A DNA stretch of 64,000 nucleotides from Euzebya pacifica (GTDB lineage: Bacteria > Actinomycetota > Nitriliruptoria > Euzebyales > Euzebyaceae): NCBI RefSeq assembly GCF_003344865.1, contig NZ_CP031165.1:3539910-3603909 (forward strand). Reading direction: 5' to 3'. The notes below the pieces were generated by a model. That model made no database searches, had not been told where the DNA came from, and saw only the letters and a program-made list of their open reading frames with translations. Of the stretch, positions 1 to 64,000 are shown piece after piece; the first letter of the stretch is position 1; each line of letters opens with the position of its first letter. Position numbers and translations under genes: made by a program.

Positions 1-622
1 CGCGGTAGGCGCTCATCAGGACCGCGGCCAGCAGCCCCAGGCCGATGAACGCGATGAACGTGACCCCGTTGGAGTCGGGGTTCAGCCACGGGATGCCGAT
101 CCCGCGGTTGGAGACCACGAAGGCGTCCAGCGGGGTCGGCGCCTCGGTGATCTGCGGCAGCGACCCCAGCGTGATGCCGAAGTGCGCGATGAAGATCCAC
201 ACGAGGGCAGGCACGTTGCGGAACGTCTCGACGTAGAGCGTGCCGAACGAGCGGACCGCCACGTTGTTGGACAGCCGGGCGATACCGATCAGGATGCCGA
301 TGATCGTGCAGCCGGGGATGCCGACCAGGATCACCCGAACGGTGTTGAGGTAGCCGAGCCAGAAGGCGCCGAGCACCGTCTCGTCAGCCGCATCGTCGAG
401 ACCGGGGATGGCCGAACCGAACTTGCCGTCCAGGAACTCGAACCCCGTGGGCAGGCCCGCCGCCTGCAGGTTCGTCCTGATGTTGTTGTACAGGTACGCC
501 GCTACTGCGACGACCACCGCCAGGACAGCTATCTGTCCGATCCACCGGATGACCCTGACGTCCCTGTAGAACGGCGGATTCTCCTGGCTTCTCAGCGGCG
601 GAATGGGGGCAGTGGTTGACAC
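1..622 (-). CDS. Amino acid ABC transporter permease, AapQ/BztB-like (C-terminus off window)
   Basis: Inner-membrane subunit of an importer for polar amino acids, acting with the binding protein encoded just upstream. The reading frame is open to the window edge, so about 207 N-terminal residues are seen. Residues about 26-45 form a first membrane helix, followed by a roughly 40-residue extracytoplasmic insert before the conserved block NTVRVILVGIPG and the second and third helices. This insert and the GIARLS and YVETFRNVPALVW motifs match the long AapQ/BztB permeases rather than the short GltK type. The GTG start at 622 was chosen because GAGGAGG lies 4 nt upstream (627-633). It is separated from the binding-protein gene by 152 nt holding two strong hairpins. 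The exact amino acid specificity cannot be read from sequence. Confidence 0.88.
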   Translation of the reverse strand, partial: MSTTAPIPPLRSQENPPFYRDVRVIRWIGQIAVLAVVVAVAAYLYNNIRTNLQAAGLPTGFEFLDGKFGSAIPGLDDAADETVLGAFWLGYLNTVRVILVGIPGCTIIGILIGIARLSNNVAVRSFGTLYVETFRNVPALVWIFIAHFGITLGSLPQITEAPTPLDAFVVSNRGIGIPWLNPDSNGVTFIAFIGLGLLAAVLMSAYR

Positions 623-686
623 GTGGCCTCCTCGAGCGCGTGCGCTGTCGTCTTTGTGTCTGTTCAGTGTTTCAGATCGGACAGCA

Positions 687-716
687 TTCGGGGCGGACGT
701 TTCCGCCCGCCCCGAA
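687..716 (-). terminator. Stem-loop between binding protein and permease genes
   Basis: Arms TTCGGGGCGG (687-696) and CCGCCCCGAA (707-716) are perfectly complementary with a 10-nt loop. No U-tract follows on the minus strand, so partial termination or 3'-end protection is as likely as full termination. Together with the hairpin at 740-765 it could let the binding protein be made in excess over the permease, as is common in ABC importer operons. Confidence 0.5.
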
Positions 717-739
717 CACCAAGTGGCTGCTGGAGCAGC

Positions 740-765
740 TCGGCCGCCGGATCACCGGCGGCCGA
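740..765 (-). terminator. Perfect hairpin just after the binding-protein stop codon
   Basis: An 11-bp perfect stem (740-750 with 755-765) closes a 4-nt ATCA loop, starting 9 nt after the stop codon of the binding-protein gene. The very stable stem suggests a transcript 3'-end stabiliser or attenuator ahead of the permease gene. Confidence 0.55.
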
Positions 766-774
766 AACCGTGCT

Positions 775-1929
775 CTAGCGGAACGGCGGCGCGTAGTGCA
801 GGCCGCCCTCGGTCCACAGCTGGTTGACACCCTCGTCGAGGCCGATGGGGAGGATGTTGCGGTCAAAGATCTCCTGGTAGTTACCAACAGCCTCGATGAC
901 GCGAACGGCCCACTGCTCGTCGGGGAAGCCCAGGCCAGCACCGGTGGTCTGACCGTCTTCCTGACCGAGGAAACGGGCGATGTCGGCGTTGGCGCCGGCG
1001 TCGAAGGACCCGATGTTCTCGGAGGTCAGGCCGAACTCCTCGGCCTGGAAGGTCGCGAAGACGACCCACTGGACGATGTCGAACCACTGGTCGTCACCCT
1101 GACGGACGGCCGGGCCGAGCGGCTCCTTGGACATCACGTCGGGGAGGATCTTGACGTCGCCGCCGGTGTAGGTGGCGGCGAAGGACGCCAGACCGGAACG
1201 GTCGGTGGTGTAGGCGTCGCAGGCGCCGGTGGAGAAGTTCTCCGTGACCGCGGCCTCGTCGGCAACGTTGACGGGCTCGTAGGAGATGCCCAGGTTGTCG
1301 AAGTAGGTCTCGAGGTTCAGCTCGGTGGTGGTACCGGTCTGGACGCAGACGAGGTAGCCGTCCATGTCCTCGACAGCCTCGGCGGCGTCGTCGGCGTTGA
1401 CGAGCATGCCCTGGCCGTCGTAGTAGGTGGTGGCGGTCCACTGCAGGCCCAGCTCGCCGTCACGGGAGGCGGTCCAGGTGCCGTTGCGGGACAGGACGTC
1501 GACCTCACCGGACTGCAGGGCCGTGAAACGGGTCTCCGCAGACAGGTTGGTGTACTCGACGGCCTCGGGGTCGCCGAGGACGGCGGCCGCGACGGCCTTG
1601 CAGTAGTCGACGTCGAGACCGCTGTAGGTGCCACCCTCGTCGAGGGAGAAGCCGTTCAGCTGGCCGTTGACGCCGCACTTCAGGACGCCGGCGTCCAGCG
1701 TGGCCTGCAGGGTCGAACCCTCCGAGCCAGTGGTCGAGCCGGTGGACGGAGCGTCCTCGGTGGCGGCGGTGTCGTCGTCACCGTCTTCGCCCTCGGGGGC
1801 GGTCTCCTCGGACGTGTCAGCGCCCTCGGAGGACTCGTCGGTGCCATCGTCGCTCGAGCTGCAGGCAGCCAGGACGAGCATGGCCACGAGCATCATGGCG
1901 ATAAGACGTAGCTTCTTTGAGATGCGCAA
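775..1929 (-). CDS. Amino acid ABC transporter substrate-binding lipoprotein, AapJ/BztA-like
   Basis: Extracytoplasmic receptor of the importer, 384 residues. A lipoprotein signal ends in the lipobox LVLAAC, so Cys23 is the likely lipid anchor. An acidic Ser/Thr/Asp/Glu linker runs to about residue 70. The mature domain begins with the family-typical LDAGVLKCGVNGQLNGFS and contains the paired cysteines of the AapJ/BztA/YhdW family. The TTG start at 1929 is preceded by AAGGAG with an 8-nt gap; the nearby ATG at 1934 is out of frame. The length is close to the family norm of about 340 plus the linker. The permease gene lies downstream on the same strand. The exact substrate is not determinable; a broad polar amino acid range is usual for the family. 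Confidence 0.9.
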   Translation of the reverse strand: MRISKKLRLIAMMLVAMLVLAACSSSDDGTDESSEGADTSEETAPEGEDGDDDTAATEDAPSTGSTTGSEGSTLQATLDAGVLKCGVNGQLNGFSLDEGGTYSGLDVDYCKAVAAAVLGDPEAVEYTNLSAETRFTALQSGEVDVLSRNGTWTASRDGELGLQWTATTYYDGQGMLVNADDAAEAVEDMDGYLVCVQTGTTTELNLETYFDNLGISYEPVNVADEAAVTENFSTGACDAYTTDRSGLASFAATYTGGDVKILPDVMSKEPLGPAVRQGDDQWFDIVQWVVFATFQAEEFGLTSENIGSFDAGANADIARFLGQEDGQTTGAGLGFPDEQWAVRVIEAVGNYQEIFDRNILPIGLDEGVNQLWTEGGLHYAPPFR

Positions 1930-2057
1930 CGCATCGACTCCTTCGTGAGGTGTGCGGGTTGGGTTGGGTTGAGCGACGCAGTTCGTGCTCGCTCCCCGCG
2001 TACATGTGCGATCGGACAGGTCCGACCAGCCGCGAGGACCATAGCTACTACCGCGGT

Positions 2058-2077
2058 CATTGGCAATGCCATTGGCC
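2058..2077. promoter_or_regulatory. Palindrome/direct-repeat element upstream of the amino acid importer
   Basis: TGGCAATGCCA (2061-2071) is a palindrome with a one-base centre, and CATTGGC occurs twice in direct orientation (2058-2064, 2070-2076), 12 bp apart. It lies 130-150 bp upstream of the binding-protein start in a comparatively AT-rich stretch. It could be a regulator site for the importer, but no regulator is identified. Confidence 0.3.
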
Positions 2078-2080
2078 TGC

Positions 2081-2106
2081 TTCGGGTGGTATTAACACCA
2101 CCGAAA
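2081..2106 (-). terminator. Hairpin downstream of the truncated aldehyde dehydrogenase gene
   Basis: TTCGGGTGGT and ACCACCGAA pair with a single bulged base around an ATTAAC loop, starting 7 nt after the stop codon of the deoC operon's last gene. It probably ends that transcript before the amino acid importer genes. There is no clear U-tract. Confidence 0.5.
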
Positions 2107-2112
2107 CACGAG

Positions 2113-3000
2113 TCAGACGCCGGCCGGGTGCCAGACGGTCTTGACCTCCAGCGCGCCCCGCAAGCGCGCTGTTGTTGGCGGAGTGTGCCATGTCCCACTC
2201 GTCACTGTCGAGGGTCGCGCCACGATGCGCGTGGTCGAGCCGGCCGCCGATTCGAGCAGTCCGACGAGCTGTTCGGCCGACGCCCCCGTCAGGTCGATCG
2301 CACCGACGTCCATGTGGCTGGCCAGCACCGGGGCGAGCTCGTCGGTGTGACCGGTGAGCAGGTTCACCACACCTGCCGGCACGTCGCTGGTGGCCAGGAC
2401 CTCCGACAACGTGACCGCCGGGATCGGTCGCTGCTGGCTGGCGACGGCGACCACGACGTTGCCGCCGGCCAGCGCCGGGGCGATGGTGCTGACCAGTCCG
2501 AGCAAACTGGACTCCTGGGGGGCGATCACCGCAACCACCCCGGTCGGTTCGGGGGTCGAGACGTTGAAGTACGGGCCCGCAACGGGGTTGGCGTTGCCGA
2601 ACACCTGGGCGATCTTGTCGGTCCAGCCCGCGTACCAGACCCAGCGGTCGATGGCGGCGTCGACCTCTGCGGCGGCCGCCGTCCGGTCCAGTCCCTCGGC
2701 GGCGGCGACGTCGGCGGTGAACTGGTCGCGGCGGCCCTCGATCATCTCCGCGATGCGGTAGAGGATCTGGCCGCGGTTGTACGCCGTGCGCCCTGCCCAG
2801 CCGTCGACGGCCTTCCATGCCACCGACACCGCGTCCCGGACGTCCTTGCGGCTGCCCATGGCCATGTTGGCCAGGAACGATCCGTCAGCGGCCGTTGCCT
2901 CGTAGGTGCGGCCGGACTCCGAACGGGGGAACGCCCCGCCGATGTACAGCTTGTGGGTCTTGGCCACCGACACGCGGTCGGTCGTCGTGTTGTCGGGCAT
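2113..3000 (-). CDS. Truncated, non-catalytic aldehyde dehydrogenase-like protein (possible split ALDH16 C-terminal half)
   Basis: 295 residues related to the N-terminal and Rossmann part of aldehyde dehydrogenases. The frame stops before the glutamate (LELGG) and catalytic cysteine blocks, both present in the neighbour. The segment IAPQESSLLGLVSTIAPALAGGN aligns with IIPWNFPLLMAAWKLAPALATGN of the neighbour, but the following NAD-binding lysine motif is replaced by VVAVAS. It should therefore not be an active dehydrogenase. Its start overlaps the stop of the full enzyme (TGATG, one shared base), implying translational coupling. The combined 489 + 295 residues resemble the two-domain ALDH16 family, in which a complete ALDH domain is followed by a shortened pseudo-domain on one chain. 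A structural partner role is inferred. Confidence 0.72.
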   Translation of the reverse strand: MPDNTTTDRVSVAKTHKLYIGGAFPRSESGRTYEATAADGSFLANMAMGSRKDVRDAVSVAWKAVDGWAGRTAYNRGQILYRIAEMIEGRRDQFTADVAAAEGLDRTAAAAEVDAAIDRWVWYAGWTDKIAQVFGNANPVAGPYFNVSTPEPTGVVAVIAPQESSLLGLVSTIAPALAGGNVVVAVASQQRPIPAVTLSEVLATSDVPAGVVNLLTGHTDELAPVLASHMDVGAIDLTGASAEQLVGLLESAAGSTTRIVARPSTVTSGTWHTPPTTARLRGALEVKTVWHPAGV

Positions 3001-4469
3001 CAGATCGTCACCTCGAGGTAGGGGGCCAGCCCCTGGCGGCCGCCCTCGCGGCCGAAGCCCGACTCCTTGTAGCCGCCGAAGGGGCTGGTCGGGTCGAACC
3101 GGTTGAACGTGTTGGACCAGACGACGCCGGCCTTGAGCTGCTGGGCCATCCAGAGGATTCGGCTGCCCTTGTCGGTCCACACCCCGGCGGACAGGCCATA
3201 GGGGGTGTTGTTGGCCTTGGCGACCGCCTCGTCGGGGGTGCGGAAGGTCATCGTGGTCAGGACCGGCCCGAAGATCTCCTCGCGGGCAATCCGCATGGAC
3301 TGGCTGGCGTCGGAGAAGATCGTCGGTGGGAACCAGTAGCCACGGTCGGGCAGGTCGCAGGCGGGCGACCACCGGGTGGCACCCTCCTCCTCCCCTGCCG
3401 AGGCCAGCGCGGTGATGCGCTCGAGCTGCTCGGCGGAGTTGATCGCGCCGATGTCGGTGTTCTTGTCCATCGGATCGCCGAGGCGGAGCGTGGACAGGCG
3501 GGTCCGAAGCCGTTCCATCAGCGGTTCGGCGATGGACTCCTGGACGAGCAGCCGACTGCCTGCGCAGCAGACGTGGCCCTGGTTGAAGAAGATGCCGTTG
3601 ACGATCCCCTCGATCGCCTGGTCCAGCGGCGCGTCGTCGAAGACGATGTTGGCGGCCTTGCCGCCGAGCTCGAGGGTCAACGACTTGGCCGTCCCCGCCA
3701 CCGAGCGCTGGATGGCCTTGCCCACGGCGGTGGATCCGGTGAACGCCACCTTGTCCACGTCGGCGTCGACCAGCGCCTGACCGGTCTCACCTGCCCCGGT
3801 GATGATGTTGACGACACCGGGCGGCAGGTCGGCCTGCTGGATGATCTCGGCCAGGTGCAGGGCAGTCAGCGGGGTGGTCTCGGCCGGCTTGAGCACCACG
3901 GTGTTGCCGGTGGCGAGCGCCGGGGCGAGCTTCCACGCGGCCATCAGCAGCGGGAAGTTCCACGGGATGATCTGGCCGGCCACACCCAGCGGCTGGGGAT
4001 CGGGCCCGTAGCCGGCGTACCCGAGCTTGTCGGCCCAGCCGGCGTAGTAGAAGAAGTGGGCGCTGACCAGCGGCAGGTCGCTGTCGCGCGACTCGCGGAT
4101 GGGCTTGCCGTTGTCGATGGTCTCCAGCACCGCCAGCTCGCGGCTGCGCTCGGCGATCAGCCGGGCGATGCGGTACAGGTACTTCGCCCGTTCGCTGCCG
4201 GGCATCGGCCCCCAGACCTCGGTCTGGGCCCGGCGGGCAGCTGCGACGGCCCGCTGGACGTCGGCCGGTGAGGCATCGGCGACCTCCGCGAGGACCTCCT
4301 CGGTGGCCGGGTTGACGGTCTTGCGGAACCCATCGCCCTCGGGGGCGACGAACTCGCCGTCGATGAACAGCCCGTAGGAGGAGCGGATGTCGACGACGTC
4401 GGTGGCCTGCGGAGCCGGGGCGTAGACGAACCCGTCCGTGGGTGTGGTCGGCTGGGTGGTGTCGGTCAT
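3000..4469 (-). CDS. Aldehyde dehydrogenase, NAD(P)+-dependent
   Basis: 489-residue complete aldehyde dehydrogenase oxidising an aldehyde to the acid. Key blocks are the IIPWNFP and VLKPAE cofactor motifs, FTGSTAVGKAI, LELGGK with the general-base glutamate, and FFNQGHVCCAGSR with the catalytic cysteine. The ATG at 4469 was chosen because AGGGGA lies about 7 nt upstream and it sits 10 nt after the deoC stop; an earlier in-frame start would lie inside deoC. DeoC releases acetaldehyde, so acetaldehyde to acetate is the natural reaction here, though this is inferred from context. The gene runs into the truncated ALDH-like gene with a one-base overlap. Confidence 0.9.
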   Translation of the reverse strand: MTDTTQPTTPTDGFVYAPAPQATDVVDIRSSYGLFIDGEFVAPEGDGFRKTVNPATEEVLAEVADASPADVQRAVAAARRAQTEVWGPMPGSERAKYLYRIARLIAERSRELAVLETIDNGKPIRESRDSDLPLVSAHFFYYAGWADKLGYAGYGPDPQPLGVAGQIIPWNFPLLMAAWKLAPALATGNTVVLKPAETTPLTALHLAEIIQQADLPPGVVNIITGAGETGQALVDADVDKVAFTGSTAVGKAIQRSVAGTAKSLTLELGGKAANIVFDDAPLDQAIEGIVNGIFFNQGHVCCAGSRLLVQESIAEPLMERLRTRLSTLRLGDPMDKNTDIGAINSAEQLERITALASAGEEEGATRWSPACDLPDRGYWFPPTIFSDASQSMRIAREEIFGPVLTTMTFRTPDEAVAKANNTPYGLSAGVWTDKGSRILWMAQQLKAGVVWSNTFNRFDPTSPFGGYKESGFGREGGRQGLAPYLEVTI

Positions 4470-4479
4470 GTCGGGTCCC

Positions 4480-5451
4480 CTAGTCGAGGGTGACGTAGTC
4501 GTGGCCCTCGTAGACACCGGAGGTCCGGCGCCGACGCTGGAGCAGCACGTCGTTGAGCAGGCTGGAGGCGCCGTAGCGGAACCAGTCGGGGGTCAGCCAG
4601 TCCGGGCCGGCGGTCTCGTTGACCAGCACGAGGTAGCGGATGGCGTCCTTGGACGAGCGGATGCCGCCGGCGGACTTCACGCCCACCTGGGTGCCGGTGG
4701 CGGCGCGGAAGTCCACGACCGACTGCAGCATCACCATGGTGACGGGGCGGGTGGAGGCCGGCGCCACCTTGCCGGTGGAGGTCTTGATGAAGTCGGCGCC
4801 GCCGATCATGGCCAGCACCGATGCCCGGCGGACGTTGTCGAGCGTGGCCAGCTCGCCGGTCTCCAGGATCACCTTGAGGTGGGCCCGGTCGGGGCCGCTG
4901 CCGCAGGCCTCGCGGACCGCGACGACTTCCTCCAGCACCTTGCCGTAGCGGCCCGAGAGGAACGCGCCGCGGTCGATGACCATGTCGATCTCGTGGGCGC
5001 CGTCGGCGACGGCCTGTCGCGTGTCGGCCAGCTTGACGTCCATGGCGGCGCGTCCGGCGGGGAACGCGGTGGCGACCGCGGCGACCTTGACGGCGCTGCC
5101 GGCGGTGATCCGCACGACGTCGGCGACCATGTCGGGATAGACACAGATCGCGGCCACCGGCGGGCACGTCGGGTCGTCCGGATCGGGACGCAGGCCCTTG
5201 CGCGCGAGCGAGGTGACCTTGCCGGGGGTGTCAGCACCCTCCAGCGTGGTCAGGTCGATCATGCGGATGATCAGGTCGAGCGCCCAGTCCTTGGACTCGT
5301 TCTTGATCGAGCGCGTCGCGAGCTGGGCCACTCGGGCCTCGGCACCGACCTGGTCGACACCAGGCAGTCCGTGGAGGAACCGACGCAGCTGGGCGTCGGT
5401 GGCAGTCGGCTCGGGAACGCTCTCCAGGCCTGGGGGGAGGAGGGTCGTCAT
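4480..5451 (-). CDS. deoC: Deoxyribose-phosphate aldolase
   Basis: Class I aldolase splitting 2-deoxyribose-5-phosphate into glyceraldehyde-3-phosphate and acetaldehyde in deoxynucleoside breakdown. 323 residues, the longer DeoC type with an N-terminal extension of about 70 residues. The Schiff-base lysine lies in DFIKTSTGK and the second active-site lysine in VGVKSAGGIR. CVYPDMV and EIDMVIDRG are also family motifs. It begins an apparent operon with two ALDH-type genes that could consume the acetaldehyde. The start at 5451 lacks a Shine-Dalgarno but has TAGCAT 9 nt upstream, overlapping the stop of the preceding gene, so it may have its own leaderless promoter. Confidence 0.95.
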   Translation of the reverse strand: MTTLLPPGLESVPEPTATDAQLRRFLHGLPGVDQVGAEARVAQLATRSIKNESKDWALDLIIRMIDLTTLEGADTPGKVTSLARKGLRPDPDDPTCPPVAAICVYPDMVADVVRITAGSAVKVAAVATAFPAGRAAMDVKLADTRQAVADGAHEIDMVIDRGAFLSGRYGKVLEEVVAVREACGSGPDRAHLKVILETGELATLDNVRRASVLAMIGGADFIKTSTGKVAPASTRPVTMVMLQSVVDFRAATGTQVGVKSAGGIRSSKDAIRYLVLVNETAGPDWLTPDWFRYGASSLLNDVLLQRRRRTSGVYEGHDYVTLD

Positions 5452-5466
5452 CGTGGCTCGATGCTA
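5452..5466 (-). promoter_or_regulatory. Putative leaderless -10 box for deoC
   Basis: On the minus strand TAGCAT (5466-5461) fits TAnnnT and lies 9 nt from the ATG at 5451. It overlaps the TAG stop codon of the upstream DUF2332 gene. No ribosome-binding site is present. No good -35 box is seen. Confidence 0.35.
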
Positions 5467-6588
5467 GCTGTCGGGAACGAACGGACGGGGGCTCCAGCGG
5501 AGGTCCTGGCCGTGCGCCTGCGCGACCCCGAGCTCCACGGTCTCCCCGCCCGGCCAGGTCGTCGCGAGCAGCGGGTAGGGGGTGCCGTCGTAGACCATCG
5601 CCGGTGGACGTGGTTCCAGCCGCAACCACACCAGCGGACTCGAGGCCGTGGCCGATCCGCCGACGTCGTCCAGCAGCCGGATCACGGCGTCCTGCTCGTC
5701 GGTCGGGACGTAGCGCCACACCACCGAGTGCGAGACGACGGTCAGCCCATCCGGCCGGTCCGGCAGCACGTCGGCCAGCCACTCCCCCGCCCCAGCACGT
5801 GTCGTGGTCGCCGGGATGGCCTCGGCCAGCGCCAGCGCGCCCTTGAGCCGTCCGTGCCGCGCCGGCATGTCGGCCCACACGGCGGCGGTCAGGGTCTCCC
5901 GGTCGTCCTGTGAGGCGGGGTCGAGCAGGTTCGGATCACAGCCCTCCCGGCTGGCCACCTCGACCGTCGTCGGCAGGTCGGTCGGCGGATCGACCCAGTG
6001 GCCCACCAGGTCCACCGGTGAGTCCGCCGGCCCCCAGGTGCTCGTCCCGTCCGTGGTGCCGTACCGGAACGCGTCCCATCGCAGGTTGAGGCCGGCCGAC
6101 GTGCCGATCTCCCGGTGGTGCAGCGGCAGGTCGTGCTGCGCGGCCAGCCAGGCCAGTCCCGGGCCGAGGGCCGCAGAACGTCCGACCTCGTTGGTCTGGC
6201 AGGGAAGGCCGGTCAGCTCGATCAGCTCCTCGGCATGGTTGGCCACCGTGGACAGGAACGTGGACCACAACCCCTCCAGCCCTGCCGTGCCGCCCACCGA
6301 GGGATAGTGCATGGCCAGCGCGGGTGCATGCCGCCGGAGGACCAACCGGTGGACGCCGGCCATGAACCGCAACGGGAGCGCCTGGCTGTCGGGCTGGTCG
6401 GCGAAACCCGACATCACCCGCCAGCAGGGACCGCCGAGGTCGACGTCGGTGGCGGCACCCCGCAGCAACGTGGCGTACATGGGCGAACCCAGGTCGGCCG
6501 CGGACGTCGCCTGGTTGCGCAGGCGAGCGACCAGGCGACTGCGGTCTGCTTCGGTGGCCGGCCGACCGGCCGACGGTGGGAGCGTCAT
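5464..6588 (-). CDS. DUF2332 family protein
   Basis: 374 residues (382 if a GTG at 6612 is used). Sequence character matches DUF2332, a family common in actinobacteria with no settled function: an N-terminal RFRNQA-like helix, the GSPMYATLL block, a central GTSAGLNLRWD motif with Rossmann/methyltransferase flavour, and a C-terminal VVYDGTPYPLLATTWPGG end. The ATG at 6588 is preferred because TACGTT lies 7 nt upstream, which would give a leaderless transcript. It is followed by deoC after 12 nt, but deoC may have its own promoter. No substrate can be named. Confidence 0.8.
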   Translation of the reverse strand: MTLPPSAGRPATEADRSRLVARLRNQATSAADLGSPMYATLLRGAATDVDLGGPCWRVMSGFADQPDSQALPLRFMAGVHRLVLRRHAPALAMHYPSVGGTAGLEGLWSTFLSTVANHAEELIELTGLPCQTNEVGRSAALGPGLAWLAAQHDLPLHHREIGTSAGLNLRWDAFRYGTTDGTSTWGPADSPVDLVGHWVDPPTDLPTTVEVASREGCDPNLLDPASQDDRETLTAAVWADMPARHGRLKGALALAEAIPATTTRAGAGEWLADVLPDRPDGLTVVSHSVVWRYVPTDEQDAVIRLLDDVGGSATASSPLVWLRLEPRPPAMVYDGTPYPLLATTWPGGETVELGVAQAHGQDLRWSPRPFVPDS

Positions 6589-6615
6589 CGTCGTCAACGT
6601 ACTATCCGCCACCCC
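6589..6615. promoter_or_regulatory. Compact divergent promoter, apparently leaderless in both directions
   Basis: Only 27 bp separate the two divergent ATG codons at 6588 (minus) and 6616 (plus). In the middle is TACTAT (6600-6605, plus) and, overlapping it on the minus strand, TACGTT (6601-6596); both fit TAnnnT. The GTAC core is symmetric. Neither gene has a Shine-Dalgarno, so both transcripts probably begin at or within a few bases of the start codon. Confidence 0.45.
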
Positions 6616-8091
6616 ATGCCTTCACTGCTCGCAGGCGCGCTCGTCTTCTTCACCAGCGCCGCCGTCCTCGTCCTCGAAATCCTCGCCGGTCGCCTCCTGG
6701 CCCCCTATGTCGGGGTCACCCTGGAGACGTTCACCGGGATCATCGGTGTCGTCCTCGCGGGGATCGCCTTCGGCACCTGGTACGGCGGGCGGCTGGCCGA
6801 CCGGGTCGACCCGCGGACCACGCTGGCCCCGATGTTGATCATCGGTGGCGCGTTCGGCGTCGCGTCCCTCCCCCTGGTCCGGGTCTTCGGCAACGCTGGC
6901 CTGGGGTCGGGTCCGGTCGCGATCGTCCTGCTGGCCACTGTCGGGTTCTTCCTGCCTTCCGCGATCCTCTCCGCGGTCTCCCCGACCGTGGTCAAGCTGC
7001 AGCTGAGCAGCCTGGAGGAGACCGGGACGGTCGTGGGATGGCTGTCGGCGCTGGGCACGATCGGCGGGCTGTTCGGCACGTTCGTCACCGGTTTCCTGCT
7101 GGTGGCGACCGCGCCCACCCCACCGATCATCTACGGCGTGGGTGGCGCCCTGATCCTCTCCGGGCTGCTGCTGTGGCCCTACCTGCACAAGGAGAGCAAC
7201 AACCCGGCGATGATCGCCGCGGTGGTGGTCCTGGCGCTGGGCTCCGGCGCGCTGGGCCAGCTGATCGGATCCCCCTGCCAGCTGGAGAGCGCGTACTTCT
7301 GCGCGTCGGTCAGCGTCGACCCCGAGCGCCCCACGGGCCGCCTGCTGGTCCTGGACCAGCTGCGCCACTCCTACGTCGACCTGCAGGACCCGACCCACCT
7401 GGAGTTCACCTACGCCCAGGCGATGTCGCACGTCCTGGAGACCTTCCGGCCGCCCGGTGAACCGCTGGACGTGCTGCACATCGGCGGCGGTGGCTTCTCG
7501 CTGCCCCAGTACCTCGAGGTCACCCGCCCCGGGACCTTCTCGCGCGTCCTGGAGCTGGACGACGCGATGGTCACCCTGGCGGAGGACGAGCTCGGTCTGG
7601 AGCTCGGCGAGGACCTGCAGGCGGTCACCGGTGACGCCCGCATCAACCTGCAGGCCGAGTCCGACGACACCTACGACCTGGTCATCGGCGACGCCTTCGG
7701 CGGGCAGGCGGTGCCGTGGCACCTGACCACCGTGGAGCTGCTGGAGGACGTGCAGCGGGTGCTGCGGGCCGACGGCGTCTACGCCATCAACCTGATCGAC
7801 TACGGCAACCTGGGCTTCGCGCGGTCCGAGGCGGCGACACTGCAGGCCGTCTTCGACCACGTCGCGATCATCGCCCCGCCCGAGCGGATCGCCAGGCGCG
7901 ACGGCGGCAACTTCATCATGGTGGCCGCCGACGTGCCGATCGACGTCGAGGCCATCGCCCAGCATGCGCTGGACACCGCGGACGACGACGTCGTCATCAC
8001 CGGTGCGGAGGTGGACGACTTCGTCGGCGACGGCATGGTGCTGACCGACGAGTTCGCGCCGGTCGACCAGCTGATGACGCCGCTGACCTGA
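6616..8091 (+). CDS. Fused MFS-type membrane / spermidine synthase-like protein
   Basis: 491 residues. Residues 1 to about 220 contain about seven hydrophobic helices; residues about 250-450 form a spermidine-synthase/methyltransferase Rossmann domain with VLHIGGGGFSLPQYL (motif I), RVLELDDAMV with the acidic ribose-binding residue, and YDLVIGDAFGG. This fused architecture is widespread; aminopropyl transfer has not been shown for most members and the substrate is open. The start at 6616 was chosen over much longer upstream frames because homology begins there and a -10-like TACTAT lies 10 nt upstream. The final codons overlap a 21-bp tandem duplication. Confidence 0.85.
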   Translation: MPSLLAGALVFFTSAAVLVLEILAGRLLAPYVGVTLETFTGIIGVVLAGIAFGTWYGGRLADRVDPRTTLAPMLIIGGAFGVASLPLVRVFGNAGLGSGPVAIVLLATVGFFLPSAILSAVSPTVVKLQLSSLEETGTVVGWLSALGTIGGLFGTFVTGFLLVATAPTPPIIYGVGGALILSGLLLWPYLHKESNNPAMIAAVVVLALGSGALGQLIGSPCQLESAYFCASVSVDPERPTGRLLVLDQLRHSYVDLQDPTHLEFTYAQAMSHVLETFRPPGEPLDVLHIGGGGFSLPQYLEVTRPGTFSRVLELDDAMVTLAEDELGLELGEDLQAVTGDARINLQAESDDTYDLVIGDAFGGQAVPWHLTTVELLEDVQRVLRADGVYAINLIDYGNLGFARSEAATLQAVFDHVAIIAPPERIARRDGGNFIMVAADVPIDVEAIAQHALDTADDDVVITGAEVDDFVGDGMVLTDEFAPVDQLMTPLT

Positions 8092-8122
8092 CGCGTTCCG
8101 ACGCTGACCTGACGCGTTCCGA
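8081..8122. repeat. 21-bp tandem duplication spanning a stop codon
   Basis: Two identical 21-bp units (8081-8101, 8102-8122) lie head to tail. The first contains the last codons and TGA of the spermidine-synthase-like gene. The second is in the intergenic space before the convergent CWB2 gene. Confidence 0.85.
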
Positions 8123-8137
8123 GCGCCCGCCGTCGGG

Positions 8138-10189
8138 TCAGTCGACGAAGGTGGCGAGGGAGTCCTCCACGTCGCCACCGAGCGCGGCCTCGCCGCCCAT
8201 CATCCAGATCTCGTTCCAGCTGCCGGTGTCCAGGTGGCTGGACACCGCGGTGGCCAGCGTGTCGCCCGGGGTCAGCAGCAGCGGCATCCCGAGCGAGGCG
8301 CTGAACGCCCCGCCGCCCAGCCCGTCGGGGAAGCGTTCGCCGCTCGCCACACCGACCCGGGTGGCGTCGGGGAAGAACTCACGGGCCAGCAGCACGGAGG
8401 TGTCGTAGGCATCGGTCCCGTCGATGGACCGGGCCTCGGGAATGGCTGTCGAGGCGGCCGGTCCGACGGCGGTGACGGTGGCCCCGGGATGTTCGCTGAT
8501 GAACACCCGTGCCGCGTCGGTCAGCGCGGAGGCGTTGGTGGTGATGACCACGCCGTCGTTGGCTCCCGCCGCCGCGCCGGCCATCAGCGCCCAGGGGAAG
8601 TCGAACGCGTCGGCCACCAGCACGTGGTCGACCTCACCGATCTGCGTCGCGGCCTCCCGTGCGATGGCCAGGGAGGTCTCGATCCGCGAGTCGCCCGACA
8701 GGCGCACGGTGCCGAAGCCCAGCTGCTGCACGTCGACCACCACGTCGTCGGACAGGGCGGCGACACCACCCAGCACGTAGACCCGGGCACCGTCGGGCAG
8801 CAGCCGGCGCAGCTCGGTCGCCACGGGGCCGGTCAGGCCGTCGCGTGGCGTCAGCAGGAGGGGGCCATCGACCGCAGCGGCCAGCGCCGCGCCCGCCAGC
8901 GCGTCGGCTTCGACGTCCTGCCGGGCCAGCACCGCAGCCGCGGCCCCGTCGGGCCAGGCCTGCTGGCCAACGGCGACGCTCGTCTCGATGCGCGCGGGGC
9001 CGGCAAGCCGCACGAGCCCTGCATCCTGGGGCCCGGCGGCCGGATCGGCGACCGCGATCTCGGCCGGTTCGGTGCCGACGGCAGCGGGGTCGACGGCGGC
9101 CGCCCGGTTCATCGACACGAACGCCGCATCACCCGCACGATCGACAACCGCGGTCGAGGCGTCACCGACGGCACCCATACCGATGCCGAACGCCAGGCTG
9201 TCCACCTCCTCGACGCAGCTGGCGTCGAGGTCGCCGGCATGCAGCACCTGCCCGACGAGCATGGCCCGGCCGGTGCAGACGACCGTGCCGTCGGGGTCGG
9301 TGATCTGCACCGCGAAGCCGACGCCGTCCCAGATGGCCCGCAGGATCCGATCGGCCGACGCGTCGCCGTCGAGGTCCAGCAGCGCCGCGGGCCCGGCACC
9401 CGGACCGAGCGCCTCGAAGTCCATGGCGGGGAGGCGGACGGCCATCGCCAGGCCGTCGCCGTACTCCATGCAGGCCTCGGTGAGGTCCGCGGCCGGACGG
9501 TCGATCGGCGTCTCCTGGCCGTTGCCGGCACGGGCCACCACGTCACCGGTCGGGTCGGGCACGCACACGGGCACGCTGTCGGCGTCGGGGAGGGCGGAGG
9601 TGTCCAGCACGACCTGGCCGCGCTCAGGGGCGTAGTCGGCGGTGGCGTTGTCCTCCCCCGGGTTGGACAGCGAGCCGTAGTGGCCGATGACCGCGGGCGT
9701 CCCGATCACGTCGGCGTCGATGGTGACGGTGATGCGGCGGGGCCCCGACCGGCTGACGGTGGCCAGGCCGACCGCCTCGAGGTCACCCTGCTCGCAGCTC
9801 GGTGACACGAACACCCCCGCCAGCACGTCATCGGTGCCGTCGTCGGCACGGTTGACGCCGTACAGCAGGTAGTCGCCCTCGCTGCAGCCGTTGGCGGTGT
9901 TGCCGTCGGTGTCGATCCGCACGTACAGCTCGGAGAACCGGCTGTCGGCCCACTCGTCGCGGGTGACGAAGGTGAAGGCGAAGGCATCGCTGCTGCACAG
10001 GTGGGCCGCACCGTAGGCGACGATGTCCAGCTCACCGCCCTCGGCCTCGTCGGCCACCGAGGTGGAGGCACAGGTGCCGTCGGGTTGTGCTCGGACCGGC
10101 GGGGCCGCGAGGGCCACCAGCAGCAACGACAGCAGCAACGACACCAGCACGAGGCCGATGATGGACACGGTCGTGACCGATTCGCGCAC
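8138..10189 (-). CDS. Secreted cell-wall-binding repeat 2 (CWB2) protein
   Basis: 683 residues. A signal peptide (VSIIGLVLVSLLLSLLLVALA, cleavage near PVRAQ) is followed by about 330 residues of unknown beta-rich type with several cysteines and a VRIDTDGNTANGC segment. The C-terminal 290 residues are CWB2 repeats with hallmark blocks RLAGPARIETSVAV, VYVLGGVAALSDDVV, RLSGDSRIETSLAIA and MMGGEAALGGDV. These domains attach proteins non-covalently to the envelope polysaccharide. The GTG at 10189 has AAGGAG 7 nt upstream; the frame extends further but without a ribosome site. The N-terminal function is not recognised. Confidence 0.82.
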   Translation of the reverse strand: MRESVTTVSIIGLVLVSLLLSLLLVALAAPPVRAQPDGTCASTSVADEAEGGELDIVAYGAAHLCSSDAFAFTFVTRDEWADSRFSELYVRIDTDGNTANGCSEGDYLLYGVNRADDGTDDVLAGVFVSPSCEQGDLEAVGLATVSRSGPRRITVTIDADVIGTPAVIGHYGSLSNPGEDNATADYAPERGQVVLDTSALPDADSVPVCVPDPTGDVVARAGNGQETPIDRPAADLTEACMEYGDGLAMAVRLPAMDFEALGPGAGPAALLDLDGDASADRILRAIWDGVGFAVQITDPDGTVVCTGRAMLVGQVLHAGDLDASCVEEVDSLAFGIGMGAVGDASTAVVDRAGDAAFVSMNRAAAVDPAAVGTEPAEIAVADPAAGPQDAGLVRLAGPARIETSVAVGQQAWPDGAAAAVLARQDVEADALAGAALAAAVDGPLLLTPRDGLTGPVATELRRLLPDGARVYVLGGVAALSDDVVVDVQQLGFGTVRLSGDSRIETSLAIAREAATQIGEVDHVLVADAFDFPWALMAGAAAGANDGVVITTNASALTDAARVFISEHPGATVTAVGPAASTAIPEARSIDGTDAYDTSVLLAREFFPDATRVGVASGERFPDGLGGGAFSASLGMPLLLTPGDTLATAVSSHLDTGSWNEIWMMGGEAALGGDVEDSLATFVD

Positions 10190-10255
10190 CTGACTGCTCC
10201 TTGACTCTCCGTGCCCGCCCCCTCGGCGAGCGGGGCAACCATAGGACACCGACGG

Positions 10256-11014
10256 TCAGACGGCCCCGAACCGCCGGGTCCGCTTCTGGAACTCCTCGAT
10301 GGCGTCGAAGAGGTGGGTGCGCCGGAAGTCGGGCCACAGCACGTCATCGAAGACCAGCTCGGCATACGCCGCTTCCCACAGCATGAAGTTGGACAGGCGT
10401 CGTTCCCCCGAGGTGCGCACCAGGAGGTCGACGTCGGGCGCATCGGGGCTGTAGAGCCGGCTGCTGATGGACTTCTCGTTGACCCGGCCCGGCTGCAGGC
10501 GGCCGGCCTTCACGTCCTCGGCCAGGGCCCGAGCAGCGTCGACGAGCTCGGCTCGGCCGCCGTAGTTGAACGCGATCTGGAGGGTCAGGCGGCGGTGGTG
10601 GGCGGTGCGCCGTTCGGTCTCGTCCATGATCTTCAGCAGGGACTTGGGGATCGGCCGTTTCTGCCGTCCGATGAAGCGCACCCGGACCTCTCGGGCGTCG
10701 AGCTCGTCGGCCCGTCGCAGCAGCAGGTCACGGTTGAACCACATGATGAAGGCGACCTCGCTGGGCGGACGCTTCCAGTTCTCGGTGGAGAACGCGTAGA
10801 CCGTCATCCACTCCAGCCCCACCTCGAGGGCACCCTCGACGGCGTCGAACAACGCCTCCTCGCCGCGGGTGTGCCCGTCGGTCCGGGGCAGGTCGCGCTG
10901 CTTCGCCCACCGGCCGTTGCCGTCCATGATCACGCCGACGTGGTCGGGGACGCCACGCTGTCGCATCGCCTCGATGTCGTGGACGGGCTGCTCGTTCGTG
11001 CCGTTCGTCATCAT
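10256..11014 (-). CDS. uppS: Isoprenyl (undecaprenyl/polyprenyl diphosphate) synthase
   Basis: 252-residue cis-prenyltransferase building the polyprenyl carrier for peptidoglycan and other envelope polymers. Signature motifs are HVGVIMDGNGRWAKQR with the Mg-binding aspartate, YAFSTENWKRP, the FNYGGRAEL block and DLLVRTSGERRLSNFMLWE. An N-terminal extension of about 15 residues carries the tandem ATG start. It begins 10 nt after the recO stop in a run of overlapping ATGATGA triplets with no Shine-Dalgarno, suggesting coupling to recO translation; the start could be 11014 or 11011. Confidence 0.95.
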   Translation of the reverse strand: MMTNGTNEQPVHDIEAMRQRGVPDHVGVIMDGNGRWAKQRDLPRTDGHTRGEEALFDAVEGALEVGLEWMTVYAFSTENWKRPPSEVAFIMWFNRDLLLRRADELDAREVRVRFIGRQKRPIPKSLLKIMDETERRTAHHRRLTLQIAFNYGGRAELVDAARALAEDVKAGRLQPGRVNEKSISSRLYSPDAPDVDLLVRTSGERRLSNFMLWEAAYAELVFDDVLWPDFRRTHLFDAIEEFQKRTRRFGAV

Positions 11015-11024
11015 CGGGTCATCA

Positions 11025-11744
11025 TCATCGGGGGACGGACTCCCATGCCTTCAGGGTGGTGGCGAGGTGGTGGGACAGGTAGGCGCGGACCAGCGAGGCG
11101 ACGCTGCGCGGCAGCGGGGCGTCGTCCTGGGCGATGGTGGTCCAGTCGCCCTCGGCAAGGAGGGTCAGGGCAGCCAGTGCCTCGTGGGAGATGCGCTGCA
11201 GGTCCGCGGGGGTGTCCCTGCTGCACAGCACGCCGCCGCCGACATGGAAGGCGGCGATGTCGGTCGTCGACCCGCAGGTGATGCAGGTGTCCAGCGAGGG
11301 GCGGAAGCCCTCCAGCGCGGCGAGGCGGAGCAGGAAGGCGTCCAGCACGGCCGCCGGTCGGTTGGGACCTGCCGCGAGGACCGACAGCGAGTCCTTCAGG
11401 AGCAGGAACATGCCGGTGGCGCGCTCGCCCTGCTGGGCGAGCTTGTCGCACGCCTCGGCCATCGTGGCCGCGCAGGCCGACGCCACCCAGTCCTCCCGGA
11501 CGCCGACGTTGGGGGTGATGAGCTCGACCTGGGTGACGGTGTCGAGGGACCGACCCTCGTACATCTGCACGCTGACGTGGCCGTAGGGCTCCAACCGTCC
11601 CCCGAACCGCGATCCCGGCTTGCGGACCCCCTTCGCGACACCACGGACCAGGCCGAGGTTGGGGCTCAGGATGTGCAGGATCCGGTCGGTCTCGCCCAGC
11701 TTGTAGCTGCGCAGGACGATGCCGTCGACGAGGTAGTGGGCCAC
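11025..11744 (-). CDS. recO: DNA repair protein RecO
   Basis: 239 residues. RecO works with RecR (and RecF) to load RecA at gaps and anneals single strands. The N-terminal OB-fold opens with GIVLRSYKLGETDRILHILSP, followed by KGVRKPGSRFGGRLEPY. The C-terminal helical part carries CITCG plus a distal cysteine at GVLCSRD, a partial zinc-site pattern. The GTG start at 11744 has TACTCT (TAnnnT) 6 nt upstream and no Shine-Dalgarno, so a leaderless mRNA is likely. The recO-uppS pair is a common actinobacterial arrangement. Confidence 0.93.
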   Translation of the reverse strand: MAHYLVDGIVLRSYKLGETDRILHILSPNLGLVRGVAKGVRKPGSRFGGRLEPYGHVSVQMYEGRSLDTVTQVELITPNVGVREDWVASACAATMAEACDKLAQQGERATGMFLLLKDSLSVLAAGPNRPAAVLDAFLLRLAALEGFRPSLDTCITCGSTTDIAAFHVGGGVLCSRDTPADLQRISHEALAALTLLAEGDWTTIAQDDAPLPRSVASLVRAYLSHHLATTLKAWESVPR

Positions 11745-11756
11745 GCCGGAAGAGTA
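11745..11756 (-). promoter_or_regulatory. Putative leaderless -10 box for recO
   Basis: Minus-strand TACTCT (11756-11751) lies 6 nt from the GTG start. No ribosome-binding site and no clear -35 box. Confidence 0.35.
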
Positions 11757-11811
11757 GATGGGGCCGGCGAGGGCGCTGCGGACCGGCGACGTGGCGTGGG
11801 GGCGAACGGCC

Positions 11812-12663
11812 TCAGTCCAGCCGCTTCCACATCCGGGCCGCCAGCGGGAGGAAGACCGCCGCGATCGCCGCGGTCCATGCCAGCACGAGCAGCGCCTGGT
11901 CGGCCACCCCGGTGCACAGGGTCGTCTGCTCCAGGCTCGGGCCGCAGGGGTACCCGCCGATGGTGAGCGAGCGGGCGGCGTTGGCCAGCCGTGACAACGG
12001 GTTGTGCGTGGCGAAGCCCTGCAACCACCCGGGCATGGTCGCGGGCAGCACGAAGACGCTCGACGCGAAGGCGAGGGGGAACATCCACACGAACCCCGCG
12101 CCCTGGACCGCCTCGGGCTCCTTCAGGGCCAGGCCGATGTAGGCCGCGATCCACGCGAACGCCAGCGAGAACGCCACGATCAGCAGGAGGGCACCGAGGG
12201 CCTGCAGCGGGCCGGTCGTGATGCGAAAGCCCACCAGGTAGGCGACCGCGAGCATGACGACCAGGGACACGACGCTGACGAGGACGTCGGCGAGGATCCT
12301 GCCGCTCAGCACCGCCGAGCGCGACATCGGCAGCGACCTGAAGCGGTCGAGCATGCCGCCCTTCAGGTCCTCGGCGATCCCGATGGCCGTCCCGATCGTG
12401 GAGAAGGTGACCGACTGCACGATGATCCCCGGCATCAGGTACTGCACGTAGTCCAGCCCCGGCGTCGGGATCGACCCGCCGAAGACGTAGCGGAACAGCA
12501 GCACGAACATGATCGGCTGGACCAGGACGAAGACGGCGATCTGCGGCTGTCGCTGGTAGCGGCGCAGGTTCCGTCCGAACATGACCCAGGCGTCGATGAC
12601 GGCGGCGACGACGCCCCGGCGGGGCACCGACGCGGTGGGCACGGTGGTGGGGACGGCGCTCAC
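11812..12663 (-). CDS. ABC-2 type transporter permease, DrrB-like
   Basis: 283-residue inner-membrane half of an exporter, with six hydrophobic segments and the ABC-2 signature region near FATHNPLSRLANAARSL, typical of daunorubicin-resistance DrrB-type permeases. It opens with a short cytosolic tail and VIDAWVMFGRNLRRYQRQP before the first helix. It overlaps the upstream ATPase gene by 4 bp (ATGA). The pair is divergent from a MarR-type regulator. The exported compound cannot be deduced; lipophilic drugs or envelope lipids are the usual cargo. Confidence 0.9.
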   Translation of the reverse strand: MSAVPTTVPTASVPRRGVVAAVIDAWVMFGRNLRRYQRQPQIAVFVLVQPIMFVLLFRYVFGGSIPTPGLDYVQYLMPGIIVQSVTFSTIGTAIGIAEDLKGGMLDRFRSLPMSRSAVLSGRILADVLVSVVSLVVMLAVAYLVGFRITTGPLQALGALLLIVAFSLAFAWIAAYIGLALKEPEAVQGAGFVWMFPLAFASSVFVLPATMPGWLQGFATHNPLSRLANAARSLTIGGYPCGPSLEQTTLCTGVADQALLVLAWTAAIAAVFLPLAARMWKRLD

Positions 12664-13637
12664 TGGGCCTCCTGCAGCTGCTCGGTGGACCCCTCGGCCG
12701 TTCGACCGGTGAGGGAGAGGAAGACGTCGTCGAGCGAGGCGCCCCGGAGTGACAGGTCCGCCACGGAGATGGCGGCTGACTCCAGCGCGCGAACCGTGTC
12801 GCCGAGGTGTGCATCACCACCGTCGACCGGGAAGCCGACGGTCCCGCGGGCGGGATCGACGACGGCGTCTCCCGCCGCGAATCGCTGGACCAGGGCGGCG
12901 GCTTCGCCGGTGCGGGAGTGGTCCACCACGGTGAACTCGATCCGTTCTCCGCCCACACGCTCCTTGAGCTCTCGGGCGGTGCCACGCGCCAGCTCGCGTC
13001 CGTGGTCGATGACCAGGATCTCGTCGGCGAGGGCGTCGGCCTCCTCCAGGTACTGCGTCGTCAGCAGCAGGGTCGATCCGTCCTCGACGATCTCGCGGAT
13101 GACCGACCACAACGACCGCCGCGAGGCCGGGTCCAGGCCGGTGGTGGGCTCGTCCAGGAACAACACGTCGGGTCGGGCTACCAACGACGCGGCGAGGTCC
13201 AGTCGTCGCCGCATCCCGCCCGAGTAGGTCTTGCTGGGCCGTCCAGCCGCGTCGGCCAACCCGAACCGGGTCATCAGCTGATCGGCCCGGATGTGGGCGT
13301 CCCGGCGGGTCAGCCCTGTCAGCCGGCCGATCATCACCAGGTTCTCGTGGCCGGTCAGGTACTGGTCCACCGCGGCGTACTGGCCGGTCAGGGCGATCCG
13401 GGTGCGGACCTCGTGCGGCTGGGTGGCCACGTCGAAGCCCGAGACCGTGGCCGTGCCCTCGTCAGCGGGCTGCAGGGTCGCCAGGATGCGTACCGCCGTG
13501 GTCTTGCCGGCCCCGTTGGGGCCGAGCAGGCCCAGGACGGTTCCGCGTCGAACGGAGAGGTCGAGCCCATCGAGGGCCCGCGTCTTGTCGTAGGCCTTGA
13601 CGAGCCCTCGGGCGTCGACGGCCAGGTCCCCGGTCAT
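12660..13637 (-). CDS. ABC transporter ATP-binding protein, DrrA-like
   Basis: 325 residues. Walker A GPNGAGKTT, Q-loop at TGQYAAVDQYLTG, signature YSGGMRRRLDLA, Walker B VLFLDEPTTGLD and the H-region at TTQYLEEADALAD are all intact. The C-terminal extension of about 90 residues ending in ASLDDVFLSLTGR is characteristic of DrrA-type exporters. The ATG at 13637 follows GGGAGC closely. Its promoter must lie in the 58 bp shared with the divergent MarR gene, where inverted repeats are seen. Confidence 0.93.
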   Translation of the reverse strand: MTGDLAVDARGLVKAYDKTRALDGLDLSVRRGTVLGLLGPNGAGKTTAVRILATLQPADEGTATVSGFDVATQPHEVRTRIALTGQYAAVDQYLTGHENLVMIGRLTGLTRRDAHIRADQLMTRFGLADAAGRPSKTYSGGMRRRLDLAASLVARPDVLFLDEPTTGLDPASRRSLWSVIREIVEDGSTLLLTTQYLEEADALADEILVIDHGRELARGTARELKERVGGERIEFTVVDHSRTGEAAALVQRFAAGDAVVDPARGTVGFPVDGGDAHLGDTVRALESAAISVADLSLRGASLDDVFLSLTGRTAEGSTEQLQEAQ

Positions 13638-13647
13638 GCTCCCTCAT

Positions 13648-13683
13648 CTCCCAGTGGTTCCGTTATGCTGGGAGCACAGTAAC
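13648..13683. promoter_or_regulatory. Candidate MarR operator(s) in the marR-drrA divergent region
   Basis: Two overlapping dyads sit between the divergent starts: CTCCCAG (13648-13654) with CTGGGAG (13668-13674), a perfect 7-bp inverted repeat whose centres are 20 bp apart, and an imperfect GTTA...TAAC dyad (13662-13683). Position and symmetry fit a MarR-family autoregulatory operator controlling both directions. Confidence 0.45.
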
Positions 13684-13695
13684 GTTGGAGAAATA

Positions 13696-14253
13696 GTGTC
13701 GCAAGCAAAAGTATCTTCCCGTGGTGGGTCCGGAGACGACAGCGGGGTCCCGGCACCGAGTCAGCAGGCCGTCGTGCAACGGCAGGCAGAGGTGCTCGGC
13801 GAACACGTCGATGAGGCCGAGGCCCTCGCGCGGGCGGCGTGGCTGGGGATGTACCAGCTCTTCCGCAGCAAGGAGATGCGGGTGGCTGCGGCGGAGTCCG
13901 CCGCCGCGCTGGAGCTGACCGAACAGCAGCACTTCGCGCTGCTGGCGCTCCCCCTCGACGACGAGCGTGGCCTGACGATGCGTGAGCTGGCGGAGCTGTG
14001 CCACACCACGCCGTCCTACATGACCTCGATGATCGACGTGCTCGAGGCGAGGGGCTTCGTGGGCCGCCACCCCGACCCGGAGGACCGTCGGGTCACGCGC
14101 GTCCGGCTCACCATCGACGGGAAGGGCGCGGTCTACCGCGCCCACTTCCGCCTGGGGACCCCGCCGTCGGGCCTGCGCGACCTGTCGCTGGAGGAGCTGC
14201 GCACCCTCAGCAACCTGATGGCCCGCGCGGCCGAGGGCTACCCCTGGCCCTGA
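13696..14253 (+). CDS. MarR family transcriptional regulator
   Basis: 185 residues with a winged-helix domain at about residues 60-145: LTMRELAELCHTTPSYMTSMIDVLEARGFVGRHPDPEDRRVTRVRLT, including the conserved wing DPEDRR. The GTG at 13696 was chosen because GGAG lies 5 nt upstream. It is divergent from the DrrAB-type exporter, so it most likely represses that exporter and itself in response to an exported ligand; this is inferred from layout. It converges with era with a 3-nt gap. Confidence 0.88.
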   Translation: MSQAKVSSRGGSGDDSGVPAPSQQAVVQRQAEVLGEHVDEAEALARAAWLGMYQLFRSKEMRVAAAESAAALELTEQQHFALLALPLDDERGLTMRELAELCHTTPSYMTSMIDVLEARGFVGRHPDPEDRRVTRVRLTIDGKGAVYRAHFRLGTPPSGLRDLSLEELRTLSNLMARAAEGYPWP

Positions 14254-14256
14254 TCC

Positions 14257-15150
14257 TCAGTAGCCCAGCTTGTCGAGCTTCTTGGGGTCCCGCTGCCATT
14301 CCTTGGAGATCTTGACGCGGAGGTCCAGGTAGACCTTGGTGCCGAGCAGCGCCTCGAGCTCGGGGCGGGCGTCGGTGCCGATCTGGGCGAGGACCGCGCC
14401 CTGGCGGCCGATGACCATGCCCTTCTGGGAGTCGCGCTCGACGTAGATGGAGGCGAAGATCGCCGTCACGTTCTCCGACCGGCCGGGTCCCATCTCCTCG
14501 ACGGTGACCGCGATGGAGTGGGGCACCTCCTCGCGCATGACGACCATGGCCTTCTCGCGCACGATCTCCGAGATGCGCTGTGCTTCCTCGGAGTCGGTGA
14601 CCATCTCCACCGGGTACAGCGCCGGTCCCTCGGGCATGCGTGCGGCGATCAGGTCGGTCAGCACCTCGACCTGCTCACCTCGGCGGGCGCTGACGGGCAC
14701 GATCTCGTCGAAGTCGGCCAGATCCGCCAGGGCGGCGATGGCCGGCAGCTGGGCGTCCTTGCCGATCCGGTCGACCTTGTTGAGCACACCGATGATCGGC
14801 ACGCCCAGCCCGCTCACGAGCTCGGCCATGAAGGCATCCCCCGTTCCGATGCCCTTGGCGCCGTCGACGACCAGCACGGCGACGTCCACACCGGACAGCG
14901 ACGCCTGGGCGATGTCGTTGAGCCGGCTGCCCAGCAGGGTCTTCGGCTTGTGCACCCCCGGCGTGTCCACGAAGACGATCTGGACGTCCTCGCGGGTCAG
15001 GATGCCGCGGATGGCATGGCGGGTGGTCTGGGGAATCCGCGTCGTGATGGCGACCTTCTCACCGATGATGGCGTTGAGGAGGGTCGACTTGCCGACGTTG
15101 GGACGACCGACGATGGCGCAGACGCCTGATGCGGTGACGGAGGTGCTCAC
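14257..15150 (-). CDS. era: GTPase Era (16S rRNA/30S assembly)
   Basis: 297 residues. G1 GRPNVGKST, G2 TTRHAIRG, G3 DTPGVHKP, G4 NKVD and G5 SARRG are all present. The C-terminal KH domain carries GMVIGRQGAVLAQIGTDAR. Era binds the 3' end of 16S rRNA and couples ribosome maturation to growth. The GTG start at 15150 lacks a Shine-Dalgarno but has TACCGT 8 nt upstream, so it may be leaderless. It is an essential housekeeping gene, of normal length. Confidence 0.96.
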   Translation of the reverse strand: MSTSVTASGVCAIVGRPNVGKSTLLNAIIGEKVAITTRIPQTTRHAIRGILTREDVQIVFVDTPGVHKPKTLLGSRLNDIAQASLSGVDVAVLVVDGAKGIGTGDAFMAELVSGLGVPIIGVLNKVDRIGKDAQLPAIAALADLADFDEIVPVSARRGEQVEVLTDLIAARMPEGPALYPVEMVTDSEEAQRISEIVREKAMVVMREEVPHSIAVTVEEMGPGRSENVTAIFASIYVERDSQKGMVIGRQGAVLAQIGTDARPELEALLGTKVYLDLRVKISKEWQRDPKKLDKLGY

Positions 15151-15164
15151 AACCGCCGACGGTA
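15151..15164 (-). promoter_or_regulatory. Putative leaderless -10 box for era
   Basis: Minus-strand TACCGT (15164-15159) precedes the GTG start by 8 nt; no ribosome-binding site is visible. Confidence 0.35.
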
Positions 15165-15213
15165 GCCGACGGCCGCCGACCGTGCCCGGGACATGCAGCC
15201 CCGGGGCAGCGGG

Positions 15214-15900
15214 TCAGGCAGCCACGGCCACCTCGTCGGGCACCGCCCCCGTCCAGGTGGCGATGGCCTGCTCGCGGGACTCCACGCCGAGCTTGGCGTA
15301 GGCCCGGTTGATGTGGTTCTTGACGGTCTTCTCCGAGATCACGAGCAGCCCGGCGATGGCGGTGTTGGACATGCCGCGGGCGATCAACGACAGGATCTCG
15401 GCCTCGCGGTCGGTCATGCTGTCGGGCCGGGCGGGTTCGACGGTGTCGGGCACGCCGGTCCTGATGAGCTCCAGCAGGGTCGGTGCGACGCTCGGCGACA
15501 CCCACGAGCCGCCGGCCACGACCTCGTGGACGGCCCGGACCAGCTCGTCGGCATCGACGCGTCCGCGGGCGAGGCACCCCACCGCCCCGGCGTGCACGGC
15601 CCTGACCACCACCCCCGGGGCGTGCGGGTCGACCAGTGCCACGACCCTCGTCGTCCGTGACAGCGCCCGCAGTCGCGACAGCTGCTCGTCCCGGGCATCC
15701 ACGTCGAGGATCACGAGGTCGGCGCCACCGGGGGACGTGGTGGCCCGCTGGTCGACGAGGGCGATGCCGTCCATGCGGCCGACGCACTCCTCGAGCTGGC
15801 GCCGGATGGCCACAGGCGTGTCCGTCACCGCGACCCGGATGGCAGCCGACGGAGTGCGGTCGTGCGAGGGACGTGTCCGACGCGGGGCGATGGCGGTCAC
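15214..15900 (-). CDS. Response regulator, NarL/LuxR type
   Basis: 228 residues. An N-terminal receiver-like domain (residues about 12-130) keeps a candidate phospho-acceptor in DLVILDVDARD but has a weak acidic pocket, so phosphorylation is uncertain. The C-terminal LuxR helix-turn-helix is clear: LTDREAEILSLIARGMSNTAIA-type block (here MTDREAEILS), then SEKTVKNHINRAYAKLGVESREQAI. No sensor kinase lies nearby. It overlaps the upstream MinD-type ATPase gene by 4 bp, so the two are co-translated and probably functionally linked. Confidence 0.85.
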   Translation of the reverse strand: MTAIAPRRTRPSHDRTPSAAIRVAVTDTPVAIRRQLEECVGRMDGIALVDQRATTSPGGADLVILDVDARDEQLSRLRALSRTTRVVALVDPHAPGVVVRAVHAGAVGCLARGRVDADELVRAVHEVVAGGSWVSPSVAPTLLELIRTGVPDTVEPARPDSMTDREAEILSLIARGMSNTAIAGLLVISEKTVKNHINRAYAKLGVESREQAIATWTGAVPDEVAVAA

Positions 15901-16952
15901 GACGGGTCCTTCATCTGGTCACGGGGCGAGGGCAACGCGAAGCCGTCGGCGACGGATGCGGCGACGTCGAGCCACGCGGCCTGGGTGTCGGGCCGCAGCA
16001 GGTCGGGGTCGGTGACGGCACCGGCTTCGAGGTGTCGATCGTGCGGCACGTGGTGCAGCGCCCTGGTCCGGCCGCGGAAGTGGGACTCGATCGCGTCGAG
16101 GTCCACCCGGCTGGCCTCGGCGACATGGTTCACGACCACGACGGCGTCACGCACCAGCGCGGCGCGGCCGTGCCCCTCCAGCCAGTCGAGGGTCAGCCCG
16201 GCCGCACGTGCGGTGTCCAGCGCCGTTCCAGACACCAGCACGATCTGGTCGACGGCGTCGAGGATGCCGCTGTGGGCGTCGTCGATGATGCCGGTCCCGG
16301 TGTCGCACAGGACCACGGAGAAGTGGCGGTGCATCTCGTCGAGCACCTGCTGGTAGTCCTCGCCCGACAGCGAACGGGAGGAGTGGGGGTTCTCGGGCGA
16401 GGCCAGCACCTCCAGCCGGCTGGGCGCCTGCGAGGTCAGCTGCCGCGCATCGGGGTACCCGCCGACGGTGCCGATGGCCGCCAGCGCGTCGACCACCGTG
16501 GCAGCGGTCTGGCGCGGGACCCGGTGGCCGAGCGTGCCGGCGTCGGGGTTGCCGTCGACGGCCAGCACGCGGTCCCGACGCACCGCGGCAAGGGTGTGAC
16601 CGATCATCAGGGTCGTCGTGGTCTTGCCGACCCCGCCCTTGCGGGAGAGCACGGCGACGCGTCGACCACCGGGAGCAGGCTGGCGGCAACGGTCGACGGC
16701 GAACTGCCAGCGGTCGGGACCCGGTTCGGGGTCCGGACCGCGGAACCGCTGCAGCAGGCCACGGACCCCGCCAGGGGTCGGCGCGCTGCGGGGCACGACC
16801 ACGGCGTCCTCGTCCAGCGGCGAGGTCGGGCGGTCGATCGGGGCGGACGTGGGGCCCTGCGGCGCTGGCAGGCCCGTCGTGGCGTCGGCGTAGGCGTCCG
16901 CCCACAGCAGCCCCGACGACTCGTCGTCATCAGGGGGTGTGGGGTCGGCCAT
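15897..16952 (-). CDS. MinD/ParA-superfamily ATPase, EspI-like
   Basis: 351 residues. An acidic/proline-rich N-terminal tail of about 100 residues precedes a SIMIBI ATPase domain with deviant Walker A SRKGGVGKTTTT, switch I region VDGNPDAGTLGHRV and switch II VVLCDTGTGIID. The 'GHTLA..R.DRVLAVD.NPD.G' pattern and the late block LRPDTQAAWLDVAASVADGF resemble EspI-type ATPases of actinobacterial type VII loci more than chromosomal ParA. It is paralogous to the divergent ATPase at 17142. The ATG at 16952 is chosen with a weak AGAAG upstream; a GTG at 17000 is possible. The cellular role is unknown. Confidence 0.8.
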   Translation of the reverse strand: MADPTPPDDDESSGLLWADAYADATTGLPAPQGPTSAPIDRPTSPLDEDAVVVPRSAPTPGGVRGLLQRFRGPDPEPGPDRWQFAVDRCRQPAPGGRRVAVLSRKGGVGKTTTTLMIGHTLAAVRRDRVLAVDGNPDAGTLGHRVPRQTAATVVDALAAIGTVGGYPDARQLTSQAPSRLEVLASPENPHSSRSLSGEDYQQVLDEMHRHFSVVLCDTGTGIIDDAHSGILDAVDQIVLVSGTALDTARAAGLTLDWLEGHGRAALVRDAVVVVNHVAEASRVDLDAIESHFRGRTRALHHVPHDRHLEAGAVTDPDLLRPDTQAAWLDVAASVADGFALPSPRDQMKDPS

Positions 16953-17141
16953 GTCGGCTTCTACCGATCGGCCGGTCCGAACACCTCCCTCCTCCCGCAC
17001 CTTTCTCGTCAGCCGGCCCCCGGTGACGGAGCGGAGTTGTCCACATGACGCAGGGTGTCGGACTAGTCCCCCACGATGGGAGCGGCTACAACAGGACCCA
17101 GCAGTCAGCAGACAACGACGGTGACCTCGGGGGAGGACCTG
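16953..17141. other. Divergent intergenic region between paralogous ATPase genes
   Basis: 189 bp that must hold both promoters. The perfect 10-bp palindrome GGACTAGTCC lies at 17060-17069 and could be an operator or a core promoter element. No confident -35/-10 pair can be assigned in either direction. Confidence 0.35.
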
Positions 17142-18329
17142 ATGAGCACGGGAGAGCAGGTGACCGAGTCAGGACCCCTGGCGGATCCTGTCACGGTGGC
17201 GACCACGACGATCGACCTCGTCGTCGACCCCACGCCTGCACCGACGCACATCACCACGACGGACTCGCCGACCGCGTCCGATGATCGACCCGAGGCGACC
17301 CCGGCCGCTGCGGATGACCGTCCCGGCCCTCGAGGCCAGGCAGCGGACCCGTTCTCGCTGACGGAAGAAGAGCTCGACGGGGACCGCACGTTCGCCTTCG
17401 ACGGCGATGCGTGGGTCGACGAGCCCACCCCCGTCCCGGCGACGGGCTGGCGCCGACGGGTGTGGGCCGTGACGGGTGGCCGCATCAACCCGGGCCCCAC
17501 CCCGGAGGAACAGCGGCTGCGCGAGCGGATGGAGGCGATCCGACGTCCGTTCGGCGGGGCACGCACCCTGGCCGTCGTGTCGACCAAGGGCGGCGTCGGC
17601 AAGACCACCACCACGTTGAACCTGGGCCACACGCTGGCCAGCATCCGTGGCGACCGGGTCGTGGCGCTGGACGCCAACCCCGACGCGGGCTCCCTGGGAC
17701 ATCGGGTCAGACGTGAACACGGCGCGACGTCGGTCGACCTGTTGGCCGAGGCCGATCACATCTTCGGCTACGGCGACGTTCGTCACTTCACCTCGCAGGC
17801 CGAGAGCCTGCTCGAGGTCGTTGCCAGCGACGACGACCCCCTGTCGGCACGACGGATGGGCCGTCCGGAGTACGAGCGGCTGCTGAACGTGCTGCGCGTC
17901 CACTACAACCTCGTCCTGGCCGACTGCGGGACGGGGATCCTGGACGCGGCCACCCGAGGGGTGGTCCAGCGCAGCGACCAGCTGGTGGTGGTCACCGGTC
18001 CCAGCGTCGACTCCGCGCGAGCGGTCTCCTACCTGCTGGCCTGGCTGCGCGAACACGGGCAGGCCGAGCTGGTCGAGCGGGCCGTGGTGGTCGTCAACGG
18101 CGTACGGCAGGACGGCTCACCGGTCGACATCGACTCGTTGGTCGACCATTTCGCCGCCCAGGTGCGTGCGGTGCGGACGGTCCCCTGGGACGAGGAGCTC
18201 GCGAACGGGGCGGTGGTCGAGCTGGACTGGCTGGCGCCCGCAACACGACAGGCGTACGTGCAGCTGGCAGCTGTGGTTGTTGATGGACTGGGCGACGAGC
18301 TCGCCGGGGAAGGCGGTACTGGACGATGA
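17142..18329 (+). CDS. MinD/ParA-superfamily ATPase, EspI-like (paralogue)
   Basis: 395 residues. A Thr/Asp-rich disordered tail (residues 1 to about 140) is followed by the ATPase domain with STKGGVGKTTTTLNLGHTLA, LDANPDAGSLGHRVRRE, the switch II LVLADCGTGILD and the C-terminal APATRQAYVQLAAVVVDGL. It is clearly paralogous to the divergent ATPase: both share FTSQA/LTSQA, CDTGTGI/DCGTGI and VVVVN blocks. ATG 17142 has GGGAGG 5 nt upstream. It overlaps the LysM gene by 4 bp, which overlaps the TcpC-like gene by 4 bp, so the three form one translational unit. EspI homologues are linked to type VII secretion; no secretion ATPase is seen here, so the role is open. Confidence 0.82.
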   Translation: MSTGEQVTESGPLADPVTVATTTIDLVVDPTPAPTHITTTDSPTASDDRPEATPAAADDRPGPRGQAADPFSLTEEELDGDRTFAFDGDAWVDEPTPVPATGWRRRVWAVTGGRINPGPTPEEQRLRERMEAIRRPFGGARTLAVVSTKGGVGKTTTTLNLGHTLASIRGDRVVALDANPDAGSLGHRVRREHGATSVDLLAEADHIFGYGDVRHFTSQAESLLEVVASDDDPLSARRMGRPEYERLLNVLRVHYNLVLADCGTGILDAATRGVVQRSDQLVVVTGPSVDSARAVSYLLAWLREHGQAELVERAVVVVNGVRQDGSPVDIDSLVDHFAAQVRAVRTVPWDEELANGAVVELDWLAPATRQAYVQLAAVVVDGLGDELAGEGGTGR

Positions 18330-20323
18330 CGGATCGAGGACGACTGCACGCCGATGCGGCGCTGGAGTCCCTTCTGGCCGACGAGCGGGTGGAGCGGCGG
18401 GTCAAGCGACGCCGCCAGGCGGTGGAGGAGCTGACCGCCGCCGAGGGGTCGACGACCCGCTCCGTGGTCTCGGCGGCCGGACGTGGCGCCCGGGGTGGGG
18501 CCGTCGCTGCGGGTGCCGCCGGGATGCTGCTCGCGCCGAACATGGCCGGGGTTGCCGCGGCGCAGGAGGCGGCCCAGGACGCCCCCCCGGTCCCCGTCAT
18601 GGCCGAACCCGATGCACCGGCAGCGGCCCCTGCCACGGGGGCGGACTCGCCAGCCCCGGGTCCCATCAGCCGTCAGTCCGGCGGAACGACGCCGTCCACA
18701 CCGGCCGTCGACGCACCGGCCCCGCAGACTCCAGTCGCCGACGCCCCCACGGTCGACGAACCAGTCGTGGACGCCCCGGCGGTCGAGGCACCGTCCGTCG
18801 ACGCCCCCACCCCAGCGGCGCCCGCTGCCGACGACTCGATGGCCGAGGCCCCTGTGGCGGACACCCCGGCTGACGGCGACGCGGTGATCGACCCCAGCGA
18901 CGGGGATGCCCCGCCCGCCGACGACGGGGTGCTGCCCGACACCGACCTGCCCGACACGGACCTGCCGGATGTCGACCTGCCGGATGTCGGCCTGCCGGAT
19001 GTCGACCTGCCGGATCTCGGCCTGCCGGGCACGGACGCACCCGGGCCGGTGGAAGAGCCGGTGGACGCCGTTCCCGGTGAACCGGGCGACGAGGTCGACC
19101 CGGCGGCGCCGCCGGTCGGCGAGGCCCCCGTCGACGAGGTCCCCGTCGGCGAGGTCCCCGTCGGCGAGGTCCCCGTCGAGGGCACGCCGGAGGTGCCGTC
19201 GCCGGACGTCCCCACGCCGGATGTGGAAGCCCCCGACGCACCCGAACCCGACATCGGGGGTCCCGCCACCCCGGCGCCCGACGTCGAGGTGCCGGTCGAG
19301 GACGAACCCGTCGGGATCGACGACCAGCTGGCCGACCTGATCCACGACGCGATCGAGGACGCCATCGACCTGCCCGACGGCACACCCCTCGACGACGGCG
19401 AGGTCGTGGTGGTCGTCGACACCCCTGCTGACGGCGAACCCGTCGTCGACGTGCCGGTCGAGGAGCTCGTGGAGCCGGTCGTCGACCAAGTCGTCGACCA
19501 GGTCGCTGAGCCCGTTGTCGACGCCGTTGTGGAGCCGGTGACGGCGGTCGTGGCCCCCGCTCCTGCCGCACCGGCTGCCCCCGCGCCGGTCACGCCCGCC
19601 CCACCCGTGCCGTCCGCACCTGCAGTCCAGTCCCCCGCGCCGCAGGCCCCGTCGACGCCCACCCCTCCGCGGCCCATCCCGACGGCCCTCGACGTCGCCG
19701 GCGCCACGGCCCCCTCGGCCACCGACGCCGGTCGCATCGACCCCGCACCGACGGCGACGCCCGACGCCTCCCTGGTGACGCAGGCCGCCCCCTCAGCCGA
19801 GCAGCCGACAGCCGTCTCGCCGCTTGCACCGCCCGCGCCGGCTCCTCTGCCGGCAACGGTCGTCGACCCCGTCATGTCACCGAACCTCGCCACGACCGCG
19901 CGTCCGAACCCGGGCGCGGCGCCGACGGCCGACGCCACTCCTGCGAAGACCGTCGACGACCGCATCGCCGAGGCACAGCAGCGTCCCGTCGACTCCCGAC
20001 GCATCCGGGACTGGTCCCAAGCGGTCCTGCGGGCCTGGGACGCCGTTCGCGCCGGATCGACCACCGAGCAGGACGTCGTGGCGGTGTCGGACACGGTGAC
20101 GGCATCCCCCACCCTCGGCAACGCCTACGAGGTGCAGCGCGGCGACTCGTTGTGGACGATCGCCCGAGCGCTGTGGCCCGACGTCGACCTGACGACCACC
20201 GAGCTCGAGGCCACCTGGCAGCTGCTGTACACCTGGAACGCCGAACGGCTCGGCGACGACCCGGACTCGTTGCCTCGCGGCCTGGTCCTGCAGATCCCGG
20301 TCGATCTCGCCCCGATGGCGTGA
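18326..20323 (+). CDS. Low-complexity Asp/Pro/Val-rich LysM-domain protein
   Basis: 665 residues. A charged N-terminus (EERV-RRVKRRRQAVEEL type) is followed by an Ala/Gly-rich hydrophobic stretch at about residues 52-78 that may be an atypical membrane or export segment. Residues 90 to about 580 are low-complexity, dominated by Asp, Pro, Val and Ala, with two short tandem arrays: a five-residue LPDxD type (about 207-235) and a five-residue VPVGE type (about 270-285). The C-terminal 60 residues are LysM-like (YEVQRGDSLWTIARALWP, then GLVLQIP), predicting peptidoglycan binding. It could be a wall-spanning scaffold for its operon partners; this is inference. The repeat tract may vary in length between strains. 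Confidence 0.75.
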   Translation: MTDRGRLHADAALESLLADERVERRVKRRRQAVEELTAAEGSTTRSVVSAAGRGARGGAVAAGAAGMLLAPNMAGVAAAQEAAQDAPPVPVMAEPDAPAAAPATGADSPAPGPISRQSGGTTPSTPAVDAPAPQTPVADAPTVDEPVVDAPAVEAPSVDAPTPAAPAADDSMAEAPVADTPADGDAVIDPSDGDAPPADDGVLPDTDLPDTDLPDVDLPDVGLPDVDLPDLGLPGTDAPGPVEEPVDAVPGEPGDEVDPAAPPVGEAPVDEVPVGEVPVGEVPVEGTPEVPSPDVPTPDVEAPDAPEPDIGGPATPAPDVEVPVEDEPVGIDDQLADLIHDAIEDAIDLPDGTPLDDGEVVVVVDTPADGEPVVDVPVEELVEPVVDQVVDQVAEPVVDAVVEPVTAVVAPAPAAPAAPAPVTPAPPVPSAPAVQSPAPQAPSTPTPPRPIPTALDVAGATAPSATDAGRIDPAPTATPDASLVTQAAPSAEQPTAVSPLAPPAPAPLPATVVDPVMSPNLATTARPNPGAAPTADATPAKTVDDRIAEAQQRPVDSRRIRDWSQAVLRAWDAVRAGSTTEQDVVAVSDTVTASPTLGNAYEVQRGDSLWTIARALWPDVDLTTTELEATWQLLYTWNAERLGDDPDSLPRGLVLQIPVDLAPMA

Positions 20324-21489
20324 ACGCCGGGCGACGCCAGGTCGACTTGGGCGACACCGGGAGCGGCTTCGACCGCCGCGACTTCGCCCCACCGGGGACG
20401 AAGTTCCCCCTCGAACCCTCCGACCGAAATCCCCGTCCGGCCCGTGGGCGAACGGGTGGCCCTCGGGACCGACCGTCGCCCTCCGGAGGTCCGCCTCCGT
20501 GGTTGCGCTGGGTGCTGCTCGGTGTCGGCGTCCTGGTGCTCGGGCTCCTGGCCATGGTGGTCATCGGTGGGCAGGCTGACGACACCCCCCCAGCGGAGGG
20601 CGTTGCCGCCACCGCCGCTGCCGATGGGCCGTCGTCGAGGGACGACGCCACCGACAGCACCGCCGATGGTGCACCCGAGGTCGCTGACCCGGATCCGGTC
20701 GAGGGCGATCAGCTGCCCGACGCGAATACCGCTGCGGACACCGGCGGAACCGACGCCGAGCCGTCGGCCGGCTCCGGCTCAGGCGAGGTCGGCACGATCG
20801 ACCCGGAGCTCCAGGGTGCCGCCGGTTTCGCGGTCCAGTTCGCCAACAGCTACCTGAACTACGACGAGGCGCAGCCCGACGTCCGCGCGCGTGAGCTCGC
20901 CGCCTACCTCGCGCCCGGGCTGGACGCCCAGCTGGGGTGGTCCGGTACCGGACGACAGCTGGCCGCCCTGGTCATCGCCCTGCGCGCCGAACCAACCGAG
21001 GACGGGGCCGTCGTCGTCACCGTGGCCGCGCAGGTGACCGGGACCGACGCCCCCCGCTGGGTGCACCTGGCCGTGCCGTTGCGACAGGACGACCGTGCCC
21101 GTTGGGCCGTCACGGCGCCGCCGGCGTTCGTGCCCCGCCCCTCCCCCGGGAACCCGACGGTCCCCGCGACACCGGCATCCGACGACGAGCTCGGCGCGCA
21201 GCTGACCGACGCCGTCACCCAGGCCTTCGTGGCGTTCGGCACCTCTGCCACCGTGGACCTGCCCGGCATCACCGCCGAGGATGCCCGTATCCGCGGTCTC
21301 GACGGGCAGTTCGCCTTCGTCCGCCTCGCCGAGCTCGTCGTGCACGACGGCGACGACACCGCCCGCACCGCCACCGCACGGGTGGTCTGGCGCAACGACA
21401 TCGCCGGCGGCGAGATCGAGCAGACCTACCGGCTGGACCTGACGGCCGCGGGCAACGCGTGGCTGATCGGCGCCATCACGATCGGCTGA
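20320..21489 (+). CDS. TcpC/conjugal-transfer-like bitopic membrane protein
   Basis: 389 residues, GTG start overlapping the LysM stop by 4 bp (GTGA). An Arg/Pro-rich cytoplasmic head (1-60), one membrane helix at about 62-82 (WLRWVLLGVGVLVLGLLAMVV), an acidic linker to about 160, then two tandem NTF2-like regions (about 165-275 and 285-389). The pattern of AVQFANSYLNYDE, RARELAAYLAPGLDAQ and WAVTAPPAFVPRPSPG resembles TcpC-type proteins that form part of the channel of Gram-positive conjugation systems. No VirB4, coupling protein or relaxase lies in the window, so a conjugative role is doubtful; an envelope complex with the ATPase and LysM protein is more economical. Confidence 0.68.
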   Translation: MNAGRRQVDLGDTGSGFDRRDFAPPGTKFPLEPSDRNPRPARGRTGGPRDRPSPSGGPPPWLRWVLLGVGVLVLGLLAMVVIGGQADDTPPAEGVAATAAADGPSSRDDATDSTADGAPEVADPDPVEGDQLPDANTAADTGGTDAEPSAGSGSGEVGTIDPELQGAAGFAVQFANSYLNYDEAQPDVRARELAAYLAPGLDAQLGWSGTGRQLAALVIALRAEPTEDGAVVVTVAAQVTGTDAPRWVHLAVPLRQDDRARWAVTAPPAFVPRPSPGNPTVPATPASDDELGAQLTDAVTQAFVAFGTSATVDLPGITAEDARIRGLDGQFAFVRLAELVVHDGDDTARTATARVVWRNDIAGGEIEQTYRLDLTAAGNAWLIGAITIG

Positions 21490-21641
21490 CCCCGAACCAG
21501 AACGACTGGTCATCCCGGCATGTGTCAGGATCACCACGTGGTTGCAGTGTCGAACCGATGGCATCAACCGAGCCACGAGTGCCGGACACCCCGCCGGGTG
21601 AGACGAGCGCAGCGCAGTCAATCCAGGGGAGGGAGCACCGA

Positions 21642-22214
21642 GTGCACGTCGTGACCTACACACGGGGATCGAGCGAGGACAGCCGGGCCTACCGGATCGA
21701 TCGGATCCTCGATGCCCAGCCCGACCACGAGCAGTACACCTCCGTCACCCGGTTCGGCGACGGGCAGGCCGGCAGCGCCGACCCCCGCCACCCCCAGCGC
21801 AAGGCGATGCTCGCGGCATGCGAGGGTGGACAGTTCGACCTGCTGGTCGTCAACACCCTGTGGGACCTCCACGCGCCCGGGACCGACGCCGACGTCAACA
21901 CGCTGGTCGCGCTCCTGCATCGCGGCGACCTGGACGAGATCCGGTTCGCCGACGGCACGAGCTGGGTCGCGACCGACCCAGCGACGGTCGCCGCGGAACG
22001 GTTCCTCGGCGACGCCGACGAGGTGGTCGCCGCCATGGAGGTCCTCAGACAGGCCGCCCCCGACCGCTTCCTCGATGCCGCCGCCGAGCTGTACCGGGCC
22101 GTGGTCGGGGACGCCGCCACCCGGCGGGCCCGAGGCGCCGACGCGGACACCGCCGCCGACCTGGTCGTCGAGCACGACAGCGATTCCGCGTCGACGGACT
22201 CCCTGCGGGGCTGA
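21642..22214 (+). CDS. Degenerate serine-recombinase (resolvase) fold protein without DNA-binding domain
   Basis: 190 residues. The order of elements follows the resolvase N-terminal catalytic domain: a beta-strand ending TYTRGSSED where the nucleophile serine would be, FGDGQAGSADPRHPQRKAMLAAC matching the D-G-xSG-xxxRP-x-l block, and FDLLVVNTLWDLHAPGTD in place of the usual kLDRLsR. The catalytic arginines of that last motif are absent, and no helix-turn-helix or recombinase domain follows. It is therefore unlikely to recombine DNA. The GTG at 21642 is preferred because GGGGAGGGAG sits 7 nt upstream; an in-frame ATG at 21558 has none. It lies 152 nt after the TcpC-like gene. Function unknown. 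Confidence 0.65.
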   Translation: MHVVTYTRGSSEDSRAYRIDRILDAQPDHEQYTSVTRFGDGQAGSADPRHPQRKAMLAACEGGQFDLLVVNTLWDLHAPGTDADVNTLVALLHRGDLDEIRFADGTSWVATDPATVAAERFLGDADEVVAAMEVLRQAAPDRFLDAAAELYRAVVGDAATRRARGADADTAADLVVEHDSDSASTDSLRG

Positions 22215-22240
22215 CCTCGGTTCCGGGGCCCCGACCCCGA

Positions 22241-22256
22241 TAGGCTCCGCGAGGCG
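22241..22256 (+). promoter_or_regulatory. Putative leaderless -10 box for hyuA
   Basis: TAGGCT (22241-22246) fits TAnnnT and lies 10 nt before the ATG at 22257. A GAGG is present only 2 nt from the start, too close to serve as a ribosome site. Confidence 0.35.
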
Positions 22257-24239
22257 ATGCCCCAGCAGTCCCCTCCCCCCTCACCGACCGCACCGCTCGT
22301 GGCGGGCGTCGACGTCGGTGGCACCTTCACCGACGCCGTCGTGCTGACCGCCGACGGACCACGCCTGGCAAAGGTCCCGACCACCCCCAGCGACCAGGGC
22401 GAGGGGCTGGTCGCCGCCGTGGAGGCCGCCGGGCAACGACCGACCGTCGACCTGCAGGCGCTGGCCCACGGCACGACGACCGCGACCAACGCCGTGCTCG
22501 AGCGGACCCTCGACCGGGCCGTCCTGCTCGTGACCGAGGGGTTCGCCGACGTCCTCACCATCGCCCGACAGAACCGCCCTTCCCTGTACGACCTGTCGGC
22601 GGTCCGGCCCGCTCCCACGATCCCCCGGGACATGGTGGTGCCCGTGCCGGAGCGGATCACCGTCGACGGTGAGGTGCTGACACCCCTCACCGAGGCGGCC
22701 ATCGAGGCGGTCGTGGCCCGGACCGTCGCGCTGCAACCCGACGCGGTGGCGATCTGCCTGCTGTTCGGCTGGGCCGATCCGTCGCACGAACACCGCCTCG
22801 CCACCGCCGTGGCTGCCGCGCTCCCCGACGTCCACATCACCGTGTCCGCCGACCTCGTCGGGTCGATCAGGGAGTACGAACGGGCAAGCACCTGTGCCCT
22901 CAACGCCGCTGTCGGTCCCACCATGGGCCGCTACCTGCAACGGTTGTCCGACCGGCTGCCCGACACCGACGTCACCGTCATGACCTCCGGCGGCGGGACC
23001 GCTGACCTGGACCGCATGGTCGCCGAACCCGTCCACACCCTGCTGTCGGGCCCCGCCGGTGGCGTCGTCGCCGCCGCCGCGGCCGCCCGATCCGCGGGGT
23101 TCGACGATGCGATCGCCTTCGACATGGGTGGGACGTCCACCGATGTGTGCCTGATCCGCGGCGGGGAACCGGTCGTCAGCCTCGCCGGCACGATCGACGG
23201 GTTGCCCATCGGCACCTCGACGATCGGGATCCACACGGTCGGTGCCGGCGGCGGCTCCATCGCCGCGCTCGACGCCGGCGGGGCCCTGCGGGTCGGCCCC
23301 CGCAGCGCCGGGTCCGACCCGGGTCCGGCCTGCTACGGACGCGGCGGCACCCAGCCGACCGTCACCGACGCCCATGCCGTCCTCGGCCACCTCGACAGCC
23401 TCGCTGGCGGCACCATGACCGCCGACGTCGCGGCAGCCGAGCGGGCCATCGCACGGATCGAGGGGGTCACCGCCACCGGCATCCTCGACGTCGTCCGCGC
23501 CGCCATGGCCCGGGCCCTGCGGCGGGTGTCGACCGAAGCGGGCGTCGATCCCGACAGCCTTGCCCTCGTGGCCTACGGCGGCGCCGGTCCGCTGCACGCC
23601 TCGGCCCTGGCCCGGATGCTCGGCTGCCGCGCAACGGTGCTGGCGCCCGCACCCGGTGTGCTGTCCGCGGTCGGCCTGCTGACCGCACCGCAACGGCGCG
23701 AGTGGTCCCGGACGGTGATGGTCCCGCCGGAGCGGCTGCGCGACACCCTCGAGTTGCTGCCGCTGGACGAATCCGTGACCGGTTCCATCCCCGATGCCGC
23801 AGCCACCGTCCGTACGGTCGCGGACCTGCGCTACGTCGGACAGGCCCACGAGCTGCGCATCGACGTCGACCCGGACGCCGGCGAGGACCTCGGCACCCTG
23901 GCGGCGTTCCACCGTCGCCACGAGCAGGTCTACGGCTATGCGCTGCACGACGCCGACGTCGTCGTGGTCACCGTCCGGCGGATCAGCCAGCGGCCCGCCC
24001 TGCACACCGAAGCGGTGACCGGCTGGGACCTGGGCCCGAGCACGCCGACGACGACCCGGACCGCGGACCTCGGCGACGGCCCCGAGGCGGTCTCCGTCGT
24101 CGCCCGTGGCAGCCTGCGTCCGGGCGACACGGTGAGCGGGTCGGCGATCCTCGTCCAGCCCGACTCGACCGGGCTGCTGCTCCACGGCGACGTCGGCACG
24201 GTCGACGACCACCTCAACCTGGTGATCCGCCATGGCTGA
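22257..24239 (+). CDS. hyuA: Hydantoinase/oxoprolinase subunit A
   Basis: 660-residue ASKHA-fold subunit of an ATP-dependent N-methylhydantoinase/5-oxoprolinase-type enzyme, acting with HyuB. VAGVDVGGTFTDAVV is the N-terminal phosphate-binding loop, AHGTTTATNAVLER the conserved hydantoinase A block, then SGPAGGVVAAAAAA and FDMGGTSTDVCLI. The TIGIHTVGAGGGSIA motif is also family-typical. The substrate within the family (5-oxoproline, N-methylhydantoin, other cyclic amides; acetone carboxylase is also related) cannot be fixed from sequence. It overlaps hyuB by 8 bp. Confidence 0.92.
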   Translation: MPQQSPPPSPTAPLVAGVDVGGTFTDAVVLTADGPRLAKVPTTPSDQGEGLVAAVEAAGQRPTVDLQALAHGTTTATNAVLERTLDRAVLLVTEGFADVLTIARQNRPSLYDLSAVRPAPTIPRDMVVPVPERITVDGEVLTPLTEAAIEAVVARTVALQPDAVAICLLFGWADPSHEHRLATAVAAALPDVHITVSADLVGSIREYERASTCALNAAVGPTMGRYLQRLSDRLPDTDVTVMTSGGGTADLDRMVAEPVHTLLSGPAGGVVAAAAAARSAGFDDAIAFDMGGTSTDVCLIRGGEPVVSLAGTIDGLPIGTSTIGIHTVGAGGGSIAALDAGGALRVGPRSAGSDPGPACYGRGGTQPTVTDAHAVLGHLDSLAGGTMTADVAAAERAIARIEGVTATGILDVVRAAMARALRRVSTEAGVDPDSLALVAYGGAGPLHASALARMLGCRATVLAPAPGVLSAVGLLTAPQRREWSRTVMVPPERLRDTLELLPLDESVTGSIPDAAATVRTVADLRYVGQAHELRIDVDPDAGEDLGTLAAFHRRHEQVYGYALHDADVVVVTVRRISQRPALHTEAVTGWDLGPSTPTTTRTADLGDGPEAVSVVARGSLRPGDTVSGSAILVQPDSTGLLLHGDVGTVDDHLNLVIRHG

Positions 24240-25854
24240 CCCGCGCCCACCCGCCGACCCGGCACGCCTGCAGGTCACCCGCCACGCCCTCGACGGTGTC
24301 GCCGAGCAGATGGGGGTGGCGTTGGAGCGGTCCGCCTACTCCCCCAACATCACCGAGCGCCTCGACCTGTCCGCGGCCATCTTCTCGCCGAGCGGTGAGA
24401 TGGTGGCCCAGGCCGAGCACATCCCGGTCCACCTCGGCTCGATGCCGGCATCGGTCGACTCGATCCTCGGCGCCTTCGACCTGTCGCCGGGGATGACCGC
24501 CGTCGTCAACGACCCCTACCGGGGTGGGTCGCACCTGCCCGACATCACCCTCGTCGGCGCGGTCGGAGACCGCGAGGACGGACGGTCGGGGCAGCTCATC
24601 GGGTATGTCGCGAACCGTGCACACCACGCCGACATCGCCGGCGCCGCGCCCGGGTCGATGCCGGCCGACGCCACCGACATCGCGATGGAGGGCCTGCGCA
24701 TCCCACCGCTCCTGCTGGTCGACGACCACGGCGAACGCACCGACGTGATCGAGATGCTGGCGGCCAACTCGCGGACCCCGACGGAACGTCACGGCGACCT
24801 GCGGGCCCAGTTCGCCGCCAACCACGCCGGAGCCGCGAGGTTGTGCGAGATGGCCGCCGAACGAGGTCGGGACGGCCTCCTGGCCGACATGGATGCGCTG
24901 GTGGACTACGCCGAACGGCGGATCCGCGCCGCCCTGGCCGAGATGCCCGACGGCGAGTGGACGTTCAGCGACTGGTTGGAGGTCGCCGCCGACGGCTCCA
25001 TGGATGCCGCTGCCCAGGCCGTTGGGCTCGAGCTGCACACCACCGTGGCCATCCGTGGCGACCAGCTCGTGGTCGACCTGACACGTTGCCCCCCGCAGGT
25101 CCCTGCCAACGTCAACGCCGTGCGGGCCGTGACGGAGTCCGCCGCCCTGTTCGTCCTGCGCCTCGTCACCGACCCGGATGCGCCGGCCAACGCCGGGACG
25201 GCTCGGGCCATGACCGTGCAGACCACCCCGGGGACGATCGTGGACGCCGTCTTCCCGGCTCCGGTCGCAACCGGCAACGTCGAGACCAGCCAACGCCTGG
25301 TCGACCTGCTGCTCGGCGCGCTCGCACAGGCCGTGCCCGACCGCGTGCCGGCTGCGTCGCAGGGCACCATGAACAACATCCTCATCGGCAGCAGCGGGCA
25401 GGGCACCCCGTTCGCCTACTACGAGACGATCGGCGGCGGTGAGGGCGGCACCCCGGGACGGCCCGGCATGGACGGCGTCCACACGGGCATGACCAACACG
25501 CGCAACACCCCGGTCGAGGCGCTGGAGGTGGCCTACCCGCTGCGGGTCGTTCGCTCCGAGCTCCGCAGCGGAACCGGCGGCGAGGGGCTGCACCCCGGCG
25601 GCGACGGGATCGTGCGCGAGATCGAGGTGCTGACCGACGCACGGGTGACCGTGCAGACGGAACGCCGGGCCCGGGGGCCATGGGGCCTGGGCGGCGGTCG
25701 GGCCGGACAACCGGGGCGCAACACCCTCATCCGACCCGACGGGACGACGCAGGCCCTCCCCGCGAAGGTGACCCTGACGGTGCAGGCTGGTGACCGCATC
25801 CGCCTGGAGACGCCTGGCGGAGGAGGCTGGGGAACGCAGGCCGCACACCAATGA
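24232..25854 (+). CDS. hyuB: Hydantoinase/oxoprolinase subunit B
   Basis: 540 residues, the partner of HyuA. The opening region HALDGVAEQMGVALERSAYSPNI, the metal-site block PVHLGSMPASVDSI and VVNDPYRGGSHLPDITLV, and the later YYETIGGGEGG and HTGMTNTRNTPVEALE are hallmark hydantoinase B motifs. Length is normal for the bacterial split subunit. Its last codons overlap the LytR-CpsA-Psr gene by 4 bp, an unexpected coupling of a catabolic enzyme with a cell-wall ligase. Confidence 0.92.
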   Translation: MADPRPPADPARLQVTRHALDGVAEQMGVALERSAYSPNITERLDLSAAIFSPSGEMVAQAEHIPVHLGSMPASVDSILGAFDLSPGMTAVVNDPYRGGSHLPDITLVGAVGDREDGRSGQLIGYVANRAHHADIAGAAPGSMPADATDIAMEGLRIPPLLLVDDHGERTDVIEMLAANSRTPTERHGDLRAQFAANHAGAARLCEMAAERGRDGLLADMDALVDYAERRIRAALAEMPDGEWTFSDWLEVAADGSMDAAAQAVGLELHTTVAIRGDQLVVDLTRCPPQVPANVNAVRAVTESAALFVLRLVTDPDAPANAGTARAMTVQTTPGTIVDAVFPAPVATGNVETSQRLVDLLLGALAQAVPDRVPAASQGTMNNILIGSSGQGTPFAYYETIGGGEGGTPGRPGMDGVHTGMTNTRNTPVEALEVAYPLRVVRSELRSGTGGEGLHPGGDGIVREIEVLTDARVTVQTERRARGPWGLGGGRAGQPGRNTLIRPDGTTQALPAKVTLTVQAGDRIRLETPGGGGWGTQAAHQ

Positions 25855-27269
25855 GCCAGGACGACTACGACTACGACCGCACCTACGGCGAGCGCTGGGG
25901 TGGCGACGGCCATCGCCCGGACGACTTCGGTCCCGCCATGACCGGCCGCCACCGGCGGGTGTCGTTCACCAAGGCGCTGGGTGGGGTGTTCAACATCGCG
26001 TTCTCGGCCCTGATGATCGTGCTCCTCGCCCTCGGGGGGCTGGCGGTGTATGCCTCCAGCCAGATCCAGCGCGAACCGGTCGAGGGCCTCGTGAGCGGCG
26101 GGCCCACCCTCAACGTGCTGGTGGTCGGATCCGACAGCCGTGACGGCTTCACCCCCGAGCAGCTGCTGGAGCTGGGCACGGAGGCGGTCGACGGCCGTCG
26201 GACCGACACGATCTTCCTGCTCAGCATCGACGGCGGACGGGCCGCGATGCTCTCGTTCCCCCGCGACCTGTTCGTCGAGCAGTGCGACGGCGTGCAGGGC
26301 CGGGTCAACGCGGCGTTCGCCCGCGGTGGTCCCAGCTGCCTGGTCCAGACCGTCTCCAACGCCTCGGGCATCCCGATCGACCACTACGTCGAGGTCAACC
26401 TGTTCGGGTTCGTGCAGATCGTCGACGCGGTCGGTGGTGTGCCGGTGTTCCTCGACGAGCCCCTGCAGGACCAGTTCGCGGCGGTCGACCTGCCCGCTGG
26501 CTGCCACGTGCTCGACGGCACCCAGGCCATCGGCTTCGTCCGCGCCCGCCACGTCGACTCCGACCTCGGTCGCATCGCTCGCCAGCAGCGGTTCCTGCGC
26601 TCGCTGGCCCAGCAGGTCGTGTCCCCCTCGACCCTGGTCAACGTCCCCCGCCTGTTCCGCGTCGCGGGTTCGGCTGGCCGCACGCTCATCGCCGACGAGG
26701 GGCTCGGGCTGATCGAGCTGGCGCAGCTGGCGCGAGCGGCCCGTGGGCTGGCGGGCTCCGGCCTAGCCACCTACACGGTGCCGGCCAACGCCGCGAACAT
26801 CGGCGGGGCTGCCGTCCTCGTGCCCGACCCGGACGCCGCCGGCGCGCTGTACGCCTCGTTCGCCGACGGGTCGGTGCTGTCGCTGAACCCCGGTGAGGAC
26901 GTGCAGGCGCTGCAGCCGGGCGACGTGCCTGTCCGGGTCCTCAACGCCACCGGTACCGAGGGCCTTGCCGCCACGGTGCGCGACTTCCTGACCGCACGCG
27001 GGTTCGACATCGTCGGCATCGGCAACGCCGACCCCACCGACGGCACGGTCGTGCGCTACGCCGGCCCCAACGTCGCCGCGGCCCAGCTGGTCGCCGAGCA
27101 GATCCCCGGCGCGACGCTGCAGCAGGACGACTCGCTGACCGAGGTCGTCCTCATCGTCGGCTCAGCCATCGACGTGTCCGCCCCGCCTCCTCCCCCGATG
27201 ACGGAGGACCCGGGCGCGGCCGAGGAGGTCCCCGTCGGCGCCGCCGCCGTCCCCGACGAATGCAGCTAG
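25851..27269 (+). CDS. LytR-CpsA-Psr (LCP) family glycopolymer ligase with LytR_C domain
   Basis: 472 residues. LCP enzymes transfer polyprenyl-linked glycopolymers to peptidoglycan on the outer face of the membrane. A cytosolic head of about 45 residues is followed by a membrane helix (IAFSALMIVLLALGGLAVYAS). The catalytic domain (about 75-310) contains VVGSDSRD, RTDTIFLLSID, SFPRDLFVE with the essential arginine, VNLFGFVQIVDAVGGV and FVRARHVDSDLGRIARQQRF. A LytR_C domain at about 355-445 starts PVRVLNATGTEGLA, followed by a proline-rich tail. It overlaps hyuB by 4 bp. Confidence 0.93.
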   Translation: MSQDDYDYDRTYGERWGGDGHRPDDFGPAMTGRHRRVSFTKALGGVFNIAFSALMIVLLALGGLAVYASSQIQREPVEGLVSGGPTLNVLVVGSDSRDGFTPEQLLELGTEAVDGRRTDTIFLLSIDGGRAAMLSFPRDLFVEQCDGVQGRVNAAFARGGPSCLVQTVSNASGIPIDHYVEVNLFGFVQIVDAVGGVPVFLDEPLQDQFAAVDLPAGCHVLDGTQAIGFVRARHVDSDLGRIARQQRFLRSLAQQVVSPSTLVNVPRLFRVAGSAGRTLIADEGLGLIELAQLARAARGLAGSGLATYTVPANAANIGGAAVLVPDPDAAGALYASFADGSVLSLNPGEDVQALQPGDVPVRVLNATGTEGLAATVRDFLTARGFDIVGIGNADPTDGTVVRYAGPNVAAAQLVAEQIPGATLQQDDSLTEVVLIVGSAIDVSAPPPPPMTEDPGAAEEVPVGAAAVPDECS

Positions 27270-27279
27270 CCCTCACACC

Positions 27280-27411
27280 CGACGGAATCGCCTCGTGCGA
27301 CGACGGAATCGCCTCGGGGCGTGGGCTGGAAACCGCGACAATCCGGGGTCCAGGCGACGGAATAGCCTCAGCCACCATCGCGCGGACGGCCACTCCGAGG
27401 CGAATCCGTCG
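27280..27411. repeat. Cluster of a 15-16 bp motif, three direct and one inverted copy
   Basis: CGACGGAATCGCCTCG occurs at 27280-27295 and 27301-27316, with a one-base variant at 27355-27369, and an inverted near-copy at 27395-27411. Third and fourth copies could form an imperfect hairpin with a 25-nt loop. The cluster lies just after the LCP stop codon, in a non-coding gap between convergent genes. Confidence 0.7.
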
Positions 27412-27443
27412 AAACAGGCGGGCTGGGGCGCCCGGAGGGGCCG

Positions 27444-27494
27444 ACGCCCTGGACGGGCTGACGCCCTACACGGGCTGACGCCCTACACGGGCTG
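27444..27494. repeat. Three tandem 17-bp hairpin units between convergent genes
   Basis: Units at 27444-27460, 27461-27477 and 27478-27494; the last two are identical and the first differs at two bases. Each contains GCCC...GGGC arms around a 5-nt centre, so each can fold into a small hairpin on either strand. A degenerate fourth unit begins at 27495 and runs into the stop codon of the M23 gene. Possibly a bidirectional terminator. Confidence 0.75.
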
Positions 27495-27499
27495 ACGTC

Positions 27500-28765
27500 C
27501 TAGAGGTAGCCCATGGGGTCGACGGGGGTGCCACCGGCCCAGACCTCGAAGTGCAGGTGGGTACCGGTGCACGAGCCGGTGCAGCCCATGCCGCCGAGGT
27601 AGGTCCCCCCGCCGACGGACTGGCCCGCGCTGACGGCGATGGAGGACATGTGGGCGTAGAGGGTGGTCAGGCCGTTGCCGTGGGCGATGATCACGACGTT
27701 GCCGAAGCCGCTGCCGGACCAGTTCTCGGCCTTGGTGACGGTGCCACCGCGGGCGGCCACGATCGGCGCCCCCGAGCCGGCAGCGATGTCGATGCCGTTG
27801 TGGTTGCGGCCCCAGCGGGGTCCGAACCCGGACGTGACGGTGCCACCGGCGGGCCACTGGAGGCCGCCACCGCCGGACGGTGCGGCCACGGGGGCCGGCG
27901 CGGGCGGCGGTGCGGTGGCCTCCTCGATCTCGGCCTCGTCGTCCTCGCCCTCGGCCTCGTCGTCGGCGATGACCTCGGCGGCCAGCTGCTCGGCGGCTTC
28001 CTTGGCGGCCGCCTCGGCCACCGCGCGGGCCTCGGCCTGGGCCTGCTCGCGGAGCAGCTCGATGGCCTCCTCCTCCAGGTGCTCCTCGCGGGACTGCAGG
28101 CGGGCGACCAGGTCCTGGCTGGCGGCGGCGATCAGCTCGCGGTCGTTGCGGATCTCCTCCACCTCGACCAGCAGCGCCTGCTGCTCGACCAGCACGCGGT
28201 CCAGCGCGACGGTCTCCTCGTCGAGGGCACGCTGACGGCCCTCGACGCGTGACTGGGCGTTCTCGAGGCCCTCGACCAGCGCGCGGTCCTGGCGACCGAT
28301 GGCGGTGATGTAGGCGCTCTGCTCGACGGCGTCCGACACCGTGGAGGCGTCCAGGACGGTGATCAGGGGGTCGGGGCGTGCCTGGCGGTACAACCGGTTG
28401 ATGCGCAGCGCCATCCGCTGCTGCTGCTCGACGAGCTCGCCCTGCGCGACGGCCAGCTCGCGCTCGGCCTCGGCGACGGCGTCCTCCTGGCGTCCGACGG
28501 CCTGCTGGGCGGTCTCCACGGCGGTGAAGACGGCTTCCAGCTGGGCGTCGGCATCCTCCAGCGCGATCATGTCGTCGTCGGCCTCCCCCCGCGCGGCGTT
28601 CAGCTCGCCGCGAACGCGTTCGAGCTCCTCGCGGGTCTGGGAGATCCGGGATTCCTCCGAACCGGTCGCGCTGGCCGGGCCGCTCGTGGCGATGGCCATG
28701 GCGAGGACGAGCAGCAGCAGGACGGCGCGGCTGAGCGGCGAATGGATGGAGGAGGAGAGGATCAT
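27500..28765 (-). CDS. Secreted M23 family murein endopeptidase with coiled coil
   Basis: 421 residues. A signal peptide (about 1-34, ending GPASATG) is followed by a long coiled coil (about 35-285) rich in Glu, Ala, Gln and Arg, as in EnvC/PcsB-type hydrolases. An acidic and proline linker leads to the LytM/M23 domain (about 310-421). The zinc-binding histidine and aspartate are in NHNGIDIAAG and the H-x-H pair in GTHLHFEVW, so it should be catalytically active. It would cut peptide cross-links in peptidoglycan, probably during division or wall turnover. It is divergent from the VanW gene. Confidence 0.92.
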   Translation of the reverse strand: MILSSSIHSPLSRAVLLLLVLAMAIATSGPASATGSEESRISQTREELERVRGELNAARGEADDDMIALEDADAQLEAVFTAVETAQQAVGRQEDAVAEAERELAVAQGELVEQQQRMALRINRLYRQARPDPLITVLDASTVSDAVEQSAYITAIGRQDRALVEGLENAQSRVEGRQRALDEETVALDRVLVEQQALLVEVEEIRNDRELIAAASQDLVARLQSREEHLEEEAIELLREQAQAEARAVAEAAAKEAAEQLAAEVIADDEAEGEDDEAEIEEATAPPPAPAPVAAPSGGGGLQWPAGGTVTSGFGPRWGRNHNGIDIAAGSGAPIVAARGGTVTKAENWSGSGFGNVVIIAHGNGLTTLYAHMSSIAVSAGQSVGGGTYLGGMGCTGSCTGTHLHFEVWAGGTPVDPMGYL

Positions 28766-28978
28766 GGTTCCCGTTACGGCAGGACCGACCGGCCGGGCAG
28801 GGGCCCAGCCGGAACGACGGAAGTAGCTGTTCGGTTGTGCGCGGGGAAGCGATCCCTAGGTGTACCTCACCACACGTCATGACCGGACAGGGACGGACGG
28901 ACAGGGTCGAGTGCGACGCAGCTGCGACGGATGGCCCCGGATCGGGGTGCCAGCGGCGGCAGACGGGCGTCGGGCCAT
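28766..28978. other. Intergenic region between M23 and VanW genes
   Basis: About 210 bp between divergent genes, presumably holding the M23 promoter. No convincing -35/-10 pair, operator or small gene was seen. Confidence 0.3.
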
Positions 28979-28993
28979 TAGCCTCTGTACCCA
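28979..28993 (+). promoter_or_regulatory. Putative leaderless -10 box for the VanW gene
   Basis: TAGCCT (28979-28984) lies 9 nt before the ATG at 28994, and no Shine-Dalgarno sequence is present. Confidence 0.4.
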
Positions 28994-30988
28994 ATGGACA
29001 CGACGCAGGATGCCGTCGACCGAGGGACGGGCCGACGGGCGACCTCCGGTCCACGACGCCGACCACCACAACGAGGATCCTCCCGGTCACCGGTACGAGA
29101 GGCCATCGCCACCGTCGTGGGGCTGGTCGTCGTGCTGGCCGTCGTGTTCCTCGGGTTGCGCGCCGCACGCGCCGACACGGCGCTGCCGGGCCTCACCGTC
29201 GCCGGCGTCGACGTGGGCGGCCAGTCCTCCGACGCGGTCACCACCGCGATCGCCGGGCTCGACGACGCACGCCGGACGCGGACCATCACCGTCACCCGAG
29301 GGACAGACGAGGTGGTGTCCACCGCGGAGGAGCTCGGCTACGCCCTCGACGTCGAGGCAACCGTCGCCGCCGTCATGGATCGCGGCCGGCAGGCCAACCC
29401 GTTGCTGGCGTTCAGGGATCAGGTCCGCGCGACGTTCGTCCCGCTGACGGTGCCTCCGATCGCCGCCTTCGACAGCATCGCGTTCGAGCGGTGGATCGAC
29501 CGGATCGCCGACGACCTGGCGCTGCCCCCGATCGAGGCCGACCTCGTGATCACCGGGACGACCGTGGAGGTCGTGCAGCCCCAGCCGGGCGAGACGATCG
29601 ACGTCGAGGCGCTTCGATCGGCGGCGCTCGATGCCCTCCAGGACGGCGGCGACGCCACCATCGAGGTGCCGACGGTCGTGACCACCCCGTCGACGGACCC
29701 AGAGGCGATCGCCGACCTCGCCGCAGCTGCAGAGCTGGCCATCTCCGCCCCGGTGACCCTGATCCGTGGCGACGTCCGGCTGTCGCTGACCGGCGAACGC
29801 ATCGGTGCGTTGCTGCAGGTCCGGGCCGAAGCGGTCAGCGAGGGCGGCGACGCCGACCTGGAGCTGGTCATCGACCCGGACCGGCTGCTCGCGATGCTGC
29901 CGGCCGAACAGTTCGCCGCGCTCGCCCAGCCCCCGCAGGACGCCAGCATCGAGGTCACCGGAGGCCAGGTCGTGGTGACCCCGTCGGTCGACGGGTTCGC
30001 CTTCGACGCCGTGGCCGCGGCCGAGCAGGTCCTCGAGGTGGCGACGACGCCCGGCGCACGCAGCGCCGAGCTGACCGGCGAGCTGACCGAGCCGGAGGTC
30101 ACCACCGAGGACATCGAGGCGATGGGGATCGTCGAGCAGGTCGCCACGTTCACCACCGAGCACCCCTGCTGCCAGTCCCGGGTCACCAACATCCAGCGGA
30201 TGGCCGACATCGTGCGCGGCACGATCGTGATGCCCGGCGAGACGTTCTCGCTCAACGGCCTCGTGGGTCCCCGCACGACCGACAAGGGCTTCGTGGGTGG
30301 CGGCGCCATCTCCGGTGGCGAGTTCGTCGAGCAGATCGGAGGCGGGGTCAGCCAGTTCACCACCACGATGTTCAACACCATCTACTTCGGCGGCTACGAC
30401 ATCGTGGAGTTCAAGCCGCACAGCTACTACATCTCCCGATACCCCCTCGGACGCGAGGCGACGCTGAACTACGACCCCCCGGTCGACCTGAAGTTCACCA
30501 ACGACTCGCCCCACGCCATCTGGATCGACACCACCTACACCGACACCTCGATCACCGTCAGCTTCTGGTCCACCGAGTACGCCGAGGTGACCTCGACCAC
30601 CGGCGACCGGTACGGCCTGCGCGAACCCCGGGAGGAGCGCGAGGAGTCCGACGAGCTTCCCGCCGGTGAGGAACGCGTCGTGCAGAGCGGCCGCGACGGC
30701 TTCAGCGTGGACTTCACCCGGACGATCGCCTACGTCGACGGCCGCACGGCCACCGAGACCTACACGACGGTCTACCTGGCCGAACCCAGGATCGTCATGG
30801 TCGGCACCGGCGAGGGACAGGACGACGAGGAACCGACCGAGGAACCCACCCAGCCGGCTCCTGATCCGACCGAGGAGCCCGACCCCGAGCCGACAGCGCC
30901 TGCGCCGGCACCAACGGAGGAACCGGCCCCCGCACCTGCGCCGACCGCAGCTCCGGAGCCCGCGCCGAGCGACGGTGGCGGCGGGTGA
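28994..30988 (+). CDS. VanW family protein (YoaR-like), membrane-anchored
   Basis: 664 residues. An Arg-rich cytosolic head, one membrane helix at about 36-56 (EAIATVVGLVVVLAVVFLGL), then two repeated peptidoglycan-binding-type alpha/beta regions (about 65-375) of the YoaR kind. The VanW domain lies at about 385-515 with TNIQRMADIVRGTIVMPGETFSLN, GGGVSQFTTTMFNTIYFGG and YPLGREATLNY. A beta-rich segment follows, then a tail of about 60 residues rich in Pro, Glu, Thr and Ala. VanW proteins are linked to cell-wall modification but the biochemical activity is not established. Confidence 0.88.
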   Translation: MDTTQDAVDRGTGRRATSGPRRRPPQRGSSRSPVREAIATVVGLVVVLAVVFLGLRAARADTALPGLTVAGVDVGGQSSDAVTTAIAGLDDARRTRTITVTRGTDEVVSTAEELGYALDVEATVAAVMDRGRQANPLLAFRDQVRATFVPLTVPPIAAFDSIAFERWIDRIADDLALPPIEADLVITGTTVEVVQPQPGETIDVEALRSAALDALQDGGDATIEVPTVVTTPSTDPEAIADLAAAAELAISAPVTLIRGDVRLSLTGERIGALLQVRAEAVSEGGDADLELVIDPDRLLAMLPAEQFAALAQPPQDASIEVTGGQVVVTPSVDGFAFDAVAAAEQVLEVATTPGARSAELTGELTEPEVTTEDIEAMGIVEQVATFTTEHPCCQSRVTNIQRMADIVRGTIVMPGETFSLNGLVGPRTTDKGFVGGGAISGGEFVEQIGGGVSQFTTTMFNTIYFGGYDIVEFKPHSYYISRYPLGREATLNYDPPVDLKFTNDSPHAIWIDTTYTDTSITVSFWSTEYAEVTSTTGDRYGLREPREEREESDELPAGEERVVQSGRDGFSVDFTRTIAYVDGRTATETYTTVYLAEPRIVMVGTGEGQDDEEPTEEPTQPAPDPTEEPDPEPTAPAPAPTEEPAPAPAPTAAPEPAPSDGGGG

Positions 30989-31050
30989 ACACCTGCAGAC
31001 GACAGGCATGCACATGGATCGAGCCCCGGCCGGGGGGGACCGAGGCTCGA

Positions 31051-31067
31051 GGACACGTCCAGTGTCC
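31051..31067 (+). terminator. Hairpin downstream of the VanW gene
   Basis: GGACAC (31051-31056) pairs with GTGTCC (31062-31067) around a 5-nt loop, extendable by CTC/GAG with a bulge. No U-tract. The remaining 170 bp to the next gene carry no other assignable signal. Confidence 0.4.
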
Positions 31068-31238
31068 GAGGCACAACCAGTGCCAAGGGGAACCGCGGAG
31101 GGCCTGTCACCGACCCGCCCGCTGGGTCAAGGCTATGACGGGACGGGGCCACGGGACCATCGTCAGAGATGATGGTTTCCTCCTGGTCATTGCGGGCCAT
31201 GGAGCCCCTCGAACGACGTACGTACACGGAGTCGCGAA

Positions 31239-32606
31239 GTGAGCACCGTCCTCGGCCTCCTGGCCGTCCTCCTGCTGATCTTCGGCAACGCCTGGTTCGT
31301 CGCCGCCGAGTTCGCGCTGGTCACCGCCCGGCGTGGTCGGCTGGAGGCCGCCCACGAAGGCGGTGACCGCCGTGCAGGCCGGGCCCTGCAGCTGCTCGGT
31401 CGCCTGTCGTTCGCCCTGTCCGGCGCGCAGCTGGGCATCACGGTGACCTCGCTGGCCGTCGGGTTCATCGCCGAGCCGGTCTTCACCGCCCTCTTCGAGC
31501 CGCTGCTGTCCCCGCTCGGCATCCGGCCCGCGCTTGTCCCGGTCATCGCCGTCAGCCTGGGCCTGGTGGTGTCCACCGCCGGTCAGATGGTCCTCGGTGA
31601 GCTGGGCCCCAAGAACCTCGCCATCGCCAAGGCCGAGGACGTGGCGAAGAGCCTAGCCGGTGGCCAGATCCTGTACCTGCGGTTGTTCGGCCCGATCATC
31701 CACCTCTTCGACAGCGCCGCCAACCGGCTGCTGCGCCTGGTCGGCATCGAACCCAGCGAGGAGATCGACAACTCCGTCACCGTGGAGGAGCTGGAGCACA
31801 TCATCACCAGCTCCTCGGCCTCCGGCACCCTCGGCGAGGGCGTGTCGGCCCTGCTGCAGCGCTCCATCGAGTTCCGCGACCTGCACGCCGACGACGCGAT
31901 GCGGCCTCGCGCCGACGTCGTCTCCATCTCCGGTGACGCCACCTGTGAGGAGCTGACGGCCCTCGGGGTGCGCACCGGCCACTCACGCTTCCCCGTGACC
32001 GGCCCCGAGGGGCTGGACGACCTCCTCGGTGTCGTCAACATCAAGGATCTGCTGGACGTGCCCGTCGCCGAACGGGCGATCACGCCCGTCCGGACCCTCG
32101 CCGAACCCGAGCTCGCCGTGCCCGAGTCGGCCTCGCTCCGCGACGTGCTCCTGCTGCTCCGCGACACCCACACCCAGCTCGCCGTCGTCGTCGACGAGTT
32201 CGGCGGCACCGAGGGCATCGTCACCCTCGAGGACATCGTGGAGGAGCTCGTCGGCGACATCCGCGACGAACACGACCGCGCCGAACGGCAGGCGGTCCTG
32301 CGAGCCGACGGCAGCTGGCGGGTGCCGGGCTCGTGGCGCATCGACGAGGTACGACGCGACACCGGTATCGAGCTGCCGCAGGGCGAGCACGACACCATCA
32401 GCGGCCTGCTGATGGCGACGCTGTCGCGTGTCCCCGTCGTCGGGGACACCCTGCGGCTGGACGGCATCACCATCGAGGTCCTGGCCGTGCAACGGCACGT
32501 CGCCCAGACGGTCCGGCTGAGCACCGACCCCGACCACGCCCCCGACGGTGACGAGCCACCTGTGCCAGCACCGGTGCACGTGCACGACAAGGAGACCGAA
32601 CGATGA
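31239..32606 (+). CDS. CNNM/CorC-type (hemolysin C family) membrane protein
   Basis: 455 residues: a CNNM transmembrane domain (about 1-195; AEFALVTARRGRLEAAHEGG and ALSGAQLGITVTSLAVGF), two CBS domains (about 205-330; MRPRADVV, FPVTGPEGLDDLLGVVNIKDLL, VVVDEFGGTEGIVTLEDIVEELVGDI) and a C-terminal CorC_HlyC domain (about 350-430). The family is implicated in Mg2+/Co2+ efflux and metal homeostasis. The GTG at 31239 has GGAG 7 nt upstream. It overlaps the next, paralogous gene by 4 bp, so the two may work as a hetero-oligomer. Confidence 0.92.
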   Translation: MSTVLGLLAVLLLIFGNAWFVAAEFALVTARRGRLEAAHEGGDRRAGRALQLLGRLSFALSGAQLGITVTSLAVGFIAEPVFTALFEPLLSPLGIRPALVPVIAVSLGLVVSTAGQMVLGELGPKNLAIAKAEDVAKSLAGGQILYLRLFGPIIHLFDSAANRLLRLVGIEPSEEIDNSVTVEELEHIITSSSASGTLGEGVSALLQRSIEFRDLHADDAMRPRADVVSISGDATCEELTALGVRTGHSRFPVTGPEGLDDLLGVVNIKDLLDVPVAERAITPVRTLAEPELAVPESASLRDVLLLLRDTHTQLAVVVDEFGGTEGIVTLEDIVEELVGDIRDEHDRAERQAVLRADGSWRVPGSWRIDEVRRDTGIELPQGEHDTISGLLMATLSRVPVVGDTLRLDGITIEVLAVQRHVAQTVRLSTDPDHAPDGDEPPVPAPVHVHDKETER

Positions 32607-33928
32607 CGGGGCCGACCGGGGCCATCGTCGCCATCGTCCTGCTGGCCGTCAACGGGGCGTTCGTGGCGGCGGAGTTCGCGCTGCTCGCCGTGCGACGGTC
32701 CCGCATCCAGCAGCTCGCCGACGCCGACGACGCCCGCGCCACCGCGGCGCTCAAGGGGCTCAAGGAGCTGTCGGTCACGCTCGCCGGCGCGCAGCTCGGC
32801 ATCACCATGGCCAGCCTCGGCCTCGGCTACGTGGCCGAACCGCTGGTCGCCGGCTTCTTCGAGCACCTCCTGGCGGAGTCCACTCCCCTGCCCGAACCCG
32901 CGGCGGTCACCATCGGTTTCGCCATCGGGCTGTCGATCGTGGTCTTCCTGCACATGGTCGTCGGCGAGATGGCCCCCAAGTCGTGGGCGATCGCCGACGC
33001 CGAACGGTCCTCGCTGTTGCTGGCCCGACCCTTCCTGCTGTTCGTCTCCATCTTCAGACCGGTCATCCTCCTCCTCAACGGCATGGCCAACGCCCTCGTG
33101 CGTGCCGTCGGGGTCGAACCGCAGGAGGAGCTCGCGGTGGCCCACGCCCCCTCCGACCTGCTGATGGTGCTGCGCGAGTCCTACAACGAGGGGACGATCG
33201 CTGGGGAGGACCACGAGCTGCTGAGCCGTGCGCTGGAGCTGTCGGGGCTCGACGCCGAATCCATCATGATCCCCCGCCGGGAGGTCGTGGCCGTCGCCGC
33301 GACCGCAACCGCTGCGGAGGTCATGGCGGTCGCCAGCGCCACGGGCCGATCCCGTCTGCCCGTCCACGGCGGCGACCTCGACCAGGTGTTGGGGGTGCTG
33401 ACCGTCAAGGACCTCGTCCTGCGTCCCGACCGCTTCGGCCCCGAGACACCGGCCGCCCGGCTGGCCCGCCCCGCGATGGTGGTGCCGGAGTCCCGACCGA
33501 TCGAGGACCTGTTGCTGGACATGCGGCAGCAGCGGCAGCACATCGCGATGGTGGCCGACGAGTACGGCTCCGTCAGCGGCCTCGTGTCGCTGGAGGACGT
33601 CATCGAGGAGCTGATCGGCGAGTTCGACGACGAGACCGACCGGCTGTCACGTCGCCTGCGGCGCCGTCCCGACGGCCGGCTGGTCGTGGCCGGCAACCTG
33701 CGTGCCCACGAGCTGGCCGAGCAGACGGGCCTGGAGCTGCCCGACGGCCCGTGGGAGACCCTCGCCGGGTTCATCGAGCATCGGACGGGCAACGTGCCCC
33801 AGGTCGGCGCAACCGCCAGCCTCGGCGGTGTCCGCCTGACCGTGACGACGGTCGACCGGTTCCGCATCATCGAGGTCGAGCTCCGGCCGGCCAAGCCGAC
33901 CGGAGCCACGACACCGGAGCGTCAGTAG
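32603..33928 (+). CDS. CNNM/CorC-type membrane protein (paralogue)
   Basis: 441 residues with the same order of domains: CNNM membrane domain (about 1-190), CBS pair (about 210-340; MIPRREVVAV, LPVHGGDLDQVLGVLTVKDLV, MVADEYGSVSGLVSLEDVIEELIGE) and CorC_HlyC domain (about 355-430). It overlaps the first paralogue by ATGA. Tandem pairs of this kind are common in actinobacteria. Its stop codon lies in a 12-bp direct repeat also present over the stop of the convergent moeZ. Confidence 0.92.
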   Translation: MTGPTGAIVAIVLLAVNGAFVAAEFALLAVRRSRIQQLADADDARATAALKGLKELSVTLAGAQLGITMASLGLGYVAEPLVAGFFEHLLAESTPLPEPAAVTIGFAIGLSIVVFLHMVVGEMAPKSWAIADAERSSLLLARPFLLFVSIFRPVILLLNGMANALVRAVGVEPQEELAVAHAPSDLLMVLRESYNEGTIAGEDHELLSRALELSGLDAESIMIPRREVVAVAATATAAEVMAVASATGRSRLPVHGGDLDQVLGVLTVKDLVLRPDRFGPETPAARLARPAMVVPESRPIEDLLLDMRQQRQHIAMVADEYGSVSGLVSLEDVIEELIGEFDDETDRLSRRLRRRPDGRLVVAGNLRAHELAEQTGLELPDGPWETLAGFIEHRTGNVPQVGATASLGGVRLTVTTVDRFRIIEVELRPAKPTGATTPERQ

Positions 33929-33945
33929 GTGGGGCGTCAGTAGGT
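33919..33945. repeat. Short direct duplication over two convergent stop codons
   Basis: GCGTCAGTAGGT occurs at 33919-33930 and 33934-33945 (15-bp period). The first copy holds the TAG of the CNNM gene; the second holds the TCA complement of the moeZ stop. Confidence 0.7.
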
Positions 33946-35088
33946 CGGGATCGAGCTGTCGACCTGTCGGGAGTAGCCGTTGATGCCGCCCTGCAGGTTG
34001 CGCAGCTTGCGGAACCCCGCGTCGCGCAGGATGTTGAGCGCCTGCATCGACCGCTGGCCCGACTTGCACTGCAGGACGATCTCGTCGGAGGAGTCCAGCT
34101 CGTGCATGCGTGAGGGCAGGTCACCGAGCGGGATGAGGGTCGACCCCTCGATGCGCGAGATCTCGTACTCGTGGGGGTCGCGGACGTCGATGAGGGTGAC
34201 CTCGTCGCGGATCTTCTCGAACTCCACTGGCGTGATCTGCAGGTCGAAGTCGCTGTCGACGTCGTCGGAGACGTGGTCGTTGGCGGGGACGCCGCAGAAC
34301 TCCTCGTAGTCGATGAGCTCGGTGATGGGCTTGGCGTCGGGGTCCTTGCGGACCGTGATCGTGCGCCAGTCGTGGTCGAGCGCGTCGTACAGCTTCATCT
34401 TGCCGATGAGCGGTTCGCCGATGCCGGTGATGAGCTTGATGGCCTCCGTCACCTGACCGGCGCCGATCGACGCGCACAGGACCCCGAATACGCCACCCTC
34501 GGCGCAGGAGGGGACCATGCCGGGGGGCGGCGGTTCGGGGAAGAGGTCGCGGTAGTTCGGGCCGACCTCGTTCCAGAAGACGCTCAGCTGCCCCTCGAAG
34601 CGGAAGATCGAGCCGTAGACGTTCGGCTTGCCCAGGATCGCGCAGGCGTCGTTGACCAGGTACCGGGTCGGGAAGTTGTCGGTCCCGTCGATGACCAGGT
34701 CGTAGGGCTCGATGATCTCCAGCGCGTTCTCGCTGCGCAGGAGCGTCTCGTGGATGTTGACCTTGACCGTCGGGTTGATGTCGAGGATCGTCTCGCGGGC
34801 GGACTCGGTCTTGCGCTTGCCGATGTCCTTGGTGCCGTGGATGACCTGGCGGTGCAGGTTGGACTCGTCGACGGTGTCGTAGTCGACCAGGCCGATCTCC
34901 CCCACACCGGCGGCGGCGAGGTACATGGCAGCCGGGGAGCCGAGGCCACCCGTGCCGACGAGCAGGACCTTGGCGGCCTTGAGGCGTCCCTGCCCGTCCA
35001 TGCCGATGTTGGGCATGATGAGGTGTCGGGAGTAACGACGGATCTCGTCGTTGGTGAGCGGTGCCGGTTCGGCGATGAGCGGTTCCAT
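33937..35088 (-). CDS. moeZ: Adenylyltransferase/sulfurtransferase MoeZ (ThiF-rhodanese fusion)
   Basis: 383 residues. The ThiF/MoeB domain (about 1-265) has VLLVGTGGLGSPAAMYLAAAGVGEIGLVDYD, the adenylation aspartate region DGTDNFPTRY, and VPSCAEGGVFGVLCAS. The rhodanese domain (about 285-383) has DVRDPHEYE and the active-site loop LQCKSGQRS with its cysteine. It activates sulfur-carrier proteins (MoaD/ThiS/CysO type) as thiocarboxylates for molybdopterin, thiamine or cysteine synthesis. The CxxC zinc motifs of E. coli MoeB are absent, as in mycobacterial MoeZ. ATG 35088 has AGGTGG 4 nt upstream. A molybdopterin enzyme (nasA) occurs later in the window. Confidence 0.93.
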   Translation of the reverse strand: MEPLIAEPAPLTNDEIRRYSRHLIMPNIGMDGQGRLKAAKVLLVGTGGLGSPAAMYLAAAGVGEIGLVDYDTVDESNLHRQVIHGTKDIGKRKTESARETILDINPTVKVNIHETLLRSENALEIIEPYDLVIDGTDNFPTRYLVNDACAILGKPNVYGSIFRFEGQLSVFWNEVGPNYRDLFPEPPPPGMVPSCAEGGVFGVLCASIGAGQVTEAIKLITGIGEPLIGKMKLYDALDHDWRTITVRKDPDAKPITELIDYEEFCGVPANDHVSDDVDSDFDLQITPVEFEKIRDEVTLIDVRDPHEYEISRIEGSTLIPLGDLPSRMHELDSSDEIVLQCKSGQRSMQALNILRDAGFRKLRNLQGGINGYSRQVDSSIPTY

Positions 35089-35156
35089 GAGACCACCTAA
35101 CAGTGAGATGACCCCGACCCTTCCGGTGCAAACGATGTAATCGTGCGGGCCGGCGA

Positions 35157-35555
35157 TCAGCGCTGGATGGAGAGGTCCTCGGTCTGCCAGTCGCCGAACC
35201 ACACGATGTCACGGGCGTCGTGGCGGGCCAGCACGTCGGCGATGCTGTCGCGGTGGGACTCCTCCACGTCGTTGACGACGATGGCGTGGCGGCCCGACCG
35301 TGCCTCCTCCCCCAGACGCATGAGCTCCTCGCGTTCCTGGCCGAGCGACAGCAGGAACTTCACGAGCCGTCCGGCGGGATGGGAGTCCTCGTCGCCCGCT
35401 TCGAGGCGTGCGGCGAAGGACTCGCCGGTGCCGTGGGCGATGGCGTCTCGGTCGACCCCGGACTCGGCGAGGTCGGCGACAGCGGCCTCGGCGGTCGCGG
35501 CGTCGCCGACGTGGGCGATCACGGCATGGTCGTTCGGGCGTGCGTCAGCGGTCAT
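35157..35555 (-). CDS. Hypothetical protein, possible stress-protein 17M-like
   Basis: 132 residues, no signal peptide or membrane helix. N-terminal VIAHVGDAATAEAAVADLAESGVDRDAIAHGTG resembles the start of general stress protein 17M-type and related alpha/beta proteins; the rest is rich in Glu, Asp and Arg and ends in WFGDWQTEDLSIQR. The ATG at 35555 is chosen because upstream sequence is a repeat region; the Shine-Dalgarno (AGGG, 8 nt) is modest. Function unknown. Confidence 0.6.
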   Translation of the reverse strand: MTADARPNDHAVIAHVGDAATAEAAVADLAESGVDRDAIAHGTGESFAARLEAGDEDSHPAGRLVKFLLSLGQEREELMRLGEEARSGRHAIVVNDVEESHRDSIADVLARHDARDIVWFGDWQTEDLSIQR

Positions 35556-35592
35556 GCACGTCACCCTGCCCGTTCCACCGCCCGGCCGAACA

Positions 35593-35637
35593 CGCGTGTC
35601 GGGCGATGGGCCGTCCGTCGCAGGAACCCGACACGCG
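35593..35637. repeat. Inverted-repeat element, copy 1
   Basis: A 45-bp unit with 11-bp perfect terminal inverted repeats (CGCGTGTCGGG, 35593-35603; CCCGACACGCG, 35627-35637). The inner part closely matches copy 2 at 35664-35710. Non-coding. Confidence 0.75.
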
Positions 35638-35663
35638 GCCGGGGTGCCGCGCCGCGTGACCGG

Positions 35664-35710
35664 ACGCGTGTCGGAAAGGGGGCCGCCCGTCGAAGGAACC
35701 CGACACGCGT
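35664..35710. repeat. Inverted-repeat element, copy 2
   Basis: 47-bp unit with perfect 11-bp terminal inverted repeats (ACGCGTGTCGG, 35664-35674; CCGACACGCGT, 35700-35710), directly repeated with copy 1, sharing the inner CGTCG-AGGAACCCGACACGCG portion. It ends 3 bp before the stop codon of lutC, so it may also act as the operon's terminator. Confidence 0.75.
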
Positions 35711-35712
35711 GG

Positions 35713-36366
35713 TCAGGTGAGGAGGACCACGTGGAGGGTGCGGGGGCCGTGGACGCCCTCGACCCGGTCGAGCTCGATGTCGCTGGTCGCCGACGGCCCG
35801 GAGATCCACGTCTGGGGACGGGTGGCATCCAGGGCCCGCACCGCGAGGGGCACGGTGGCGTGCACGTCCTCGGCGCGGACGATGCACACGTGGAGGTCCG
35901 GAACCAGCGTGATCGCTCGCCGTCCCTGGCCGGGGCCGCCGTCGAGCACGATCGTCCCGGTGTCGGCGATGGCAGCCGCCGACGTCGTCACCACGGCGTC
36001 CATCGCGTCGAGGCCGCCCGAGCCGTCGACGGGGAGGGGCACCTCGGGGCTGTCGATGTGGCGCTCGACCCCCTCGGGGAGCACCGCCTCGTCGAGGTCG
36101 TGGGCGACCACCACCCGCGCGACGCGGTCCGACACGGCCGCGTCGAGGATTCGGCCGATGGTCGCGGCGAGGTCGTCCGAACCCACGCGGTGCACGGTTG
36201 CGCGGTAGTCCTCCACCCGGTCGACGAACCGCTCGAGCAGGTCGACGTCCGCGGGCGGGTCGATGTCGTAGTCGCGGGGGACGTCCACGGCGGCTGGCGC
36301 AGGACCGAGGGCATCGACGATGCGCGCCAGGACCTCGGTGCGGGCGGGGTCGGAGGGCAGGCTCAC
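35713..36366 (-). CDS. lutC: Lactate utilization protein LutC (LUD domain)
   Basis: 217 residues, the LUD-domain subunit of the LutABC L-lactate-oxidising complex. The block VVTTSAAAIADTGTIVLDGGPGQGRRAITLVPDLHVCIV is diagnostic, as is RPQTWISGPSATSDIELDRVEGVHGP. The GTG at 36366 has GAGGAGGG 6 nt upstream and overlaps the lutB stop by 4 bp (GTGA). It is the last gene of the lacI-lutABC operon. Confidence 0.92.
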   Translation of the reverse strand: MSLPSDPARTEVLARIVDALGPAPAAVDVPRDYDIDPPADVDLLERFVDRVEDYRATVHRVGSDDLAATIGRILDAAVSDRVARVVVAHDLDEAVLPEGVERHIDSPEVPLPVDGSGGLDAMDAVVTTSAAAIADTGTIVLDGGPGQGRRAITLVPDLHVCIVRAEDVHATVPLAVRALDATRPQTWISGPSATSDIELDRVEGVHGPRTLHVVLLT

Positions 36367-37865
36367 GTCGTGCCCTCCTCGCGTCCGCGCCACCAGTCGC
36401 GGAAGCTCTGGCTGGCCGGCACCGGCGCGTCACGGGTGGCGGTCCAACCGTTCATCGGCGGGGGCAGCGTGCGGATCCGACGGTCGCCGTCGCCTCGATC
36501 ACGGCCGATCAGTCGACCGACTCTCGCAGCACGCTGGGCCCCCGACCAACGCGACGCGTCGCTCATCATCCAGGCCGCAGCCTTCATGGCGGCAGCCTCG
36601 ACCGTGGGAACGGTTCGCGCGGCGGCCTGCGCCTCGACGTGCTGCTCACGCAGGTGCACCAGCATCGAGGGGATGTCGATGGCGACCGGGCAGGCATCGA
36701 AGCACGCCCCGCACAGCGAGGAGGCGTAGGGCAGGGACGCGTTGTCCTCCACCCCGGTCAGCTGGGGCGACAGGACGGCGCCGATGGGACCTGGATACAC
36801 CGATCCGTAGGCATGCCCGCCGGTGCGTTCGTAGACCGGGCAGACGTTCAGGCACGCCGAGCAGCGGATGCAGCGCAGCGCGTCCCTGCCGTACTCGTCG
36901 GCCAGCACCGCCGTGCGACCGTTGTCGAGCAGCACCAGGTGGACGTCCTGCGGACCGTCGCCGGGGTGCACCCCGGTCCAGAACGACGTGTAGGGGTTCA
37001 TCCGCTCCCCCGTTGCCGACCGTGGCAGCAGCTGGAGGAACACCTCGAGGTCCTCCCACGTCGGGACCAGCTTCTCGATCCCCATCACCGTGATCAGCGT
37101 CTCGGGCAGGGTCAGGCACATGCGGCCGTTGCCCTCGCTCTCGACCACCGACAGGGTGCCGGTGTCGGCGACGGCGAAGTTGGCACCCGACACCGCGACC
37201 CGGGCGGTCAGGAACTTGCGCCGCAGGTAGCGCCGGGCGGCCATGGCCAGCGCACGGGGTTCGTCGGTCAGGTCGGGATCGACGTCCGCCATGTGGGCGA
37301 GGAAGATGTCGCGGATCTCGGTGCGGTTGCGGTGGATCGCGGGGACGAGGATGTGGGAGGGGCGGTCGTCGGCGAGCTGCACGATGAGCTCGGCCAGGTC
37401 GGTCTCCAGCGCGTGGATGCCGGCCTCGGCGAGCGCCTCGTTGAGCCCGATCTCCTGGGTCGCCATCGACTTGACCTTGACGACCTCGTCGGCGCCGGTG
37501 GCCCGGACCAGGCGGGTGACGATGGCGTTGGCCTCCGCGGCGTCCCGCGCCCAGTGCACCGTGCCACCCGCAGCGGTGACCCGCTCCTCCAGCCGCACCA
37601 GCAGCTCGGGCAGTCGCCGGAGGGTGTCGTCCTTGATGGCGGCGCCGGCGGCGCGGAGGGCCTGCCAGTCCGGGACCTCGCCCACCACCGCCTCGCGCTT
37701 GGCACGGATCGTGGCGGTGGCGTTGCCCAGGTTCCGGCGCAGCTGCGGATCGGCCAGCGCCCCGCGGGCGGCGTCGGGGAAGGACTGCGCGCCGCGAAGC
37801 TGCCCGACCCCACGGGGCGAGACGACCGGCAGGGACGTGCGGCCGGGCGGCACCTGCGGCGTCAC
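36363..37865 (-). CDS. lutB: Iron-sulfur lactate utilization protein LutB
   Basis: 500 residues. N-terminal LUD-type region (about 60-300; VKVKSMATQEIGLNEAL, ESEGNGRMCLTLPETLITV) followed by two [4Fe-4S] clusters, CIRCSACLNVCPVY and CGACFDACPVAIDIP. It transfers electrons in oxidation of L-lactate to pyruvate together with LutA and LutC. The GTG at 37865 overlaps the lutA stop (GTGA). Length is near the family norm (about 475). Confidence 0.94.
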   Translation of the reverse strand: MTPQVPPGRTSLPVVSPRGVGQLRGAQSFPDAARGALADPQLRRNLGNATATIRAKREAVVGEVPDWQALRAAGAAIKDDTLRRLPELLVRLEERVTAAGGTVHWARDAAEANAIVTRLVRATGADEVVKVKSMATQEIGLNEALAEAGIHALETDLAELIVQLADDRPSHILVPAIHRNRTEIRDIFLAHMADVDPDLTDEPRALAMAARRYLRRKFLTARVAVSGANFAVADTGTLSVVESEGNGRMCLTLPETLITVMGIEKLVPTWEDLEVFLQLLPRSATGERMNPYTSFWTGVHPGDGPQDVHLVLLDNGRTAVLADEYGRDALRCIRCSACLNVCPVYERTGGHAYGSVYPGPIGAVLSPQLTGVEDNASLPYASSLCGACFDACPVAIDIPSMLVHLREQHVEAQAAARTVPTVEAAAMKAAAWMMSDASRWSGAQRAARVGRLIGRDRGDGDRRIRTLPPPMNGWTATRDAPVPASQSFRDWWRGREEGTT

Positions 37866-38611
37866 GGGGCCACCCCGGCCCGGTCGCCGGTCGAGGCCAG
37901 GATCTCTGCGAGGTGGAGCGTGCGCACCCCGGCCCGCGAACGGGACAACCCCCCGCCGATGTGCATCAGGCAGGAGGCGTCGCCGGCCGTGACGTACTCC
38001 GCGCCCGTGGCGCGGACATGGCGCATCTTGTCGGCCAGCATCGCCGAGGAGGTGTCGGCGTTCTTCACCGCGAACGTGCCCCCGAACCCGCAGCACTCGT
38101 CGGCCCGGGGCAGCTCGACCAGGTCGATGCCCTCGACGGCTCGGAGCAGCTGCAGGGGCTTGTCGTCGACACGCAGCAGCCGCAGGGAGTGGCAGGTCGG
38201 GTGGTAGGTGACGCGATGCGGGAACACCGCGCCCACATCGGTGACCCCGAGCTGGTCGACCAGCAGCTCGGACAGCTCGAAGGTGCGCGAGGCGACGGCG
38301 TCGGCACGACGGGCCAGGGCCTCGTCCCCCGCGGCCCGGGCGATCCCGGCGTGCTGGTGGCGGACCGACCCCACGCAGGAACCCGACGGCCCCACGACGA
38401 CGTCGCAGTCCTCGAACGCCTCGACGTGGTTGCGGACCAGCGGCAGGGCCATCGGGCCGTAGCCGGTGTTGGTGTGGGCCTGCCCACAGCAGGTCTGCGA
38501 CGCGGGGAACACGACCTCGTGCCCGAGGCGTTCCAGCACCGTCACGACGGCTCGGCCGACGTCGGGGAACAAGGTGTCGGCGAGGCAGGTCACGAACAGG
38601 GCGATCCTCAT
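37862..38611 (-). CDS. lutA: Lactate utilization protein LutA (CCG-domain)
   Basis: 249 residues with two cysteine-rich CCG domains: PASQTCCGQAHTNTGY and ELPRADECCGFGGTFAVKN, plus YHPTCHSLR. Such domains bind an iron-sulfur cluster in heterodisulfide reductase-like complexes. With LutB and LutC it forms the L-lactate oxidase complex. Its ATG overlaps the stop of lacI (ATGA), so lactate oxidation genes are co-translated with the rhamnose regulator. Confidence 0.93.
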   Translation of the reverse strand: MRIALFVTCLADTLFPDVGRAVVTVLERLGHEVVFPASQTCCGQAHTNTGYGPMALPLVRNHVEAFEDCDVVVGPSGSCVGSVRHQHAGIARAAGDEALARRADAVASRTFELSELLVDQLGVTDVGAVFPHRVTYHPTCHSLRLLRVDDKPLQLLRAVEGIDLVELPRADECCGFGGTFAVKNADTSSAMLADKMRHVRATGAEYVTAGDASCLMHIGGGLSRSRAGVRTLHLAEILASTGDRAGVAP

Positions 38612-39648
38612 GCCGTGCCCTCGCCCGTCACCGTCTCGGTGCCGAAGCCGTCGGGGCCACCGCTGGAGGTGCGCACGACCAGCTCGGGGCGGAACACCAC
38701 CTGTCGATGGATGTGCTGGCCGGCGGCGTCGCCGGCCTCCTCCAGGAGCAGCTCTGCTGCGGCGCGGCCCAGCTGTTCGCGCGGCTGCCTGACCGAGGAG
38801 AGGGGGACGACCGCTGCGGCGGCGAAGTCGATGTCGTCGTAGCCGACCAAAGCGAGGTCCTGAGGCACGCGCAGGCCGGCCCTGACGACCTCCTGGAGCA
38901 TGCCGAGCGCGATCAGGTCGTTGGCGCACAGGACGGCGGTCGGTCGGCGGTCGACGGGCATGTCGATCACGTGGCGGGCGGCCTCGCGACCGTCGGCCAC
39001 CGACAGGCCGTTGACCTCCACCACCTGGACGTCGGCGTCCGGAGCCCCCTCGCGAAGGCCCTCGAGGCGGTCCGAGACCTGGCGGATGTCGAAGGGCCCA
39101 CCGACGAAGGCGATGCGGTCGTGACCTTCCCCTGCGAGGTGAGCGCCGGCCAGCCGGCCACCGTGCACGTCGTCGACGCTCACCGAACAACGGGTGGCGT
39201 CCTCCGAGCCGCGGTCGACGAGGACGACGGGGATGCCGTGGTCGACGAGGTGCTGGATGGACGGGGCATGGGTGTCCAGGGGCGTGATGAGGACGCCGCG
39301 AACCCGCTGCTGGGCAAGGACGTCGAGGTGCCTGGCCTGCCTGCCGCCGTCGTTGTCGCTGTTGCACAACGTGACGACCATGTCGGCGTCGTGGGCCAGT
39401 GACTCCACGCCCCGGGCGAGGTCGGTGAAGAAGGGGTTGGCGACGTCGAGGACGACCAAACCGATGGTGCGGCTCTGTCCCGCTCGCAGCTGTCGGGCCG
39501 ATTCGTTGCGGACGTAGCCGAGCTCGGAAATTGCCGTTCGTACCCGCTGCAGGGTGTCCTCGTTGACGTTGCCGGGCCGGTTCAGGACGTTGCTGACGGT
39601 CCCGACCGAGACCCCGGCACGGTGCGCGACTTCCTTGATGCTGACCAG
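38608..39648 (-). CDS. LacI family regulator, likely controlling rhamnose and lactate genes (CTG start)
   Basis: 346 residues. The DNA-binding head IKEVAHRAGVSVGTVSNVLNRPGNV (residues 3-27) is complete, and the sugar-binding core includes GLVVLDVANPFFTDLARG, VLCANDLIALGMLQ and LVGYDDIDFAAAAVVPLSSVRQP. No ATG, GTG or TTG lies between the promoter and the helix-turn-helix; GGAGGG (39661-39656) is 7 nt before CTG at 39648, giving a typical LacI N-terminus. An in-frame TTG at 39714 falls inside the -35 box. It leads the lutABC operon and is divergent from the rhamnose importer. The effector is probably rhamnose or a pathway intermediate (inferred). Confidence 0.88.
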   Translation of the reverse strand: MVSIKEVAHRAGVSVGTVSNVLNRPGNVNEDTLQRVRTAISELGYVRNESARQLRAGQSRTIGLVVLDVANPFFTDLARGVESLAHDADMVVTLCNSDNDGGRQARHLDVLAQQRVRGVLITPLDTHAPSIQHLVDHGIPVVLVDRGSEDATRCSVSVDDVHGGRLAGAHLAGEGHDRIAFVGGPFDIRQVSDRLEGLREGAPDADVQVVEVNGLSVADGREAARHVIDMPVDRRPTAVLCANDLIALGMLQEVVRAGLRVPQDLALVGYDDIDFAAAAVVPLSSVRQPREQLGRAAAELLLEEAGDAAGQHIHRQVVFRPELVVRTSSGGPDGFGTETVTGEGTA

Positions 39649-39686
39649 CAGGCTGCCCTCCGAATCGGCTCGAACGCTCGCGGCTG

Positions 39687-39714
39687 ACCGTACTCCCCCG
39701 TTGAAACGTGTCAA
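39687..39714 (-). promoter_or_regulatory. lacI-lutABC promoter with overlapping LacI operator
   Basis: Minus-strand -35 TTGACA (39714-39709) and -10 TACGGT (39692-39687), 16-bp spacer. The sequence TGAAACGTGTCA at 39702-39713 matches 10 of 12 positions of the operator TGAATCGTTTCA and covers the -35 box, predicting autorepression. Confidence 0.6.
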
Positions 39715-39789
39715 GCATCTCGCTGTGGACGAGCGGCACGCGGGGATCCGTTGGCGGCGGGGGCCCGGCGAAATCTCGAGGAAACCCTC

Positions 39790-39819
39790 TTGACAGCTCG
39801 ATGACACTCACCCTAGCGT
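39790..39819 (+). promoter_or_regulatory. Promoter of the rhamnose importer/catabolic operon
   Basis: -35 TTGACA (39790-39795), 18-bp spacer, -10 TAGCGT (39814-39819). The expected transcript start is about 39826. Spacing to the downstream operator is identical to that at the rhamnosidase promoter. Confidence 0.65.
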
Positions 39820-39836
39820 TTCGTCCACCAGAACGG

Positions 39837-39848
39837 TGAATCGTTTCA
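39837..39848. promoter_or_regulatory. LacI-type operator, rhamnose importer
   Basis: TGAATCGTTTCA, extended to a 5-bp inverted repeat GTGAA/TTCAC at 39836-39849. It starts 18 bp after the -10 box, at about +11 to +22, where a bound repressor would block transcription. Confidence 0.7.
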
Positions 39849-39943
39849 CACCTCGTCCAGCAGAGGACGGTCCACGTGACGCATCACCCGTTCACACGAG
39901 ATCGCCACCGAGCCGTGGCCGTTCCGACAGCAAGGAGCCGAGC

Positions 39944-41446
39944 ATGAGCCAGCCCGTCCTGGAGCTGCGTGACATCGAGAAGTCCTTCGGTGCCGTGCGA
40001 GCCCTCCGTGACGCCCAGCTGGAACTGCACGCCGGCGAGGCCCACGCCCTCGTGGGCGAGAACGGTGCCGGCAAGTCCACCCTGGTCAAGATCCTTGCCG
40101 GGGCCCACCGACAGGACACGGGCCGGGTCCTGCTCGACGGCGAACCGCTGGAGCTCACCGGACCGGCCGACGCCCGTGCAGCCGGCATCGCGGTGATCTA
40201 TCAGGAGCCGACGCTCTTCCCCGACCTGTCGGTGGCGGAGAACATCTTCATGGGCCGCCAGCCACAGCGGTCGCTCGGCCGCATCGACCACGACGCGATG
40301 CATGCCGCCGCGACCGCCCTGTTCGACCGTCTCGGCCACCACCTGGACCCTCGTCGCCCCGCTCGCGGCCTGTCGATCGCCGACCAGCAGCTCGTCGAGA
40401 TCGCCAAGGCGCTGTCGTTCGACGCCCGCGTCCTGATCATGGACGAGCCGACCGCCGCGCTTTCGGGCGTCGAGGTCGAACGGCTCTTCGCCGTGGCCCG
40501 CTCGCTGCGCGAGTCCGGCGCCGCCATCCTCTTCATCTCCCACCGCTTCGACGAGGTCTTCGGGCTGTGCGACCGCATCACGGTCATGCGCGACGGGGCG
40601 CACGTGTCCACCGATCCCACCGCCGGGCTGACCGTGGACGAGGTGGTCCGTCGCATGGTCGGCCGCGAGGTCGGGAGCCTGTTCCCGAAGGTCGAGGCGG
40701 AGATCGGCGAGGTCGCGCTGTCAGTCAGGGGGCTGACCCGCCACGGCATCTTCCGCGACGTGTCCTTCGACGTGCGTCGCGGCGAGATCGTCGCCCTGGC
40801 CGGGCTGGTCGGCGCCGGACGCAGCGAGGTCATCCGTGCGGTGTTCGGCGTCGACGGACGCAATGCCGGCGAGGTGCTCGTGCACGGCACTCCGCTGGCG
40901 GGCGGTGACCCGCGGGCGGCGATGCGGGCCGGGCTGGCGTTGGTCCCCGAGGACCGTCGCCAGCAGGGCCTCGTGATGGAGCTGTCGGTGGAACGCAACA
41001 CCACGGTCACCTCGCGCAGGACCCTGGCCCGGTTCGGCCTGCTCTCGGGTGCCGCCGAACACGCTTGGGCAGCGGACTGGACCCGCCGGCTGGAGGTGAA
41101 GGCCGGCTCGTTGGACGCCCCCGTCTCGACCCTGTCCGGTGGGAACCAGCAGAAGGTCGTGCTGGCCAAGTGGCTGTCCACCGACCCGTCCATCCTGATC
41201 GTCGACGAGCCGACCCGCGGCATCGACGTCGGCACCAAGGCCGAGGTCCACCGGTTGTTGTCGGCGCTGGCAGCCGACGGGCTCGCGGTCCTCATGGTCT
41301 CCAGCGAGCTGCCCGAGGTGCTCGGCATGGCCGACCGCATCCTGGTGATGCACGAGGGCCGCCTCACCGCCGACATCCCCCGTATCGATGCCACCGAGGA
41401 GTCGGTCATGCGCGCCGCCACCGGACAGGTCGAGGTGGTCGCGTGA
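39944..41446 (+). CDS. Sugar (L-rhamnose) ABC importer ATP-binding protein
   Basis: 500 residues with two ABC cassettes in tandem, as in RbsA/MglA-type carbohydrate importers. First cassette: [37 protein letters not shown]. Second: [47 protein letters not shown]. It powers import with the two permeases and the binding protein downstream. ATG 39944 has AAGGAG 6 nt upstream. It overlaps the first permease by 4 bp (GTGA). Rhamnose as substrate is inferred from the catabolic genes in the same operon. Confidence 0.92.
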
Positions 41447-42501
41447 CCGCCCAGATCACCGACCCGCCTGCGAACACGACCGACATGACCGCCTCTCCCC
41501 TCCGAACCGCACCGGGTCCCGTGTCGCGGATCCTCCATGCCCGCGAACTAGGCATCGTCCTGGCCCTCGTCGCGCTCGTCACCGTGACGGCGCTGCGCAA
41601 CCCGAGGTTCCTGTCCCCGCAGAGCCTTCGCGATCTGCTGCTGTCGGCCTCCATCGTGGCGGTGCTCGCCGTCGGGCAGACGGCTGTGATCGTGACCCGC
41701 AACGTCGACCTCTCCGTCGGCTCCATCCTGGGGCTCACCGCCTTCGGCATCGGCAAGCTGTTCATCGCCGCCCCCGGACTGCCGGTGGCCATCGGCATCC
41801 TCGTCGCGGTGCTCGGCGGTGCCCTGCTCGGAGCGCTCAACGGCGGCCTCATCGCCGCTGCCAGGGTCCCGGCCCTGGTGGTCACCCTCGGCACCCTCTA
41901 CATCTTCCGCGGTGTGGACTTCGCCTGGGCATCCGGTCAGCAGATCAACGCCGCTGACATGCCCGACACCCTGCTGACGCTGGGAACCCAGACGGTGCTC
42001 GGCGTGCCGGTCCTCGCCATCACGGCGGTCGTCGTGGCCGCCCTGGCCAGCTGGTACCTGGCCAGCTACCGGTCGGGCCGCGAGCTGTACGCCATCGGCT
42101 CTGATCCCGACGCCGCCCGCCTGTACGGCATCGATGTCGGCCGGCGCGTCCTCGGGGCCTTCGTGTTCTCCGGCGCAACCGCAGGGTTGGCCGGGGCGAT
42201 GTACGCCGCCCGGTTCGGCACCCTCGACGCAACCGCGGGACGCGGCATCGAGCTGGAGGTCGTCGCGGCTGCCGTCGTCGGTGGCGTGGCGATCTTCGGG
42301 GGCAGCGGCACGGCGTACGGCGCCGCGATCGGTGCGCTGCTGCTGACGACGATCTCGACGTCGTTGGCCGTGCTGCGCATCAACCCGTTCTGGCAGCAGG
42401 CCGTCGTCGGCCTGCTCATCCTCCTGGCCATCGGCCTGGACCGCCTCCTGACCCTTCGCGCCGAGCGCAGCCTTCGCCGACGGAGCCCTCATGGCCGCTG
42501 A
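41443..42501 (+). CDS. rhaP: Rhamnose ABC importer permease RhaP-like
   Basis: 352 residues, RbsC/BPD_transp_2-type permease with about nine membrane helices. Family motifs: [25 protein letters not shown] and [29 protein letters not shown], and a C-terminal [22 protein letters not shown]. The GTG overlaps the ATPase stop. A second, different permease follows with an 11-bp overlap, giving the heterodimeric importer typical of rhamnose systems. Confidence 0.9.
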
Positions 42502-43537
42502 CATCGCCCCCACCGCCCCGTCCTCGTGGACCCGCCGATCGCCCTGGGCCTCGCTGCGCTCCTGGGACGGCGCCATCACCCTCGTCCTGCTGCTCGTCCT
42601 TGCCGTGGCGGCCGTCTCGGTGGAGAACTTCACCAACACCGGCAACCTCAAGTTCCTCCTGCTGGACTCCATCACCATCGCGTTGATCGCCCTGCCGATG
42701 ACGCTGATCGTGATCACCGGCGAGATCGACCTGTCGGTCGCCAGCACCCTCGGCCTGACGTCTGCGGTCATGGGCTCGCTGTGGACCGCCAACGTGCCGC
42801 TGGAGCTGGCGGTCATCGGTGTGGTGCTCCTCGGCGCCCTGCTGGGTGCGGTGAACGGCGTGTTCGTAACCCGCTTCGGCCTGCCGTCCCTCGCCGTCAC
42901 GATCGGCACGTTGGCGGCCTACCGCGGCCTGGCGTTCGTCGTCCTCGGCAGCCGCGCGGTCGCGGACTTCCCGATCGGCTGGACCAGCACCACGACCGAG
43001 GCGATCGGCTCGACGTTCGTACCGCTGGCCCTGATCCCGCTCGCGCTCCTCGGGTTGGCCTTCGCCGTCGTGCTGCATCGGACCGCAACCGGCCGTGCCA
43101 TGTACGTGATCGGGCACAACGACGAAGCCGCGACGTTCTCCGGTATCGACCCTGCGCGAACCCGCTTCTGGCTGTTCGTGACCAGCGGCGCGGTCTCGGG
43201 CCTCGCAGGTGTCTTCTGGACGCTCCGCTACGCCAGCGCCCGCGCCGACAACGCCCAGGGGCTGGAGCTCGCTGTGGTCGCCGCGGTGCTGCTCGGCGGC
43301 GTGTCGATCTTCGGCGGCAAGGGATCGCTGCCGGGGGTCATCGCCGCGGTGCTGCTGCTCGGCACCATCCGCAACGCCCTGCAGCTGCAGAACGTGTCCG
43401 CCGACGTGCTCGACATCGTCACGGGCCTCCTGCTGATCGTCTCGGTCCTGACCCCCAACGTGATCGCTCGCGTGTCCGCATCACGGCATCGCCGGGCGCT
43501 CGCACGCGGCGCGTCCCCCTCCCCCGAGACGGCCTGA
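42491..43537 (+). CDS. rhaQ: Rhamnose ABC importer permease RhaQ-like
   Basis: 348 residues, second RbsC-type permease. Motifs: LPMTLIVITGEIDLSVASTLGLTSAVMGSLW, LLGAVNGVFVTRFGLPSLAVTIGTLAAYRGLAFV and LLGGVSIFGGKGSLPGVI. Its start lies within the end of rhaP. A 117-bp gap with a LacI-type operator separates it from the binding-protein gene. Confidence 0.9.
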   Translation: MAADIAPTAPSSWTRRSPWASLRSWDGAITLVLLLVLAVAAVSVENFTNTGNLKFLLLDSITIALIALPMTLIVITGEIDLSVASTLGLTSAVMGSLWTANVPLELAVIGVVLLGALLGAVNGVFVTRFGLPSLAVTIGTLAAYRGLAFVVLGSRAVADFPIGWTSTTTEAIGSTFVPLALIPLALLGLAFAVVLHRTATGRAMYVIGHNDEAATFSGIDPARTRFWLFVTSGAVSGLAGVFWTLRYASARADNAQGLELAVVAAVLLGGVSIFGGKGSLPGVIAAVLLLGTIRNALQLQNVSADVLDIVTGLLLIVSVLTPNVIARVSASRHRRALARGASPSPETA

Positions 43538-43576
43538 TCGTCCCGAACCCCCAGCTGTCCCTGTCCGCCTCGTTCT

Positions 43577-43588
43577 TGAATCGTTCCA
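43577..43588. promoter_or_regulatory. LacI-type operator upstream of rhaS
   Basis: TGAATCGTTCCA, 11 of 12 matches to the importer operator, inside a longer dyad with TTC...GAA ends (43573-43591). No -35/-10 pair with the spacing seen at the other two promoters is found, so it may be a roadblock or regulate a weak internal promoter. Confidence 0.55.
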
Positions 43589-43654
43589 GAACCTCCCCTT
43601 CGTCCTGAGCCGCCGGTACGGCCGGCCATCCGCCAACCCGAGAGGAACCCCCTG

Positions 43655-44842
43655 ATGAGCACGACCATCCTTCGACGCCGGTCCGCGATGTTCGCGGCCA
43701 TGCTGGCACTGCTGCTGCTCGTGACCGCATGCAGCGGCACGACCCGCGAGGACGACACCGCCGACGCACCCGAAGAGGACTCCGCGGCCACGACCGAGGA
43801 GGAAGCGGACGCACCCACCGAGGACGAAGCCACCGACGAGCCGGCCGCAACCGAGAACACTCCCGAAGCCGCTGCCACCACCGAGGACGCCGGGGACGAC
43901 ACCGCCGACGGCGCGACAGCCATCGAGGAGGGCATCGAGATCGCCTTCCTTCCCAAGCAGATCAACAACCCCTACTTCACCACCGCTGACGGCGGCGGCG
44001 AGGAAGCCGTCGGTGAGTTCGCCGGCAGCTACAGCGAGGTCGGCCCGTCCGAGGCAAGCGCGTCCTCCCAGGTCAGCTACATCAACACCTTGACCCAGCA
44101 GGGCGTCGGCGCCATCGCTATCTCCGCCAACGACCCCAACGCCGTGTGCCCAGCCCTCAACGAGGCCCGCGACGCCGGCATCGCCGTGGTGACCTACGAC
44201 TCCGACACCGACCCGTCCTGCCGTGACCTGTTCATCAACCAGGCCTCCGCCGAGGGCATCGCCCGCGTGCAGGTCGAGATGGTGGCCGAGCAGATCGGTG
44301 GGGCCGGCGAGATCGCCGTGCTGTCCGCGACCCCCAACGCCACCAACCAGAACGCCTGGATCGAGCTGATGGAAGGCATCCTGGCCGACGAGTACCCCGA
44401 CATCGAGCTGGTCACGGTGGCCTACGGCAACGACGACGACCAGGACTCCTTCACCGAGACCCAGGCGCTGCTGCAGTCCTACCCCGACCTGGCCGGCATC
44501 GTCTCGCCCACCACCGTCGGCATCTCCGCCGCCGCCCGCTACCTGTCCGGCTCGGAGTTCAAGGGCGAGGTCGCCCTCACCGGCCTGGGCACGCCCAACC
44601 AGATGCGCGAGTTCGTCGAGGACGGCACCGTCACGGCGTTCGCCCTGTGGAACCCTGCTGACCTCGGCTACCTGGCGGCCTACGCCGGCGGCGCGCTCGC
44701 CTCTGGCCTGATCACCGGCGCCGAGGGCGACACCTTCGAGGCCGGCAAGCTCGGCTCCTACACCGTCGAGGCCGACGGCAGCGTCCTGTTGGGCCCGCCC
44801 ACCGTCTTCGACATCGACAACATCGGCGACTTCGACTTCTAG
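43655..44842 (+). CDS. rhaS: Rhamnose ABC importer substrate-binding lipoprotein RhaS
   Basis: 395 residues. Lipobox LLVTACSG puts the lipidated cysteine at about residue 27; an acidic Glu/Asp/Thr/Ala linker extends to about residue 85. The periplasmic-binding-protein-like domain contains IAFLPKQINNPYFTTADGGGEEA, ISANDPNAVCPALNEARDAGI and VVTYDSDTD, close to characterised rhamnose receptors. ATG 43655 follows GAGAGGA. A strong hairpin follows the gene, probably protecting the upstream message so that receptor is made in excess. Confidence 0.92.
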   Translation: MSTTILRRRSAMFAAMLALLLLVTACSGTTREDDTADAPEEDSAATTEEEADAPTEDEATDEPAATENTPEAAATTEDAGDDTADGATAIEEGIEIAFLPKQINNPYFTTADGGGEEAVGEFAGSYSEVGPSEASASSQVSYINTLTQQGVGAIAISANDPNAVCPALNEARDAGIAVVTYDSDTDPSCRDLFINQASAEGIARVQVEMVAEQIGGAGEIAVLSATPNATNQNAWIELMEGILADEYPDIELVTVAYGNDDDQDSFTETQALLQSYPDLAGIVSPTTVGISAAARYLSGSEFKGEVALTGLGTPNQMREFVEDGTVTAFALWNPADLGYLAAYAGGALASGLITGAEGDTFEAGKLGSYTVEADGSVLLGPPTVFDIDNIGDFDF

Positions 44843-44860
44843 TCGCCGCTGCCTCGACCA

Positions 44861-44898
44861 CCCGGGCGTCGTGTCGTGGACACGATGCGGCGCCCGGG
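44861..44898 (+). terminator. Strong hairpin between rhaS and rhaM
   Basis: Outer arms CCCGGGCG (44861-44868) and CGCCCGGG (44891-44898) enclose an inner CGTGTC/GACACG stem with a GTG loop. Lying 18 nt after the rhaS stop and 15 nt before the rhaM start, it is likely an attenuator or mRNA stabiliser rather than a full stop, since downstream genes belong to the same pathway. Confidence 0.55.
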
Positions 44899-44913
44899 AC
44901 CAAGGAATCGCCC

Positions 44914-45300
44914 GTGCCCCGGTACTGCTTCACCCTCCAGGTCGACCCGCGTCACCTCGACGCCTACCGCCGCGACCACGCGGCGGTGTGGCCGGAGATG
45001 CTCCGGGCCCTGGCCGACGCCGGCTGGCGCAACTACTCCCTCCACCTCCGCGACGACGGCCTGCTGATCGGGATCGTGGAGACCGAGGACTTCCAGCGGG
45101 CCCTGGACGCCATGGACGCCACCGCGGTGAACGACCGCTGGCAGGCGGCCATGGCGAGCTACTTCGCCGACCTCGACGGCCCCGACGGCCAACACACCGC
45201 GCCCGATCGCGCCATGCAGCTGGTCCCCGAGATCTTCCACCTCGAGACCCAGCTGGCTGCCGCGGACGCCCACCCCACTCCTGAGGAGAACCCCCGATGA
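44914..45300 (+). CDS. rhaM: L-rhamnose mutarotase
   Basis: 128 residues. Interconverts alpha and beta anomers of L-rhamnose before isomerisation. Diagnostic features are YCFTLQVDPRHLDAYRRDHAAVWPEML with the catalytic histidine, GWRNYSLHLRDDGLLIGIVE and the dimer segment near LVPEIFHLE. The GTG start follows AAGGA closely. A roughly 15-residue C-terminal tail extends beyond the usual length of about 105. It overlaps rhaI by 4 bp. Confidence 0.93.
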   Translation: MPRYCFTLQVDPRHLDAYRRDHAAVWPEMLRALADAGWRNYSLHLRDDGLLIGIVETEDFQRALDAMDATAVNDRWQAAMASYFADLDGPDGQHTAPDRAMQLVPEIFHLETQLAAADAHPTPEENPR

Positions 45301-46466
45301 CCACCGTTCCCGAGCACGTCGCCGCTGGCCTGCGGGCCATGGAGGTCGAGGTGCCGTCCTGGGCCTACGGCAACTCCGGCACACGCTTCAAGGTCTTCGC
45401 CCAGGCCGGCGTGCCCCGCGATCCGTACGAGAAGGTCGCCGACGCCGCCCAAGTGCACCGCTTCACCGGTGCCGCCCCCAGCGTGTCGCTGCACATCCCG
45501 TGGGACCGCGTCGAGGACTACGGCAAGCTCACCCAGCACGCCGAGGACCTCGGCGTCCGGCTCGGCGTGATCAACGCCAACGTCTTCCAGGACGACGACT
45601 ACATGCTGGGCAGCGTGACCCACCCCGACCCGCGGGTGCGTCGCAAGGCCACCGACCACCTGCTTGAGTGCGTGGACGTCATGGACGCCACCGGGTCGAC
45701 CGACCTCAAGCTGTGGTTCTCCGACGGCACCAACTACCCCGGGCAGGACGACATCCGCGCGCGGCAGGACCGCTTGGCCGAGGCCCTGCGCGAGGTCTAC
45801 GACCGCCTCGGCGACGACCAGCGGATGCTGCTGGAGTACAAGCTGTTCGAGCCGGCCTTCTACACCATGGACGTGCCCGACTGGGGTACCGCCTTCGCCC
45901 ACTGCATCGCGCTCGGCGAGAAGGCCGAGGTCGTCGTCGACACGGGCCACCACGCCCCCGGTACCAACATCGAGTTCATCGTCGCCACGCTCCTGCGTGC
46001 CGGCAGGCTCGGGGCGTTCGACTTCAACTCCCGCTTCTACGCCGACGACGACCTGATGGTCGGATCTGCCGACCCCTTCCAGTTGTTCCGCATCCTCCAC
46101 GAATGCGTCGTGGGAGGGGCGGTCACCGCCGAGTCGACCGTCCGCTTCATGCTCGACCAGTGCCACAACATCGAGCCGAAGATCCCCGGTCAGATCCGGT
46201 CGGTCATGAACGTCCAGGAGAGCACCGCCAAGGCGCTGCTGGTCGACCACGACGCCCTGGCCGCCGCACAGTCCGCCGGCGACGTCCTCGGGGCCAACGC
46301 GGTGCTGATGGACGCCTTCGACACCGACGTCCGCCCCCTCCTGGCCGCCTTCCGCGAGGAGCAGGGCCTCGACCCCGACCCGATGGCCGCCTACGCCGCA
46401 TCCGGGTACGCCGACGCCATCGTCGCCGACCGCGTCGGCGGCACCCAGGCCGGCTGGGGCGCCTGA
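45297..46466 (+). CDS. rhaI: L-rhamnose isomerase
   Basis: 389 residues, the RhaI type found in actinobacteria and rhizobia (TIM barrel), converting L-rhamnose to L-rhamnulose. SWAYGNSGTRFKVF, LHIPWDRV, LKLWFSDGTNYPGQDD and EYKLFEPAFYTMDVPDWGTA carry the metal and substrate residues, followed by VVVDTGHHAPGTNIEFIVA and FDFNSRFYADDDLMVGS. It overlaps rhaM by ATGA. A 131-bp gap containing two long direct repeats separates it from the aldolase gene. Confidence 0.94.
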   Translation: MTTVPEHVAAGLRAMEVEVPSWAYGNSGTRFKVFAQAGVPRDPYEKVADAAQVHRFTGAAPSVSLHIPWDRVEDYGKLTQHAEDLGVRLGVINANVFQDDDYMLGSVTHPDPRVRRKATDHLLECVDVMDATGSTDLKLWFSDGTNYPGQDDIRARQDRLAEALREVYDRLGDDQRMLLEYKLFEPAFYTMDVPDWGTAFAHCIALGEKAEVVVDTGHHAPGTNIEFIVATLLRAGRLGAFDFNSRFYADDDLMVGSADPFQLFRILHECVVGGAVTAESTVRFMLDQCHNIEPKIPGQIRSVMNVQESTAKALLVDHDALAAAQSAGDVLGANAVLMDAFDTDVRPLLAAFREEQGLDPDPMAAYAASGYADAIVADRVGGTQAGWGA

Positions 46467-46478
46467 CCCCCACCGGTT

Positions 46479-46520
46479 GTCGCCCCAGTCGACCCCCTGG
46501 CGACCCAGACGACACACCAC
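46479..46520. repeat. 42-bp direct repeat, copy 1
   Basis: Matches copy 2 at 39 of 42 positions, 50-bp period, within the rhaI-rhaEW gap. Starts 12 nt after the rhaI stop codon. Confidence 0.8.
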
Positions 46521-46528
46521 AGAGGCGT

Positions 46529-46570
46529 GTCGTCCCACTCGACCCCCTCGCGACCCAGACGACACACCAC
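46529..46570. repeat. 42-bp direct repeat, copy 2
   Basis: Second copy. Around and within it GTGTCGTC (46527-46534) and GACGACAC (46559-46566) form a perfect 8-bp inverted repeat with a 24-nt loop, so the transcript could fold here 27 nt upstream of the aldolase start. Confidence 0.8.
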
Positions 46571-46597
46571 GTCAACGCCCCACCGCAGGAGCACCTC

Positions 46598-48655
46598 ATG
46601 AGCACCACCTCAACGAGCACCACACCGCAGCCCGTCGTCGACCTGATCGGTCGCGCCAACCGCCTGGGCAGCGACCCCGCCAACACCAACTACGCCGGCG
46701 GCAACGCCTCGGCCAAGGGATCGGTCGCCGACCCCGTCACCGCCGAGGCCGTCGAGGTCATGTGGGTCAAGGGCTCGGGCGGTGACCTGGGCACGTTGAC
46801 GGAGAAGGGGCTTGCCGCCCTGCGGCTCGACCGCATGCGTGCGCTGGTCGACGTCTACCCGGGGGTCGAGCGCGAGGACGAGATGGTCGCGGCGTTCGAC
46901 TTCTGCCTGCACGGGCCCCAGTCGGCGGCTCCGTCCATCGACACCGCGATGCACGGCCTCGTGGAGGCGGCCCACGTCGACCACCTGCACCCCGACGCGG
47001 GCATCGCCATCGCGACGGCGGCCGACGGCGAGGCGTTGACCAAGGAGATCTTCGGCGGCCGTGTGGCGTGGGTGCCGTGGCGTCGGCCCGGCTTCCAGCT
47101 CGGACTCGACATCGCCGCGATCAAGGCCGAGAACCCGGGGGCCATCGGTGTCATCCTGGGCGGGCACGGCATCACGGCGTGGGGCGACACCTCCGAGGAG
47201 TGCGAGGCCAACAGCCTCGACATCATCGGCACGGCCGCGGCCTACATCGAGCAGCACGGGAAGGCCAACCCCTTCGGGCCACCGATCGAGGGCTACGACC
47301 CCCTTCCGGAGGAGGAGCGACGGGCACGCGCGGCGGCGCTGGCACCGGTCCTGCGCGGGATGGCGTCGACCGACCGTGCACAGGTCGGGCACTTCACCGA
47401 CGCCGACGTGGTCCTGGACTTCACGAGCCGGGCCGAGCACCCGCGGCTGGCCGCCCTCGGCACGTCCTGTCCCGACCACTTCCTTCGCACCAAGGTCCGC
47501 CCGATGGTGCTGGACCTGCCGCCGACCGCGCCGATCGAGGACGTCGTCGCCCGACTGGCCGAGCTCCACGCCCAGTACCGGGAGGACTACGCCCGCTACT
47601 ACGACGAGCACGCGGTCGCCGACTCCCCGGCGATGCGCGGGGCCGACCCGGCGATCGTGCTGGTCCCCGGCGTCGGCATGTTCGCCTTCGGAGCCGACAA
47701 GCAGACCGCCCGGGTGGCCAGCGAGTTCTACATCAACGCCATCAACGTGATGCGCGGGGCCGAGGCGATCTCGACCTACTCCCCCATCGACGAGGCCGAG
47801 AAGTTCCGCATCGAGTACTGGCTGCTGGAGGAGGCGAAGCTGCAGCGCAAGCCGAAGCCGAAGCCGTTGGCGACTCGCGTCGCGCTGGTCACCGGCGCGG
47901 CCTCGGGCATCGGCCTGGCCACCGCCCGCCGGCTGGCCGCCGAGGGGGCATGCGTGGTCATCGCCGACCTCGACCCCGAGAAGGCAACGGCTGCGGCCGC
48001 CGAGCTGGGGTCGACCGATGTCGCCATCGGTCTCGCCGCCGACGTCACCGACGAGGACCAGATCGCCGCGGCGTTCGACGCGGCCTGCCTTGCCTTCGGC
48101 GGTGTCGACCTGGTGGTCAACAACGCCGGCCTGAGCGTCTCCAAGCCGCTGGCGGAGACCACGGCGGCCGACTGGGACCTGCAGCACGACGTCATGGCCC
48201 GAGGGTCCTTCCTCGTGTCCCGCGAGGCTGCCCGGGTCATGCGGGCCCAGGACATGGGCGGCGACATCGTCTACATCGTGTCCAAGAACGCCTTCTTCGC
48301 TGGCCCCAACAACATCGCCTACGGCGCCACCAAGGCCGACCAGGCCCACCAGGTCCGGCTGCTGGCCGCGGAGCTCGGCGAGGACGGCATCCGCGTCAAC
48401 GGCATCAACCCCGACGGCGTCGTCCGGGGATCCGGCATCTTCGCCGGCGGCTGGGGCGCCAAGCGGGCCGCGGTCTACGGCGTGGAGGAGGAGAAGCTCG
48501 GGGAGTTCTACGCCCAGCGGACCCTGCTCAAGCGCGAGGTGCTGCCCGAGCACGTGGCCAACGCCGTGTACGCGCTGACGGCCGGCGACCTGTCCCACAC
48601 CACCGGCCTGCACGTCCCCGTCGACGCCGGCGTGGCCGCGGCCTTCCTGCGCTAG
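46598..48655 (+). CDS. rhaEW: Bifunctional L-rhamnulose-1-phosphate aldolase / L-lactaldehyde dehydrogenase
   Basis: 685 residues. The N-terminal class II aldolase domain (about 10-420) has [31 protein letters not shown] with metal histidines and [15 protein letters not shown]. The C-terminal short-chain dehydrogenase (about 430-685) has [22 protein letters not shown] and the YGATK catalytic Tyr-x3-Lys. This fusion splits rhamnulose-1-phosphate into DHAP and L-lactaldehyde and oxidises the latter to L-lactate. ATG 46598 has CAGGAG 6 nt upstream. The L-lactate product explains the divergent lutABC genes. Confidence 0.93.
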
Positions 48656-48658
48656 GCA

Positions 48659-50134
48659 ATGGCCGATCAGGTCACGGTCGCAGCGGTCGACCTCGGTGCG
48701 TCCAGCGGCCGGGTGATGCTCGCCCGCGTGGGGCCCGACCTCCTCGAGCTGGAGGAGGTCCACCGCTTCCCCAACGTCCCGGTCGAGGTCAACGGCACGC
48801 TGTACACCGACGTGCTGGCCCTCTACCGGGGCGTGCTGGAGGGATTGCGCGCGGCTGGGCGACATGCCGGCGGACGCCTGGACGGCATCGGCATCGACTC
48901 GTGGGCGGTCGACCACGGGCTGCTCGACGCCGAAGGGGCCCTGCTGGGCAACCCCGTCCACTATCGGGACCGCCGCACCGACGGGGTGATGGAGCGGGCC
49001 TACGCCGACCTGGTGGACGCCGCCGAGGTCTACGCCGTGACCGGCATCCAGAACCTGCCGTTCAACACGTCATGGCAGCTGCTCGCCGCGCAGGGCACCA
49101 GCCAGATGGGCGCCGCTCGGACCATGCTGCTGATCCCCGACCTCCTCGCGTCCTGGCTGACCGGCCGGCAGGTGGCCGAGGTCACCAACGCCTCGACCAC
49201 CCAGCTGCTGGACGTGACCCGACGGGCGTGGGCCGACGACCTGGTCACCCGACTCGGCATCGACCGCGGCCTGCTGCCCGACCTCGTGGAACCCGGCGAG
49301 GTCGTCGGCCACGTGCGAGGTGACCTGGCCGACCAGCTCGGGCTGACCTCGCCGGTGCCCGTCATCGCGGTGGGATCCCACGACACCGCATCGGCGTTCG
49401 TCGGCGTCCCCGCGACCGGCGCGGCGTTCGCGACCATCTCGTGCGGTACCTGGTCGCTGGTCGGGGTGGAGCTGGACGCCCCCGTCCTGACCGAGGCCAG
49501 CCGTGCGGCCAACTTCACCAACGAGCTCGGTGTCGGCGGGACCGTGCGCTACCTCCGCAACGTGATGGGCCTGTGGTTGCTGCAGCAGTCCATCGCCACG
49601 TGGCACGCCGACGGGCTGCCCGCCGACCTGGAGACCCTGCTGGCCGACGCCGTCCGAGTGCCCCGATTCACCGCCGTGGTCGACCCCGACGACCCACGCT
49701 TCCTGCCGCCCGGGGACATGCCCACCCGGATCGCCGAGGCGTGCAGGGACAGCGGGCAGGTCCCGCCGCAGTCCCAGGCCGAGACGGTGCGCTGCATCCT
49801 CGACTCGCTGGCCCTTGCCTACCGCCGCGCCCTTCGGCAGGCCCAGGAGCTGTCGGGCCACGAGGTCGAGGTCGTCCATGTCGTGGGTGGCGGGTCGCGC
49901 AACGCGCTGCTGTGCCAGCTGACCGCTGATGCCTCCGGGCTGCCCGTCGTGGCCGGGCCGGTCGAGGGCGCGGCGCTGGGCAACGCCCTCGTCCAGGCGC
50001 GGACGCTCGGTGCGGCCCCCGATGACCTGGACGGCATGCGCCGGCTGGTGGCGGCCACACAGTCCACCACCCGCTACGAACCGACCGGCGATCCCGCTGC
50101 GTGGGACGCCCCGGACCGCCGCGTCCGGACCTGA
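48659..50134 (+). CDS. rhaB: L-rhamnulokinase
   Basis: 491-residue FGGY-family kinase phosphorylating L-rhamnulose. VAAVDLGASSGRVMLA is the phosphate loop, IDSWAVDHGLLD holds the catalytic aspartate region, HYRDRRTDGVME and GIQNLPFNTSWQL bind sugar, and VVGGGSRNALLCQLTAD is the late ATP-site motif. It begins 3 nt after the aldolase stop, without a clear ribosome site, so coupling is likely. Confidence 0.94.
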   Translation: MADQVTVAAVDLGASSGRVMLARVGPDLLELEEVHRFPNVPVEVNGTLYTDVLALYRGVLEGLRAAGRHAGGRLDGIGIDSWAVDHGLLDAEGALLGNPVHYRDRRTDGVMERAYADLVDAAEVYAVTGIQNLPFNTSWQLLAAQGTSQMGAARTMLLIPDLLASWLTGRQVAEVTNASTTQLLDVTRRAWADDLVTRLGIDRGLLPDLVEPGEVVGHVRGDLADQLGLTSPVPVIAVGSHDTASAFVGVPATGAAFATISCGTWSLVGVELDAPVLTEASRAANFTNELGVGGTVRYLRNVMGLWLLQQSIATWHADGLPADLETLLADAVRVPRFTAVVDPDDPRFLPPGDMPTRIAEACRDSGQVPPQSQAETVRCILDSLALAYRRALRQAQELSGHEVEVVHVVGGGSRNALLCQLTADASGLPVVAGPVEGAALGNALVQARTLGAAPDDLDGMRRLVAATQSTTRYEPTGDPAAWDAPDRRVRT

Positions 50135-50155
50135 CCCCTGCAGAGGCCCACCCAC

Positions 50156-50374
50156 GTGTCCCGAGCCGACGAGGACCCCGAGTTGACCAGAGAGGACATC
50201 GTCCTGCTCCAGGCCATGTCGACCGACGACACCCTGGAGGCCATCGCGCGGCGTCTCGACACGAGCGTTCGCACGCTGCGCCGTCGCAGCCGTTCCCTCC
50301 ACGACCGGATCGGCGTGAGCGGGCGGGTCGAGGCAGCCGTGTGGGCTGCCTGCCGGGGCCTCGTCTCCCGCTGA
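50156..50374 (+). CDS. Small stand-alone LuxR-type helix-turn-helix protein
   Basis: 72 residues consisting almost only of a LuxR-type DNA-binding domain: IVLLQAMSTDDTLEAIARRLDTSVRTLRRRSRSLHDRIGVSGRVEAAV. There is no receiver or ligand domain, so it is either a minimal regulator or the remnant of a larger one. It follows rhaB by 21 nt in the same direction. The GTG start at 50156 lacks a strong ribosome site; a downstream TTG is possible. A role in rhamnose control is speculative. Confidence 0.6.
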   Translation: MSRADEDPELTREDIVLLQAMSTDDTLEAIARRLDTSVRTLRRRSRSLHDRIGVSGRVEAAVWAACRGLVSR

Positions 50375-50402
50375 ACGCGCCGGTGACCCCGAGGCCCCTG
50401 GC

Positions 50403-50414
50403 TGAATGGATTCA
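50403..50414. promoter_or_regulatory. Candidate auxiliary LacI-type operator
   Basis: TGAATGGATTCA has perfect 5-bp arms and matches 10 of 12 operator positions. It lies 168 bp upstream of the rhamnosidase main operator, a distance compatible with DNA looping by a tetrameric repressor. Confidence 0.4.
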
Positions 50415-50523
50415 CGCCCGGGGGTCGAAGATTCCGGGCGCTGCCCGGCTGGCACGATGCGCCGGGATACTCCCGCTCAGCGCACTGTGGCGAACGTTGG
50501 CCGCAACCGGCCACACTTTGGTG

Positions 50524-50553
50524 TTGACGCCACCGACCCACGGTTCCTAGTGT
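50524..50553 (+). promoter_or_regulatory. Promoter of the alpha-L-rhamnosidase gene
   Basis: -35 TTGACG (50524-50529), 18-bp spacer, -10 TAGTGT (50548-50553). Same layout as the importer promoter. Confidence 0.62.
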
Positions 50554-50567
50554 CCCGGTACGGGAAT

Positions 50568-50585
50568 CGATGAATCCTTTCATCG
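50568..50585. promoter_or_regulatory. LacI-type operator, rhamnosidase gene
   Basis: An 18-bp dyad (7-bp arms CGATGAA/TTCATCG, 4-bp centre) whose core TGAATCCTTTCA (50571-50582) matches 11 of 12 positions of the importer operator. The core begins exactly 18 bp after the -10 box, as at the importer promoter. Confidence 0.68.
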
Positions 50586-50615
50586 CTTCCGAGCCGATCA
50601 AGGGGAGCTGTCACC

Positions 50616-53600
50616 ATGTCCCATGTCAATGGGTCGCTGCGCTCGCGCGCACGCACATCAACCGTCATCGCACTCGTGCTGGCCATGACCTACCTGGTCG
50701 CGCCACCCGCGCCTGCCCAGGGCCAGCCACCCTCCGTGGCGGGCCTGCTCACCGACGGCCTCACCGAGCCGCTCGGCATCGACGGTGACGCGCCTCGGTT
50801 CAGCTGGCAGCTCCGCGCCGACCGACGAGGCGTGGCGCAGACCGCCTACCAGGTCCGCGTCGCATCCTCGGAGGCCGCGCTGGACACCCCCGACGTCTGG
50901 GACAGCGGCAGGGTCGACTCGACCCAGCAGCTCGACGTGGAGTTCGACGGACCGTCGCTCCAGTCGGGCACGCGCTACCACTGGCAGGTGCGCGTCTGGG
51001 ACGAGGACGGCGAGGTGTCCACCTGGAGCGACCCGGCGTTCTTCGAAACGGGCTTGCTGAGCCCCACGGACTGGAACGCGGAGTGGATCGGGGCCGACGC
51101 ACCCTCGATCGACCCTGCCTGGACCGACGTCGTGATCAGCTTCACGGCCTCGGAGATCACCGCAGCGTTGGGAGTGTTCTTCCGCGGCGCCTCCGAGGGC
51201 AACGCCTACATGTGGCAGATCAGCGAGGCCGAGCACGCGCTCCGACCACACGTGCGCGTCAACGGCGGCTGGTCCACCCCACCGGCCACCCCCTTCCCGG
51301 ACGGCTTCGACTTCGCCGCCCCCCACGACTACGAGATCCGCGTCGAGGGCACGACGATCACCACCTCCGTGGACGGCGTCGAGCTGGCCAGCACGACCGA
51401 CACCACCCACACCGCCCCGGGCCTGATGGGCTTTCGCACGAGCGGCGGCGAGGGCGGTCGGGTCGACGACCTGACCGTGACCTCCGTCGACGGCCAGGTG
51501 TTGCTGGACGCCGACTTCGCCACCGACGAGGGACTGTTCCGGGCCGGCACCGTCGTCGACGGGCACCTGCGCGTGTCCGGTGACGCCGAGGCGTGGATGG
51601 TGCGGCCCGATCCCGTCCCGGTGCTGCGCACTGAGTTCGCCACCACGCCCGGACGGACCATCACGTCCGCTCGGGTGTATGCGTCGGCCCGGGGTGTCTA
51701 CGAGCTGCGCCTCAACGGCCACCCGGTCGGTGACCACGACCTGGCCCCCGGCTGGACCGACTACAACGACCGCATCCAGCACCAGACCCACGACGTCACC
51801 GACCTGGTGGTCGCGGGCGACAACGCCTTCGCCGGTGAGCTGGCGGACGGCTGGTGGTCCGGCCACGTGGCCATGTTCGGCGCCGGGCACTACGGCACCG
51901 ACAACTCCCTCATCGCCCAGCTGCACATCACCTACGACGACGGCAGCACCCAGGTGGTGGCCACCGACGCCGGTTGGCGCGCCACCGGGGGCCCGCGCAC
52001 CGCGGCCGACATCCTGCACGGCGAGACCTTCGACGCCCGCCGTGCCACCGAGCTCGGCGCGTGGGACCAGCCCGGTTACGACGACACGTCCTGGGACGGC
52101 GTGGTCCTGCGTCCCTCCGCCACCGACCGGCTGGAGCCGCAGACCGACCAGCCCGTGCGGATCACACAGGAGCTGCCCGCCACGTTCCTGCAGACCACCG
52201 AGGAGGGGACCCACGTCTACGACCTGGGTCAGAACATGGTCGGCACGGTGCGGCTGACCGTGCACGGCCAGCCCGGTGACGTCGTCCGCCTTCGCCACGC
52301 CGAGGTGCTCAACCCCGACGGCACCGTGTACACCGACAACCTGCGCGGGGCACAGGCAACCGACCGCTACGTCATCGCCAGCGACCAGCCCGAGACCTGG
52401 ACCCCGGAGTTCACCTTCCACGGCTTCCGCTACCTCGAGGTCGCCGGGCTTGCGACACCCCCACCCGCCGACGGCATTGTCGGACTGGTCAAGGGTACCG
52501 ACGGTCCGCTGGTGTCGACGCTGGACACCAGCTCGGACCTGGTCGACCGGCTGCACCAGAACATCACCTGGGGCATGCGGGGCAACTTCCTCTCCATCCC
52601 CACCGACACCCCCGCCCGTGACGAACGGATGGGCTGGACCGGCGACATCAACGTCTTCGCCCGCACCGCGGTCTACAACATGGACTCCCAGGCGTTCCTC
52701 ACCAAGTGGCTGCAGGACCTGCGGGACAGCCAGCGCGGCGATGGGGCCCTGCCGGGCGTGGCCCCGGTCGTTCCCGGCCGGTTCGACGGCGGCTACGGCT
52801 CCGCAGGATGGATGGACGCCGGGGTCAACGTGCCCTGGACGTTGTGGCAGGCCTACGGTGACACCACGGTGATCGAGGAGAACTACCAGATGATGGTGGA
52901 CTACCTCGGCTACCTGCAGGCCACCTCCACCGACGGCATCCGCAACGTGGGCGGCTACAACGACTGGCTCAACCTCGACGACCACACGCCGCAGGAGGTC
53001 ATCGACACCGCGTTCGTGGCCAAGAGCGCACGCCAGCTCGCCCAGATGGCCGCGGCGATCGGCAACGACACCGATGCTCAGACCTACACCGACCTGTACG
53101 AGTCGGTCCGGGCGGCCTTCATCGAGGAGTTCGTCGCCGACGACGGCACCGTCCACGGGGACAGCCAGACCGCCTACATCCTGACCATCACCAACGACCT
53201 GGCGCCCGCCGATCGCGCCGACGTCGTCGCCGAGCAGTTCGTGGAGACCCTGGCGCGACGCGACTACCACCTCTCCACGGGGTTCCTCGGCGTCGACGGG
53301 CTGCTGCCTGCCCTGACCGCCATCGGCCGCACCGACATCGCCTACCTGCTGCTGCAGCACACCGACTACCCCTCGTGGGGCTACGAGATCGGCTGGGGTG
53401 CAACCACCATCTGGGAGCGCTGGAACTCCATCGCCGAGGACGGCAGCTTCGGACCCACGTCGATGAACTCCTTCAACCACTACGCCTACGGCGCGGTCGG
53501 TGAGTGGATGTACCGCACGATGGCCGGTGTGTCTGCCGCGGCGCCGGGCTATGCCAGCGTGCTGATCGACCCCGAGGTGGGCGACGGGATCGACCATGTC

Positions 53601-56387
53601 GACTTCGGCCACGAGACCCGGTACGGACTCGTGCGGAGTGCCTGGGCCACCGGGCCCGACGGCTTCTCCCTGGACGTCACGATTCCCGCCGGCGCCACGG
53701 GCCGGGTGCACGTGCCGGCCCCGGCCGCATGGGCGGTCATGGAAGGGGACGGCCCCGCCACGGACGCCGAGCACGTCACGCTGGTCGGCAGCGAGGACGG
53801 CGACGTCGTCCTCGACGTCGGCTCCGGCACCTACGCGTTCACCGTCGACCCTGCACTGTCCTCGCTCGGTCATGCGCGGACCGAACTCGATGCGCTCCTC
53901 GAGAGGGTCGGCGAGCTCGAGGACGGCAACGCCCTTCCCGATGGCGCCGCAGCGCACATCGGGGAGGACGTCGACACCATCCTGGCCGAGCTCGACGCGG
54001 CCGTGCAGGCCCAGGCCACGGGCGCCCTCGGCGTCGACGAGGTCCACCGGGCCATCGCTGGCGCCGATGCCCTTCGCGCCTGGATGCTCGAGGAGATCGG
54101 TGGTGCCCTCGGCACCACCCTCGCTGATCGACTTGGCACCGTCATCGGGTACCTGTCCACCGCCTCGGCGGGTCTGCTGGACCTGTCGGTGATGCTGCAC
54201 GCACCTGCCGACGCCCTGCCTCGGGACGTCGTCTCGGTATCGGTCGCGGTCGACAACGCCGGTCCGGATGACGTTGCCGGTGTGACGGCCGACGTCGCTG
54301 CACCAGACGGTTGGGCGGTCGTGCCGACCGGCACGCCATCGACCGACCTCCCGGCCGGCGGGTCCGCCACACACGGCTTCGACGTGACGGTCCCGGCGTC
54401 GACCGGTCCCGGCCCGGTCACGCTCACCGGCACCCTCTCGTGGACCCGTGCGGGGGGAACGGCGGTCCTTCCCGTCGCCGGTGACCTCACCGTGGCCCCA
54501 GCGCTGGAGCTGACCGACATCACCACCGATGTGGCCGAGGTCGAGCCCGGCGACACCGTCGCCGTCACCGCGACCCTCCGCAACATCACCGACCGGCGCA
54601 TCCCCGGATCAGTCGACCTCCTGGCCCCCGCGGGCTGGGCAACGGCCGGCTCCTCCCCCTTCGACATCGGCCCGGGTGTCGAGGTCGAGGTCACCAAGCA
54701 CGCGGTCGTCCCCCACGGGATCACCGCCGGAAGCGCAACGCTCGTGCTCGCGCTCGGCGACACCGAGATCGAGCGGCTCTCGACGACGGTCGTTGTGGTG
54801 CTGTCCAACCCGCCAGCCACGTCGATCGACCACGTCGACCTCGGGGACCAGGCATCGGAACAGGCCCATGGCCTGACCGCCTCACCTGCCTCCGGGACGT
54901 CGATGGAGGCCGGGCTGACCCGTCGGTACACCAACGCCACCCAACCCGGCGGCTGGTTCGAGTTCGACGTCGCCGTCCCGGACGGGGAACCGTTCGTCCT
55001 CCGTGCCGTCGAGACCTACGACAAGGCACAGCTGAAGGACTACGACCTTCTCGTCGACGGCGAGGTCGCGCACGTCCGCAGGCACCAGCGCAGCGACGGC
55101 GGCGAGGGCACGGTGACCTACCAGGTCCAGGTCTCGGCCCGGGCCGATGGTGTGGACTCGGTCCGGCTGCGGTTCCACGACACCGGGACCGCCTACGACC
55201 CCTCGATCGCGGATGTCTGGGTCATGGAAGACGGTGACCCGATCGAGCCACCCGTGGACGATCCGATCGTGACTGACCCGACCGACCCGACCGACCCGAC
55301 CGACCCGACCGAGCCGACCGAGCCGACCGAGCCGGACGACGGGGTGACCCATCCCGGCGAGGACGACGACGACGGCGACGGCCTGCCCGACGACCTCGAC
55401 CTCGTGGACGTCCTGCGGCTGGCCAACGAGGGCAACGGTGGCGACCCGACCCGCCTGTCGGTGCTGCTGTCGAAGCTGCTCGACGGTCTGAGCGGCCCGG
55501 CGTTCGCCAGAGCTGCCGTCCCGACCGTGCTGCTGGCCTCCGACACGGTCTTCGCCGATGCGCTGGCCTCCGGCAGCCTCCAGCGCGACGGGGCTCGTCT
55601 GCTGCTCAACGACCCCACCGTCCTCGAGGACTCGGTGCTGGAGGAGATCCAGCGTCTGGGGGCCGCCCACGTGACCGTCCTCGGTGGCATCGATGCCATC
55701 AGCCAGGCGGTGGAGGATTCGCTTGTCGACGAGGGCATCACCGTGGACCGACTCGCCGGCACGACACGGATCGAGACAGCGATCGCCGTGGCAGATGCGG
55801 CCGGGGTGGACGCCGACGTACTGCTGGCCCGTTCGCATGCTGCCGGGGACGACCCGTCGCAGGCGTTCGCCGATTCGCTGGCGACCGGCGGATGGGCGTC
55901 CGGCAACGAGCTGCCGATCTACCTGACACAGACGGATCGGCTCACCGACTCCACCGCCTCGGCGTTCACCACGACACAGCCCGATCGCACCATGGTGATC
56001 GGTGGGACTGCGGCGATCGCCGATACCGTCGTGGAGGCCATCACCGACAGCGGCATGTCGGCTGACCGCATCCACGGGTCCACCCGCTTCGCGACCGCAA
56101 CGGCCGTGGCGGAGGCCCGTGGCTTCACCGCCGATGCCCCTGCCGACCGCATCGTCGTGGTCGAGGGACAAGCCGGGTCCGCCTGGGTGGCGGGCTTCAC
56201 AGCTGCCGCGCTGAGCGGCCAGCTCGATGCCCCGATCGTGCTCGTCAACGGCGACACCGTGCCCGACGAGACAAGCGCCTTCCTGGCCGACGCGTTCGTC
56301 CCCACCGACGGGCCGGTCCCGGTGACCTGCGTCGCCTCGGCCGAGGCCTGCGAGGCCGTCGCACGACTGGTGGGCTTCGGCAGCTAG
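50616..56387 (+). CDS. Giant secreted alpha-L-rhamnosidase (GH78) with CWB2 cell-wall anchor
   Basis: 1923 residues. Signal peptide about 1-36; GH78 N-terminal beta domain (about 40-155); an inserted lectin/LamG-like sandwich (about 170-295); Bac_rhamnosid beta domains (about 300-620); the (alpha/alpha)6 catalytic domain (about 640-960) with PARDERMGWTGDINVFARTA and GWGATTIWERW, holding the expected acid and base residues; a C-terminal beta domain; a helical segment (about 1085-1170); NEW3-like domains (about 1190-1395); a further beta domain; a Pro-Thr-Asp/Glu linker (about 1553-1575); and CWB2 repeats (about 1610-1923). It should release L-rhamnose from polysaccharides or glycosides at the cell surface. 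GGGGAG lies 8 nt before the ATG. Confidence 0.93.
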   Translation: MSHVNGSLRSRARTSTVIALVLAMTYLVAPPAPAQGQPPSVAGLLTDGLTEPLGIDGDAPRFSWQLRADRRGVAQTAYQVRVASSEAALDTPDVWDSGRVDSTQQLDVEFDGPSLQSGTRYHWQVRVWDEDGEVSTWSDPAFFETGLLSPTDWNAEWIGADAPSIDPAWTDVVISFTASEITAALGVFFRGASEGNAYMWQISEAEHALRPHVRVNGGWSTPPATPFPDGFDFAAPHDYEIRVEGTTITTSVDGVELASTTDTTHTAPGLMGFRTSGGEGGRVDDLTVTSVDGQVLLDADFATDEGLFRAGTVVDGHLRVSGDAEAWMVRPDPVPVLRTEFATTPGRTITSARVYASARGVYELRLNGHPVGDHDLAPGWTDYNDRIQHQTHDVTDLVVAGDNAFAGELADGWWSGHVAMFGAGHYGTDNSLIAQLHITYDDGSTQVVATDAGWRATGGPRTAADILHGETFDARRATELGAWDQPGYDDTSWDGVVLRPSATDRLEPQTDQPVRITQELPATFLQTTEEGTHVYDLGQNMVGTVRLTVHGQPGDVVRLRHAEVLNPDGTVYTDNLRGAQATDRYVIASDQPETWTPEFTFHGFRYLEVAGLATPPPADGIVGLVKGTDGPLVSTLDTSSDLVDRLHQNITWGMRGNFLSIPTDTPARDERMGWTGDINVFARTAVYNMDSQAFLTKWLQDLRDSQRGDGALPGVAPVVPGRFDGGYGSAGWMDAGVNVPWTLWQAYGDTTVIEENYQMMVDYLGYLQATSTDGIRNVGGYNDWLNLDDHTPQEVIDTAFVAKSARQLAQMAAAIGNDTDAQTYTDLYESVRAAFIEEFVADDGTVHGDSQTAYILTITNDLAPADRADVVAEQFVETLARRDYHLSTGFLGVDGLLPALTAIGRTDIAYLLLQHTDYPSWGYEIGWGATTIWERWNSIAEDGSFGPTSMNSFNHYAYGAVGEWMYRTMAGVSAAAPGYASVLIDPEVGDGIDHVDFGHETRYGLVRSAWATGPDGFSLDVTIPAGATGRVHVPAPAAWAVMEGDGPATDAEHVTLVGSEDGDVVLDVGSGTYAFTVDPALSSLGHARTELDALLERVGELEDGNALPDGAAAHIGEDVDTILAELDAAVQAQATGALGVDEVHRAIAGADALRAWMLEEIGGALGTTLADRLGTVIGYLSTASAGLLDLSVMLHAPADALPRDVVSVSVAVDNAGPDDVAGVTADVAAPDGWAVVPTGTPSTDLPAGGSATHGFDVTVPASTGPGPVTLTGTLSWTRAGGTAVLPVAGDLTVAPALELTDITTDVAEVEPGDTVAVTATLRNITDRRIPGSVDLLAPAGWATAGSSPFDIGPGVEVEVTKHAVVPHGITAGSATLVLALGDTEIERLSTTVVVVLSNPPATSIDHVDLGDQASEQAHGLTASPASGTSMEAGLTRRYTNATQPGGWFEFDVAVPDGEPFVLRAVETYDKAQLKDYDLLVDGEVAHVRRHQRSDGGEGTVTYQVQVSARADGVDSVRLRFHDTGTAYDPSIADVWVMEDGDPIEPPVDDPIVTDPTDPTDPTDPTEPTEPTEPDDGVTHPGEDDDDGDGLPDDLDLVDVLRLANEGNGGDPTRLSVLLSKLLDGLSGPAFARAAVPTVLLASDTVFADALASGSLQRDGARLLLNDPTVLEDSVLEEIQRLGAAHVTVLGGIDAISQAVEDSLVDEGITVDRLAGTTRIETAIAVADAAGVDADVLLARSHAAGDDPSQAFADSLATGGWASGNELPIYLTQTDRLTDSTASAFTTTQPDRTMVIGGTAAIADTVVEAITDSGMSADRIHGSTRFATATAVAEARGFTADAPADRIVVVEGQAGSAWVAGFTAAALSGQLDAPIVLVNGDTVPDETSAFLADAFVPTDGPVPVTCVASAEACEAVARLVGFGS

Positions 56388-56405
56388 GCCGACGGACAAC
56401 CGACG

Positions 56406-56435
56406 CCGGCGCCGTGGGTCGACCCACGGCGCCGG
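56406..56435 (+). terminator. 30-bp perfect palindrome after the rhamnosidase gene
   Basis: Perfect 15-bp arms (56406-56420 and 56421-56435) begin 18 nt after the stop codon and are followed by TTCGTT. A very strong terminator-type hairpin, though the T-run is short. Confidence 0.7.
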
Positions 56436-56549
56436 TTCGTTGCAGGGGGTCAGTCAGGACCGCCGGGTCGCGGGGCCTGCAACCCCGGAACCGGACATCT
56501 ACCCGATTTCTGGTACGGGATCGGCTGCCGACACCCGCAGGCTCGAAGT

Positions 56550-58373
56550 GTGCACCTCGACCTCGTGAACCTGCTGGCCGTGATCGCTGCGGCGTGGACA
56601 GCCGGGCGGTTGTGCACGCGGATCGGTTATCCCGCCATCCTCGGTGAGCTCCTCGTCGGCATCCTGCTCGGACCGGCCGCCCTCGGCCTGCTCGAGGGGG
56701 ACGACGCGTTGATGGTGCTCGCGGAGCTCGGTGTCCTGCTGATGATGACGCTCATCGGCATGGAGATCGACCTGGGCGACCTGCGCCGTGCCTCGTGGCC
56801 GGGGCTCCTCGCGGCAGTCGGCGGGTTCGTCACCCCGTTCGTCCTCGGCTATCTGGCCGTCATCGCCTTCGGCGGCGACCCGATCGCCGGGATCTTCGTC
56901 GGCCTTGCCGTCGGGGTGACCTCGCTGGCCACCAAGTCACGGATCCTGTCCGACCTCGGCTTGCTCGACACACGCATGGCGCACGTGATGATGGCCGGTG
57001 CGCTGCTCAGCGACACCGCGACCCTCCTCGTCTTCGCGGGCGTCATCGGGTTCGTCGAGGTGGGCTCGGTCGACGCCGCCGGGATCGGCCGCGTGGCGCT
57101 GGAGGCCGTCGTGTTCTTCGGGGTCGCAGGCCTGCTGGGATGGAAGGCCTTCCCCATCATCGGGCGGCTGGTCGGACGATCCGCCGAGCGCGGTCGTACC
57201 GCGACGTTCCTCGTGATCGTCGTCCTCGCCCTGGGGTTCGCCGAGCTGGCCGAGCTGGCCGGACTCCACGCGATCCTCGGCTCGTTCGTGGCCGGGCTCT
57301 TCATCCGCAAGGACACGTTCCACCCGCGGGTCGTCCGCCAGACCGAGGGGGTGCTGCACGACGTCTCCATCGGCTTCCTCGCCCCCATCTTCTTCGTGAC
57401 CGCCGGGTTCGAGGTGTCCTTCGACGTCTTCCGGACCGACCTGGCGCTCCTGCTGACCATCGTCGGCGTGGCCTTCGCCGGCAAGATCCTCGGCACCGCG
57501 CTGTTCTACCTGCCCAGCGGACGCGGATGGCGCGAGGGGCTGACCGTCGGCATGGCCATGAACGGCCGGGGTGCCGTGGAGATCGTCGTGGCCGGCATCG
57601 GCCTCGAGGCCGGCATCATCACCACCGAGATCTTCTCCATCCTGGTCTTCATGGCGATCTTCACGACCGCCACCGTGCCGCTGCTGCTGAAGTGGGGCGT
57701 GGACTGGTTGGCGCGACGCGGTGAGCTCGAGCGCAGCGGCCAGTCCCGCAAGGGCACGATCCTGGTGGGTGCAGGACCCGTGGCGCGGGCCTTGGCCGAA
57801 CGGATGCCCGGTCCGGTGTGCGTCATCGACGTCAACCGCGACCACTGCGACGCGGCCGAGGCCATGGGCCTGCGGGCCATCTGCGGGGACGCCCTCGACG
57901 AGGCCGTCCTGCGCCAGGCGGGCGCCGGCGGCGCCCGGACGCTGATCGCGATGACCGCCAACTCCGAGGTCAACGTGCTCGCAGTCCAGCTCGGCCACGA
58001 GCTGTTCGCCGTCCCCGAGCTGTCGGTCCTGCTCGGCCGGAGCGCCAGCGACGCCGTCGGCCAGATCCTGTCCATGGTCGGTGCCCGGCCGATGGACCGA
58101 ACCGCCGCGGACATCGCGGCGTGGGACCAGCACCTTCGTGAGGGCGTGACCGTCGCCGACGACGTCGAGGTCGGTGTCGACGGCGCCGGCCTGCCCGCCC
58201 TGCAGTCATCGGAGGACGTGCTCCCGCTGGTCGTGACCAGCAACGACGACGCACGGCTGTTCCGTGCGGTCGACGACCTCCATCCCGGGGACCGGGTCGC
58301 CGTCCTCCGGCGATCGGCCGCCGGCGGGGGGACGTCCTCGTCGTCCACAACGTCCTCGCGCGCCGCCACCTGA
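56550..58373 (+). CDS. CPA2-family cation/proton antiporter with TrkA-N domain (KefB-like)
   Basis: 607 residues. The membrane domain (about 1-390) has about twelve helices with YPAILGELLVGILLGP, LAELGVLLMMTLIGMEIDL and GLTVGMAMNGRGAVEIVV. A TrkA-N Rossmann domain (about 405-525) opens GTILVGAGPVARALAERM and controls gating by nucleotide. A C-terminal TrkA-C-like region (about 545-595) ends in a Ser/Thr tail. It probably exchanges K+ or Na+ for protons. The GTG at 56550 lacks a good Shine-Dalgarno. The GSG-type motif reads GAG, still Rossmann-like. Confidence 0.9.
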   Translation: MHLDLVNLLAVIAAAWTAGRLCTRIGYPAILGELLVGILLGPAALGLLEGDDALMVLAELGVLLMMTLIGMEIDLGDLRRASWPGLLAAVGGFVTPFVLGYLAVIAFGGDPIAGIFVGLAVGVTSLATKSRILSDLGLLDTRMAHVMMAGALLSDTATLLVFAGVIGFVEVGSVDAAGIGRVALEAVVFFGVAGLLGWKAFPIIGRLVGRSAERGRTATFLVIVVLALGFAELAELAGLHAILGSFVAGLFIRKDTFHPRVVRQTEGVLHDVSIGFLAPIFFVTAGFEVSFDVFRTDLALLLTIVGVAFAGKILGTALFYLPSGRGWREGLTVGMAMNGRGAVEIVVAGIGLEAGIITTEIFSILVFMAIFTTATVPLLLKWGVDWLARRGELERSGQSRKGTILVGAGPVARALAERMPGPVCVIDVNRDHCDAAEAMGLRAICGDALDEAVLRQAGAGGARTLIAMTANSEVNVLAVQLGHELFAVPELSVLLGRSASDAVGQILSMVGARPMDRTAADIAAWDQHLREGVTVADDVEVGVDGAGLPALQSSEDVLPLVVTSNDDARLFRAVDDLHPGDRVAVLRRSAAGGGTSSSSTTSSRAAT

Positions 58374-58429
58374 CCGGCGTCCCCGTTCGGGGGTCGTGCT
58401 GCCGTGGGCCGGTCGGGCGCGACGGCCAT

Positions 58430-58445
58430 GCAACACGGCTGTCAC
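58430..58445. promoter_or_regulatory. Candidate GlnR box upstream of nasA
   Basis: GCAAC (58430-58434), 6 bp, GTCAC (58441-58445): an AC-n9-AC spacing as in actinobacterial GlnR sites (GTnAC-n6-GAAAC). It lies 46 bp upstream of the chosen nasA start. Confidence 0.4.
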
Positions 58446-58490
58446 GAGGGCGCCGCGCTGTGGTGATCCCGAGGGCGTGTGATTGCTCGC

Positions 58491-60599
58491 ATGAGCATCA
58501 CCGTGGAGACGCACTGCCCCTACTGCGCCCTTGACTGCGGCCTGAAGCTGCAGGTCGACCAGGGCCGTGTGACCGGGTCGACCAAGTGGAAGGGCTCGCC
58601 GCTCTCCAGGGGTGGCCTGTGCACCAAGGGCATCACCGCATGGCAGCAGGTCCACCACGAGGACCGCGTCCGCACGCCGCTGGTCCGGTGGGACGGCCGG
58701 CTGCGCCCCGCGACCTGGGACGAGGCGCTGGACGCCGCAGCCAACGGTTTCCTGAAGCTGCGCGACCGCTACGGACCCGCGGTCAACGCGGTCCTCGGCG
58801 GCGGGTCGTTGACCAACGAGAAGGCCTACCTGCTGGGCAAGCTCGCCCGGCTGGGCCTGAAGACCCCGCACATCGACCCCAACGGCCGGCTCTGCATGAC
58901 GTCCGCGGGTGCCGCCGCGATGCAGGCCTTCGGGGTGGACCGTGCCATGACCCCCCTGGAGCACCTGCCCGCCGCGGACGTGGTCGTCGTCGTGGGCGCC
59001 AACCTGCCCGACGCCTTCCCGCTGATCATGCCCCTGGTCACCAGGGCCCGACGACGGGGCACCAAGTTCGTCGTCGTCGACCCGCGCGGTTCCAAGCTGG
59101 TCAAGGACGACGACATCCACCTCGCCGTCCGCCCGGGCACCGACACGGCGCTGGCCGCGGGTCTGCTCCGCGAGATCGCCGTCCTGGGCGGCGTCGACTG
59201 GCCGTTCGTCCTCGAGCGCACCACCGGGGCCGACGACGCGATCGCGGCCACCGAGGGCTGGGACCTCGAGCGCACCTCCCTGACCGCAGGGGTCGGCATC
59301 ACCGAGATCGCCCGGGCGGCCAGCTGGATCGCCGGTGCACGCAACGGGATGATCCTGCACGCCCGCGGGGTCGAGCAGCAGGTCAACGGGGTCCAGGGCG
59401 TCCTGTCGTGGATCAACATCGCCCTGGCGCGCGGGTGGGCCGGCCGCAAGGGCTGCGGCGTCATGCCGATGACCGGACAGCGCAACGGACAGGGCGGTCG
59501 GGAACACGGCCAGCGCTGCGACCAGCTGCCCGGCTACCGCTCCATCGACGACCCCGCCGATCGAGCGGTCGTCGCCGAACGCTGGGGGGTGACGCCCGAG
59601 GAGCTGCCCGGTCGCGGTCGGACCTACGTCGAGCTGCTGCACGACGCCGAACGCGGTGCCGTCAAGGGCATGCTCGTGATGTCGGCCAACCCCGCGGTGT
59701 CGGGACCGAACGGTGCGCGGATCCGACGGTGCCTCGACGCCGTCGAGCACATGGTCGTCGTCGACCCGTTCATGTCCGAGACCGCCCGCTACGCCTCGGT
59801 CGTCCTGCCCGGCAACACCTTCGCCGAGGAGGACGGCACCATCACCACCACGGAGGGACGGGTCGTCCGGATCGACCAAGCGGTCCCGCCGATCGCCATC
59901 CGTAGCGACCTCGACGTGATCCGTGGCCTGGCCCACCGGCTCGGGGTGCGCGACAAGTTCGACTTCCACACCGGCCGGGAGGTCTTCGAGGAGCTGAAGG
60001 CCCTGTCGGCGGGTGGCATCGCCGACTACTCCGGCATGGACTGGGACGCCCTGCGGGACAAGGGAGGGGTCTTCTGGCCGGCCACGAGGGACAACCCCGA
60101 CGGCACCGAGATCCTGCACACCGAACGGTTCGGCCACCCCGACGGGCTGGCCCGGATGGTTCCCGTCGTGCCGTCCGGACCGTCCACGCTGCCCGACGCC
60201 GACCATCCGCTGGTTTTGACCACCGGTCGGCATCGCGACCACTACCTGTCGGGCAACCAGACCCGCCGGATCCCTGCCCAGGCCGACCGGGCATCGGCAC
60301 CGATCCTCGAGGTCCATCCACGGACCGCCGCGGTCATGCGACTGGTCGAGGGCGAGCCGGTCGAGGTCACCTCCCACCAGGCCACGATCACGCTCCGCTG
60401 GGCCCCCAACAACCGGCTTCGTCGCGACACGGTCTTCGTCGCCTGGCACTGGGAAGGCGTCAACGACCTGACCGACGACGCCCTCGATCCCATCTCCCGC
60501 ATCGCCGCGGTCAAGCACACCCCCGTCGCCATCCGCCCCGCCGTCACCACCGTGGGCCCCTCCGTGCCCGCCCTGCGGGGCGAGGCCGTCGGCGCCTGA
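58491..60599 (+). CDS. nasA: Assimilatory nitrate reductase, molybdopterin catalytic subunit
   Basis: 702 residues. [4Fe-4S] ligands C9-x2-C12-x3-C16-x27-C44, then RLCMTSAGAA with the predicted molybdenum-ligating cysteine, and molybdopterin guanine dinucleotide-binding blocks VVVVGANLPDAFPL and GMLVMSANPAVSGPN. The C-terminal dinucleotide-binding domain ends in HWEGVNDLTDDALDPISR. It reduces nitrate to nitrite for assimilation. No second iron-sulfur domain is fused. The start could also be GTG at 58479; neither has a good ribosome site. It converges on the nnaR-like gene with a 3-nt gap. Confidence 0.93.
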   Translation: MSITVETHCPYCALDCGLKLQVDQGRVTGSTKWKGSPLSRGGLCTKGITAWQQVHHEDRVRTPLVRWDGRLRPATWDEALDAAANGFLKLRDRYGPAVNAVLGGGSLTNEKAYLLGKLARLGLKTPHIDPNGRLCMTSAGAAAMQAFGVDRAMTPLEHLPAADVVVVVGANLPDAFPLIMPLVTRARRRGTKFVVVDPRGSKLVKDDDIHLAVRPGTDTALAAGLLREIAVLGGVDWPFVLERTTGADDAIAATEGWDLERTSLTAGVGITEIARAASWIAGARNGMILHARGVEQQVNGVQGVLSWINIALARGWAGRKGCGVMPMTGQRNGQGGREHGQRCDQLPGYRSIDDPADRAVVAERWGVTPEELPGRGRTYVELLHDAERGAVKGMLVMSANPAVSGPNGARIRRCLDAVEHMVVVDPFMSETARYASVVLPGNTFAEEDGTITTTEGRVVRIDQAVPPIAIRSDLDVIRGLAHRLGVRDKFDFHTGREVFEELKALSAGGIADYSGMDWDALRDKGGVFWPATRDNPDGTEILHTERFGHPDGLARMVPVVPSGPSTLPDADHPLVLTTGRHRDHYLSGNQTRRIPAQADRASAPILEVHPRTAAVMRLVEGEPVEVTSHQATITLRWAPNNRLRRDTVFVAWHWEGVNDLTDDALDPISRIAAVKHTPVAIRPAVTTVGPSVPALRGEAVGA

Positions 60600-60602
60600 G
60601 GG

Positions 60603-61703
60603 TCAGCCGGCGGCGACCAGGCGGTAGCCGACGCCGCGGACGGTCTGGATGGCAACCGACGTCCCGTCGAGCTTGCGGCGCAACCTCGCGACCTGGTGCT
60701 TGACGGTGGACGCGTCGTCCGGCGCCTCGTGGCCCCACCCGGACACGAGCAGCTCCTCGGTGCGGCACACCCCGCCCGACCGGCGCGACAGCGTGGCAAG
60801 GACCAGGTACTCCCGCTTGCCGAGCGAGATCACGATGTCGTCGACACGGGCCGCCGATGCCGATGGGTCCAGCGTCACGTGTGTCGACCGCTCGTGGGGT
60901 TGGCGTGCCACCCAGGACTCGACCTCGCGGACCAGGTCCATCGAGCGGTACCGGGTCGGCTGCATCCGGACCAGCAGCCCCAGGTCCTCACAGGTTCCCG
61001 CCGTGACCGGTCCGACCGCCGCGATGGCGGTTCGGGTGGTCACGATCGCACGCAGGAGGGTCGTGCAGTCCTCGCCGAAGGACTCGGCCACGTCGACCAG
61101 GTTGCGGACCGCGCCGGGTGAGGTGAACGCGATCACGTCGACCTCGCCGGCCAGCAGCCGCTCGACCAGGTCACGTGCCCGGTCCATGTCCGTTGGCGGA
61201 CCGGTGCGATACGGCAGCACCGAGACGACATCCATGCCCTTGTCGGCGAGGACGTCGTAGGCGCGCGGGTGGCCGCCGTGGAGCTGAACGGCCACCCCGT
61301 CCCCGGCAAGCGCGTGCTGCGCCAGCCACCCGGCGACCGTGGCGTCGGTCTCGCGCGGGGCGGTCCAGACCGGCTTGATGCCGGCCCCGGCCAGCCCCCC
61401 GGCGGCCTTCGCGCCTCGGGCCAGGCAGCGGGTGCCCTGCAGCAGCGCCGTCAGGTCGGCGTGGTGGCCGGCGCGTCCGGCGGCCTCCAGCCACAGCCGC
61501 ATGCCGACGCCGGTGGTGGCCACGATCCACTGCGGCTGCAGGTCCAGGATCAGCCGAGTGTCCACGGCGATCTCCTCGTCAGCGGCCGGGTGGTCGCCCG
61601 ACAGCATCGGCGCATGCACGACGGTGGCGCCACGCCGGGCGAACGCGTCGACCAGCTCCTGGCCGCGGCGGGCTCCTGTCACGGCAACAACGGTGGACTC
61701 CAA
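60603..61703 (-). CDS. nnaR: Uroporphyrinogen-III synthase-like / winged-helix regulator, NnaR-type
   Basis: 366 residues. The N-terminal HemD-like domain (about 1-260) contains VVAVTGARRGQELVDAFARRGATVVHAP, ATTGVGMRLWLEAA and VDVIAFTSPGAVRNLV. The C-terminal OmpR-type winged helix (about 275-366) has LGKREYLVLATLSRR, DDASTVKHQVARLRRKLDG and IQTVRGVGYRLVA. In streptomycetes NnaR of this build helps control nitrite reduction genes alongside GlnR. The TTG start at 61703 was chosen because GAGGAGG lies 7 nt upstream. It is divergent from nirB and convergent with nasA, matching that role. Residual enzyme activity for siroheme synthesis is possible. Confidence 0.88.
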   Translation of the reverse strand: MESTVVAVTGARRGQELVDAFARRGATVVHAPMLSGDHPAADEEIAVDTRLILDLQPQWIVATTGVGMRLWLEAAGRAGHHADLTALLQGTRCLARGAKAAGGLAGAGIKPVWTAPRETDATVAGWLAQHALAGDGVAVQLHGGHPRAYDVLADKGMDVVSVLPYRTGPPTDMDRARDLVERLLAGEVDVIAFTSPGAVRNLVDVAESFGEDCTTLLRAIVTTRTAIAAVGPVTAGTCEDLGLLVRMQPTRYRSMDLVREVESWVARQPHERSTHVTLDPSASAARVDDIVISLGKREYLVLATLSRRSGGVCRTEELLVSGWGHEAPDDASTVKHQVARLRRKLDGTSVAIQTVRGVGYRLVAAG

Positions 61704-61801
61704 GTCGTGACCTCCTCGATGTGGGCGCTGGCTGACCGACGACCCGCGCGGGCCGACATCCTCATCCTGATCGCCCCCTGTTGGCGTGTGGTCACGCTGG
61801 T

Positions 61802-61817
61802 GTTTCGTCGTCGTGTC
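61802..61817. promoter_or_regulatory. Candidate GlnR box, nnaR side of the nnaR-nirB region
   Basis: On the minus strand GACAC (61817-61813), 6 bp, GAAAC (61806-61802); AC-n9-AC spacing. Lies about 100 bp upstream of the nnaR start. Confidence 0.42.
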
Positions 61818-61877
61818 ACCCCGGTCGCGAGCGAGTCGCCCCGCCACGGGTACGCCTCGGTGGTGCGCGACGGCTGC

Positions 61878-61893
61878 GAAACGTGCGGGACAC
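61878..61893. promoter_or_regulatory. Candidate GlnR box, nirB side of the nnaR-nirB region
   Basis: GAAAC (61878-61882), 6 bp, GACAC (61889-61893); AC-n9-AC spacing, the same two half-sites as the box at 61802-61817 but on the other strand. Lies 46 bp before the nirB start. Confidence 0.45.
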
Positions 61894-61939
61894 ACGGGGC
61901 CGGGGACGCCCGAAACACCCCTCCCGCAATGTGCCATGC

Positions 61940-64000
61940 ATGCAGCACACCCACTCCGCCAGGACCTCCGCGGCGGGCACACCCCGGCCGCGGTCCGTTG
62001 TGGTCGCCGGCAACGGGATGGTCGGCGAGCGGTTCCTCGCCGAGCTCGCCCGCACCCGCCTGCTCGACCGGATCCACCTCGTCGTCATCGGCGAGGAGCC
62101 CGTTCCCGCCTACGACCGCGTCCACCTGTCGGCCCGTGTCGAGGGGGCGACCGTCGAGGACCTCTCGATGGCCGACCCGGCGATCCGACAGCACCCCAAC
62201 GTCACCGAACACCTGGGACGCCGCGTCGACGCCATCGACCGCTCCAACCGCACAGTCGTCCTCGACGACGGCGCCACGGTCGCCTACGACGACCTGGTGC
62301 TCGCCACGGGGTCGCGGCCGTTCGTGCCCCCGATCCCCGGCCACGACCTGCCCGGCTGCCACGTCTATCGCACGATCGGCGACCTCGACGGGATCGTGAC
62401 GGACGCCTCGGACGCCAGCCGAGGGGTGGTCATCGGCGGCGGGCTGCTGGGGCTGGAGGCCGCCAACGCCCTCCGCCTGCTCGGGCTGGACGTCCAGGTC
62501 ATCGAGTTCGCGCCCCGCCTGATGCCCCGGCAGCTGGACCAGCTGGCCTCCGATGCCCTGCGGTCGCGGGTGGAGGAGCTGGGGCTGACCGTCCGTACCG
62601 ACACCGCAACCGCCGCGTTGTGCCCCGGCGACGACGGGCGCGTGGCGCGGCTGGAGTTCACCGACGGCAGCGTCGTGGACGCCGACATCGTCGTCTTCTC
62701 CGCCGGCATCCGTGCCCGGGACGAGCTGGCCCGCGACGCCGGTCTCGACGTCGGCGAACGCGGTGGCGTGGCCGTCGGGCCGTCCCTCACCTCCTCCGAC
62801 CCGCACGTGCACGCCATCGGCGAGTGCGCGTCGGTCGACGGGATGGTCTACGGCCTCGTCGGCCCGGGCTACACGATGGCCCGGGTGCTGGCCGAGCGGC
62901 TGGCCGGTGGCGAGGTGACCTTCGACGGCGCCGACCTGTCGACCCAGCTGAAGCTGCTGGGCGTCGATGTGGCCAGCTTCGGCGACGCCATGGGGACCAC
63001 CGACGGCGCCCGGGCCGTCGTCTACGACGACCCGATCACCCAGATCTACCGCAAGCTGGTGATCTCGCGCGACGGCACCACGTTGCTCGGCGGGATCCTC
63101 GTCGGCGACGCCTCGGGCCACGACCGGCTGCTCCGGCTGGTGCTGTCCGGTCGCCCGGTGGACGCACCGTTCGCCGCGCTCGCCGCCCCGACCGTCGAGG
63201 ACGCCGGCGCCGTGGCCGGTGAGCTGCACGACGACGACCTGGTCTGCACCTGCAACAACGTCACGAAGGGCCAGGTCTGCGCTGCGGTGACCGAGCAGGG
63301 CTGTCGGACCCTCCCGGCCCTGACGGCCGCCACCAACGCCGGAACGGGGTGTGGCAGCTGTACCGCCCTGTGCAAGCGCATCCTCGACACCGAGATGGCC
63401 GCCGCGGGCCTGGAGGTCGACACCTCGCTGTGTCCCCATTTCCCGCAGACCCGCCAGGAGCTGTACGAGATCGTCCGGGTGAAGGGCCATCGCACGTTCG
63501 ACGAGCTCCTCGCCGACGTCGGCCGGGGCAGCGGGTGTGCGACCTGCAAGCCGACCATCGCCTCGATCCTGGCCACGATCACCAACGAGTACGTCCTCGA
63601 GCCGCAGCACGCCCCGCTGCAGGACACCAACGACCGCTTCCTCGCCAACATCCAGAAGGACGGCACGTACTCCGTCGTCCCCCGGGTGCCCGGCGGCGAG
63701 ATCACCCCCGACAAGCTGATGGTCATCGCCGAGGTCGCCAAGGAGTTCGACCTGTACACCAAGATCACCGGCGGTCAGCGGATCGATCTGCTCGGGGCCC
63801 GCTTGGAGCAGCTTCCGGCCATCTGGCGACGGCTCGTCGATGCCGGCTTCGAGTCCGGCCACGCCTACGGGAAGGCCCTGCGGACGGTGAAGTCCTGCGT
63901 CGGCCGGACCTGGTGCCGCTACGGCGTGCAGGACTCCACGACGCTGGCCATCGACCTCGAGGAGCGCTACCGCGGCCTGCGGAGCCCCCACAAGATCAAG
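61940..64000 (+). CDS. nirB: Nitrite reductase [NAD(P)H] large subunit (C-terminus off window)
   Basis: 687 residues visible; the frame is open to the edge. FAD domain with VVVAGNGMVGERFLAEL, LATGSRPFVPPIPG and VVIGGGLLGLEAANALRLLG; two BFD-type [2Fe-2S] regions with CTCNNVTKGQVC...GTGCGSC and CPHF...GSGCATCKPTI; then the start of the siroheme/[4Fe-4S] domain with YSVVPRVPGGEITPDKLMVIAEV and KSCVGRTWCRYGVQDS. It reduces nitrite to ammonium. ATG 61940 begins the homologous region; no clear ribosome site. The small subunit NirD would be expected just downstream. Confidence 0.94.
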   Translation, partial: MQHTHSARTSAAGTPRPRSVVVAGNGMVGERFLAELARTRLLDRIHLVVIGEEPVPAYDRVHLSARVEGATVEDLSMADPAIRQHPNVTEHLGRRVDAIDRSNRTVVLDDGATVAYDDLVLATGSRPFVPPIPGHDLPGCHVYRTIGDLDGIVTDASDASRGVVIGGGLLGLEAANALRLLGLDVQVIEFAPRLMPRQLDQLASDALRSRVEELGLTVRTDTATAALCPGDDGRVARLEFTDGSVVDADIVVFSAGIRARDELARDAGLDVGERGGVAVGPSLTSSDPHVHAIGECASVDGMVYGLVGPGYTMARVLAERLAGGEVTFDGADLSTQLKLLGVDVASFGDAMGTTDGARAVVYDDPITQIYRKLVISRDGTTLLGGILVGDASGHDRLLRLVLSGRPVDAPFAALAAPTVEDAGAVAGELHDDDLVCTCNNVTKGQVCAAVTEQGCRTLPALTAATNAGTGCGSCTALCKRILDTEMAAAGLEVDTSLCPHFPQTRQELYEIVRVKGHRTFDELLADVGRGSGCATCKPTIASILATITNEYVLEPQHAPLQDTNDRFLANIQKDGTYSVVPRVPGGEITPDKLMVIAEVAKEFDLYTKITGGQRIDLLGARLEQLPAIWRRLVDAGFESGHAYGKALRTVKSCVGRTWCRYGVQDSTTLAIDLEERYRGLRSPHKIK

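Follow-up and report, generated by a model that had tools for sequence, protein, structure and literature searches.

In a window of 64,000 nucleotides on the 5.80-Mb chromosome (C1) of Euzebya pacifica, the genes for two divergent ATPases, a LysM protein and a TcpC protein are tentatively read, with a probability of about 0.4, as a free-standing accessory set for wall-crossing machines. The set would consist of two units. The first, LysM-TcpC-LCP, is found throughout the family; the second is the ATPase pair A/B joined with the LysM protein, which recurs beside a type VII secretion system (T7SS) in the same genome (G000, which also has a second contig of 0.57 Mb).

Layout and conservation of the locus

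The fixed boundary of the locus is era (14257-15150, minus strand). Next to it lies the gene of a LuxR/NarL-type regulator (RR; 15214-15900, minus strand), which overlaps by 4 bp the gene of ATPase A (15897-17000, minus strand), a MinD/EspI-like protein with a KGGVGKT Walker A motif. A divergent intergenic gap (17001-17075) separates the latter from the gene of ATPase B (17076-18329, plus strand), likewise MinD/EspI-like, which opens a plus-strand run with the LysM gene (18326-20323) and the gene of a TcpC/VirB8-type bitopic protein (20320-21489), with 4-bp overlaps at both joins. The sequence-only reading had given positions, strands and overlaps for these five genes, and all were found correct when the sequence was re-read. 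It had also called the ATPases paralogous and divergent, which holds as well: they share 46% identity and their starts are 75 bp apart. Gene starts are uncertain, gene calls in the relatives come from a simple custom caller, and several of the relatives are draft genomes.

Further downstream are the gene of a degenerate serine-recombinase-like protein (21558-22214, plus strand), which is not part of the core, and a HyuA/HyuB pair (22257-25854), which separates the TcpC gene from that of an LCP wall-polymer ligase (LytR-CpsA-Psr plus LytR_C; 25851-27269, plus strand; PF03816, E 6e-39; LytR_C, E 2e-18). Two conserved neighbours follow, an M23 peptidase (27500-28765, minus strand; PF01551, E 2e-31) and a VanW/G5/peptidoglycan-binding protein (28994-30988, plus strand; PF04294, E 1e-40). 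NCBIfam profiles gave no family above the cut-off for the module proteins. Within the part of the window's genes that was scanned, no secretion ATPase, relaxase or coupling protein was found beside the module, as had been noted earlier, and no complete conjugation or type VII locus lies nearby. Elsewhere in the window, CWB2 cell-wall-binding repeats occur in a 703-aa protein (three repeats; 8138-10249, minus strand) and in a 1923-aa alpha-L-rhamnosidase (50616-56387).

The locus was compared among four genomes of the genus (G000 to G003) and a same-family genome of 2.1 Mb (G004). The order LysM-TcpC-LCP is present in all five, and, far from being scattered in relatives, the genes keep their order and overlaps throughout the genus. 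TcpC directly adjoins LCP in G003 and G004, and the other three genomes have HyuA/HyuB between the two. The ATPases are limited to the genus; G004 has neither ATPases nor Tad genes, yet it keeps LysM-TcpC-LCP. The M23 peptidase gene occupies the same position in G001 to G003, as does a homologue of the VanW/G5 gene in G001 and G003.

The resolvase-like gene is limited at this locus to G000 and G002 and is absent from the loci of G001 and G003 (two of the three sister species), which places it outside the conserved module. Its Pfam Resolvase match reaches 16.9 bits against a cut-off of 23.3 (E 0.007), and a DRLGR-type motif was absent when the sequence was read by eye. The best Foldseek matches, obtained with a low-confidence model, were serine recombinases (E 0.0025-0.009). 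Of the resolvase-fold protein proposed earlier, the fold thus keeps weak support, but the profile match is under the cut-off and the gene is accessory.

Between G000 and G002, dN/dS is 0.10 for ATPase A, 0.17 for ATPase B, 0.27 for the LysM protein and 0.29 for TcpC, with 0.19 for the regulator, 0.23 for the resolvase-like protein and 0.03 for both era and LCP. The values of 0.10-0.29 indicate purifying selection on A, B, LysM and TcpC, looser than on housekeeping genes; the genes are maintained and not decaying. Decay of the module as a mere relic was therefore rejected.

The divergent ATPases, their second copy and the regulator

Both ATPases match Pfam CbiA/AAA_31 (CbiA E 8e-10 for A and E 3e-13 for B) and have the KGGVGKT motif in common. 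In ATPase A, for which an alternative shorter start at 16952 is possible, the Walker motif and the family columns are invariant across the alignment. ATPase B, for which shorter starts are also possible, has a long low-complexity N-terminus and a GWRR...TGG..NPGP motif. The strict GWRR form was counted in 4 of 85 retrieved ATPase loci, hence the motif is not universal; several others have a looser GWR..GG form.

Relatives with about 45-54% identity, the range also obtained for ATPase B against ATPases in ESX and type IV secretion system (T4SS) loci, occur next to ESX genes (Streptomyces, a Mycolicibacterium plasmid) and next to T4SS genes (class members, an Iamia plasmid); others stand alone. 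Those beside T4SS and ESX loci in other genomes are single ATPases. Plasmid ESX clusters include EspI (PMC4791881), and the EspI/SCO5717-like ATPases of ESX loci (about 45-48% identity) share with the window proteins the MinD-type domain, KGGVGKT and the long low-complexity N-terminus, and in several cases a GWR..TGG..NPG-like motif. In the tree, however, the ESX-locus ATPases form a clade of their own (98/94) in which the window ATPases are not nested; A and B fall into separate clades, and the sister group of B is formed by T4SS-linked ATPases (93/91). Since the ESX sequences stand apart and B groups in this way, 'EspI-like' is right and 'EspI' is wrong: the resemblance reported from the sequence alone holds at the level of the EspI/SCO5717-like superfamily, including the N-terminal low-complexity extension, but not as nesting with ESX EspI. 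No ESX core genes are present at the locus; a T7SS equipped with an ATPase pair of its own lies at a distance of 2.2 Mb. At three retrieved loci (L080, L084 and L094), EspI-family ATPases adjoin a BTAD-like gene and paired short ORFs with an LLPxRETL motif, which possibly encode small modified peptides.

A search of the own genome recovered a second divergent pair (C1:1380427-1382538). Its layout is that of the window, with divergent A and B and a 4-bp overlap of ATPase B with a LysM gene. Window ATPase A forms a clade with ATPase A of the T7SS locus (92/90) and window ATPase B with ATPase B of that locus (97/97); this pairing of like with like shows that the A-B-LysM cassette was copied as a unit. 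Beside the copy are genes for an FHA-FtsK protein of 1503 aa, for two members of the WXG100 family and for chimeras containing WXG, and the genes flanking the locus look flagellar. The T7SS-like locus as a whole (C1 1.38-1.396 Mb) holds FHA-FtsK EssC, WXG100, WXG-peptidase-like chimera and kinase genes. EssC is present in G000 and G002; genome searches found none in G001 or G003, though both keep the window module. For this reason, the idea that the module mainly acts in trans on the T7SS was rejected.

A different machine adjoins ATPase A in two sister species. Between ATPase A and era, G003 (contiguously) and G001 (across two contigs) have a Tad operon with genes for CpaB, a CpaE-like protein, TadE, CpaF, TadB, TadC, a histidine kinase and a regulator. 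Besides this kinase and regulator of its own, the operon contains genes for a Flp-like pilin and a vWA protein. In G000 and G002 the regulator alone remains in this interval; CpaF, TadB, TadC and Flp are absent there in G000, whose closest CpaF elsewhere stands at 55%. The GerE DNA-binding domain of the window RR is intact (E 9e-18), whereas the receiver (Response_reg) is matched at E 0.07, has deletions around the phospho-acceptor and has lost one residue of the acidic pair, with a D to S change in G002. Because the receiver is degenerate, a search with the Tad regulator did not rank the window RR first. Its placement was settled by a tree of regulators, in which it groups with the Tad-operon regulators of G001 and G003, apart from eight other regulators of G000 (99/99). 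The window RR is a relic of the regulator of the sisters' Tad operon. Loss of the operon in G000 and G002 is the simpler reading; its gain in G001 and G003 is a possible alternative.

CpaE-type MinD ATPases have been modelled around the Tad motor (PMC13170226). Tad CpaE/TadZ and the window ATPases are alike in the MinD/ParA fold, and in the sisters the Tad operon adjoins ATPase A. They differ in that no receiver domain was found in the window ATPases and that the Tad operon of the sisters has its own CpaE-like protein.

The LysM and TcpC proteins and other wall-crossing machines

The LysM protein is composed of a charged N-terminal tail, a hydrophobic segment, a low-complexity Pro/Asp-rich spacer and a probable C-terminal LysM domain. 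The latter scores 18.7 bits against a Pfam cut-off of 20.9 (E 0.0017) and is nonetheless conserved in G001 to G004 and in the T7SS paralogue. Between G000 and G002 the two ends of the protein are 93% and 90% identical and the spacer 65%. The charged tail was seen in the ATPase-linked LysM proteins examined (G000, G001, G003 and two T7SS copies), whereas the LysM protein of the ATPase-less G004 has a plain signal-like start and no such tail, a comparison of small numbers. It is possible that this tail belongs to a signal that is cleaved off.

The TcpC resemblance noted from the sequence alone is real homology. The protein matches Pfam TpcC (PF12642, VirB8-like) with 52.3 bits against a curated cut-off of 27 (E 8.8e-14), a profile of the five family members matches PDB 3ub1 (E 6e-11), and the four best Foldseek matches of a single-sequence, low-confidence model (pLDDT 51) are all 3ub1 (E 5e-5 to 8e-5). 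Window TcpC is thereby alike in sequence, profile and, weakly, fold to the TcpC/VirB8 proteins of Gram-positive conjugation (3ub1, from a conjugative plasmid; OrfG of ICESt3), and shares with them one transmembrane segment (a single hydrophobic segment near residue 65 by hydropathy) followed by an NTF2-type outer part. VirB8 proteins of Gram-positive bacteria are wall components that multimerise (PMC11753425). The window protein differs in having no adjoining VirB4, relaxase or coupling protein and in being linked to LysM and LCP. Plasmid entries named 'conjugal transfer protein' are 31-35% identical; at the one plasmid locus viewed, two small genes and the gene of an ATP-binding protein come after TcpC.

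With the profile of window TcpC, TcpC of the order members G015 and G016 is matched at 99.8%. In G016, TcpC adjoins TcpE and VirB4; in G015, TcpC and VirB4 both lie at contig ends. In two genomes of the phylum sample (G202 and G277), TcpC relatives adjoin VirB4-like genes. VirB4 stands beside LysM-TcpC in none of the five family genomes. Weak TcpC matches in G030, G040 and G058 covered the transmembrane region alone, had unrelated genes around them and were dropped.

Apart from the window module, all five family genomes have a T4SS-like locus that includes a LysM-VirB8 pair of its own. VirB4 orthologues occur in the same five and in two other class genomes (44-49%). In G000 this locus lies beside dnaK-grpE-dnaJ-hspR (C1 about 5.735-5.743 Mb; L181 9037-17312) and is syntenic in the genus. 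It contains LysM, VirB8-like, small TcpD-like, VirB4, VirB6-like and M23/SLT genes; the copies of G002 and G004 also showed TcpE, and in the stretches viewed there was no coupling protein. The likeness to the window module is a LysM-VirB8 gene pair with a 4-bp overlap, the VirB8 being remotely similar to window TcpC (12.8% in hhalign); the difference is the full set with VirB4, VirB6-like protein and hydrolase. G000 also has a Tad-type locus at 0.94 Mb, further CpaF-like genes elsewhere and, at 2.43 Mb, an SCO6880-type T4SS that includes VirD4. Its second contig carries a VirB4-like gene, near which a ParA-like gene was noticed (L185 7426-8385).

Possible functions of the locus

If the locus is an accessory set, TcpC would be the building block of a tube or collar of VirB8 type in the wall, anchored in peptidoglycan. 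The LysM protein would tether this tube to the peptidoglycan, and LCP would be the neighbouring wall-polymer ligase. On the cytoplasmic side, the charged tail of the LysM protein may serve as a docking site for the ATPases, and ATP binding by A and B may position or gate the wall complex in the way of CpaE/TadZ for Tad pili. Any role in secretion would be exerted in trans, the proposed partner being perhaps the dnaK-side T4SS-like apparatus or another wall-crossing complex.

This reading was preferred on account of the TcpC homology, the cassette paralogue beside FHA-FtsK and WXG100 genes, the adjacency of ATPase relatives to ESX and T4SS genes, and the Tad operon at the same spot in G001 and G003. 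The joint presence of LysM-TcpC-LCP and a T4SS-like locus with VirB4 in the same five genomes, the charged LysM tail that tracks the ATPases, the dN/dS values, the multimeric state of VirB8 in the wall (PMC11753425) and the modelled position of CpaE round the Tad motor (PMC13170226) point the same way. Against it counts that no machine adjoins the genes; of the wall-spanning, ATPase-positioned complex suggested earlier, a wall-linked and ATPase-linked module without an adjoining machine is what stands. The T4SS-like locus owns a VirB8 and a LysM protein, so that a second set need not act there, and the co-occurrence with VirB4 is weak evidence because shared ancestry in one family confounds it. 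As the module occurs without a T7SS (G001, G003) and LysM-TcpC without ATPases and Tad (G004), no single machine fits all cases. A LysM tail that belonged to a cleaved signal would also speak against the accessory set.

Nearly as likely is a cell-wall module unrelated to secretion, in which TcpC and the LysM protein, jointly with LCP, M23 and VanW, would organise the attachment of wall polymers, and the ATPases would place the site of growth or attachment. LysM-TcpC-LCP is indeed the most conserved unit, the M23 and VanW/G5 genes keep their place beside it across the genus, and TcpC adjoins VirB4 in relatives outside the family (G016, G202, G277) but not within it. On the other hand, TcpC and the ATPases come from families that are secretion-linked in most other places examined, and a LysM-VirB8 pair is also found inside the T4SS-like locus. 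That the ATPases and the regulator once served a pilus operon now lost, with the remaining genes as relics, is unlikely: the Tad operon in G001 and G003 and the degenerate receiver of the regulator agree with it, but A, B, LysM and TcpC show no decay by dN/dS, LysM-TcpC is independent of Tad in G004, and the Tad operon carries its own CpaE-like ATPase. Still less is to be said for action in trans with the T7SS of G000, to which the paralogous cassette inside the T7SS locus would point; that system owns an A-B-LysM copy, and the module persists in the two species lacking EssC. Adjacency by chance, with no common function, is the least probable explanation. The contents do vary by layer, the ATPases being genus-only and the resolvase-like gene confined to two species, but order and overlaps are kept in the genus, LysM-TcpC-LCP is family-wide and the cassette was duplicated as a unit.

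A bolder and rather doubtful form of the accessory-set reading is that the A/B-LysM cassette is a portable coupler of ATPase to wall, which actinobacteria would fit to T7SS, Tad pilus and T4SS-like machines and which here would drive a free-standing VirB8-type wall tube with wall-polymer ligation and no secretion motor. If the accessory-set reading is true, the accessory ATPases of secretion systems and their wall subunits would move jointly between unrelated machines and persist without one. The role of EspI-type ATPases would then be testable in a small system, and the locus would be a simple example of the anchoring of a wall-crossing complex in the Gram-positive wall.
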